From a virus, in IMG/VR virus record IMGVR_UViG_3300010392_001071, positions 1-36,629 of that record: a stretch of 36,629 nucleotides of DNA, one strand, 5' to 3'. The first letter of the stretch is position 1; each line of letters begins with the position of its first letter. Positions 1-36,629 of the stretch are shown piece by piece. The notes beneath the pieces are model-generated. The model saw only the letters and a program-made list of their open reading frames with translations. It ran no database searches and had not been told where the DNA came from. The translations under genes and the position numbers were made by a program.

Positions 1-87
1 ATGGTTAACAGATTTCATAATTATCGGTATGGCAAGGAACTGGAAGTTTACTATATTCTATCATTATGTATTATGGAAGAAAAATGA
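1..87 (+). CDS. 3' end of an upstream gene (partial, cut by window start)
   Basis: An open frame runs from base 1 and stops at TGA 85-87, reading ...KELEVYYILSLCIMEEK. The stop overlaps the ATG of the next gene as ATGA, the same tight junction used elsewhere in this block, so this is probably the tail of a real late gene whose body lies left of the window. Nothing in the roughly 28 visible residues identifies a family. Base 1 happens to be an ATG, but the frame may extend further upstream. Confidence 0.4.
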   Translation: MVNRFHNYRYGKELEVYYILSLCIMEEK

Positions 88-278
88 AAACGGCTAATGT
101 TGTAGTAATGATTATGACCTGTACAGTTTGCGCAGTCGTTATATCGGTTGTAGGGACTATAATTGTTCATCCTGAACGGTCGAATCCAAGCACTGGGACA
201 CATGTAATGGACCTATTGAAATATATGCTTGGTATGATTTCAGGATATATAGGTGGAAAATATTTAAGAGAGGATTAA
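84..278 (+). CDS. small membrane protein of the late block
   Basis: Unrecognised 64-residue protein. The start at ATG 84 is preferred over the ATG at 66 because GGAAG lies five bases upstream and it forms an ATGA overlap with the previous frame. It has an N-terminal hydrophobic segment (about residues 5-29, VVVMIMTCTVCAVVISVVGT) and a second short hydrophobic stretch with LLKYMLGMISGYIGG near the C-terminus, ending in charged KYLRED. Small proteins of this build are common near phage connector genes. It could be a holin-like or envelope protein, but the lysis cassette is 22 kb away, so no function is assigned. Confidence 0.6.
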   Translation: MKTANVVVMIMTCTVCAVVISVVGTIIVHPERSNPSTGTHVMDLLKYMLGMISGYIGGKYLRED

Positions 279-279
279 T

Positions 280-1029
280 ATGCCAGGACAGATAGTAAAT
301 ATAAGTTGGAAATCAGCAGTTAGTGAAACTGCACTGAAGTGTGGGGACTCTCTTTTTAAGGAGTTTCCTAAACACATATATAGCCAGGCTGTATTTAGAG
401 CAGAAAGAGGTATAGCTAAAGACTTTGGTATAATGGATAGGATATGGGAATATACTAATGCTGATGGTGATGAAGAGATTGATATTGGACCATTGAACTT
501 TACAGGTGCATGGCAAGTTACAGTTTTACCTTCTGATGACCCAGCAGTTAGTTCAACTGAACAAGGTACTTTAGCGATTATACAAGTAGCTCAAAATATA
601 GATGGTTCTTATCCCTATGATGAGGTACAATGGGAAGAGATGAACGTAACCGATGTAGGCTATAAATATGCTATAAAATACATAGGTAATAGATATGTAT
701 TCAAATATGCCCCTTATGTAGCAGATGATATCATAAAGATATACTACACATCTTCAATAGCAGGTGAAGAGGACTATGAATATTATGATAGCGAAGGAGA
801 AGTGAATCTTATACCTGTTCTTCCTAATAGATTCTATGAGGAGACAGTTAGAAGAGCCTGTATCTATATGGCTCAATTAGGTATCGCTAAGTATTCGGGA
901 GAAAAAGCAGTAAGATACGCAAGGGTACTGGATTTATATAGACAACCAGAAGATGTAGCCCCAGAGAAAGGGTTACATAGAAGTAGACCTTGGATAAAAG
1001 TTAAAGCATTTAGTTTGGATTACCCATAA
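280..1029 (+). CDS. putative neck / head-tail connector protein
   Basis: A 249-residue protein at the start of the visible virion genes; its stop overlaps the next ATG (TAATG). An N-terminal helical part contains HIYSQAVFRAERGIAKDFGI. A middle beta-rich acidic part follows (about 50-170). A C-terminal helical part contains FYEETVRRACIYMAQLGIAKYSGEKAVRYARVL in pieces around residues 190-225. This helix-beta-helix plan and the position directly before a nozzle/stabilisation-type protein fit a head-completion or tail-adaptor role such as T7 gp11-type or P22 gp4-type. The family call rests on layout and length, not on a diagnostic motif. Its first 15 coding bases are identical to those of the gene at 4642. 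Confidence 0.45.
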   Translation: MPGQIVNISWKSAVSETALKCGDSLFKEFPKHIYSQAVFRAERGIAKDFGIMDRIWEYTNADGDEEIDIGPLNFTGAWQVTVLPSDDPAVSSTEQGTLAIIQVAQNIDGSYPYDEVQWEEMNVTDVGYKYAIKYIGNRYVFKYAPYVADDIIKIYYTSSIAGEEDYEYYDSEGEVNLIPVLPNRFYEETVRRACIYMAQLGIAKYSGEKAVRYARVLDLYRQPEDVAPEKGLHRSRPWIKVKAFSLDYP

Positions 1030-3263
1030 TGCCTAAAATAAAGATAAAAGACTGGAACGGTATAGTCACCAATATAGACCAAGTGGATGTTAAGCCAGAT
1101 ACTATAAAGGATAGCACTAACTTTAGGTTTAAGAAAGGTTATGCATCCTATGAATCAAGGCTTTTAACAGAGCTGGGACCACCTAACCTAGGCTTAGATT
1201 GGTCTCAAGGATTTACTTGGGAAACAGGTATATACTGTACCTTGACAAATGACCCATTAAATAATATAGATGATGAATTAGCTTGGAACAAAGAGGTTTT
1301 AGTTCTAATCGCTAAAGCTCTTGACAGCGGTACATATCACAGATTAATATATCTATATGATATTGAAGATGAAACTTGGGTGGAGCTTTCGCTTAAAAGC
1401 GCATATGGTATAGCTAATGATATATCTATAGAGAATCATGATGGAAACTTTAGCTTTGATGGTAGCGCCAGTCCTGAGCTACAAGGTTCGTTCTTTTCAA
1501 CCACAGTAGATGGTAAAGCTTTCTTCCAGGTGGAGAAGGGTACGCTTAAACTATACCTGCCTCATGATTGTTTTAAGATACAGTATATAAAAAGAAATCC
1601 CATATATGATAAGCTGAATCATAATGCTTGGTATATAGACAGATTAGTAGAACCTTATGACAAGGACCACAGATTAGTAAAAGTATATTATGACGGATTT
1701 GGATATTTAGACCAAGGGCATGTTCCTCCAGAAGGTACTCTTGTTGATAATGTTTCTTGTGCTACTGGCAGAAGGCTAGGGATAAAGTTTGCAGTGGAAA
1801 CTATCGATGACCAAGATGCTAATCTTGAAGAGATAGAGACAACATATACGCACTCTGGTTCATCGCCATGGTTTCGAGAGATAGATATGGATGCTGATTA
1901 CCAAAGAGCTTGGTATCTTTTTACATTTCTTTTCTATGACGCTGAAACAGGAGATAGTATTTCACCCAATGATGGAACAGGTGGTTGGTGGGATACTTAT
2001 ACACAGCTTCATCTAATTCCACCTTACAATGGGAACCCAATGGACCCAAATTTTTGGTGGTGCTATGAATCAGAAACTACAGGTTTCATGGTGATAGAAA
2101 GAACTTGGGCAGAAGTCTTAGAAGACTCAGATGGGAACACTTTAGCTGATATAGCTGTGTTTGGTAGCCATGAGATAAGGATAAGCAATGTAGAAGATTA
2201 TTATATCCATAACTCTTATAGAATACACTATACTGATTTTACTAACCGGACCTGGATATATAAAGGTAAGGCTTCAAAGATATCAGAAAGTGGTTTTGTC
2301 ACAGCTACAGATAAGAAATATAGTATTATCGCTACAGCTATTTTAGATGAGCGAGAAGAGATTATAATGGAGACCTATAATGGAGAGGCTAATGTAACCG
2401 CTGGTAAGGCTAAGTTTGCCCTTAGGATATGGAATATATATGTCCCAATAAATATAAATAAAAGGATAACAAGGGTTAGATTTTATCATAAGGTACGAAA
2501 TCTTGATGTTGATTATGTTTTACATAAGGAAATCGATTACCTTGATACTACTGATAACCCTGACGTTTATAACGAAACCTTTGATATGGCAGAGTTCACA
2601 AATACAGGGCTTACGCTATCTCAAAATATAGGATATCTAGTTGATTGGGAACATCCAGAAAGATATGATGTGTTAAGAGGATTCAAAAGCTTTACGACAG
2701 AATCAGATATAAGTGTTGGAATAACCAGCGGAGATACCGTGAACCTATTTCACTCTACAGTGGGTGGAGGTAGCCTTATGGCTGACCTAGTCTATGATGC
2801 AAGTAAGTTACCAATAACGGGAATAAGTAATATAAAAGCTCTAGCTAATATTAATGGTAAGATAGGTGCTTTCACTGATGAGAGACTATATGTAATAGCC
2901 TCAGGCGAAAGCTTAGGCCAGCTAATATTTACAGTAAATGATACACTAGATTTGGGTGTTAAGAACTTTAATGATATAGCCTCTATCCAAGGTGGAGCTA
3001 TTGCTAACACAAGAACTGGTATCTTTTATACTGATGGATATACGACACAACTATTATCAGAACCTATCAACGATATTGTTTCAGATAATTATGATACAAG
3101 CTCAATATACTATAACGCTTATAAGAGAGAGATTTACTTTAAGCCAACAAGCTCAGAAGACTTATGGCGATTTAGATTTGAGGATAAAGTTTGGGAGAAG
3201 ATAAATGCTACTATCGATGGGGGTGAAGCTGCACAAGCAGGTGAACCAGAGGTGGAGGAATAA
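1029..3263 (+). CDS. putative tail nozzle / packaged-DNA stabilisation protein
   Basis: A 744-residue protein. The opening IKIKDWNGIVTNIDQVDVKP followed by NFRFKKGYASYESR is the pattern I associate with P22 gp10-like stabilisation and T7 gp12-like tail-tube/nozzle proteins of short-tailed phages. The body is rich in aromatic residues and beta-prone repeats. Near the C-terminus (about 600-735) it has propeller-like strands such as GKIGAFTDERLYVI and GIFYTDGYTTQLL. It sits between a connector-like gene and a 139-residue protein that begins one base into its stop, so the set probably assembles together at the portal end. The exact family needs a profile or structure search. Confidence 0.55.
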   Translation: MPKIKIKDWNGIVTNIDQVDVKPDTIKDSTNFRFKKGYASYESRLLTELGPPNLGLDWSQGFTWETGIYCTLTNDPLNNIDDELAWNKEVLVLIAKALDSGTYHRLIYLYDIEDETWVELSLKSAYGIANDISIENHDGNFSFDGSASPELQGSFFSTTVDGKAFFQVEKGTLKLYLPHDCFKIQYIKRNPIYDKLNHNAWYIDRLVEPYDKDHRLVKVYYDGFGYLDQGHVPPEGTLVDNVSCATGRRLGIKFAVETIDDQDANLEEIETTYTHSGSSPWFREIDMDADYQRAWYLFTFLFYDAETGDSISPNDGTGGWWDTYTQLHLIPPYNGNPMDPNFWWCYESETTGFMVIERTWAEVLEDSDGNTLADIAVFGSHEIRISNVEDYYIHNSYRIHYTDFTNRTWIYKGKASKISESGFVTATDKKYSIIATAILDEREEIIMETYNGEANVTAGKAKFALRIWNIYVPININKRITRVRFYHKVRNLDVDYVLHKEIDYLDTTDNPDVYNETFDMAEFTNTGLTLSQNIGYLVDWEHPERYDVLRGFKSFTTESDISVGITSGDTVNLFHSTVGGGSLMADLVYDASKLPITGISNIKALANINGKIGAFTDERLYVIASGESLGQLIFTVNDTLDLGVKNFNDIASIQGGAIANTRTGIFYTDGYTTQLLSEPINDIVSDNYDTSSIYYNAYKREIYFKPTSSEDLWRFRFEDKVWEKINATIDGGEAAQAGEPEVEE

Positions 3264-3682
3264 TGGCTATATTAGAAAACGCAAATGAAATATTAGTAGA
3301 TGCAGATGGGAATGTAGCTTATCTAACAGATGATGAACTTTATATATATGACGCTACAGATGTGACTCAAACTGCAGGTTATATAAAACATGCTGAAACT
3401 GATTTAGGCGAACCATCATTAGATAAACATGTTAATTATCTTGACATAGATTACAAAGGTATATTCCTTATATATGTTTATATGGATGGAGTAGCAGAGT
3501 ATACATATATCTTACCTTTTTCAGCAGACAGAACAAGACAATGGATATATTTACCCCTTGACGCTAGGAAACCAGTGAAAAGGGTATACTTACATTACTA
3601 CACTATAACAGCAGATTCTGTCATATATGGTACAGAAATTGATTTTAATGTAGTCCAAAGAAGGAAAGAAGGAGATGGCTAA
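3263..3682 (+). CDS. small tail protein, partner of the nozzle protein
   Basis: A 139-residue beta-rich protein translated from an ATG overlapping the previous stop, with a strong GGAGG ribosome site. The segment DLGEPSLDKHVNYLDIDYKG, then RQWIYLPLDARKPVKRVYLHYYTITADSVIYGTEIDF, split by short loops, resembles the beta-sandwich end domain often found at the C-terminus of nozzle/stabilisation proteins. Here it is a separate gene. A structural role beside the 1029-3263 product is inferred from order and overlap. Confidence 0.5.
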   Translation: MAILENANEILVDADGNVAYLTDDELYIYDATDVTQTAGYIKHAETDLGEPSLDKHVNYLDIDYKGIFLIYVYMDGVAEYTYILPFSADRTRQWIYLPLDARKPVKRVYLHYYTITADSVIYGTEIDFNVVQRRKEGDG

Positions 3683-3911
3683 AGGAAAAGATACACGCTC
3701 ATATAAGCATGATGATGCTAAGGTTAATAAAGAATTTGAAAGAGTAGACCTTGGGATAAAGGAAGCTAAAGATGAAGCTTCTAAGCAAAAGAGCGTAGTC
3801 CATAAGGACTTAGTGGATACAAAGATACCAGAAGGTGTTTTCCATATAGATGGAGCAGGGAATGTCTTCATCAAAACTAAACTAGGATTAAAACAAGTAA
3901 CACTTACATAA
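3675..3911 (+). CDS. small charged virion-associated protein
   Basis: A 78-residue protein overlapping the previous gene by 8 bases, with an AGGA/GGAG-rich leader. The first 50 residues are lysine- and glutamate-rich and probably helical (KVNKEFERVDLGIKEAKDEA). The last 20 form a likely beta hairpin (GVFHIDGAGNVFIKT). No family is recognised; the location between tail and internal virion genes suggests a minor virion or assembly protein. Confidence 0.55.
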   Translation: MAKGKDTRSYKHDDAKVNKEFERVDLGIKEAKDEASKQKSVVHKDLVDTKIPEGVFHIDGAGNVFIKTKLGLKQVTLT

Positions 3912-3920
3912 GAGGATGAT

Positions 3921-4640
3921 ATGCCAGCATTTTTAATACCAGCAGCTATGGCAGTAGCTTCAGGAGTTGCGAGTATGATTTCTGAAAGCGCTAGGGCTGA
4001 AGAAGAAGCAAAGAAACGAGATGCAGCCAACAAACTGCTTGAACGTTCTATTATAGGTGAGGCTGAGCTTGGTAGAATGCTGAGGAGCCAAACCCGAATG
4101 TTCAATGCTCAGCTGCAGAACACAATAAATACTACAGCGATAAGAAGCTCAGGAATAGCTAACCAAGGAGTGGTAGGAGCTGCAGCAGCAGGTCAGGTTA
4201 AAGCAGCAGAAGGAGTTGCATTAGCTCAGACAGAACAACAAGTTGCAGATAGAAACGCAGAGATTAGAACTAAACAAGCTATGATTACTATGGGAGCAGA
4301 TACAGCTACCGACCCAGTTGGTTCTTTTGTTTCAGGTGGTATAAGCGGAGGGATAGCAGGAGCACAATTTGGAAGAACACTAGGGTTATTAAACAAGTTA
4401 CCTGAAGACCAATTCGCGATGCCAGCTGAAGGTGGAGCGGCTAACGTTGGGTCAAGTCCTGTTGGACCTCTTGCCCCAGAGACTAGTGTTGAAACGCCAT
4501 ATGTCGCAGGACCATTTGATGTTTCACAAAAACCTACTTTCGGGTTAAGTACAACACCTGGGCAGATGCAACCTGAAGAATTTACAGGTTATAATCCATA
4601 TAGTATATCTAATAAACCAAATCTTTGGATGAGGAGGTAA
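3921..4640 (+). CDS. putative internal virion (ejection) protein, T7 gp14-type
   Basis: A 239-residue protein with a good GAGGATGAT ribosome site. Residues 2-18 are a hydrophobic alanine-rich segment. A long helical Ala/Glu/Arg region follows (about 25-125; AEEEAKKRDAANKLLERSI), then a glycine-rich stretch SFVSGGISGGIAGAQFG (about 135-150) and a Pro/Gly tail. Short ejected virion proteins of podoviruses share this membrane-active helix, coiled helix and Gly-rich order. It is followed after one base by a second internal protein candidate and then by the giant protein, matching a three-gene ejection set. Confidence 0.5.
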   Translation: MPAFLIPAAMAVASGVASMISESARAEEEAKKRDAANKLLERSIIGEAELGRMLRSQTRMFNAQLQNTINTTAIRSSGIANQGVVGAAAAGQVKAAEGVALAQTEQQVADRNAEIRTKQAMITMGADTATDPVGSFVSGGISGGIAGAQFGRTLGLLNKLPEDQFAMPAEGGAANVGSSPVGPLAPETSVETPYVAGPFDVSQKPTFGLSTTPGQMQPEEFTGYNPYSISNKPNLWMRR

Positions 4641-4641
4641 C

Positions 4642-5967
4642 ATGCCAGGACAGATACCACAAGCATTAGGTGTTCTCAGTAAGTTTCTTGGTGAGGAGAA
4701 CTTAAGGCTCGAAAGAGAAATTAAGCAAGACAATATACGAAAAACAATAGAGCAGACGTCAGAACAGTTTGCCAGCTTAGGTCCGGATGCAAGCCAGCAA
4801 GATGTACGAAGCTTATATTATAAGTCTTTACAGAGTGCGACTCAGAATGAAGCTGAAGAGACAATTCCGTTTATCACCCAGATGTTTTCTCAATCTGCCA
4901 ACTTTGTTAGAGAGGAAAAGGCAGAGAGACAAGGCGATGAATATTCTCGTAGGGTAGAACAGATGACAGGATTAGAAGGTTTAGAAGAGCTTGGTCCTAA
5001 ATACGCTGGAGATGTAGCTGGTCTTGACGTTAGAACTACAAGATTTGTCACAAAGGTAGATGAAGAGGGAAGAGCTACTCTAAATGTATTTAAGTTTAGA
5101 GATGCACAGTTTAAGCAATTTGGTGACCCAATAGAGATAAGGTCATCTACCTTTGCGCAACGTGATAAACGTCGTAGCGGACAGTTTGCACCGAAAGGTT
5201 ACCAGCAAGGAGGTATCCAGTGGGAAAATACTATATCAGGAGAGCGTGGTTTTGCTATCTTCAATCCTACCACAGGGCTATATGAAAAACAGGTAGGGGC
5301 ACGGCGAGAGGCGCTTACTGAGTTTGATGTACTCAACCCTAAGGAGAGTCCACCAAGCCTAGAGAGAAAAAGAAATACTGATGATGCTGTTCTACAGCAA
5401 GAAGTTTATGAAAAACAGATGCAGCTACGTAGTCGTAATATTGCTAGGCAGCTAAAGGATGCTGGCTATGATATAGCAACTTCAGAATATCAAAACCTTG
5501 TATCTGGGAAGGTGCACCCTGGAGCTTATATTAAACTATTCGATGAACGACAGCAAATAGCTGACTTCATTACAACGATGCCTGCAGGTGCAGAGAGAGA
5601 TAAACTAAGACATGTATTTGGTCAGTTCACTAGAGCTGGTAGATTTTATGAACAGTCATCAGCTGAATTAGAAAGACATACTGGGCAATCTCCATTTAGA
5701 GATGAACCTGGTATTAGAGCTCCAGAACCAGAGCCTGTACGTCAGGTGAATGAAAGAGTTGCCACTGGAGTAGATGATATAATAGCTGGAGGTCCTCAAG
5801 GACCACAGGCTAATCAATATCACAAGCTTGCTAAGAGAGTCCAAGCAGACTTAGGGTATACGATGCATCTATTCCTACATAAGAGAGACCGTGGTCTCTT
5901 GACCTTTGATGAACAGCTAAAATGGCAAACGATATTATTTAATATAGAAGACAATCTGAAAGACTAA
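4642..5967 (+). CDS. putative internal virion protein
   Basis: A 441-residue, highly charged, mostly helical protein preceded by GAGGAGG, one base after the previous stop. It has a glutamine/glutamate-rich N-terminal half (EREIKQDNIRKTIEQTSEQF) and a middle beta segment with GGIQWENTISGERGFAIFN near 190-210, then more helix. There is no catalytic motif. Its position between a gp14-type protein and the giant ejected-type protein supports an internal-core role. The first 15 coding bases equal those of the gene at 280, although the proteins otherwise differ. Confidence 0.5.
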   Translation: MPGQIPQALGVLSKFLGEENLRLEREIKQDNIRKTIEQTSEQFASLGPDASQQDVRSLYYKSLQSATQNEAEETIPFITQMFSQSANFVREEKAERQGDEYSRRVEQMTGLEGLEELGPKYAGDVAGLDVRTTRFVTKVDEEGRATLNVFKFRDAQFKQFGDPIEIRSSTFAQRDKRRSGQFAPKGYQQGGIQWENTISGERGFAIFNPTTGLYEKQVGARREALTEFDVLNPKESPPSLERKRNTDDAVLQQEVYEKQMQLRSRNIARQLKDAGYDIATSEYQNLVSGKVHPGAYIKLFDERQQIADFITTMPAGAERDKLRHVFGQFTRAGRFYEQSSAELERHTGQSPFRDEPGIRAPEPEPVRQVNERVATGVDDIIAGGPQGPQANQYHKLAKRVQADLGYTMHLFLHKRDRGLLTFDEQLKWQTILFNIEDNLKD

Positions 5968-5968
5968 T

Positions 5969-8900
5969 ATGCCTCAAGATGATAAGAAAAAAGGATTAGC
6001 CATTGATTGGGATAAGGTTAATAAAGACCTTGCTCCATCTGATGAGCTGATGAATAATGTAGACTGGGGTGCTTTTGATGAAGAAACTGAAAGTACAATA
6101 ACAGCACCAGAAGAAGATTTTACCTATGAGCAGGTTCGTATACCCAATAAGAAAGGGACTACTTATCTATCAGATGAGTGGACATCGATACCGCTTGGCC
6201 CAGGTGGTGGTAATATAATAGTGCCTCCGCCAGAGGTACTTGGTAATTGGGCTAAAAGCTTTCTTGAGATGGGTATTAATGTTGCAGGAGGTGTTGCATC
6301 TGAACTTGAACAACTTGGTACTGACCCAGTAGGCTTTGCTGCTGATTGGGTTGAGTGGGGTGCTGATGCAGTAGATTTTGTTGGTCACCTACCGCAAAAG
6401 ATTTTTGATACTGAAACTGAAGAAGAAAAGAATATACAAAATACCAGACGGGCAATGTTTGATTATGTTGACCAACAGTTAGACTATCTCCCTGGCAGAA
6501 AAGAAAAGAAAGAACAATCCAGAAGAACAAGAGAACAAATACTTAAAGGTTCTGAATATCTTTCAGACCAGTTAGAAGACTTTATTCCTACTGACCCTAA
6601 TGGTGGCTTCTGGCAGAAAGACCTACCTGCAGGATTTGGTTCTATGACTGCATTTGTATTGGGAGCGATAGCGCTCAGAGGAAGGGTAAACCCTGCAATG
6701 ACATCTGCTCTTTTAGGAGCATATGCTGAAGGCTTTGGTTTAATGAGAGAAGCCTATGAGATAACAAACGATATAGATATCGCAACTGAGGTAGGGAAAA
6801 CAGGCAAGCTAATAGGTACATCAGAGGCTATACCAATATCTCGTATGTTCAGTAGATTTGAGAAACTGACTAATCCAGCGGCTAACAACTTACTTAAGAA
6901 AACGTTAAAGAAATATCTTGGTACAGTTGCTGGTAGAAGAATAGGTGAAGTAGGCATAGGCATGACCATCCAGGGTATGGAAGAAGCTATGCAGGAGATG
7001 GGGCAGCAATTTGCTAGTAATCTTACAGCTCAACAGATGTATGATTTTGCTAGAGATTTAAGTGAAGGCGTAGCAACAGGCGGAGCCGTAGGTCTTATAA
7101 CAGGCTCAGTAATGATGGGCTTAGGTTTTGGTGCGAGTCTATTAAAGCATGATATGACACCACAAGAACTTCAAGCTAAGCAAAAACTTTATCAAGAGAT
7201 AAGGTCTCAGCTTAACCCAGCCGTAGAGCAAGTGGAAGACTACGCTGAGGTAAAGGAGAATATGAATGCTATTTGGCATATGGGATTAGATGGCGCAGTA
7301 GATTTCGGTGGACAAAAAAATGAAGCAGATATAGCTAAAATTGAAGAGGGTAGAGAAGAGGAATTAGAGAAAGTTAAAGTGCGAAAACCTCTTGCTGAAC
7401 TTGAGGCAGACCTTGAACGTTTTTATGAAAGCCTTGAGAGACATCGAATAGCAGGACATGAGGACAAAGTTTTCCAAGTAGCCCAAAAGATAGCAGAGTG
7501 GGAACAGATTATAGCTCAAGTGAAAGAAGGTCAGGAGCCTAGGGGAGATGAGTTTGTAGAGGTTACTCCTCAAAAAGTATTAGACGAAGTTAATAAGAAA
7601 TATGATGATAAGATAAAGAATCTTCCTCCAGTCAATCCAGTTACGACAGAAGCTGATGTAAATGGTAGGGCTAATGTCCAAGGTGATTTTAGGGCTAATA
7701 TGAATGAAACGCTTAGATATTTAGATAAGCTAGAGAGCCCTAATGTTCTTGATGGTGTAATTAAGCTTGGACAATTGCTTATGGATTCGTATCTTAGTGG
7801 TGCTAATGTAACAAAGCAAACAGAGAAGTACTTTAACTTAGTCCTTGACCAAAAGATGTTAGCTAATCTGAAACCTGAAGTTATCCATGAGATGACTGAA
7901 GATTTATTCTATAGGGCAGCAGGAATAGCAGCAGGTGCAGGTATGGGAGCAGAGTTTAAGTCAATCTTAAAGAACTTTCCTGCAGCTTTGTTGAAAGAAG
8001 CAACGAGAGACTATACAGTAGCAACTCTTTTAGATTTCGGACCAGCTGCTTATGAATTATTGAATACTAAGTATCAGCAACTGGGAGCTGTAGTACAGGA
8101 GCTAACAGAAAAATCCCAGGAACTTAAGACATCGACGAAATATGGGCCCCTTCTTGGTAGAGCAGCTGGTTTGTTTACTACATCACTAACAACAATAACT
8201 GAAGCCTACAAAGAAGAGCGAGCTAAGAAAACATCTGAGCGTATACGTAAAGGCTTAGGTGTAGATAACAATGATATAAATTCAATACTTGAATCAGAAG
8301 AGGGAGCTGCTTCAGATGTATTGACAGCCGCTCAAGATGATATTGACCCTAATGAAAGGACTGCCCAAGATATAGCTGCTAGTACTGGCTATAAGTATGA
8401 GGGTATGTCACGAAACACTAAGCCTCAGAATAACCTCTATATGTTCACAGATAAGAGAACAGGTTCTACCTTCAGCTTTTTCCCTGCTCAATTAGATGAA
8501 GCGATAGTGAAAGAGAGAATGGCTAAGGAATATGCTGATTGGAAGAGGATAAACAAAGAGAAGATAAATAGACGATTTGAAGATGAGCCTTTCCCAGTAA
8601 AGAATGAAGCTCTTATAATTCAGTTACCTGAACAATTGATACAATCTATAACTAAAGAAGAATATGGAGAGCTTCAAGAGCTAGGTTACTTGCCTAAGAA
8701 CGATATGACTTTTGAGGATTTCCAGCGTAGAGAAAAAGGAGAATTTGTCACAGAGAATCTAGCATTCTTCCAGGAACAGTTTGATAAGAGATATACCGTC
8801 CCGATAAGAGCATATAAACCTAGGAGCGAACAGAGGGTGGGAGCCCTAAAGCAATTAGTTATAGAGCCAGGGCTATGGACTGAGTTTATAGATAAAGTTT

Positions 8901-11900
8901 TAGAAACTGAAAATGCAATAGCTCACATAACATCTGTAGAGGATATTGATTATACTGAGTTTGTAAACAATGCAGCTCATGAATTCTCTGAAGAAGTAAA
9001 AAGAGCTGAAGAGAGTGATGTCCATATACCTGTAGATGTAAGAGATAAGTGGAACTCAACTCCACTATTTACTGTCTTTATATTAGATAATGAGAATAAC
9101 GTTGGTAAGTTAAACTGGAATGCTGATTGGGCAGGCAAACGAGCTAGTACTCTCGAGAGACGTATGATGGAAGAGTTTAAGGGGTATGCAAGAACTTTCT
9201 ATGAAGAGTTCTATAAGCAAAGAGAAGAAGAAACAGGTCGACAGCAAACTATGCCTAAGGCTATGAATGTACAAGATTTAGAAGACCGACCTGGTTTACT
9301 GACCCTTTTCAAGAAGTTTGTAGCTGAGGTTTACCCTATAAGATGGGGCAGAATCCACTATAATATAAGAGATAAGCAAGAGTTTGAGCAAAATAAGGCT
9401 GAGAGAGGTGTTACTATTGAGCCTTATGGTTTTAGAGGAACCTTAAAGGACCCAGAGAAGTTTAATGTTACGTCCCATACAGTTGGTCTAACTGATTTTG
9501 ATATACCTATTGTATATGGTATGGAAGTAGGGACACATCGCTTTTATAGTGAAGACCTTGAGGAAACGGTAGGAGCTCCTAAGCTTGGTTGGTATGTAGT
9601 AGCAGAGGTTGAGTCGAAAGACCGTGCTGATGCAGAAGACTATACAATATTTTATCAGTACCAAAGTGACACTGTCCCTGAGGCAGCTGGTAAAGGAAAG
9701 CTTGGAGATGAACCTGCAAGGATATTAAACTGGATGGTGAGGATGGCTGGTCACGAAGATATGTCTAGAAGCCTAGATAGGTTACAGCATATAGGTGACC
9801 GCTCAGAGAAGGACGTACAAACAGCTAAGAACTCTAGGGTAGAAAGAGCTATCAATGACCTTAGCAATCAGCAATTAGGTATTAGCCAAGCAGCTAATTG
9901 GGTAGGCAGAATTGAAGACTTCATGAGTAAGTCTTTACATAATCTTCCCAAGATGAAAGCTGACCCGATATTTGATACAGGCTTCATAGAAGCTTTGAAC
10001 TCCTTGCGATTAACGTATGCTCCTCATATGAAACAATCAATCCCAGCGTTTGGTGCTATAGCAGGAGGTCTTGAATATTCAGGTTCAGTTTTACCGATAT
10101 ATCAAGGTATATATGAAGTTCTTAATGGGCTCAAAGGGGATAGCAAGGCGTTAACAGCTCTAAGAGAGGAGTATCTACAACAGCTAGAGAATCTAATTAC
10201 CACTGAGCTAAATCTTTATGGTGATAAAGCCAACAAAAAGGAAGAGATTAAAGCTATTTGGACGGTAAGGAAAAGGTTCCAAGAGCTAGAGAAGATAATG
10301 GATAATAAAAGAGCTGTTGTATGGACTGAGATTGTACGGAATACTTATCAAGCGATAAGTTTAGACAAAAGAAAATCTGAGTTGATAGCTCCAAGAGGTT
10401 TATTAGGTGGTGACGCTACAATCTTTATACCAGAAGATGCTGATGGAGGAAAGGAGATAAATAAGCTTAGAGAAGAGATGCAAAAGGAACTAGTCGATAA
10501 GTTTATAGCTACCCTTAGTGATAAAGACCATAAACGATTAGGTGAAATATGGGCAGAATTCAGGAGAGATAAAGCTTTAATGTTTGCTTTACATCATGGT
10601 GTCCAATTCCAAACAGATAGCTTTGAAACCTTTGTTTTAGGTATCGCTACCGAAATGGTAGCAGAGCCAGGCACATCAGATGTACGTGTAGGTCGCAGAA
10701 TAGCAGAAAAAGAAGTTAATATACCAGTAACGATGAGAGACCCGATACGTTTAGGTCAGCGTTTACTTTCTCCTTCTGGGACATTTGGTAAGATATCAGG
10801 TAGAACTGGTAACTTCATCGATAAGATAGCGACTATGACACCAAACTTTAAGAAAGAGGGAAGTAGATTTGAGCACTCAAGGGCTCCTAAGTCACCTTGG
10901 ATTCTATTAGACCAAGCTAAATCGTTTGACATAGAAGCTTTAATGGGCAAATATGAAGTTGTTAAGGATGATATAGAGAACTTTCAGAGAGTATTAGAAT
11001 TTTATGCAGCTACTTGGAAAAGAATATATGACTATTTTGGACCTACATTAGAGAAAACTAGAGAGCTTAATACTTTATCTATGGATATAATAAATAAGAT
11101 GAAAGGGATAGCTCTCCCTGAGGAAAGTAATCCATTCCTTGCAACCTTAGATGTAGTTGATATGGATGCTAATGATTCTATCCAAGAGGTAACAGAAAAA
11201 CTAAAGCTAAAGCCTGCCCAGGTCGCAGCTATAGAAGAGATACAGGCCTTAAAGCAGTCATATGTAAGCAAGATGGAGAAGATGCTTAGCAGTCAAGGGG
11301 ATATAGGGAAGATGAAGCAAGACGTTAAAGCTCTGTCAGATATGTTTGATGTCTGGTTTGAGAAATCTGTTAACCACTCTCTCTGGTATGCTAAAGAAGT
11401 CCTTGGAAAAAATATAGTATATCTTCCTACAGATGACTGGGCAAGGATGACTGAGTATGGGACGAAGACACATAGATTATATAGAACTGATGCTAATGGA
11501 CCCTTCATGGTAGGCATGAGGAGAGCTCAGCGTAAGCTGAAGCCGAAGGCTAAAGGCGCGCCAGCAGTAAAGATTGAGCTAGTGCAGCCTGAGTTTACTA
11601 CAGCTAAGCTATGGAAAGTTGACCTTACAAACTACGATACCTCTGAGGGTATGGCTAGATTTGAAGATACTCCAGAAGAAGATAGACTTCCAGCTCAAGG
11701 GCCTACAGTTGGGAAAGCTATAGCACGCTATGTTAGCGGTAAGCAATATGAGGATACTATATCAGGGTTATACCAATATCTTAAAGATAATGATATGATT
11801 GACGATGAGTTTGCCTTCTTAGAAAAGAGTCTTCTCCGAAGTGTCGGAGACGTTACCCTTAAGGTACAAGATATTTACTACAATGGCAAGCGAAAAAGAG

Positions 11901-14900
11901 GTGCCTTTGAATGGGAATCAGATTATTCTAACAGATGGGTTGTGATTAACCCTGAATCTACGCTTATAGATAAAAATCAAATCTTTAGAACTTTATTGCA
12001 TGAAAGTATACATGTCTTTACTCTTGAAGCTTTAGAGAAAGGAGCGAGAGACCCGAACTCTAAGGAAGGTAGGTTCTATTCTAGGGTTGATAACATGCGG
12101 CGATATGTTAAAGACGTTCTAGATGGTAATAAAGATAAGAACATATCTCGATATAGAAGCCCTGAATTTAATGCTAAAGACGCTGCAGCTTTAGCTAAGG
12201 TGCTTGATACTATAGCCGCAGACCCTTATCTACAGAACAAGATGAACCATATCAAAAGTGATAACGCTGAGTTCTTATCTTATATCTTATCTGCTGATTT
12301 AGATATCTTAAGTGTACTTAATGATATCGTCTTTATAAAGCCAGATGGTTCTGGTAAGAAGAAGTCAATGTTCAGAGAGTGGATGGAAGCTATAGCTGAA
12401 TACTTAGCTAGTGCTTTAGGTATAACGCTTAAAGAAGACTCTGTTCTCCAGGCTGTCTTTGAGATGATGAAAGATTTTGAGCTTGACCTTATCGACTACC
12501 AATTTCAGCGAAAGAGAGGGGTAATAGATAGTGGTCTAGTAGATAAGAAATATAGAAGAATGTATGGATATCATCTGAACGAAGATGGTAATGTCCAAGA
12601 TGAGAAATTGATAGATGATTTAGACTGGGGTCAAGAAGATGATGACCAGGGAGAACAAGAATCTGTTCGTGAACAGAATATGGTACAGAGTTTCAGTCAG
12701 TTTGTAGCTGATGTGCTTGATGTTGACCTTAGGACATTATATAAAACTTTAGGTGAGACTAAGGTTGCTCAATTTGAGAAACAGCTGGAAGCAATCAATA
12801 CAGCTGAAGATGGTTTGATAGAGGATAGACTTAAAGCTTTACATAAGAGAAGATACAAAACTTATGTAAGCGATTATGATGAGTTCAAGAGGAGTATGAT
12901 TACCCGCTTGCTTAACAGAGCACAAGAGGTAAGCAATAAGCCTATGTACTCACTTGCTACTGTGTATGAAGGAAAGAAATCCTTTATGAGAATGATTCCC
13001 CTTGGCGATATGCACAAAGATGCAACTGGAAAGAACTCAACAACTCTCCATGAGGATATGGTAATAGAAGAGTTTATACCTTTCCTTGAGGAGATGTTAG
13101 GATTACAAGAAGGTGACCTTGGTATATCTTTAATAAAGACATTTGATACTTATCAGAAGCACAAAGCTGGAAGGAAGAGAGTAGCTTCCTCTAATATATC
13201 TAGACTTGGAGATTGGAATGTAGCGAAAGAAGAGGCAGATGGTGATAGTATGTCTGCATTTTTATCTCGCGTAATAGCTGATGCAAAGGATAAGGTTAAC
13301 GATAGAAGATTCATATATCTTGGTAGCTTTGCTGATAAGAATACCTTACCTGTACTCACTGTCCATAAAGATAACTATGAGAAGCTAATGACAGCCATTG
13401 GTCCATTCAGAAGTATCTATAAAGAGTTCGTTGACCAGATGGAAGATGTTACCTATGACCCACTCCATAAAGGTATAGATGAAGTATCAGGGGTACTTAG
13501 AGCTTTATTAGAGGATATGTGGTTTGGTGTAGACTTCTCTAAACCTGGCTTCCAGAGTAAGGTTATAAGAGAAGATTGGAAATCTGTCCAGAAGCGTGGG
13601 ACTAAATGGGTATACAGCAAGAAGGCTATACAAGAGGATTGGGACCACGTTAAAGACTTATTTGAAGGCTCTCGTCAGACAACAGGTATCACCTATAATG
13701 AAGAGACTCGTAAGATACAGGTTCGATTAGGTATTATAAATACAACAGGTGTTGAGGGGCAATCGATAGAGATTGATGGAGAGCTTTATGATTTAGATGC
13801 TCTCTTAAGGAACAGCTTAGATGGTACGTCTAGATTAGACGGAGCTTCATTTTATATATTAGGAGATTTTGATACCGTATATCATAGAGTATATGGGACT
13901 ATTAAGCAAGGAGCTCTAAAGAATGTCTTATCCTCAGGCTTTGGAGATAGGAATAGACCTTATTTTATTAAGCATGCTATGCATGGTGTACATCCAAATG
14001 ACCCATTAGCTAAATGGATGAGAAGAAATAATCTTTCAGTTCTCACTGCAGATGAGTCAGCTAAAGTTTCTCCAGCTAATGCTCTTAGCTTAGCACAACT
14101 AAGCGCTCCACAAGAGTTTTATAAGAGAATAGAAGAAGATGTAATGGTAATACCTTTATCTTCTTTCCATAGGTATAAGGAAGAACAAAACGTTTCCTTC
14201 ATGTCAGGTAAAAGCAGGCAGGCCTGGAATGGTTCAGGTTTTATAGTGGCTAACCCAGCTGTTATGGCAGCTGACCCGACAGGTTCTTTTAATGGTGATA
14301 TCTTGACATTGATGAGGAATATTGTTACCTTATGGGTGGAACAAAATATTGGTGATGGAATAGAAAACCAAGGCTATACTTTAGATGAAGCCTTGGATGA
14401 TATACGCACTATAGTTACCGAACCTTCCTCCCCTAAAGAAGAAGAAATTGCAGAGATTTTATCGCCGCTCGTCCAAATGAAGGACGAAGAGGCTAAGCAA
14501 AAATATAGAAATGTATTTCATCACACACTGTTCTCAAACCAACTTAATAATAAGCTACGTAATAGGTTAGCTGATGTCCTCCAAATGGTACTCCCAGGCG
14601 CTAGGGTCGCTCTTGGCCCTAATGCCGGAGTACTAGCTAAGAAATCTCAGGTAGAACCTGTTACTGCTGATGGCGCTTTAAGATGGCACCTTACCTCGCT
14701 TTCCCTAACTGACGAAGCATTCGTCGAGGCTCTCGGCAACGAAGAGCTTCGTACTCTTATATCTAATCTTAGAGAACTACAAAGAAGAAGAACTTTAGCA
14801 GATGCTAAGGGTAATATTGATGAGCTTAATCTAAGAGCTGATGAGATAGACGCGACTTACAATACTATGGCTACCATCATAAAGGAAGAGCTTAAGAAGG

Positions 14901-17900
14901 ACATAGATAACGAGACAACTATCAAATACAGAGCTTTCTTGAGAACAGGTAGAGCTGAGACCCTCGTCTCTATGACTGGGGAGAAGGTTAAGGCTTGGAA
15001 AAATAAGCAAGTAGCTAAAATGTTAGATGAAAATGGTATGCTTAAAGATGGCTATACCATTATCACTAGAGATGTAGCTGCTAAATATGGTATTAAGCCA
15101 GGGGATAGGGTACTCGCTGTTGTCACACCTACAGATTCAGCTCTATCTATTGCAGCTGTAACTGTAGCAGGAGTTGTACCTTCATTTGGACAGGGTAAAG
15201 CTTCAGAGTATAGTAAGGCTATATTTAATAGTGAGTATATCCAGTCAATGGTAGGTAAAGATTTTGATATTGATACGATATCTCTTATTCCTTTTGACCC
15301 AGATTACTGGACTGCTAAGCAGTTTAACAATGTCTTAGATGTAGTAGCTAAGTCTAAAGAGGAATACATTAAGAATATGGTATCTACTGTTCAGGGACTT
15401 TTTGATTCAAAAGCAGCTGAGCTTTTAAGATTACCTGGCTCTGTAGATGCTAGTGGTAATATCATAGAGGTAAATAGGAAGACTGTATTCACCGATGAAG
15501 TTAGAATACTATTTGCACAGCTTATGAATGGAGAGCGTAAAGGTTTATCTAAACCTAGGTATGTAGTAATTGGAAATGACTTTCACTATATCAATGATGC
15601 TTACGTAAGTGATGTGTCTAAGATTATAAACGAAAGGCTATACCACTCAGCGCTCAGTGCAATCGGTATGTCCTCAACGATAGAGATGCCACTCTTTGAT
15701 GCTGCAGGTAATGTTATAGAGATGAAGACTATAAAGATGGACACTCGACATAAGAGTTGGTTCAGAACTCATATGCTTCATCTTATAATGACTAACCATA
15801 TTGTAGATTTCCCTAATAATACATCTATGCTAAGCTATGAAGCTGACCTAGCTAACCCTGATGTACAAGAGACAATGTTCGGACATATGTGGGGTTTAAG
15901 TGATGCTCAGCTAGATTTACTAGAGCCTGTACATGTTAGAGCTCTTAATGAAATGACTAGGTTATTTTTTGATAAAGCTTTTAGGTTAGCTAAGATACAG
16001 GCACAGGATGGTAATACAGCTACCCATTTTGAGCTTATCCAGGGGGTTGAAGACCAGAAGAGAATTCTTGGCATGTTCCAGAGAGGTGACAAAGAAGGTT
16101 TATATAAGCTGTACGAAGACCAGTTAGACAAAGAGCTTGCATCTGCTTCAGCAAAACAGAGTACAACTGAAGATGAAATAGAGATTATGGAAACGGAGAA
16201 TCTCAAGAAGAAGACAATAGTCCAGGCTTTCATTGAAAATATGAAGTTAGCAGATAGCGTATATGAATATCCATTGTTCGGTCTTATTGCTGCTATCCCT
16301 GCTGTAGTAGGTCCACACTATGGGCAGACACAGAAAGAGGCGCTAAGGACTGAAGTTGAGGTAGGTATGACGATGGCTTATACTTCACCTAGATTTGCTG
16401 AGATGATAGATGATATCCTTAGTAAGGCTAGGAAAGGTTCTAAGATATTTACTTATTTCAGAGATAAGAATACTAACAATGTCTATGAGTCCTTTAGCAC
16501 AGAGGAGGGAGAAGTACATGCTGATGTAGGCTCTATAGCTTTATCTTTATTAGCTTTCGAACAAGATTACAGAAGAAACAGAGGCTATGAGAGACCGCTA
16601 GAGAGACTACGTAGAGCAGCTGTTGCAATGGTCCATGCTATAGATGAGGTAGATAGAAGATATGACCAGGGTGTTACTGGCGATAGAGAGATGAATGAAG
16701 AGGCTAGAGCTAAGACATTCCCTGCGTTATTTGAAAAGATTTTAGAAAAAGACTTTGTCACTATTCAAAGTGCAAAGCGTGAGATTGAACTTAAGACTGA
16801 CAAAGGAATAATGAAGCTTACCGTTGATTCTAAAGGTCAGTTGTTTATAACAAGTGAGGATGGTGAACTCACCATGACTCCAGATAACATTCTCAGAGGG
16901 GAATCACCTGAAGCTTTGAGGGCACGTAACTTACTAATAGAGCGCCATGGAGTATGGGAAAAACAACTAAACCGTAAGCGCTTGTCACAGTTTCTGAAGT
17001 TCCCCGAGAATGTTTCTCTTGACGATAGACGAGAGCTATTAGAACAATTTTTAATAGATGAACTTTACAGCGGTAAGTATGATATAGAAGATGTGAGAGC
17101 TTTTTGGTTATCTCTAATAGGACAGGTAACAAATAATGGTTTGAAAGATAAGAGAGCTTTTAACTTACAGGTTAATAGAGCAGAGATGAATCCAGAGAAG
17201 CCATACACATATCAGTATAACGATATGCTTCTCACTGTAATGGCTAAGTTTGAGCCTGGTATGCTAGAATCATATCTATTCCATTTCAATAACATTCAAG
17301 ATAAGTATGGTAGGGTCCAGACACATAAGGTTATTGGTGCTCTTCAGCAAGGAGAGACAGGGAATTCTAATATCGTTTTCCAAGATGAAGATGATGTGGT
17401 TCCAGAACCAGCTAGATTATTAACAGATGTATTCTATGAGCACTTAAAGAATTTTGATAATGGTTTCTTTAGGTCTAATGAATATAAAAAGTTTAAGAAA
17501 TTGATAAGAGATAAAGGATATGCAGCAGGACATACTGAGCTGCGGAGACTCTATAGAGATATCTCTGTGGTTATGACCATGAGCGATAATGGTTTTATAA
17601 TAGATGAAGTCCTAAGAGATATCAATACTCTTTCAGCTCCAGCTTTTAAGAACAAATATGCGAAAATGGTTTCCTCTGAAATTATTCGAACGTTTAATGG
17701 ATATGAAGTGAGGGCAGGTCAGTCTTTAGATAGAGCGGTTGAGCTTGACCCAAGTGAAGCTGCTTTACGACAGCTTTTTTATCTACACTTTAAGGCTAAG
17801 AAACAATATGAAAGAGCTAGCAAGTTACCAGTAGGTGTAGTCGCTGGTTTCCTCCAGGATGAGATATATGCTCCTTGGAGAGAGAAGAAAACGTATACCT

Positions 17901-20900
17901 TTGTTGATGAAGATGAGACAATTGGTTATGGTATGAGGGTAGGTAGTCGTCAACCTCAAGCGCTTACAAAGCGCAGGGTTGGCATCAGATATAAGGTATT
18001 ACCTAATACTAATCCTGAGATGGTAGGTGAAGCTTCATTAGTTATTAAGAAGGCTGAAGATATAGATAGAGTCCTTAACTTACATAAAGAGGAAATGTCT
18101 TTACATCTTGAAAACCTTGAGAATTTCATATCGATAATGAGAGACACGAAGAAACGGGACGAGTACAGAACAGACAAAACACGGGACCCAGAACTTGTCG
18201 CCCTTTTAACCTCAGTAGATGATATCAAAATACCTGAGACTTTACTACGGAAGATGATATTTGATTTAGCAGAAAATATGGCAGCTAAGCTAGGCATCCG
18301 TGTAGTCCAGAGCAACAAACCAGGGCAATGGTTATATACACATACAGAGAGTAGAACTCCATTCAAGACTTTAACCCAGCTATTAGAAGAGCAGTTTGCT
18401 GACAGGAGTGACCAGTTTAAGTTAATGATTGTTGCAGCTGTAGAATATAGAAAAATGTATGATTTTAGAGCACGAGAAATTGTTATTACTTCTCTAAACT
18501 ATTTGAAACAGTTGTATACTCAAATTAGTAGCGATATAAGTAGTATCAATGAAGGTGCAAGATATATAGCAAATGCTATAGATACTTATGAAGGTTATCT
18601 GAAAGCTATAGATGAACAGATAGGAAACTATATGCCTCACAGATATCCAATGCACGTTTATGAAGAGATGTGGAAACACCAGAATGCTAGGTCTATAAGG
18701 CAAGGACTAAGGGCACAGAGACAAGCCCATCAGAAGCAACGTAAGAATAGAATCCCAGGTTGGGACCCTCGTATAGCCGATAGAACTGATAAGCAAATAG
18801 AGAGTATTGTAGAGGAAAGGCTTACTAGTGCGTGGAACCGATTAGAGAAGGGACCTATGAGCACATCATTTATCCCCAACTTTCAGAAGAGAAAAGTTGA
18901 TGACCCTAATGTAAACTATGCGAAATCAAGCACTAGACCTCATACGGATTACACCTATCGGCTTGTAGAGGGAACGAAAAGCGATTTACTATTAGCTGAT
19001 TGGTTCTTGTTTGAGCACTTAGCTAGGATGAAGGGTGAGAATATAGCTGTAATCAATTCAATTAAGCACTGGTTCGCTGCACAGCTTAGCAATAAGATAC
19101 TTCATACTAGAAAGAGAAAGCTTAAAAATGTTAAGAAAGGTATGCACATATCGTTCCTTATCCCAGGTCAATGGGTAAACGAGGAGGATGAGATACCAGT
19201 AAGAGCTGAGCTAAGAGTTTCTGGGATAGTAAGAAAGGTTACTTCTGACCGAGTATATCTACACGTTGACCCAAGTAAAGCAGTAGCAGAAGCTATAAGA
19301 AGGACAGAAGTATATGATAATATTTATAAGTCTATTGGTGATATTCCTGGTGAAGTGCCTGCTACAGCTGGTCAGCTTAAGTATTTACAGGAATTGGTTA
19401 ATGATGGTTACGCTGACCCGCTTACACAAGAAGAATATGAAACGTTGACGTTACAGCAGGCTAACACTAAGATTAGGAAGACCCTCAGCGATGCTGTTAA
19501 GAACCCAGATAAACTTGGTTCGTTTAGAAGAGACCAGGTGTATACTAGAGATATAGATGGAACTAAGCTTAAAGATATGTCTGATAGATATCTTAGAAAT
19601 GGTTCCTCTGAGTTCTTAGAAGGTAAAGCTAGAGAAGTCAGGAACATGAAGCTTATACAAGGATATTGGGACCATCCAGTCTTTGATACCTTACACTATG
19701 GTACGCTTAAGCTAGCTGGTAAGGGCTTAAGCTTATTAGCTAAGACCTATCAGAGAACAATGGGTTGGTTAATCCTTGCGCTATGGAATGCTCCTAAAGC
19801 TTTGTCGAGAAACCTTGTGGGATTACTTATATCTAATCTCTCTCACATGCCATTCAGGGCTACTAAGAGGATGGTACGTGGAACATTTGAATATCTACAT
19901 CTACGAGATGCGAGGATAGACAGATTAGATGAAGGCCAAAGGCTGATAATGAATACTCTTTCTTCGCTCTCACTTGCACGTACAACCTCTGTTGTTAAGC
20001 TCACATTAGGTTCGCTTAACCTTAATAGAGAAGAGCTGTTGGTACATAAAAAGTGGTATCAAAAGGTAAGCTCAGCTTTCAAGCTATTCAATAATGCAAC
20101 AGGATATTCTAAGTTTGTTAAGGAGCTGCGTAGGCTTAACAAGAAGTTACGCCAAACAAAAGCTGGCAAGCAATCTAATGTTAGGCAAGAGATTAGGATT
20201 TTGAAACAAGCTTGGAGAAATAAGATAGAGAATATCTATGATGGCGAAGAGATGGACATGTCAGATATAGATGCTACTCTTAAGCAACTCGAAGGTGTTG
20301 ACCCTGATAAGTTAAAGATTAATGAAGCAGCAGAACTTGGTATCACCCAGAAGAAGGCGTTAATGACCTTTGGCAAAACTGTATTTGAAACACTATATGA
20401 AGGTTTCCCAGCTGGTATAAAGGTTCAGGCTCTCGCTGAGTACGGACGTATACCTGCATTCTTCACAGGTCTCAAATTAGCTGAGCATAATAACCATGCT
20501 ATTGACCTAGAGGACGGTATACAATATGCAATTAACTATGTAGAAGCGTTCAATGCTTTCTATAATCCAAAGAACAAACAAAGATATTCAAATACCAAGA
20601 TGGGTAAAGCTTATCTACAGTTTACCCAGTACCCGATGACCTTGATTATGACTAACCTAAGGATGATACAAGAGGCTATCGTTCAAGGTATAGGGGTAAC
20701 AAGTGGCGGATTAAAAGGTAAGCTTGAAGCTCTTAAGCTATTAGTTGGAAAAGATATAACTTCAGCTAAAGAGATTAGTAAACATCTTGAAGATAAAGGA
20801 TATGCTTCTAGGGCAGATGTAAATCTGATAAGGGCAACCTTTGTTAGGATAATGTCAAACATGGTAGCTTGGCAGATAGGTACCGCTGGGACTATTATGG

Positions 20901-21493
20901 GGCTACAATATGTAGCAGACCCATTTGTCCAGACTATATTAGGAACGCTTGATATGATGGCTGATGTATGGCCACATATAACAGGTGATGACGATGACGA
21001 TGAGAGGCTTAAGAGAGAAATCATAGAAGGTACATATGAGATTCTTTTCTGGGCAGGTGTACCATTTAAGCAAGGCGTACAAGTTGCTCTCAGACCAGAC
21101 CAAAACTCCATAATAGATGCGTTAATGCAAGGAAGAATTGCTTCGCAGTTTGGTACTTTGGATAGAGTCGTCAATACAATTAAGGTATTAGCAGATAGCG
21201 AAGAGCTAACACCTAAGCAAAGAAAGAAAGTTTTCTCTCCTAGTACAGCTTGGTTCTGGGATAACTTTATATTAGGATTTGGATTATTTGGTCCAAAGAA
21301 ATATAGTCCAGAGGAAACTGATTGGACCAGAAATAGCTACTTCTTAGGTGAGGAGGACTTAACTTTCCCACCAGCTGAAGGGCTATACGATGAAGACCGT
21401 CCTTGGAATACAGCATTAGATAGACTGAGGATGCTAATAATGAACCCTCACAGAGGGATTGTGCCGTTAGGCCATAAAATATTCAAACCATAA
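5969..21493 (+). CDS. giant polyvalent virion protein with RNA polymerase-like core and HExxH peptidase motif
   Basis: One uninterrupted frame of 5174 residues, 42% of the window. The N-terminus has Ala/Gly-rich hydrophobic segments (about 218-245 and 365-395) with the EEAMQEMGQQFASN pattern seen in phage ejection proteins, then charged helices (430-560). A zinc-peptidase motif HESIH is at 2011-2015, with a possible third ligand E2101. An RNA-polymerase-like core follows in order: SFADKNTLP at 2453, DGASF at 2624, ESAKV with K2699, SGKSRQ at 2746-2751, GDRV at 3045, and DFDID at 3098-3102, the metal-binding signature of single-chain two-barrel polymerases (crAss-like virion polymerase, YonO). 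The C-terminal third contains NYMPHRYP (about 4220) and hydrophobic helices (about 4870-5000), resembling large polyvalent protein domains. Inferred role: a packaged, ejected protein that transcribes early genes and perhaps processes itself. The start has only a weak ribosome site. Confidence 0.7.
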   Translation: MPQDDKKKGLAIDWDKVNKDLAPSDELMNNVDWGAFDEETESTITAPEEDFTYEQVRIPNKKGTTYLSDEWTSIPLGPGGGNIIVPPPEVLGNWAKSFLEMGINVAGGVASELEQLGTDPVGFAADWVEWGADAVDFVGHLPQKIFDTETEEEKNIQNTRRAMFDYVDQQLDYLPGRKEKKEQSRRTREQILKGSEYLSDQLEDFIPTDPNGGFWQKDLPAGFGSMTAFVLGAIALRGRVNPAMTSALLGAYAEGFGLMREAYEITNDIDIATEVGKTGKLIGTSEAIPISRMFSRFEKLTNPAANNLLKKTLKKYLGTVAGRRIGEVGIGMTIQGMEEAMQEMGQQFASNLTAQQMYDFARDLSEGVATGGAVGLITGSVMMGLGFGASLLKHDMTPQELQAKQKLYQEIRSQLNPAVEQVEDYAEVKENMNAIWHMGLDGAVDFGGQKNEADIAKIEEGREEELEKVKVRKPLAELEADLERFYESLERHRIAGHEDKVFQVAQKIAEWEQIIAQVKEGQEPRGDEFVEVTPQKVLDEVNKKYDDKIKNLPPVNPVTTEADVNGRANVQGDFRANMNETLRYLDKLESPNVLDGVIKLGQLLMDSYLSGANVTKQTEKYFNLVLDQKMLANLKPEVIHEMTEDLFYRAAGIAAGAGMGAEFKSILKNFPAALLKEATRDYTVATLLDFGPAAYELLNTKYQQLGAVVQELTEKSQELKTSTKYGPLLGRAAGLFTTSLTTITEAYKEERAKKTSERIRKGLGVDNNDINSILESEEGAASDVLTAAQDDIDPNERTAQDIAASTGYKYEGMSRNTKPQNNLYMFTDKRTGSTFSFFPAQLDEAIVKERMAKEYADWKRINKEKINRRFEDEPFPVKNEALIIQLPEQLIQSITKEEYGELQELGYLPKNDMTFEDFQRREKGEFVTENLAFFQEQFDKRYTVPIRAYKPRSEQRVGALKQLVIEPGLWTEFIDKVLETENAIAHITSVEDIDYTEFVNNAAHEFSEEVKRAEESDVHIPVDVRDKWNSTPLFTVFILDNENNVGKLNWNADWAGKRASTLERRMMEEFKGYARTFYEEFYKQREEETGRQQTMPKAMNVQDLEDRPGLLTLFKKFVAEVYPIRWGRIHYNIRDKQEFEQNKAERGVTIEPYGFRGTLKDPEKFNVTSHTVGLTDFDIPIVYGMEVGTHRFYSEDLEETVGAPKLGWYVVAEVESKDRADAEDYTIFYQYQSDTVPEAAGKGKLGDEPARILNWMVRMAGHEDMSRSLDRLQHIGDRSEKDVQTAKNSRVERAINDLSNQQLGISQAANWVGRIEDFMSKSLHNLPKMKADPIFDTGFIEALNSLRLTYAPHMKQSIPAFGAIAGGLEYSGSVLPIYQGIYEVLNGLKGDSKALTALREEYLQQLENLITTELNLYGDKANKKEEIKAIWTVRKRFQELEKIMDNKRAVVWTEIVRNTYQAISLDKRKSELIAPRGLLGGDATIFIPEDADGGKEINKLREEMQKELVDKFIATLSDKDHKRLGEIWAEFRRDKALMFALHHGVQFQTDSFETFVLGIATEMVAEPGTSDVRVGRRIAEKEVNIPVTMRDPIRLGQRLLSPSGTFGKISGRTGNFIDKIATMTPNFKKEGSRFEHSRAPKSPWILLDQAKSFDIEALMGKYEVVKDDIENFQRVLEFYAATWKRIYDYFGPTLEKTRELNTLSMDIINKMKGIALPEESNPFLATLDVVDMDANDSIQEVTEKLKLKPAQVAAIEEIQALKQSYVSKMEKMLSSQGDIGKMKQDVKALSDMFDVWFEKSVNHSLWYAKEVLGKNIVYLPTDDWARMTEYGTKTHRLYRTDANGPFMVGMRRAQRKLKPKAKGAPAVKIELVQPEFTTAKLWKVDLTNYDTSEGMARFEDTPEEDRLPAQGPTVGKAIARYVSGKQYEDTISGLYQYLKDNDMIDDEFAFLEKSLLRSVGDVTLKVQDIYYNGKRKRGAFEWESDYSNRWVVINPESTLIDKNQIFRTLLHESIHVFTLEALEKGARDPNSKEGRFYSRVDNMRRYVKDVLDGNKDKNISRYRSPEFNAKDAAALAKVLDTIAADPYLQNKMNHIKSDNAEFLSYILSADLDILSVLNDIVFIKPDGSGKKKSMFREWMEAIAEYLASALGITLKEDSVLQAVFEMMKDFELDLIDYQFQRKRGVIDSGLVDKKYRRMYGYHLNEDGNVQDEKLIDDLDWGQEDDDQGEQESVREQNMVQSFSQFVADVLDVDLRTLYKTLGETKVAQFEKQLEAINTAEDGLIEDRLKALHKRRYKTYVSDYDEFKRSMITRLLNRAQEVSNKPMYSLATVYEGKKSFMRMIPLGDMHKDATGKNSTTLHEDMVIEEFIPFLEEMLGLQEGDLGISLIKTFDTYQKHKAGRKRVASSNISRLGDWNVAKEEADGDSMSAFLSRVIADAKDKVNDRRFIYLGSFADKNTLPVLTVHKDNYEKLMTAIGPFRSIYKEFVDQMEDVTYDPLHKGIDEVSGVLRALLEDMWFGVDFSKPGFQSKVIREDWKSVQKRGTKWVYSKKAIQEDWDHVKDLFEGSRQTTGITYNEETRKIQVRLGIINTTGVEGQSIEIDGELYDLDALLRNSLDGTSRLDGASFYILGDFDTVYHRVYGTIKQGALKNVLSSGFGDRNRPYFIKHAMHGVHPNDPLAKWMRRNNLSVLTADESAKVSPANALSLAQLSAPQEFYKRIEEDVMVIPLSSFHRYKEEQNVSFMSGKSRQAWNGSGFIVANPAVMAADPTGSFNGDILTLMRNIVTLWVEQNIGDGIENQGYTLDEALDDIRTIVTEPSSPKEEEIAEILSPLVQMKDEEAKQKYRNVFHHTLFSNQLNNKLRNRLADVLQMVLPGARVALGPNAGVLAKKSQVEPVTADGALRWHLTSLSLTDEAFVEALGNEELRTLISNLRELQRRRTLADAKGNIDELNLRADEIDATYNTMATIIKEELKKDIDNETTIKYRAFLRTGRAETLVSMTGEKVKAWKNKQVAKMLDENGMLKDGYTIITRDVAAKYGIKPGDRVLAVVTPTDSALSIAAVTVAGVVPSFGQGKASEYSKAIFNSEYIQSMVGKDFDIDTISLIPFDPDYWTAKQFNNVLDVVAKSKEEYIKNMVSTVQGLFDSKAAELLRLPGSVDASGNIIEVNRKTVFTDEVRILFAQLMNGERKGLSKPRYVVIGNDFHYINDAYVSDVSKIINERLYHSALSAIGMSSTIEMPLFDAAGNVIEMKTIKMDTRHKSWFRTHMLHLIMTNHIVDFPNNTSMLSYEADLANPDVQETMFGHMWGLSDAQLDLLEPVHVRALNEMTRLFFDKAFRLAKIQAQDGNTATHFELIQGVEDQKRILGMFQRGDKEGLYKLYEDQLDKELASASAKQSTTEDEIEIMETENLKKKTIVQAFIENMKLADSVYEYPLFGLIAAIPAVVGPHYGQTQKEALRTEVEVGMTMAYTSPRFAEMIDDILSKARKGSKIFTYFRDKNTNNVYESFSTEEGEVHADVGSIALSLLAFEQDYRRNRGYERPLERLRRAAVAMVHAIDEVDRRYDQGVTGDREMNEEARAKTFPALFEKILEKDFVTIQSAKREIELKTDKGIMKLTVDSKGQLFITSEDGELTMTPDNILRGESPEALRARNLLIERHGVWEKQLNRKRLSQFLKFPENVSLDDRRELLEQFLIDELYSGKYDIEDVRAFWLSLIGQVTNNGLKDKRAFNLQVNRAEMNPEKPYTYQYNDMLLTVMAKFEPGMLESYLFHFNNIQDKYGRVQTHKVIGALQQGETGNSNIVFQDEDDVVPEPARLLTDVFYEHLKNFDNGFFRSNEYKKFKKLIRDKGYAAGHTELRRLYRDISVVMTMSDNGFIIDEVLRDINTLSAPAFKNKYAKMVSSEIIRTFNGYEVRAGQSLDRAVELDPSEAALRQLFYLHFKAKKQYERASKLPVGVVAGFLQDEIYAPWREKKTYTFVDEDETIGYGMRVGSRQPQALTKRRVGIRYKVLPNTNPEMVGEASLVIKKAEDIDRVLNLHKEEMSLHLENLENFISIMRDTKKRDEYRTDKTRDPELVALLTSVDDIKIPETLLRKMIFDLAENMAAKLGIRVVQSNKPGQWLYTHTESRTPFKTLTQLLEEQFADRSDQFKLMIVAAVEYRKMYDFRAREIVITSLNYLKQLYTQISSDISSINEGARYIANAIDTYEGYLKAIDEQIGNYMPHRYPMHVYEEMWKHQNARSIRQGLRAQRQAHQKQRKNRIPGWDPRIADRTDKQIESIVEERLTSAWNRLEKGPMSTSFIPNFQKRKVDDPNVNYAKSSTRPHTDYTYRLVEGTKSDLLLADWFLFEHLARMKGENIAVINSIKHWFAAQLSNKILHTRKRKLKNVKKGMHISFLIPGQWVNEEDEIPVRAELRVSGIVRKVTSDRVYLHVDPSKAVAEAIRRTEVYDNIYKSIGDIPGEVPATAGQLKYLQELVNDGYADPLTQEEYETLTLQQANTKIRKTLSDAVKNPDKLGSFRRDQVYTRDIDGTKLKDMSDRYLRNGSSEFLEGKAREVRNMKLIQGYWDHPVFDTLHYGTLKLAGKGLSLLAKTYQRTMGWLILALWNAPKALSRNLVGLLISNLSHMPFRATKRMVRGTFEYLHLRDARIDRLDEGQRLIMNTLSSLSLARTTSVVKLTLGSLNLNREELLVHKKWYQKVSSAFKLFNNATGYSKFVKELRRLNKKLRQTKAGKQSNVRQEIRILKQAWRNKIENIYDGEEMDMSDIDATLKQLEGVDPDKLKINEAAELGITQKKALMTFGKTVFETLYEGFPAGIKVQALAEYGRIPAFFTGLKLAEHNNHAIDLEDGIQYAINYVEAFNAFYNPKNKQRYSNTKMGKAYLQFTQYPMTLIMTNLRMIQEAIVQGIGVTSGGLKGKLEALKLLVGKDITSAKEISKHLEDKGYASRADVNLIRATFVRIMSNMVAWQIGTAGTIMGLQYVADPFVQTILGTLDMMADVWPHITGDDDDDERLKREIIEGTYEILFWAGVPFKQGVQVALRPDQNSIIDALMQGRIASQFGTLDRVVNTIKVLADSEELTPKQRKKVFSPSTAWFWDNFILGFGLFGPKKYSPEETDWTRNSYFLGEEDLTFPPAEGLYDEDRPWNTALDRLRMLIMNPHRGIVPLGHKIFKP

Positions 21494-21502
21494 GGAGCGA
21501 AA

Positions 21503-21844
21503 ATGTTAAACGATGTAGTCGTAAAGACAATAACAATAGCTGATAGTGCTGCTGTCTCTAGTGTATTAACAATGCCAGAAACTTATTATCTTGCTGGTAT
21601 CATTAAAGATGCTACGCTAGATACATCTGTCGCTATTACTTTTAAGGTAAGTATGGACAACATAACATTCTATACTCTATACCAAACTGATGGCACGCAG
21701 TTAAGCTATACGTGTCAGGCAGCTACAGCTGAAGCAATTAATGTAACGCCAACTGATTTTTATCCTTGGCCATATGTTCAGATGGTAGTAGCTGATAACC
21801 AAACAGGAATAACAAGCATACAGTGTGTATTAAGACAATATTAA
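21503..21844 (+). CDS. beta-rich minor virion protein
   Basis: A 113-residue protein with a strong GGAG site, nine bases after the giant gene. It is almost entirely beta-prone: an early TITIADSAAVSSVLTMPETY, then YLAGIIKDATLDTSVAITFKVSMDN and a C-terminal IQCVLRQY. I recognise the general plan of small beta-sandwich proteins found in many phage structural clusters (decoration or fibre-associated), but cannot name the family. Position just before the lysis genes suits a late structural accessory. Confidence 0.5.
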   Translation: MLNDVVVKTITIADSAAVSSVLTMPETYYLAGIIKDATLDTSVAITFKVSMDNITFYTLYQTDGTQLSYTCQAATAEAINVTPTDFYPWPYVQMVVADNQTGITSIQCVLRQY

Positions 21845-21862
21845 TAAGATAAGGATAGACAG

Positions 21863-22042
21863 ATGAAATATTTATTATTCATATTAATTTGTACATTCTT
21901 AATAGCATATGGGCAAGAAGGGAAAAAGGATACCACTATATCAAAGCTGAAGAGAGTTCAGGAACAACAAAAATGTATAAATGAGAAGCTAGATAGTTTG
22001 TGGGTAAAATTAGAAATTGATAGTACACTAAGGAAAAAATAA
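21863..22042 (+). CDS. small secreted coiled-coil protein
   Basis: A 59-residue frame from ATG 21863, with GGA ten bases upstream, to TAA 22040-22042; the stop overlaps the next ATG. It starts with a clear signal sequence (KYLLFILICTFLIAYGQ) followed by a charged heptad-like helix (SKLKRVQEQQKCINEKLDSLW). No lipobox cysteine follows the hydrophobic core. Position ahead of a membrane protein and the lysin suggests a lysis accessory or envelope protein; a spanin-type role is possible but unproven. Confidence 0.5.
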   Translation: MKYLLFILICTFLIAYGQEGKKDTTISKLKRVQEQQKCINEKLDSLWVKLEIDSTLRKK

Positions 22043-22251
22043 TGATAAACGGATGGTTAAAAGAGCACCTTCACTGGTTAAAGTGGGCGCTAGGTGCAAT
22101 TTGGACGGCTGTTGTCTTCTGGGTTGGTAACTATATCTCATATCTGAAGATGAAATCAGAGGTTGAGGTACTTAAGGGGACAGTTGATATGATTTTGAGA
22201 ACGAATGAGGTAATTCAAGAGCAGCTGACGGTAATTATCAGTAAGCTGTAA
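22042..22251 (+). CDS. small membrane protein with C-terminal coiled coil, holin-accessory candidate
   Basis: A 69-residue protein, translationally coupled (TAATG) and preceded by AAGGA. One transmembrane segment (about 13-35, WLKWALGAIWTAVVFWVGNYI) is followed by a heptad-patterned helix (MKSEVEVLKGTVDMILRTNE). This is the reverse order of XhlA-type hemolysin proteins, which have coil then membrane. Context supports a lysis or membrane role; no family is assigned. Confidence 0.55.
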   Translation: MINGWLKEHLHWLKWALGAIWTAVVFWVGNYISYLKMKSEVEVLKGTVDMILRTNEVIQEQLTVIISKL

Positions 22252-22350
22252 TGAAAAAGCCCCCCAATTTTTTTCAAATTTTTTTCAAATATTGACATTT
22301 ACTGTTATATGTAGTATATTTGAACTGTCCATTAAACGAAAGGAAACAAA
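22252..22350 (+). promoter_or_regulatory. promoter inside the late block (TTGACA-17-TATATT)
   Basis: The gap has TTGACA at 22292-22297 and TATATT at 22315-22320 with 17 bases between, an exact-spacing sigma70-type promoter. The same -10 region reads TATATTTG, which also fits the Bacteroidota TAnnTTTG element, with TTG 20 bases upstream. Immediately upstream are two tandem copies of ATTTTTTTCAA (22267-22277, 22278-22288) that could act as an UP element. The likely start is near 22328, giving a short leader with AAGGA before ATG 22351. A C6 run at 22260-22265 followed by T-runs is not a clear hairpin terminator. Confidence 0.65.
22267..22288 (+). repeat. tandem 11-bp repeat upstream of promoter
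   Basis: Two perfect adjacent copies of ATTTTTTTCAA. They lie directly 5' of the TTGACA element, so an UP-element or factor-binding role is plausible. A simple slippage product is equally possible. Confidence 0.6.
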
Positions 22351-22860
22351 ATGGCACCAGCAAACACCCTAAGTGTAGGGTATACAGATACGAAAGATGT
22401 ATTAAGATTAATAATCGGCCTAGGGATGCTCTATAAGAACGCCCAGGAAGATGGTAAAATAAATCTTTCAGACATTCAACACCTATTACCTGTATTATTC
22501 TTAATTGGTCCAGCAATAGACAATTTCGAAAACGTACAGCTTGAGTTGAAGATGGCCTCTAAAGAAGAAGGCGATGAGCTGAAACAATGGGTAAACGAGC
22601 AAGTTGACCTAAAAGACAAGACAGTTGAAGAGTTCGTAGAAGCATCATTTGCTATCGTACTTGACATCTGGATGGTATTCAGAACATTCTTCTTCCCAGA
22701 TGAGACTGAAAATAGAATTAAACAACCAGTTCAGCCTGAAGCCGATGGAAATGTCGGTCCAAATACAGCAACAGATATCGAATACAATGGTAATGTTGTA
22801 GAAGATACTGGCGAAGGAACTGATGTAAAGGTAGACAGTGCTAAGCCGTCTGCTAAATAA
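22351..22860 (+). CDS. conserved-looking phage protein of unknown function with its own promoter
   Basis: A 169-residue protein starting after AAGGA. The N-terminal two thirds are helical: a domain with KDVLRLIIGLGMLYKNAQED, HLLPVLFLIGPAIDNFENVQ, and VEEFVEASFAIVLDIWMVF. The last 45 residues are acidic and flexible. I recall similar helical proteins near lysis genes of other phages, but no function. It is the first gene after the only host-like promoter seen in the late block, so it may be made earlier or more strongly than the virion genes. It codes on a slightly different register of synonymous codons (more GAC, ATC) than the giant gene. Confidence 0.6.
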   Translation: MAPANTLSVGYTDTKDVLRLIIGLGMLYKNAQEDGKINLSDIQHLLPVLFLIGPAIDNFENVQLELKMASKEEGDELKQWVNEQVDLKDKTVEEFVEASFAIVLDIWMVFRTFFFPDETENRIKQPVQPEADGNVGPNTATDIEYNGNVVEDTGEGTDVKVDSAKPSAK

Positions 22861-23062
22861 ATTAGAAGGGAAGAAAACCTTTGTAGGTTTAATCCTTCTC
22901 AATATTCAAGCACGTGTGGACCTGCCAGATGAATGGTGGGTCCCTGTGCTATTTAGTACCTTGCTGGCTTGGACTGGCGTAGGTGCATTAGATAAAGTAA
23001 GAAGAAAGAGAAATGGAAAACAACAAAATGGAAATAAATCGGTACGAATCGTTTATAAGTGA
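22838..23062 (+). CDS. putative holin
   Basis: A 74-residue protein from GTG 22838, with AAAGG six bases upstream, overlapping the previous gene by 23 bases. The opening NKLEGKKTFVGLILLNIQ, a middle LPDEWWVPVLFSTLLAWTGVGAL and a basic KVRRKRNGK tail form two membrane segments with a positive C-terminus, the layout of small phage holins that start with KLxGKKT. It directly precedes and overlaps the muramidase gene. This is the best holin candidate in the cassette. Confidence 0.55.
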   Translation: MLSRLLNKLEGKKTFVGLILLNIQARVDLPDEWWVPVLFSTLLAWTGVGALDKVRRKRNGKQQNGNKSVRIVYK

Positions 23063-23597
23063 GACGATTAGATGGGAAACTGGCGGTGATAAACAGGGTG
23101 GATATACTGATGACCCTAAAGACGCTGGCGGTGAGACTAAGTGGGGTATAAGCAAAAGAGCTAACCCTGATGTCAACATCAAAGACCTTACATATAAGCA
23201 AGCAGTAGAGCTGTACAGAACTAGATATTATACTCCATATATAGACCTTATAATGTCAGAGAATGTGGCATTTAAGTTGTTTGATATGGGTGTATTATGT
23301 GGGCCAATTACAGCTTTGAAAGTTCTTCAAGAAACTGTAGTAAAAGAAGGTAAGCTGACCCTCGCAATTGATGGAAAGCTAGGACCTATTACCCTTACCG
23401 CAGTTCATATGACAATGGCCACCGCTGGAGAAAGAGAATTCTATGCAGCTTATGTTGATAGACTGAAGAAGAGATTCTTCTGGATTGCAGTACGTAAGCC
23501 TTGGAATAAGAAGTTTCTTAAGGGGTGGTATAACAGAGCAGGATTCCTGTTCAAACCCTTTTTAGAGAAGGTGAATAATGAAGTTAAATCTGACTAA
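23013..23597 (+). CDS. GH108-type endolysin (muramidase)
   Basis: A 194-residue peptidoglycan hydrolase. The N-terminal catalytic signature is present: the helix FISETIRWETGGD with catalytic-type E22, then GGYTDDPKDAGGETKWGISK (about 29-48), and LTYKQAVELYRTRYYTPY. These match the glycosyl hydrolase 108 / ZliS-like muramidases of phages of Gram-negative bacteria. The C-terminal half (GKLTLAIDGKLGPITLTAVH) matches the peptidoglycan-binding region usual in this family. There is no signal peptide, so export depends on a holin. The start overlaps the holin gene; ATG 23028 is an alternative start. Confidence 0.85.
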   Translation: MENNKMEINRYESFISETIRWETGGDKQGGYTDDPKDAGGETKWGISKRANPDVNIKDLTYKQAVELYRTRYYTPYIDLIMSENVAFKLFDMGVLCGPITALKVLQETVVKEGKLTLAIDGKLGPITLTAVHMTMATAGEREFYAAYVDRLKKRFFWIAVRKPWNKKFLKGWYNRAGFLFKPFLEKVNNEVKSD

Positions 23598-24225
23598 TGT
23601 AGTAGTAACTGTGGTGATAGCAGCAATAGCATGGCTATTCGTCCCATCTCCACTTCACAAATGTCCTAAAGCGGAATCATATATTGTTTATGATACTGTT
23701 TATACATATCCAGAGGTACTTGATGAAACAGAACCTCTTGTTCAGATAGAAGATGAAATGGTACCAGTACAGTTGAGTGAAATTTCTTTATATGATAGCC
23801 TTACTGATATAGACTATTCAATAGACTTACTAACGCTTTCGAAAGAATCTAAAGTAAGTGTAGAACCAGATACACTTTATATAATACAGCCTGTCTTTAA
23901 GCATGGAGTTATCGCTGGATACGACACTCTTGGCTTTAATATATTAGGTGAAACTGAACATATATTTAGGTCTACAACATTCTATGAGATTGGTGATACA
24001 GTAGCTCAAACAATACACGAAATAGCTATCAATCCTAGACCAGTAGAAATTACGTTGTTCCCTAAACCAGTAGAATTTGAGTTGGACTTAGCTCCAGCCC
24101 AAGAAGAACAAGCTACACCTATACTAGAATCTCCAGTAACTTGGGGACTGCTTGGAGTTATAGTAGGTGGGCTAGTAGTGCTAATCATAGTTAACAATGA
24201 TAAGGATAAAGACAATGCCAACTAA
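23578..24225 (+). CDS. periplasm-spanning membrane protein, spanin candidate
   Basis: A 215-residue protein overlapping the endolysin end by 20 bases, with AAGG upstream. An N-terminal membrane segment (about 6-22, VVVTVVIAAIAWLFVP) and a C-terminal one (about 187-205, TWGLLGVIVGGLVVLIIV) flank a roughly 160-residue acidic, beta-prone domain. Position directly after the lysin fits a protein that links or fuses envelope layers. It lacks a lipobox (C29 follows PLHK), so it is not a standard unimolecular spanin. A general envelope protein remains possible. Confidence 0.45.
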   Translation: MKLNLTNVVVTVVIAAIAWLFVPSPLHKCPKAESYIVYDTVYTYPEVLDETEPLVQIEDEMVPVQLSEISLYDSLTDIDYSIDLLTLSKESKVSVEPDTLYIIQPVFKHGVIAGYDTLGFNILGETEHIFRSTTFYEIGDTVAQTIHEIAINPRPVEITLFPKPVEFELDLAPAQEEQATPILESPVTWGLLGVIVGGLVVLIIVNNDKDKDNAN

Positions 24226-24514
24226 GAAAGAAAAGAAACCGACGAAGTCGGCGGCAAAGCCGAAAAAGGAAGTGGTTGAAGAGATAATACCTGAAAATGC
24301 TATTACTTCAGCAACTGATTTAGGGCTAAAATTTGAAAAGGTTAATCTTAGAGACCTTAACGATATATATGTAGCGATAACTAGTCAAACATTTACCTTA
24401 GATAGTAAAGAATATGCGGGAAAAGAATACTATCTAGTAATGCTTAATGATGGTCAATTATTTGCAGTACAGAAAACATTTTTCAAAATTATTGCACAGA
24501 TAATGCCAACATGA
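24215..24514 (+). CDS. small basic-tailed protein upstream of terminase
   Basis: A 99-residue protein; ATG 24215 is preferred because AAGGATAAAGAC precedes it, while an in-frame ATG at 24197 lacks a site. The N-terminus is a Lys/Pro/Ala-rich tail (KKEKKPTKSAAKPKKEVVEE); the rest is a small alpha/beta domain with YYLVMLNDGQLFAVQKTFFKI. The stop overlaps the large terminase start (ATGA). The position is that of a small terminase in many phages, but the size and lack of an HTH make that weak; a terminase partner is possible. Confidence 0.5.
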   Translation: MPTKKEKKPTKSAAKPKKEVVEEIIPENAITSATDLGLKFEKVNLRDLNDIYVAITSQTFTLDSKEYAGKEYYLVMLNDGQLFAVQKTFFKIIAQIMPT

Positions 24515-26439
24515 CGAAATCGCTATCACAATGCGAACATTGTAGCGAGCCCATTGTAAAAGATGGGCTTTGCTATGAGCACCATGTTACCGCGAAGAGA
24601 GAAGAATGGTTAGATAACACAGACCCAAACAATTTAGGTATTGTGAAGTGGGCGAGGGAACTATTACCTGAGTTTGCTTACAACGAAATCCCTGACTTTC
24701 ATAAGACTCTATATCTAGAGCTACTCAAGTTATATAACCCTAAATTGAGGAATAAATATGAACGACTTCTTGAGTTTATCAGCTTTAGAGAATCAGCTAA
24801 AAGCACAGCTGCTAATACCATATTCGTCAGTTATGTCGTTGCACATAACGGTCAAAAAACAAAAATTAGAGTTGACGGTGAAGTCATCGAGTGCACTATC
24901 CAAGAAGGTGCAATTATCATTATCTCGGAGACTGCTGGGAGCGCTGAGGATTTTACGGTGCGTATCAGAGATACGTTTTCTGGAAGTCAAAGACTTAGAT
25001 ATTACTATCGATATGCCATTGAAGAAGCCCTCGACTCAGACACAGGAATGTGGACCAGAAGTGCCTTCAAGATTAATAACGTATTCATACAAGGAATTGG
25101 CTCCCTGCAAATGATTCGTGGTAAGGTCAAGGGTACGTCCAGACCTACACTTATTATTGCTGATGATATATACTCAGAAAATACAGTTATCACTGAGGAA
25201 AGGCGAATGCGTACCAAAAAGTGGTGGAATAATGCTGTAATGAATAGTGTTGATAATCTTAAAGGTAAGGTAGTAGTGCTTGGCACTATATTACATGAGG
25301 ATACTATATTGGTCGAGCTTGAAGTTAATCCATTGTGGAGAACTATCAAGATACCAGTGATGGGACATGTGGATAAAAATGGTAAGGTTATATTAGATAA
25401 GTTTCATAAGTTTATAAACGACCACATAAAGACTAACTGGGAGATTTCTAGAGCTTACTTACCTTTCGATGAGATAGATGATATGGATAAGCGTAGGGTG
25501 AAGCAGAAGGAATACTTCGATAAGGTACAGAAGTTAATGGATTGGGAACTTAGGTGGCCCGAAAGGATAGACCTCTATCTCATGGCTATCAAGTTCCAGG
25601 AAGCAGTCTTCAATCAGAGTGTCGATGGGCTCTATCAAGAGTATTTCCATATCACCTCTAATCCTGAAGAGCGTAGGTTTAGGAAAGAGTTCTTCCATAG
25701 TATTACTAGCTATGATATCAAGCACGAACATGGGTATAACTGGATTAGAATTCCTGGACATGTCGATGACTTCACAATATGTAACGTAGAGTTCGGGGTC
25801 GATATTGCGGGTACAGGGAAGGATGAAGCGGTAATATCGGTAATTGCCATGCTCCCTGACCTTCGAATATTTGTACTCCACCAAGCTGTGGGTAAATGGT
25901 CAATTCGCGATGATATCCAGGGGGAAACGGCAGGAGACCTGAGACGTTACAAGGTAGCAGAGATGCAATCTCGTAGCTCCATACGACGTGTAGGGATAAC
26001 CGATGAATGCTTCCGATTATCAAGACGGTATCGTCCGTCCAAGATAAAGGTAGGCGTCGCCGCTGAAGAAGAGATGATTGCTGAAGAGATGAGACGTGTC
26101 TTCCAGACGAATCGAGACTATATGACCTATATAATGTCGAGACCGCAGACCAAGCAGGAAGGAAAAAAGGAACAACGGATTGCTCATACTCTTCTACCCT
26201 TTTATGAAACCCGGATGGTTTATCATGCCACTGGTCTGTCAAAACTTGAATTTCAGCTTGAGCACTTGGGAAGAACGAAGCATGATGACTGTGCTGACTC
26301 TCTAGAGTGCGCATTTTTTGCATTGGATTACCCGGAACCCTTAGAATACGAATCATTTACTACCTCCATTAAAGACGAATTTACACCCAAGCTTCGTGAA
26401 GCGTATGGGCTCCGTAATAACTGGAGAGAATATTTTTAA
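24511..26439 (+). CDS. terL: terminase large subunit
   Basis: A 642-residue packaging ATPase-nuclease that cuts and pumps phage DNA into the prohead through the portal. Walker A is RESAKST (93-99), a common TerL variant. Walker B is TLIIADD (213-219), and a coupling-motif-like VVLGTILHED lies about 35 residues on. The C-terminal RNase H-type nuclease shows GVDIAGTGKDEAV with D431 and a final HDDCADSLE (591-598). The N-terminus is unusual: CEHC...CYEHH (C8, C11, C21, H24/25) looks like a small zinc ribbon. It is translated by ATGA coupling from the small gene before it and is the last gene of the rightward block; its last 87 bases are antisense to a leftward gene. Confidence 0.9.
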   Translation: MTKSLSQCEHCSEPIVKDGLCYEHHVTAKREEWLDNTDPNNLGIVKWARELLPEFAYNEIPDFHKTLYLELLKLYNPKLRNKYERLLEFISFRESAKSTAANTIFVSYVVAHNGQKTKIRVDGEVIECTIQEGAIIIISETAGSAEDFTVRIRDTFSGSQRLRYYYRYAIEEALDSDTGMWTRSAFKINNVFIQGIGSLQMIRGKVKGTSRPTLIIADDIYSENTVITEERRMRTKKWWNNAVMNSVDNLKGKVVVLGTILHEDTILVELEVNPLWRTIKIPVMGHVDKNGKVILDKFHKFINDHIKTNWEISRAYLPFDEIDDMDKRRVKQKEYFDKVQKLMDWELRWPERIDLYLMAIKFQEAVFNQSVDGLYQEYFHITSNPEERRFRKEFFHSITSYDIKHEHGYNWIRIPGHVDDFTICNVEFGVDIAGTGKDEAVISVIAMLPDLRIFVLHQAVGKWSIRDDIQGETAGDLRRYKVAEMQSRSSIRRVGITDECFRLSRRYRPSKIKVGVAAEEEMIAEEMRRVFQTNRDYMTYIMSRPQTKQEGKKEQRIAHTLLPFYETRMVYHATGLSKLEFQLEHLGRTKHDDCADSLECAFFALDYPEPLEYESFTTSIKDEFTPKLREAYGLRNNWREYF

Positions 26440-26601
26440 GTACGCAAGTACACACTCACATTCGAAATGACAATTCCCCTGATAATTTTTTTGAAAAATT
26501 TCTGCATATTTAGCCCCTGTTGGGTCAAGTCTTTTTAGTTCATACCATGCTTGCTTAGTCACAATATGATGGTCTCTATACATATTATATCTTCTTTTCA
26601 T
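26353..26601 (-). CDS. small unknown protein, last gene of the leftward block
   Basis: An 82-residue protein whose ATG overlaps the stop of the preceding gene (TAATG). It has N-terminal basic/aromatic residues (RRYNMYRDHHIVTKQAWYELKRL) and four cysteines. The final 28 codons lie antisense to the end of the large terminase gene. No family is recognised. Coupling to the upstream gene is the main support. Confidence 0.45.
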   Translation of the reverse strand: MKRRYNMYRDHHIVTKQAWYELKRLDPTGAKYAEIFQKNYQGNCHFECECVLAYLKIFSPVITEPIRFTKLGCKFVFNGGSK

Positions 26602-26801
26602 TATTTTGTCTCCGCTAAAAAGTAATCTAATTCTCCTCTTAACTTTCTAGGTATCCAATACATATATTTTATTATATGTGTAAAGCTATCACACGTTTCC
26701 TTCATAAGCCATTGACCCTCATAATATACAAGGTTCTCGTTAATGTTAATGTTCCAGCGTATACTTATAATACCACCTAATCCACATCCTCTTACCAACA
26801 T
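26601..26801 (-). CDS. small unknown protein
   Basis: A 66-residue frame with AAAGG nine bases before ATG 26801; it overlaps a neighbouring small frame by 55 bases. An internal ATG at 26705, preceded by GAGGG, would give a 34-residue product without overlap. The frame contains LVYYEGQWLMKETCDSFTH. The downstream gene is coupled by TAATG. The start is uncertain. Confidence 0.42.
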   Translation of the reverse strand: MLVRGCGLGGIISIRWNININENLVYYEGQWLMKETCDSFTHIIKYMYWIPRKLRGELDYFLAETK

Positions 26802-26961
26802 AAGTCTTTTCCTTTCTATTGTAATATCCCCAGATATCTAAACCTGGGTCAAAATTTTTATCTAAGTACATATCCGCATTACGTACGGATGGGTAGCGAG
26901 CCATTGCCTTTTGGGCTACGCTCGGTATTGTTTTCCTCATATCTTGCAATCTCCCAGCCAT
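26746..26961 (-). CDS. small basic aromatic protein (start uncertain)
   Basis: A frame of up to 71 residues that begins inside the resolvase gene and continues past it. The part beyond the resolvase stop (MYLDKNFDPGLDIWGYYNR then KEKTYVGKRMWIRWYYKY) reads like a genuine small basic, tryptophan/tyrosine-rich protein. None of the candidate starts (26961, 26940, 26904, 26871) has a strong ribosome site. It could be a short peptide of about 41 residues or translated by reinitiation. Confidence 0.35.
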   Translation of the reverse strand: MAGRLQDMRKTIPSVAQKAMARYPSVRNADMYLDKNFDPGLDIWGYYNRKEKTYVGKRMWIRWYYKYTLEH

Positions 26962-27433
26962 ACCTAGCTATCCAGTAGGCATCAGCTGTAGCTAATGTGA
27001 TGTGTTTTTTCCATTTTTCGGGCACTATTTCCTTGGCTCTTTTAGAAAGTGTGCTTTTCCACTGTGGCTTAGTCCAAGATTTATCCTTTATAGCTCCATA
27101 CGGCTGCTCTGAGAGCCATTTCTGCCACCGTTGAGGGGTAACATATGCCGGAGACAGAGAAAGTAGCTCAGAGAGCATCTCTAGCTGTCCGATATGTTTA
27201 GCAAATGTCCAAATTGAGCGTTTTCCATCATTAGGCATAGCGTGGACATTTTCTATGAATACCCAGGTCTTGCTTAAATCAAGCATTGAAGGGAAACCTA
27301 GAGCTACAAAAAAATCCCATAAGTTCGACGGGCCTTGAGGCATTTTGTCTATTGTATATATCTTCCCAGCGGAAATGGTGACGATTCCGCCACCTTTCCC
27401 TGGGTCAATACCTATCACGAATTTGTTCTTCAT
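26879..27433 (-). CDS. RuvC-like Holliday-junction resolvase
   Basis: A 184-residue RNase H-fold nuclease. The first strand FVIGIDPGKGGGIV has D10; the second acidic site is FIENVHAMPNDG with E61; a middle helix carries TPQRWQKWL; and the C-terminal helix HITLATADAYWIARYG has D151. These match phage RuvC-like resolvases that resolve branched replication and recombination DNA before packaging. Length suits the phage family. The start overlaps the previous gene as ATGA. It may act in genome maturation along with the terminase. Confidence 0.8.
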   Translation of the reverse strand: MKNKFVIGIDPGKGGGIVTISAGKIYTIDKMPQGPSNLWDFFVALGFPSMLDLSKTWVFIENVHAMPNDGKRSIWTFAKHIGQLEMLSELLSLSPAYVTPQRWQKWLSEQPYGAIKDKSWTKPQWKSTLSKRAKEIVPEKWKKHITLATADAYWIARYGWEIARYEENNTERSPKGNGSLPIRT

Positions 27434-27651
27434 CCTGGTACCTTATATGTTATTCCTTCTTTTCTGCATATCTCAAAAGCGTTCATACCAGAGGCATCAC
27501 CAACTATATATACTATTTGTTGGGTGAGTATATTAAAAGCGTGCATATCGTTGAGCAACTTAACTACGACCTTTCTATCACACATCGGGCCTAGCTTTCT
27601 CTCTGGATTTTTAGCATTTTCCATATGGTTATCGTGTTGATTCTGTTTCAT
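27430..27651 (-). CDS. small unknown protein
   Basis: A 73-residue protein joined by 4-base ATGA overlaps to both its upstream gene and the resolvase gene, with GGAGG ten bases upstream. The N-terminal third is polar and asparagine-rich; the rest is a small alpha/beta unit (VVVKLLNDMHAFNILTQQIV, YIVGDASGMNAFEICRKEGI). No family is recognised. Confidence 0.55.
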   Translation of the reverse strand: MKQNQHDNHMENAKNPERKLGPMCDRKVVVKLLNDMHAFNILTQQIVYIVGDASGMNAFEICRKEGITYKVPG

Positions 27652-27929
27652 GATGTTTTATCCTCCACGTATTTTTCAATTTTTATATCCATTATGAATC
27701 CTACTATAAAATATATTATAGTTGCACAGAGCGAGAACCAGACTACTGGTGTTGCTAAAATTTCAGCTAGTCCTTCATCAAAGTGTTCAGCTACAACATA
27801 AAGAAATAATAGCGCTATGGCAATACCTGCAAACATAGCCTTAAAAGCTCCTAATATAACCATAGTAGCAAAGAGCTTTGCTTCTCTAGGATTAAGAGAA
27901 CGGCTCATCTTTTTATAAATTTTACTCAT
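27648..27929 (-). CDS. small two-segment membrane protein
   Basis: A 93-residue protein; ATG 27929 is chosen since GGAAGGAAAG lies just upstream, rather than the in-frame ATG at 27953. The basic N-terminus (KIYKKMSRSLNPREAK) is followed by two hydrophobic segments (about 22-48 and 60-82) and a charged tail. No enzymatic motif is seen. Early phage membrane proteins of this type may act in superinfection exclusion or host takeover, but nothing here proves it. Confidence 0.6.
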   Translation of the reverse strand: MSKIYKKMSRSLNPREAKLFATMVILGAFKAMFAGIAIALLFLYVVAEHFDEGLAEILATPVVWFSLCATIIYFIVGFIMDIKIEKYVEDKTS

Positions 27930-28203
27930 CTTTCTTTCCTTCCAGTTTTTCAATATGTTTCAGCTTTTTAGCGCTTGTGATGTCTTGATAGTTAGTTGGT
28001 TTATATTCTAGATAACCTCCTGCTTTGAAGTTTTCCTTCATAGTATCATATTCATAATCTTCTCTATGATTTCTCCAAAGGATGAACCTCTTACGAAAAA
28101 TGTTAAGCCATTCCTTCCAGGACATCTCTTCAGCCATCACGTGTTTGGCTATTACAAGTCCCATAAGTCCTGCAAGGATAATTATTGCTAATATTTCAAA
28201 CAT
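27922..28203 (-). CDS. small single-pass membrane protein
   Basis: A 93-residue protein with an N-terminal hydrophobic segment (2-20, FEILAIIILAGLMGLVIAK) and a basic, aromatic cytoplasmic-type tail (KEWLNIFRKRFILWRNHRED). It overlaps the gene upstream by 8 bases and the next by a few, so it is part of one translational chain. The function is unknown. Confidence 0.6.
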   Translation of the reverse strand: MFEILAIIILAGLMGLVIAKHVMAEEMSWKEWLNIFRKRFILWRNHREDYEYDTMKENFKAGGYLEYKPTNYQDITSAKKLKHIEKLEGKKDE

Positions 28204-28411
28204 ATAAGTTTAACTCCTTTAGCAGCTCACCGCATTCTACGTTACAGTCAACACGGTCAAACTCTATATCATAAGTGCTCTGTCTAACTATTCTATCAGA
28301 TTCTCCTGGTATTTCAGCTAATGCTCTTTGAGATAGCCATAATAAGGTTTTCAGCTTCTTTATATCAGCTGGACCTTTGAAAACTACTGTGACACTTTTA
28401 TCTATTTTCAT
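28196..28411 (-). CDS. small unknown protein
   Basis: A 71-residue protein from an ATG with AGGAAG four bases upstream. It has a beta-alpha-beta pattern: KSVTVVFKGPADIKKLKTLL then a helix and STYDIEFDRVDCNVECGELL. No family is recognised. It is the first gene after a 189-base structured gap, so its leader may matter for expression. Confidence 0.6.
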   Translation of the reverse strand: MKIDKSVTVVFKGPADIKKLKTLLWLSQRALAEIPGESDRIVRQSTYDIEFDRVDCNVECGELLKELNLYV

Positions 28412-28600
28412 CTTGCTTCCTTTAATTAAAAGCTAAGCACCCTGAGGAGTAGGGATACTTAGCTATGAAGGCAATAAGGACAGAATCACATATCGCCGAG
28501 TTTTATCATTGAAAAATAGGTGACAGGCTGGGGTATTCCGGGTTCAACCTGCCACCGTTGAGCGCAAGGCTTTTCAGCTTTGCTTTAATTTTTTAGTCCG
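28412..28600 (-). other. structured intergenic region with three hairpins
   Basis: There is no gene. Hairpin 1: AGCTAAG/CTTAGCT (28431-28437 with 28458-28464) enclosing CCCT/AGGG (28440-28443 with 28451-28454), just upstream of the ribosome site of the next gene. Hairpin 2: 28519-28527 with 28548-28556, nine pairs that are complete on the minus strand through one G-U pair but mismatched on the plus strand. Hairpin 3: 28564-28583, described separately as a plus-strand terminator. Together they suggest a processed leader or a small RNA. Confidence 0.5.
28564..28594 (+). terminator. intrinsic terminator facing rightward transcription
   Basis: GCAAGGCT-TTTC-AGCTTTGC is an eight-pair stem (one G-U pair on the plus strand) followed by TTTAATTTTTT. 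The orientation is plus, opposite to all genes here, so it would stop transcripts reading through the end of the late block about 2.1 kb upstream. As minus-strand RNA the stem has a mismatch and no following U-run. Confidence 0.5.
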
Positions 28601-28954
28601 TTAGAATCCAACCTTATCGGCTTTTTTCTTTAACTTAGCAGACCTTTTAGCAATACCTTCTTGCTTTTGATAGATTTGGTGTTGTACGTTTTTAATCCCA
28701 AACATCTCTACTAAGGTAGCTATTTGAATAAAGACATCAGCTAATTCGATGCATACCTGCTCATTGGTACGTTCTTGTCTTCTATGGTGGATTAAGACAT
28801 CCATAAGCTCAATAAGCTCTTCGATTGTCTTATTCATCATCCATTCAAGACCGTTTAAGTTCATCGATTCTATAAGTAGGGCCCTGTCAACTTCAAGGTC
28901 AACAGGACCTACAGCCAATTTCTTATTTAGTTTTATTTTTACCATTGTCTCCAC
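28601..28954 (-). CDS. MazG-like nucleotide pyrophosphohydrolase
   Basis: A 117-residue all-alpha protein. The metal-binding signature ExxE...ExxD is present as EELIE (E46, E49) and IELADV (E70, D73) inside a four-helix region, MNKTIEELIELMDVLIHH to ELADVFIQIATLVEMFG. MazG-family enzymes hydrolyse NTPs, dNTPs or (p)ppGpp to monophosphates and are frequent in phages, where they reshape nucleotide or alarmone pools. The start is GTG 28954 or ATG 28945; the upstream gene overlaps by 32 bases. Confidence 0.72.
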   Translation of the reverse strand: METMVKIKLNKKLAVGPVDLEVDRALLIESMNLNGLEWMMNKTIEELIELMDVLIHHRRQERTNEQVCIELADVFIQIATLVEMFGIKNVQHQIYQKQEGIAKRSAKLKKKADKVGF

Positions 28955-29798
28955 TCTTTCTAGCCATTGCTTTGAGGAGAGTCTTTGGGTCTTTCACCAA
29001 TATCGCTGACGTGTTGACGGTAGTAGCATCAAAGCTTGCCAATGCGGTTACCTTGAATAAAACTGCACTCTCATTCCAGCGAGGGTGATTGGTTAAGCCC
29101 TTAAGGAAATAATCTCCTTGCTTCTCCTTAGCAAATAGAAATGGGAAGCTTGGTAGTTCATTTACCTGGGGCATCTTTAACATAACGATTTCTTCTTCTT
29201 TCTGCTCATTCAAATAGGTATGTGCTAAAACAAAGCCTGATTTGAAATATCCGAGTGTACCTACAACGATTGTCCCTGGCCAGCTTGGTTTATCGCTTTT
29301 CACTGCTGGTTTAGTTTTAAGACCTGCTTTCTTAATTCCTTCTTTCAGGTCTCCCAAGTTTTTGAGTTTAACTTTGAATTTTTGTCCTTTCTGCGATTGT
29401 TTAGGTTTCTCTTCTTTCTTCTCAACTTCGTCTGATTTCGTATCTTTTTCCTTCACGTTTTCATCGACGGACGGTTTAATTTCTTCATCAAATGCATCTA
29501 AGGCACGCTCTCCAGTAATTTTAAGGTCTGGAGCCATCTCTTCAATTTTATCTCTAATTTCTTTTGCGTGTTCCATAGATGTAAATTCAAATTCTTTCAT
29601 TAAATCTGCGATTCTCAGCTTTGTCATTTCAACTGGAATCTCCTTGAACTTAATATAGCCGTCAATTGTCTCAGGTCTTTCCTTCCCATTGTAGTGGAGA
29701 GTATAGCCTGAGGTTTTACACTCAAGGAAGTCACCTTCACTCATTATTAGTAGTGAGCGGTGAGGTGCTGTTTCTTCCATTATCAGTTTGATTGCCAT
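28923..29798 (-). CDS. unknown two-domain early protein with charged linker
   Basis: A 291-residue protein with GGGAG upstream. The N-terminal domain (1-90) is alpha/beta with TSGYTLHYNGKERPETIDGY. A Lys/Glu/Asp-rich linker follows (about 105-155). The C-terminal domain (about 160-275) has SWPGTIVVGTLGYFKSGFVLA and aromatic strands, then ends with lysine- and asparagine-rich residues. There is no known catalytic motif. The two-domain plan and charged linker suggest a nucleic-acid or protein-binding role; I do not assign one. Confidence 0.6.
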   Translation of the reverse strand: MAIKLIMEETAPHRSLLIMSEGDFLECKTSGYTLHYNGKERPETIDGYIKFKEIPVEMTKLRIADLMKEFEFTSMEHAKEIRDKIEEMAPDLKITGERALDAFDEEIKPSVDENVKEKDTKSDEVEKKEEKPKQSQKGQKFKVKLKNLGDLKEGIKKAGLKTKPAVKSDKPSWPGTIVVGTLGYFKSGFVLAHTYLNEQKEEEIVMLKMPQVNELPSFPFLFAKEKQGDYFLKGLTNHPRWNESAVLFKVTALASFDATTVNTSAILVKDPKTLLKAMARKSGDNGKNKTK

Positions 29799-30297
29799 TG
29801 ATTAGTTTCTCCCATCTATTAAATAAACGGTTATTGGTAATTCCTCTCTTGATTTGCTCTAGAAAGACGTCAAAGACATCCCATTTAGCTAAATCAGAAG
29901 GATATTCTCTTTTCTTGATTTCTGTGTCGGCTATGTGTTTATCATAAGCTAAACCTATTGCAAGATTTAGCTTTTTGAGTGGTAGAAACATCATACTTCT
30001 ACCATTCATTAAAGACCTTTTCCTACTGGTTTCCGCAAAATGCTTACGTGTTGTAGCATACGGATAACCGTGGAACTTAAAATGAATTTGTGTGTAGTTT
30101 AAGAGTGTGCTGAATAACACACCCTCATCTACACCTAACGACTTAGATTTATGATGGTAGTTATCCATATCGGAAACTTTAAGTCTACCGTTATCGATTC
30201 TACCTACTTTGACTTGAGCGCCAAAAGTTGGTCTAACGAAGACATTACCATCAATAAGCTTGACAGTTGTACCACTGGTTGTTGCTTTTCTTATCAT
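29737..30297 (-). CDS. unknown basic early protein
   Basis: A 186-residue protein overlapping the next gene by 62 bases. The N-terminal half is beta-prone (TTVKLIDGNVFVRPTFGAQV). The centre is basic and aromatic (HFKFHGYPYATTRKHFAETS, RKRSLMNGR). The C-terminal helix contains WDVFDVFLEQIKRGITNNRL. No family is recognised. Unlike its neighbours, no ribosome site precedes ATG 30297, while the leader can form two mutually exclusive hairpins, so translation may be controlled. Confidence 0.6.
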   Translation of the reverse strand: MIRKATTSGTTVKLIDGNVFVRPTFGAQVKVGRIDNGRLKVSDMDNYHHKSKSLGVDEGVLFSTLLNYTQIHFKFHGYPYATTRKHFAETSRKRSLMNGRSMMFLPLKKLNLAIGLAYDKHIADTEIKKREYPSDLAKWDVFDVFLEQIKRGITNNRLFNRWEKLINGNQTDNGRNSTSPLTTNNE

Positions 30298-30301
30298 CGC
30301 T

Positions 30302-30360
30302 AAAATTAGGACAGCTGAACCGCAAAATATATCGGCTCAGCAGGTGAATCGCACCCTGAG
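30302..30360 (-). promoter_or_regulatory. leader with two mutually exclusive hairpins
   Basis: As minus-strand RNA, form A pairs CTCAG/CTGAG (30356-30360 with 30336-30340) around GGTG/CACC (30352-30355 with 30343-30346). Form B pairs nine bases, GCTGAGCCG with CGGTTCAGC (30333-30341 with 30314-30322), including one G-U pair present only on this strand. The bases 30336-30340 are used by both forms. This is the classic geometry of an attenuator or translational switch for the gene starting at 30297. Confidence 0.45.
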
Positions 30361-30362
30361 TG

Positions 30363-30845
30363 CTAAATAAGACGTTGAAAAGATTTGAAGCGAGCTCCAA
30401 TCTCTTTGTCTTTCTCAGGCTTTAATTCGCGTCCTATTCCTCTATAAATAGTTCTAAATGTAAAAAAGTTTGGTATCGTTTCATCTGGTCTCTCAATCTT
30501 AAAGAATACGAGAGCCATAACTTTACCTTTGAATTTTCTTGCTTTAACTTGGATAACATCACCTGGCGCTGGCTGGTCTTGCTCATCAAGGTATCCATAT
30601 CCATATCCTCTGTTCCAGTCAACCCATTTTATGCTATCGCTGAGCTCCCAATAATTATAAATAAATTTCCTTGGTCTCAGCCTCATAAATAAATATTTTA
30701 AGCTGTCTGATACTATACCTAACGGTGGTTTACGCATCATTAGTTTATCTGCGTTAAAAAACTTAGTCAATATGATTATGGTTAAGATAGAACCAATCCC
30801 TGCGCTCGTAAGGTGAGCTATGATTTCCAGATAGTTGATATCCAT
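30363..30845 (-). CDS. membrane-anchored protein with beta-barrel-like domain
   Basis: A 160-residue protein; ATG 30845 is chosen because AAAGGTGGG lies upstream and the longer start at 30881 would run into the preceding gene. A single membrane segment at about 10-28 (LTSAGIGSILTIIILTKF) is followed by a basic stretch (MRLRPRKF) and a beta-rich region with PAPGDVIQVKARKFKGKVMA, reminiscent of KOW/SH3-type barrels. The function is unknown. Confidence 0.6.
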   Translation of the reverse strand: MDINYLEIIAHLTSAGIGSILTIIILTKFFNADKLMMRKPPLGIVSDSLKYLFMRLRPRKFIYNYWELSDSIKWVDWNRGYGYGYLDEQDQPAPGDVIQVKARKFKGKVMALVFFKIERPDETIPNFFTFRTIYRGIGRELKPEKDKEIGARFKSFQRLI

Positions 30846-30858
30846 AAGGTTCCCACCT

Positions 30859-31665
30859 TTAATTGATAGTTTGGACGCCAAGCTCAGGAGGTGTGACCTC
30901 TCTGAACTGTGCTTCTGCGATTTCAGCTCTGTTCCGTTTGTCTGTCACTTCGACTATACCTAAAACTTTACCGAAGAACTCATAGCTAAATCTAGCTAGA
31001 GCAATCTGGTCCTTCAGGCTAGTTGGTTCGGCAACCAATAGTCTGGCAGTCTTGTCAATAAACAATTCTTCCATACTTTTGAAGTTGCTTAACTCCATAA
31101 CCTTTAACTGGATTTTATGCATATACGGTTTTAGAACATCCATGAGCTCCTCCTGAACCTGTTTGTCCATTAATAATTTGTTAACTTGCATAGTAACATT
31201 GGGCAATGTGGTTAAGCGTTTAACCTTATATGCCTTGAGATATGCAGAATACGGGTCAAAGCCCATACCCATTAGAGTGATGAACTCTCGCTTCTCGATA
31301 GTTAAATATTTCCCGAGAGCGGAAGTGTTACCCAAAGAGGACTTGTTGTTATTCGTTACCTGAGCATAAAAGTTTTTGGTTATTTTCTTCTCGCCCTTAG
31401 CATCATAATAAACACCGAAGATGCCCATCGGGAATCTAAAGGTGTCAGTGTATTGACCTGACCTGTGACGTTTATTAACAAGTGTTCGGCGATGTAAACA
31501 CTGCACAACATATCCATCGTCGGATACAACCCAATCACCTACTTCGATATCTTTACGATGCCAAGGGGTCTTGGGTTCTATGCTATGTTTAACAGCCTCG
31601 TCTGAAGAATCATATATAATATGTTCTCCTTTGAAATTTCCTCTTCGTACAGTAAACTTACGCAT
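30859..31665 (-). CDS. putative terminase small subunit-like DNA-binding protein
   Basis: A 268-residue protein. The N-terminal domain has IEVGDWVVSDDGYVVQCLHR followed by FRFPMGIFGVYY, a barrel-like unit. The middle has KREFITLMGMGFDPYSAYLK then NVTMQVNKLLMDKQVQEEL (about 125-178), matching the helix-turn-helix plus terminal helix of phage small terminases, where a Gly-rich turn precedes AYxKAY. A further helical part contains SLKDQIALARFSYEFFGK. I recall terminase-small-like proteins with the same GDWVxxDDGYVVQ domain in other phages. It lies on the opposite strand from, and 4.4 kb beyond, the large terminase, which is unusual. Confidence 0.45.
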   Translation of the reverse strand: MRKFTVRRGNFKGEHIIYDSSDEAVKHSIEPKTPWHRKDIEVGDWVVSDDGYVVQCLHRRTLVNKRHRSGQYTDTFRFPMGIFGVYYDAKGEKKITKNFYAQVTNNNKSSLGNTSALGKYLTIEKREFITLMGMGFDPYSAYLKAYKVKRLTTLPNVTMQVNKLLMDKQVQEELMDVLKPYMHKIQLKVMELSNFKSMEELFIDKTARLLVAEPTSLKDQIALARFSYEFFGKVLGIVEVTDKRNRAEIAEAQFREVTPPELGVQTIN

Positions 31666-31675
31666 CTCGGAAACC

Positions 31676-31879
31676 TTAAAAAATTAAATTAAATGTGGTA
31701 TAGAATAAGCTAAAAACAGCATATGATGCTAAAAGGCATAAGCCTATGAACATAAAAATTCCACAAAGCCACGCAAATGGCGCTATAGCCCACTCTAAGA
31801 GCTCTTCTTTTACCTCTTTAATCGCTTTCCTTAGCCTCTGACTTCTTGTCGTCTGGTTTATCGTCGCGAATTTTGTCAT
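31676..31879 (-). CDS. small membrane protein
   Basis: A 67-residue protein; ATG 31879 is preferred, with AGAGG six bases upstream, over ATG 31894. It overlaps the end of the upstream gene by 62 bases. A basic amphipathic N-terminus (TTRSQRLRKAIKEVKEELLE) is followed by one or two hydrophobic segments (WAIAPFAWLCGIFMFIGLCL). No function is assigned. Confidence 0.5.
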   Translation of the reverse strand: MTKFATINQTTRSQRLRKAIKEVKEELLEWAIAPFAWLCGIFMFIGLCLLASYAVFSLFYTTFNLIF

Positions 31880-32132
31880 CTTCAACCTCTTCATCTAGTA
31901 TGGTTATACTTTTCTTCTTCCCTTGTTTGATAGCGATTGGCTCGTCTATCTCATCAAAGGAAGCTGAGAAATGTATTGCCTTGGTATCCGATTCAAATTT
32001 ACCGATACTTGTACCCTCAAACTTAACTAGCTCTTTCTTATCATCGACAGTAATAGATGAAATTTCATCATTATCGGCAATAATACTGTTGCTAATCAAG
32101 AATGCGGATAGCTTTTTTGCTTGTATTCCCAA
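31818..32132 (-). CDS. unknown protein with acidic C-terminal tail
   Basis: A 104-residue protein starting at TTG 32132, with AAGGAG seven bases upstream. Residues 1-80 are beta-prone with ISSITVDDKKELVKFEGTS. The last 25 residues are almost all Asp, Glu and Lys (EEVEDDKIRDDKPDDKKSEA). Charged tails of this sort recur in this gene cluster. There is no family match. Confidence 0.55.
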   Translation of the reverse strand: MGIQAKKLSAFLISNSIIADNDEISSITVDDKKELVKFEGTSIGKFESDTKAIHFSASFDEIDEPIAIKQGKKKSITILDEEVEDDKIRDDKPDDKKSEAKESD

Positions 32133-32185
32133 GATAATACTCCTTTTACTGTTAAGATAACTAAAAACAGTTCAAATGTCAAGCG

Positions 32186-32806
32186 TTATTTAATTTCTGT
32201 TGCTTTACTATTATCATCTTTTCTTTGATGAGTCTCTTTGTTTTTAGTCTTATCATAGAAGTGTTTCTTCTTAGGATGGTGCTCATTTTCTGTTTTCTCA
32301 CCTCTTTTGGGAGCACCTACACGAGTTTTCAGCTGAATCATATTCTTTGGAGAGTTCATAGCTTTCACTATATCCATTCCAGTGATTGCAACTGTAGACC
32401 TGTGCCCACCTCTTTGTGGAAAGTCACCCAGAGGATTGCCAGAGATAATAGTATTAACTATATCTGCTAGCTGGTCGGGGTCAAATTGAACGGGCTCATC
32501 ATTTTGGAACTCACCCATATCATATTGGTCACCTTCATCTTCGCCTTCTTGGACAATGATGCCGATGTCAACATAATCAAATTTCAATTTCCCTAACATT
32601 ACATTTCGGACCTTCTCTTTAACACTCTCAATGACGAGACCTAAAGTTGCCTCTAAGTCGTCCATCTTTGAGATAGAGTGGTCCTTCTTCAGGATATTAT
32701 CCTTGAGTAGAAACCCTGTGTCCATCTTGAATAGAGTTAAATCAACTCTACCAGTCTCGTTAATATCGAAAAACGGGATATCAGGATTTTTGTTTTTCTC
32801 GCTCAT
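32186..32806 (-). CDS. unknown early protein with basic C-terminal tail
   Basis: A 206-residue protein preceded by AGGAT. The N-terminus contains IPFFDINETGRVDLTLFKMD; a helical part, DLEATLGLVIESVKEKVRNV; an acidic segment, QEGEDEGDQYDMGEFQNDEP; then a flexible His/Lys-rich tail (about 165-206). Low-complexity ends suggest binding to nucleic acid or another protein. Not recognised. Confidence 0.6.
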   Translation of the reverse strand: MSEKNKNPDIPFFDINETGRVDLTLFKMDTGFLLKDNILKKDHSISKMDDLEATLGLVIESVKEKVRNVMLGKLKFDYVDIGIIVQEGEDEGDQYDMGEFQNDEPVQFDPDQLADIVNTIISGNPLGDFPQRGGHRSTVAITGMDIVKAMNSPKNMIQLKTRVGAPKRGEKTENEHHPKKKHFYDKTKNKETHQRKDDNSKATEIK

Positions 32807-32851
32807 ACCTATCCTAACTTTTATGAAATTGGCATTGATAAATATAGAGAA

Positions 32852-32939
32852 ATAGCTATAGCCTGATATTTATAGCTTGTGCGGGGTTCTCGATTCTGTT
32901 TTGCAACCTAAACGAAAAACAAGCTATGACTATAGCTAT
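32852..32939 (-). ncRNA. nested inverted-repeat RNA element
   Basis: This lies in a 142-base gap without a gene (32807-32948). The outer stem is ten perfect pairs, ATAGCTATAG with CTATAGCTAT (32852-32861 with 32930-32939). The inner stem is nine perfect pairs, ATAGCTTGT with ACAAGCTAT (32872-32880 with 32919-32927). A 38-base apical region can add GGTT/AACC. The strand follows the flanking genes. It could be a stable small RNA, a processing site or a terminator variant; there is no U-run. Confidence 0.5.
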
Positions 32940-32948
32940 CCTCTTAGG

Positions 32949-33212
32949 CTATTTGATTTCTATCAGTCTTCGCTTTTTACCTGGGAAGATTTGAATTGTA
33001 TCTTGACAATTATCTTTCAATAGTAAATTCACGGGCATATCTTTTTGATAAACTCTTACGTGTTGTTTATCTACTATTATACAATCATCTTCACCAACTT
33101 CAACTTGACTGATAATTCCTCTCTCTGTCTTACGATTCCATAACCATATGATTAAACCTATCAATATGATTACTATAAATCCTAAAATCCAGAGCGCTGT
33201 GTGATTCTCCAT
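32949..33212 (-). CDS. small membrane-anchored protein
   Basis: An 87-residue protein with GAGG upstream of ATG 33212. The N-terminal membrane segment (about 6-26, ALWILGFIVIILIGLIIWLW) is followed by a small beta-rich domain (SQVEVGEDDCIIVDKQHVRV) and a basic end (PGKKRRLIEIK). Short spacing to the upstream gene suggests one operon. The function is unknown. Confidence 0.6.
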   Translation of the reverse strand: MENHTALWILGFIVIILIGLIIWLWNRKTERGIISQVEVGEDDCIIVDKQHVRVYQKDMPVNLLLKDNCQDTIQIFPGKKRRLIEIK

Positions 33213-33214
33213 AA

Positions 33215-33592
33215 CTACCTCTTCTTCCCTGGATTCCTTTTCTTGAATCCGTGGTCGTTGTCCTTCTCCTTCTTAACCTTAACTTTAGTTTTCTTAGGCT
33301 GAGGCTCGGTAGGTTCAACTTTAGCTTTAGTGTCTGGAGGCTCACCCAATGGTTCATTGTTCTCGTAAGCTTTAATTGCCTTATACAGGGCTGACTTAAC
33401 AAGAAAATACCATTCATCTTTATCTGCTTCCCTCATAGGTTCAAACCGCTTATTGGATTTGAATGCGTAATAAATAGAAACAGATATCCATACTATCACG
33501 ACTACTATCAACGCTATGAGTAATACTTGAAGTATACCCTCAACTACAGAGTCGTGAGGTATGAGTTGAGTGAATGTTAGATTCACTATCAC
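33215..33592 (-). CDS. membrane protein with basic tail
   Basis: A 125-residue protein. The start is GTG 33592, or GTG 33586, which has GAGG five bases upstream. One membrane segment (about 17-42, VEGILQVLLIALIVVVIVWI) is followed by a helix (KDEWYFLVKSALYKAIKAYE) and a Pro/Lys-rich tail ending NPGKKR. The neighbouring upstream gene product also ends in GKKR. Not recognised. Confidence 0.6.
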   Translation of the reverse strand: MIVNLTFTQLIPHDSVVEGILQVLLIALIVVVIVWISVSIYYAFKSNKRFEPMREADKDEWYFLVKSALYKAIKAYENNEPLGEPPDTKAKVEPTEPQPKKTKVKVKKEKDNDHGFKKRNPGKKR

Positions 33593-33630
33593 CTCGCTAT
33601 TAGTGTGATTTAGTATTATTACCCTTTGTA

Positions 33631-33675
33631 GGTAAAATATAAAAGTAAGTGCCCAAGCTTAGCCTGAACACTTAC
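33631..33675 (-). terminator. intrinsic terminator
   Basis: The minus-strand stem GTAAGTGT/GCACTTAC (33668-33675 with 33645-33652, one G-U pair on this strand) is followed by TTTTATATTTT. It lies eight bases after the stop of the 33683-34216 gene, so it probably separates that gene from the membrane-protein genes downstream. A second small stem, TTACC/GGTAA, lies just beyond. Confidence 0.6.
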
Positions 33676-33682
33676 ATTAAAC

Positions 33683-34216
33683 TTATCTCTTCTTTCCGAA
33701 GCCAAAGTTTGTCTTAGAAGCTTGAGCCTCTTCTTCATTATCTTCATCTCTGTCACGTTTCTTAAAGGATGTAACTCCACCCTTAGCACTTGTGACCTGA
33801 TGCTCAACTTCAAGAGCAAACGTTAATCTACGCTCATCGTTGACCTTAATCAACCTGCCGACACCTTTAGTTTTACCATATCTGATGTCATATGTAGCAT
33901 AAATAGCTTCACCAGCGTCTTCAGCGAGTTCAGTGAGTTCGTCCATAATATCTTCTGCAACTTCACCAACATCGTTGAAGCCCTCTGGCATTTCTTTAGG
34001 ACTTTTAGGTGTTATGGTAGCATACTCACCATTGTCCTGACCTGTCCACTGTCTGATGTAACCAAATTGGTTTGACAGCCAATCAATCTTTGCATCGAGC
34101 TCATCTGATATCTCAAAGTTCTCGTGAGATTGATTCTTAGGCTCAGCAGTTTTAGTTTCTTTCTGCGTGTTCTGCTGATTACCTTTATTGTTTTTCTGAC
34201 CTTTTTTTACTCTCAA
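33683..34216 (-). CDS. unknown charged early protein
   Basis: A 177-residue protein from TTG 34216, with AGGAG seven to eight bases upstream. The N-terminal 35 residues are Lys/Asn/Gln-rich and flexible. The middle domain has KIDWLSNQFGYIRQWTGQDN and a beta unit with IYATYDIRYGKTKGVGRLIK. The acidic EDNEEEA patch precedes the basic end GFGKKR. It could be a DNA-binding accessory, but no family signature is seen. It is followed by a terminator. Confidence 0.6.
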   Translation of the reverse strand: MRVKKGQKNNKGNQQNTQKETKTAEPKNQSHENFEISDELDAKIDWLSNQFGYIRQWTGQDNGEYATITPKSPKEMPEGFNDVGEVAEDIMDELTELAEDAGEAIYATYDIRYGKTKGVGRLIKVNDERRLTFALEVEHQVTSAKGGVTSFKKRDRDEDNEEEAQASKTNFGFGKKR

Positions 34217-34270
34217 GGGTATTCTCCTTTATGATTAAATACTGGTTAATGATAAAACTCTGTTAAGAAG

Positions 34271-34296
34271 CTCAAGCTAAAGCTAATTAGCCTGAG
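34271..34296 (-). terminator. hairpin over the end of the upstream gene, weak terminator
   Basis: The minus-strand stem CTCA/TGAG with inner GCTAA/TTAGC covers the stop codon of the 34283-34642 gene. No real U-run follows (CTTCTTAACAG), so it may protect the mRNA end or pause polymerase rather than terminate. Confidence 0.35.
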
Positions 34297-34642
34297 TCTT
34301 CACCTCGGACTTTCCATCTTTCTCTTTATCTTTCTCATCCTCATCGGGGTCAATTAAGAAATAGTAGAATATCTCACCCTTTCTAACTTCTCCAGAGTGA
34401 TAACGCAATAACATAATATCATCGCTTTCTTCCTCTACTACCTCGCATTCAAAGATTTCTTTGGTCTCATCATTCAGGACATACCCAATAAATGGTTCAG
34501 CAAGAGATAACTCTTGATTAGTTCTGGGTATGTGGACTTCGAGGCAATCCATATCGTCTTTCTTAACGACACCCTCGGCTTCACAATCCTGTAGAAAGTT
34601 TGCCAGCCGTTCTACAAACCTTACAGCTGATTTTCTTCTCAC
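34283..34642 (-). CDS. unknown acidic early protein
   Basis: A 119-residue protein from GTG 34642, with AAGGAG five bases upstream. A basic N-terminus (RRKSAVRFVERLANFLQDCE) is followed by a beta-rich acidic domain (FIGYVLNDETKEIFECEVVE) and a low-complexity Asp/Glu/Lys tail. It lies 37 bases downstream of a GGCGTCGTACTT element, so it is the first gene of a transcription unit. Not recognised. Confidence 0.6.
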   Translation of the reverse strand: MRRKSAVRFVERLANFLQDCEAEGVVKKDDMDCLEVHIPRTNQELSLAEPFIGYVLNDETKEIFECEVVEEESDDIMLLRYHSGEVRKGEIFYYFLIDPDEDEKDKEKDGKSEVKTQAN

Positions 34643-34679
34643 TTGCGCTCCTTAAGATTAATTAATAAAATGTAATATC

Positions 34680-34691
34680 AAGTACGACGCC
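34680..34691 (-). promoter_or_regulatory. 12-bp phage promoter-like element, copy C
   Basis: GGCGTCGTACTT on the minus strand, 37 bases before GTG 34642. An AT box TTTTATTAG lies upstream and an AT-rich run with TTAATTAAT lies downstream, before AAGGAG. It is identical to copies at 35050 and 36588. Confidence 0.55.
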
Positions 34692-34710
34692 GTTGCGTGC
34701 TAATAAAATG

Positions 34711-34833
34711 GGGCAATGAAGAGATTTGAACTCTCATCTACTGATTCCGTTATGGGTCAATTAATTAACAAATAGGAGTTACTATGCTTATTATAAGCGG
34801 AACCAGCGCTTTAACCAATTAAGCTACACTGCC
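34711..34833 (-). tRNA. tRNA-like gene with about 49 extra bases in the anticodon loop
   Basis: On the minus strand every canonical arm is present: acceptor GGCAGTG/CATTGCC, TA at 8-9, D stem GCTT/AAGC with loop AATTGGTTA, base 26 G, anticodon stem CTGGT/ATCAG, variable loop TAGAT, and T stem GAGAG/CTCTT with loop TTCAAAT. The anticodon loop, however, is 56 bases (34746-34801) instead of 7. It extends the stem to nine pairs (CTGGTTCCG/CGGAATCAG) and holds a GCTTAT/ATAAGC hairpin. CCA is only partly encoded. Removal of a single 49-base segment does not restore U33, so the anticodon cannot be named. It could be an intron-bearing tRNA, a tRNA-like RNA without decoding role, or an interrupted pseudogene. 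Confidence 0.55.
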
Positions 34834-34844
34834 CGTGTAAATAC

Positions 34845-34963
34845 AGCGGAGAGGCTGATGAAATTTACTTAGCGAATCCCTGCAGATAATCACTGGCATC
34901 CTTGTGGGACTCAAGCTAAGCTGTACAGATGTTAACCCAATTAACGGTATGTACCTCTCCGCT
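34845..34963 (-). ncRNA. multi-branched structured RNA element
   Basis: It is closed by ten perfect pairs, AGCGGAGAGG with CCTCTCCGCT (34845-34854 with 34954-34963). Inside, on the minus strand: a first arm TACA/TGTA with an inner GTTAA/TTAAC hairpin (34923-34953), and a second arm CTTAGC/GCTAAG (34915-34920 with 34868-34873) enclosing TCCC/GGGA (34906-34909 with 34877-34880). A single-stranded linker lies before the closing stem. The overall plan is cloverleaf-like but lacks a T arm. It begins 11 bases upstream of the tRNA-like gene. Confidence 0.5.
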
Positions 34964-34973
34964 TAAAATAGGT

Positions 34974-35026
34974 GCCCCAGTTCACTTATAGTGGCTATCA
35001 TTGATAGTTGCCGTGATTGCTGGGGC
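34974..35026 (-). ncRNA. small three-way-junction RNA element
   Basis: It is closed by seven perfect pairs, GCCCCAG with CTGGGGC (34974-34980 with 35020-35026), the length of a tRNA acceptor. Inside are two hairpins: GGC...GCC with CTATCA/TGATAG (34993-35012), and CAC/GTG around TTATA (34983-34993). On the minus strand the closing stem is followed by ACC. It is the first structured element after promoter-like copy B. Confidence 0.45.
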
Positions 35027-35049
35027 TTTGATAAAGAGCCGACAAAGAT

Positions 35050-35061
35050 AAGTACGACGCC
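35050..35061 (-). promoter_or_regulatory. 12-bp phage promoter-like element, copy B
   Basis: GGCGTCGTACTT on the minus strand, with TTATTTAG seven bases upstream. No protein gene follows directly: the next 350 bases hold the three structured RNA elements. This copy therefore appears to serve an RNA-only segment, or to read on into the gene at 34642. Confidence 0.55.
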
Positions 35062-35064
35062 AAG

Positions 35065-35496
35065 CTATCTAAATAACTTGCTGAGTACGTTATCTCTTTT
35101 GGTATTGCACACCGATGATGTACAACCTGAACCCATCATTGGGCAATCAATTAGTTCTTGGTCACTACGTATCTTATCATATATCTTGCACTTACGCTGA
35201 CCGATAGCATTCGGTTCAGCTAAGTGTTCACATTGATAATCTCTTGTCTTCTTCATTATAGTGTATGGACAAGGTCCTTGCTCACAACAGAATCCACATT
35301 GAACACAAGGTATTTCATTGAAGCCAAAGTAGCTATCCATAGCATCTTGGACTTCAGTAGCTTTAGCTTTAAGCTTAGCCTCAACTGCTCGTTTATGTCT
35401 TTTGCGGTTAAACTCTTCTTCAGACATAGGTGTTGTATCTCTATGTAGACTTACATCTGATTCTGCAAGCTTAAGATACTCTTCATAATCACTCAT
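35065..35496 (-). CDS. Cys-rich metal-binding protein, YkgJ/UPF0153-like
   Basis: A 143-residue protein; ATG 35496 with GAGG upstream is preferred over GTG 35502. The N-terminal 55 residues are helical and charged. A cysteine-rich domain then carries IPCVQCGFCCEQGPC (C64, C67, C70, C71, C76), then C89, C103, C118, C125 and C130, the spacing of the zinc/iron-chelating YkgJ family. Members are proposed to bind Fe-S or zinc; the function is poorly known and rarely noted in phages. It ends right at promoter-like copy B. Confidence 0.68.
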   Translation of the reverse strand: MSDYEEYLKLAESDVSLHRDTTPMSEEEFNRKRHKRAVEAKLKAKATEVQDAMDSYFGFNEIPCVQCGFCCEQGPCPYTIMKKTRDYQCEHLAEPNAIGQRKCKIYDKIRSDQELIDCPMMGSGCTSSVCNTKRDNVLSKLFR

Positions 35497-35503
35497 AATC
35501 ACC

Positions 35504-35641
35504 TCAATTTAGATTAATATAAGAGTGATGAGCCAATACTTTGATTGACTCATCATCTATGTTATTGTGACCTATCACTAAGGCAGAGATATTGATATCT
35601 ATCACTTGCATCTCATCAACCTCTTTGCCTAATATCCACAT
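35504..35641 (-). CDS. short peptide gene (45 residues)
   Basis: From ATG 35641 to TGA 35504-35506, ten bases after the RNase H stop; its 3' end overlaps the ribosome site of the next gene. It reads MWILGKEVDEMQVIDINI... and is a plausible small alpha/beta peptide. GAAGAG lies nine bases upstream. A longer frame extends back into RNase H in another register but is not needed. Unknown function. Confidence 0.38.
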   Translation of the reverse strand: MWILGKEVDEMQVIDINISALVIGHNNIDDESIKVLAHHSYINLN

Positions 35642-35651
35642 ACCTGTCTCT

Positions 35652-36092
35652 TCAGCTTGAACTGCGCTTATTCTTGCGAGCTTTACGCTTTCTTTGAACA
35701 ATCTCAAGCTCCTTGCCCGCGAGATTCTGACTTCTCGGCACCCATAACAAGTGGACACGCTCAAATACTTTATTAATGTGGCTAAGATGGGTATTAACCA
35801 CTTGAATAGCTCTTTTAATATGAACATCTCTTACTTTCCAATCTCCATTAACTTGGTTCTTCACAAGCTGTGAATCTGTTTTAATGCGTATCTTATCCCT
35901 ATGTTTAGTATTCTCTTTAATCCACGCTAATGAATGAATAAGTGCTTTATATTCCATTTGATTATTAGTGTGCTTACCTTCATAGTAGTGATAACCTATA
36001 GCTATCTCTTTACCAGCATTATCAGTAACAATGAAACAAGTCTCACCGATGGTAGCATTATTACTACCACCGTCTACATAGATTGTATACAT
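35652..36092 (-). CDS. RNase HI-like protein with altered fourth catalytic residue
   Basis: A 146-residue RNase H-fold protein. The active-site set shows YVDGGS (D7), NNQMEYKAL (E47) and IKTDSQLV (D73), followed by the usual KVRDVHIKRA region and WVPRSQN. The last acidic residue, normally Asp in N-x-ADxLA, is Gly126 here (LAGKEL; codon GGC at 35715-35717 instead of GAC). The family degrades RNA of RNA-DNA hybrids, removing primers. Activity may be reduced, or metal geometry altered. A basic C-terminal tail follows (RKRKARKNKR). Confidence 0.8.
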   Translation of the reverse strand: MYTIYVDGGSNNATIGETCFIVTDNAGKEIAIGYHYYEGKHTNNQMEYKALIHSLAWIKENTKHRDKIRIKTDSQLVKNQVNGDWKVRDVHIKRAIQVVNTHLSHINKVFERVHLLWVPRSQNLAGKELEIVQRKRKARKNKRSSS

Positions 36093-36093
36093 A

Positions 36094-36537
36094 TCAGTTC
36101 ACCGTACTATCATAGAAGATAGATGTTACCCTGATAGGACACTCATCCTTATCACACTGCTCACACTTATCATACTGCTCTTTAGTTGCAAATGCCTCTT
36201 TCCCTTTCTTTGCTAACTCTGGGTCTATCATTTCCATCAGTTTAAGCTCTTCAAGTGGTGTGATTGGTGTGATAACATTCATCTTCTCTTTTAACTCATC
36301 AAATAGCTCATTCATCTCTCTCATTGATTCATTAAGCTTATTATCAAGCTCTTTGTTCCTCTTATGGTGCTTATAATGAGCGTATAGTTGATGTATGCAA
36401 AAGAAGGTGAATAAACCATTGGTTATTGATAGGACTATAGCACCACTCAATGTTAACTCATTGATGTTGAGTATTATAGCTATCCACATTAATACTGTGA
36501 GTGCTATAAAGAATGATAATAAATGTATTTGTTTCAT
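36094..36537 (-). CDS. two-segment membrane protein with CxxC tail
   Basis: A 147-residue protein; ATG 36537 with AAGGAG seven bases upstream, rather than TTG 36543. Membrane segments are at about 5-24 and 29-50, then a charged coiled-coil-like region (about 57-87, KELDNKLNESMREMNELFDE), and CEQCDKDEC near the end (C125, C128, C133). It lies 50 bases downstream of a GGCGTCGTACTT element, so it is the first gene of a leftward unit with RNase H and the YkgJ-like gene. The function is unknown. Confidence 0.62.
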   Translation of the reverse strand: MKQIHLLSFFIALTVLMWIAIILNINELTLSGAIVLSITNGLFTFFCIHQLYAHYKHHKRNKELDNKLNESMREMNELFDELKEKMNVITPITPLEELKLMEMIDPELAKKGKEAFATKEQYDKCEQCDKDECPIRVTSIFYDSTVN

Positions 36538-36587
36538 TGTCAAGCTCCTTAAAATAATGATAGTATAAAGTAATTAATTACAACATA

Positions 36588-36599
36588 AAGTACGACGCC
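36588..36599 (-). promoter_or_regulatory. 12-bp phage promoter-like element, copy A
   Basis: GGCGTCGTACTT on the minus strand, with CATTTTATTTAG three bases upstream and an AT-rich run containing TAATTAATTA downstream. The first gene's ATG is 50 bases further on. It shares the upstream AT box and the exact 12-mer with copies B and C. Confidence 0.58.
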
Positions 36600-36629
36600 G
36601 AACTAAATAAAATGACATAGATAATAAGA

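Follow-up and report, generated by a model that had tools for sequence, protein, structure and literature searches.

A giant putative ejection protein with a predicted two-barrel RNA polymerase core from an uncultured phage

Introduction

Giant virion chains carrying two-barrel RNA polymerases (RNAPs) have been described from crAss-like phages (PMC7886860) and from Thermus phage P23-45, in which gp96 is a tape-measure-fused virion RNAP of 5,002 aa (PDB 8h2m; PMC10770324). Coliphage N4 gp50 provides a further point of reference, its N-terminal domain being membrane-associated (PMC12633501). The present analysis concerns a 36,629-nucleotide stretch of viral DNA (IMG/VR record IMGVR_UViG_3300010392_001071; hereafter the window), in which an initial annotation had proposed an RNAP-like core, along with ejection and peptidase modules, in one very long chain. 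On the evidence assembled here, this giant protein is likely a virion (ejection) protein with a central, single-chain, two-barrel DNA-dependent RNA polymerase, an enzyme that shares its basic fold with cellular RNA polymerase.

The giant gene, its modules and its relatives

The giant open reading frame (ORF), which encodes a putative ejected virion protein with a predicted RNA polymerase, was confirmed at 5969-21493 (plus strand), with an ATG start and a product of 5174 aa (about 572 kDa). Near its N-terminus, residues 272-417 (6782..7219, plus strand) match the N4 virion RNAP family PHROG 2206 (E 1.1e-8), and BLASTP against N4 gp50, as a single comparison, gave an alignment at gp50 343-432 (E 5e-5); a membrane-helix-like stretch (residues 374-392) lies within this segment. 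Assignment of the protein to the N4-like (T7-type) virion RNAPs was considered and rejected, as only residues 272-417 match PHROG 2206 or gp50 and the polymerase domain of gp50 finds no counterpart; a T7-type polymerase domain likewise gave no match in the giant protein. Further along the chain are a zincin-like metallopeptidase site (11999..12271, plus strand; H2011-E-x-x-H2015 with E2101 as candidate third ligand), a conserved segment around SFADK upstream of the barrels (residues 2449-2474; 13313..13390, plus strand), the predicted B barrel (beta-subunit-like, residues about 2601-2760; 13769..14248, plus strand) and the predicted A barrel (beta-prime-like, residues about 3029-3130; 15053..15358, plus strand), with the DFDID codons at 15260-15274 (plus strand). 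The C-terminal region (residues 3500-5174; 16466..21490, plus strand) shows a weak match to PHROG 11358 at residues 4819-4901.

A degenerate DNA pattern for GKDFDID retrieved 21 stretches from IMG/VR contigs, three of which proved to carry genuine homologues (tblastn E-values between 1e-131 and 1e-26). All three belong to uncultured phage contigs, namely G001 (58 kb; giant protein of 4008 aa), G002 (32 kb; 4433 aa) and G003 (59 kb; 4349 aa), and their giant proteins are only 21-33% identical to that of the window. The terminase, tail-type genes and early genes are common to the window and the three relatives, the late-gene neighbourhood is the same, and the terminases of G003, G002 and G001 are 60, 61 and 42% identical, respectively, to that of the window. 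Searches with alignments of the core and of the terminase recovered the same three relatives from IMG/VR viral contigs with no further members, and none from GTDB genome contigs, while single-protein searches for related loci (core, terminase and A-barrel stretch) found nothing. No close relatives of the family were found among 50,697 phage records, and Pfam, PDB sequence and tblastn searches of phage and plasmid records gave no relevant match over the polymerase core. DnaB-like helicase genes and a PHROG 156 portal occur in the relatives (L044 in G003, L046/L047 in G001); tblastn of the G003 portal gave no match in phage records at E 1e-3, nor did two tail-type proteins of the window match phage records by tblastn.

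The C-terminal region is conserved in all four homologues. The peptidase module anticipated in the initial annotation is borne out by comparison within the family, since the HExxH residues (H2011, E and H2015) as well as E2101 are invariant across the four giant homologues; HExxH with a conserved glutamate looks like a zincin site.

Gene neighbourhood and probable virion association

The giant gene belongs to a late operon that also includes genes for lysis and the terminase, the endolysin and terminase genes lying downstream of it. Immediately upstream, two smaller genes could, by position and composition, encode further ejection proteins: a candidate small ejection protein of 239 aa (3921..4640, plus strand), Ala/Gly-rich with a hydrophobic N-terminus and T7 gp14-like by composition only, and a candidate second ejection protein of 441 aa (4642..5967, plus strand), which lies directly before the giant gene with synteny in G002 and G003. 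The terminase large subunit (24511-26439) belongs to the PHROG 38 family, and its best matches among phage records are the fecal phage contig MT838800, Faecalibacterium phage Mushu and B3-like Pseudomonas phages (25-27% identity).

From the late-operon position, the N4-like N-terminus and the zincin site we infer that the giant protein is packaged in the virion and ejected. An alternative is that the two-barrel polymerase is made after infection and acts as a non-virion enzyme without being ejected; such enzymes do exist in phages, P23-45 gp64 being an example (PMC10770324). Nevertheless, the late operon shared with lysis and terminase genes, the N4-like N-terminus, the zincin site and the single chain of 5174 aa are all typical of ejected proteins, and a non-virion role is accordingly considered unlikely.

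Several other features were observed. An RNase H-like protein is encoded in the early region at 35652-36092 (minus strand; PHROG 531, E 1e-15), and a tRNA match of 48.5 bits (Rfam) lies at 34711-34833 (minus strand), its anticodon loop containing an insertion of about 47 bases; ARAGORN reports tRNA-Val(aac) with an intron here if introns are allowed, and otherwise none. An exact 12-base motif, GGCGTCGTACTT, occurs in three copies, all on the minus strand and in gaps between genes (34680-34691, 35050-35061 and 36588-36599), two of the three being about 40-45 bases before early ORFs. This motif is a candidate promoter for a phage polymerase; it is not present in the three relatives, which thus lend the promoter idea no support. 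Just 3' of one copy, the 216-base gap at 34834-35049 (minus strand) has an unusually good predicted fold (z -3.6, with none of 200 shuffles as good) closed by an 11-bp helix; no Rfam family matched it and no similar DNA was found in the three relatives.

Conservation of the predicted polymerase core

The motifs on which the initial annotation was built were found at the positions given there, i.e., SFADK at 2453, DGAS at 2624, SGKSRQ at 2746, GDRV at 3045, VTPTDSALSIAAVTVAGVVP at 3052 and DFDID at 3098; for ESAKV, the lysine K2699 was correctly placed and only the start had to be moved, from 2697 to 2696. On its own, the DxDxD pattern is at chance level, with shuffled copies of the protein containing 1.7 on average and the real protein two. 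Since it is expected by chance in so long a protein, the motif needed independent support, and it is the conservation across homologues that raises DFDID above chance: VGKDFDID, which contains it, is invariant in all four giant homologues. Moreover, across all reading frames of at least 150 codons, D[FYLV]D[GIV]D occurs once and only once per genome in the four genomes, always in the giant protein; by this motif no second two-barrel polymerase was found elsewhere in the four genomes, the contigs of which may be incomplete.

Invariant columns of the four-way alignment peak at residues 2601-2700 (14 columns) and 3001-3100 (13 columns), as compared to 0-11 per 100 residues elsewhere. Within the B barrel, the invariant positions include D2624-G2625 (of DGAS), K2651, K2668, M2684, K2699 and Q2751 (of SGKSRQ), while those of the A barrel include P3054 and V3095-D3102, covering G3096 and the three aspartates D3098, D3100 and D3102; N3087-S-E3089 is a further feature of this barrel. 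Y2450, G2452, F2454, N2458 and T2459, in the segment around SFADK, are invariant as well. K2748, put forward earlier as an alternative catalytic lysine, is not conserved in the four homologues and was ruled out.

Relationship to two-barrel RNA polymerases

The profile-profile search proposed for the core was carried out with residues 2390-3490 as the hhalign query against a profile of phi14:2 gp66 and 12 other crAss-like virion RNAPs, and the matches were limited to the two barrel segments. The B-barrel segment scored a probability of 93% (E 2.8e-7) and the A-barrel segment 68%; with an 80-sequence profile the latter rose to 76% and the B barrel scored lower (62% for residues 2590-2760). Both segments align with the expected portions of the profile and in the expected order, and among 50 sliding segments of 200 residues only those over the two barrels exceeded 1.5% with either profile.

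For a comparison of individual columns, 75 crAss-type loci from IMG/VR were added and aligned in three MAFFT modes. The residues invariant in the giant family fall in columns that are nearly universal among these RNAPs, i.e., K2651 (75/79), K2668 (76/79, or 77/79 in one of the three modes), M2684 (72/79), K2699 (78/79) as well as P3054, G3096 and the aspartates (each 79/79), and the final alignment, of 78 sequences, shows no exception at K2699, P3054, G3096, D3098, D3100 or D3102. The spacing from the methionine to the lysine is 15 residues in the giant protein and in crAss-type RNAPs alike. Furthermore, BLASTP against P23-45 gp96, as a single comparison, aligns exactly the DFDGD barrel of that protein (E 0.006).

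Structure prediction with AlphaFold2 from the four family members alone was of low confidence (pLDDT 42), and Foldseek of this model placed p97-N, aspartate decarboxylase and P23-45 gp96 among the top matches (E 0.05-0.3), the first two of which are double-psi-barrel proteins. A second model (residues 2585-3180) reached pLDDT 66, with about 80 for the A barrel, and returned mainly RNAPs (including 7s01, 8h2m and 6vr4) together with double-psi barrels, none at E <0.1; as crAss sequences were added to its input, this model does not count as separate evidence for homology. Neither model gave a match at E <0.001 or returned the B barrel as a separate barrel, and a Foldseek search of viral structures with the low-confidence model yielded noise.

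Taken together, the family conservation, the profile matches confined to the barrels, the columns shared with 75 RNAPs and the structural matches to double-psi barrels and RNAPs uphold the two-barrel single-chain core of the initial annotation, in which DFDID belongs to one barrel and K2699 to its partner. Evidence at the level of sequence thus supports ORF 5969-21493 as encoding the two halves of a single-chain RNA polymerase of the two-barrel type. The RxP arginine, which hardly varies among the 75 crAss-type RNAPs, is replaced by V3052 in the window and by valine or alanine in the three relatives; because this arginine is absent, the giant protein is filed with two-barrel RNAPs at large instead of the crAss family. 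In E. coli the corresponding beta-prime residue, R425, contacts the incoming nucleotide. After the A barrel, no profile match to a bridge helix or trigger loop was obtained for residues 3110-3330, with a weak IG-type motif near G3247.

These two departures, V or A in place of the RxP arginine in all four members and no bridge helix/trigger loop detected by profile, could be read as signs that the fold is a packaged relic that no longer makes RNA and has a structural or DNA-binding role, or that its substrate has changed. However, the three aspartates and the B-barrel lysines remain invariant in four homologues at 21-33% identity, which one would not expect if the enzyme were dead, and this reading is judged improbable, marginally more so than a non-virion role. 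That the DxDxD motif and the lysines are mere coincidences in an ordinary giant ejection or tape protein is very improbable in view of the peaks in conservation, the profile matches specific to the two barrels and the columns shared with crAss RNAPs, even though a DxDxD is expected about 1.7 times at this size and composition.

Proposed mechanism

In the preferred reading, that of an ejected two-barrel polymerase, the N4 vRNAP-like segment and the products of the small genes next to it would make up, or become part of, a channel through the host envelope, by analogy with N4 gp50, crAss-like gp66 and P23-45 gp96, and the zincin domain may process the giant chain or act on host proteins. The B barrel would supply K2668 and K2699, and the A barrel D3098, D3100 and D3102, which by their conservation and homology are predicted to hold the catalytic Mg2+. 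By the same analogy, the polymerase could then transcribe the first phage genes as the DNA enters, without the host enzyme. Host-independent early transcription, promoter use and catalysis are attributed to the giant protein by such analogy. A bolder proposal, which we hold to be doubtful, is that phages belonging neither to Crassvirales nor to the P23-45 group put a two-barrel polymerase, instead of a T7-type one, into an N4-style ejection protein with an N4-like membrane segment and a zincin, and that this polymerase, without the RxP arginine, selects nucleotides differently and uses a promoter of its own, GGCGTCGTACTT.

Comparison with known systems

P23-45 gp96 and the window protein, the latter a putative virion protein, are both giant chains in which a two-barrel RNAP is combined with a metallopeptidase, and the A barrels align directly (AAKxGxKxGD...NxEY...GxDFDxDT). 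The polymerase of gp96 is N-terminal (DFDGD at 779), whereas that of the window protein is central (3098); moreover, gp96 keeps the RxP arginine (FRNP) where the window has V3052, and P23-45 is, in difference to the window phage, listed as long-tailed. phi14:2 gp66 and the other Crassvirales virion RNAPs (PDB 6vr4) share with the window protein the barrel order, DFDID and the K..M..K of the B barrel, and several of them are themselves giants (about 4,000-4,900 aa); identity is only about 11-18%, and the RxP arginine is absent from the window protein. Coliphage N4 gp50 is similar in its N-terminal segment, zincin HExxH module, giant chain and ejection-protein neighbourhood, but its polymerase is T7-like (single-subunit family) and precedes the zincin module, while that of the window protein is two-barrel and follows it.

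Compared with the known two-barrel virion giants, the window protein probably stands for another lineage; its modules follow a different order and its N-terminus is N4-like. It indicates that two-barrel RNAPs joined to giant, probably ejected proteins are not confined to the crAss-like phages and P23-45 of Thermus. The divergent active site, devoid of the RxP arginine, provides a test case for the residues that a two-barrel polymerase truly needs, and the joining of an N4-like ejection segment to a polymerase of another type than that of N4 points to different phages having slotted unrelated polymerases into the same delivery chassis.
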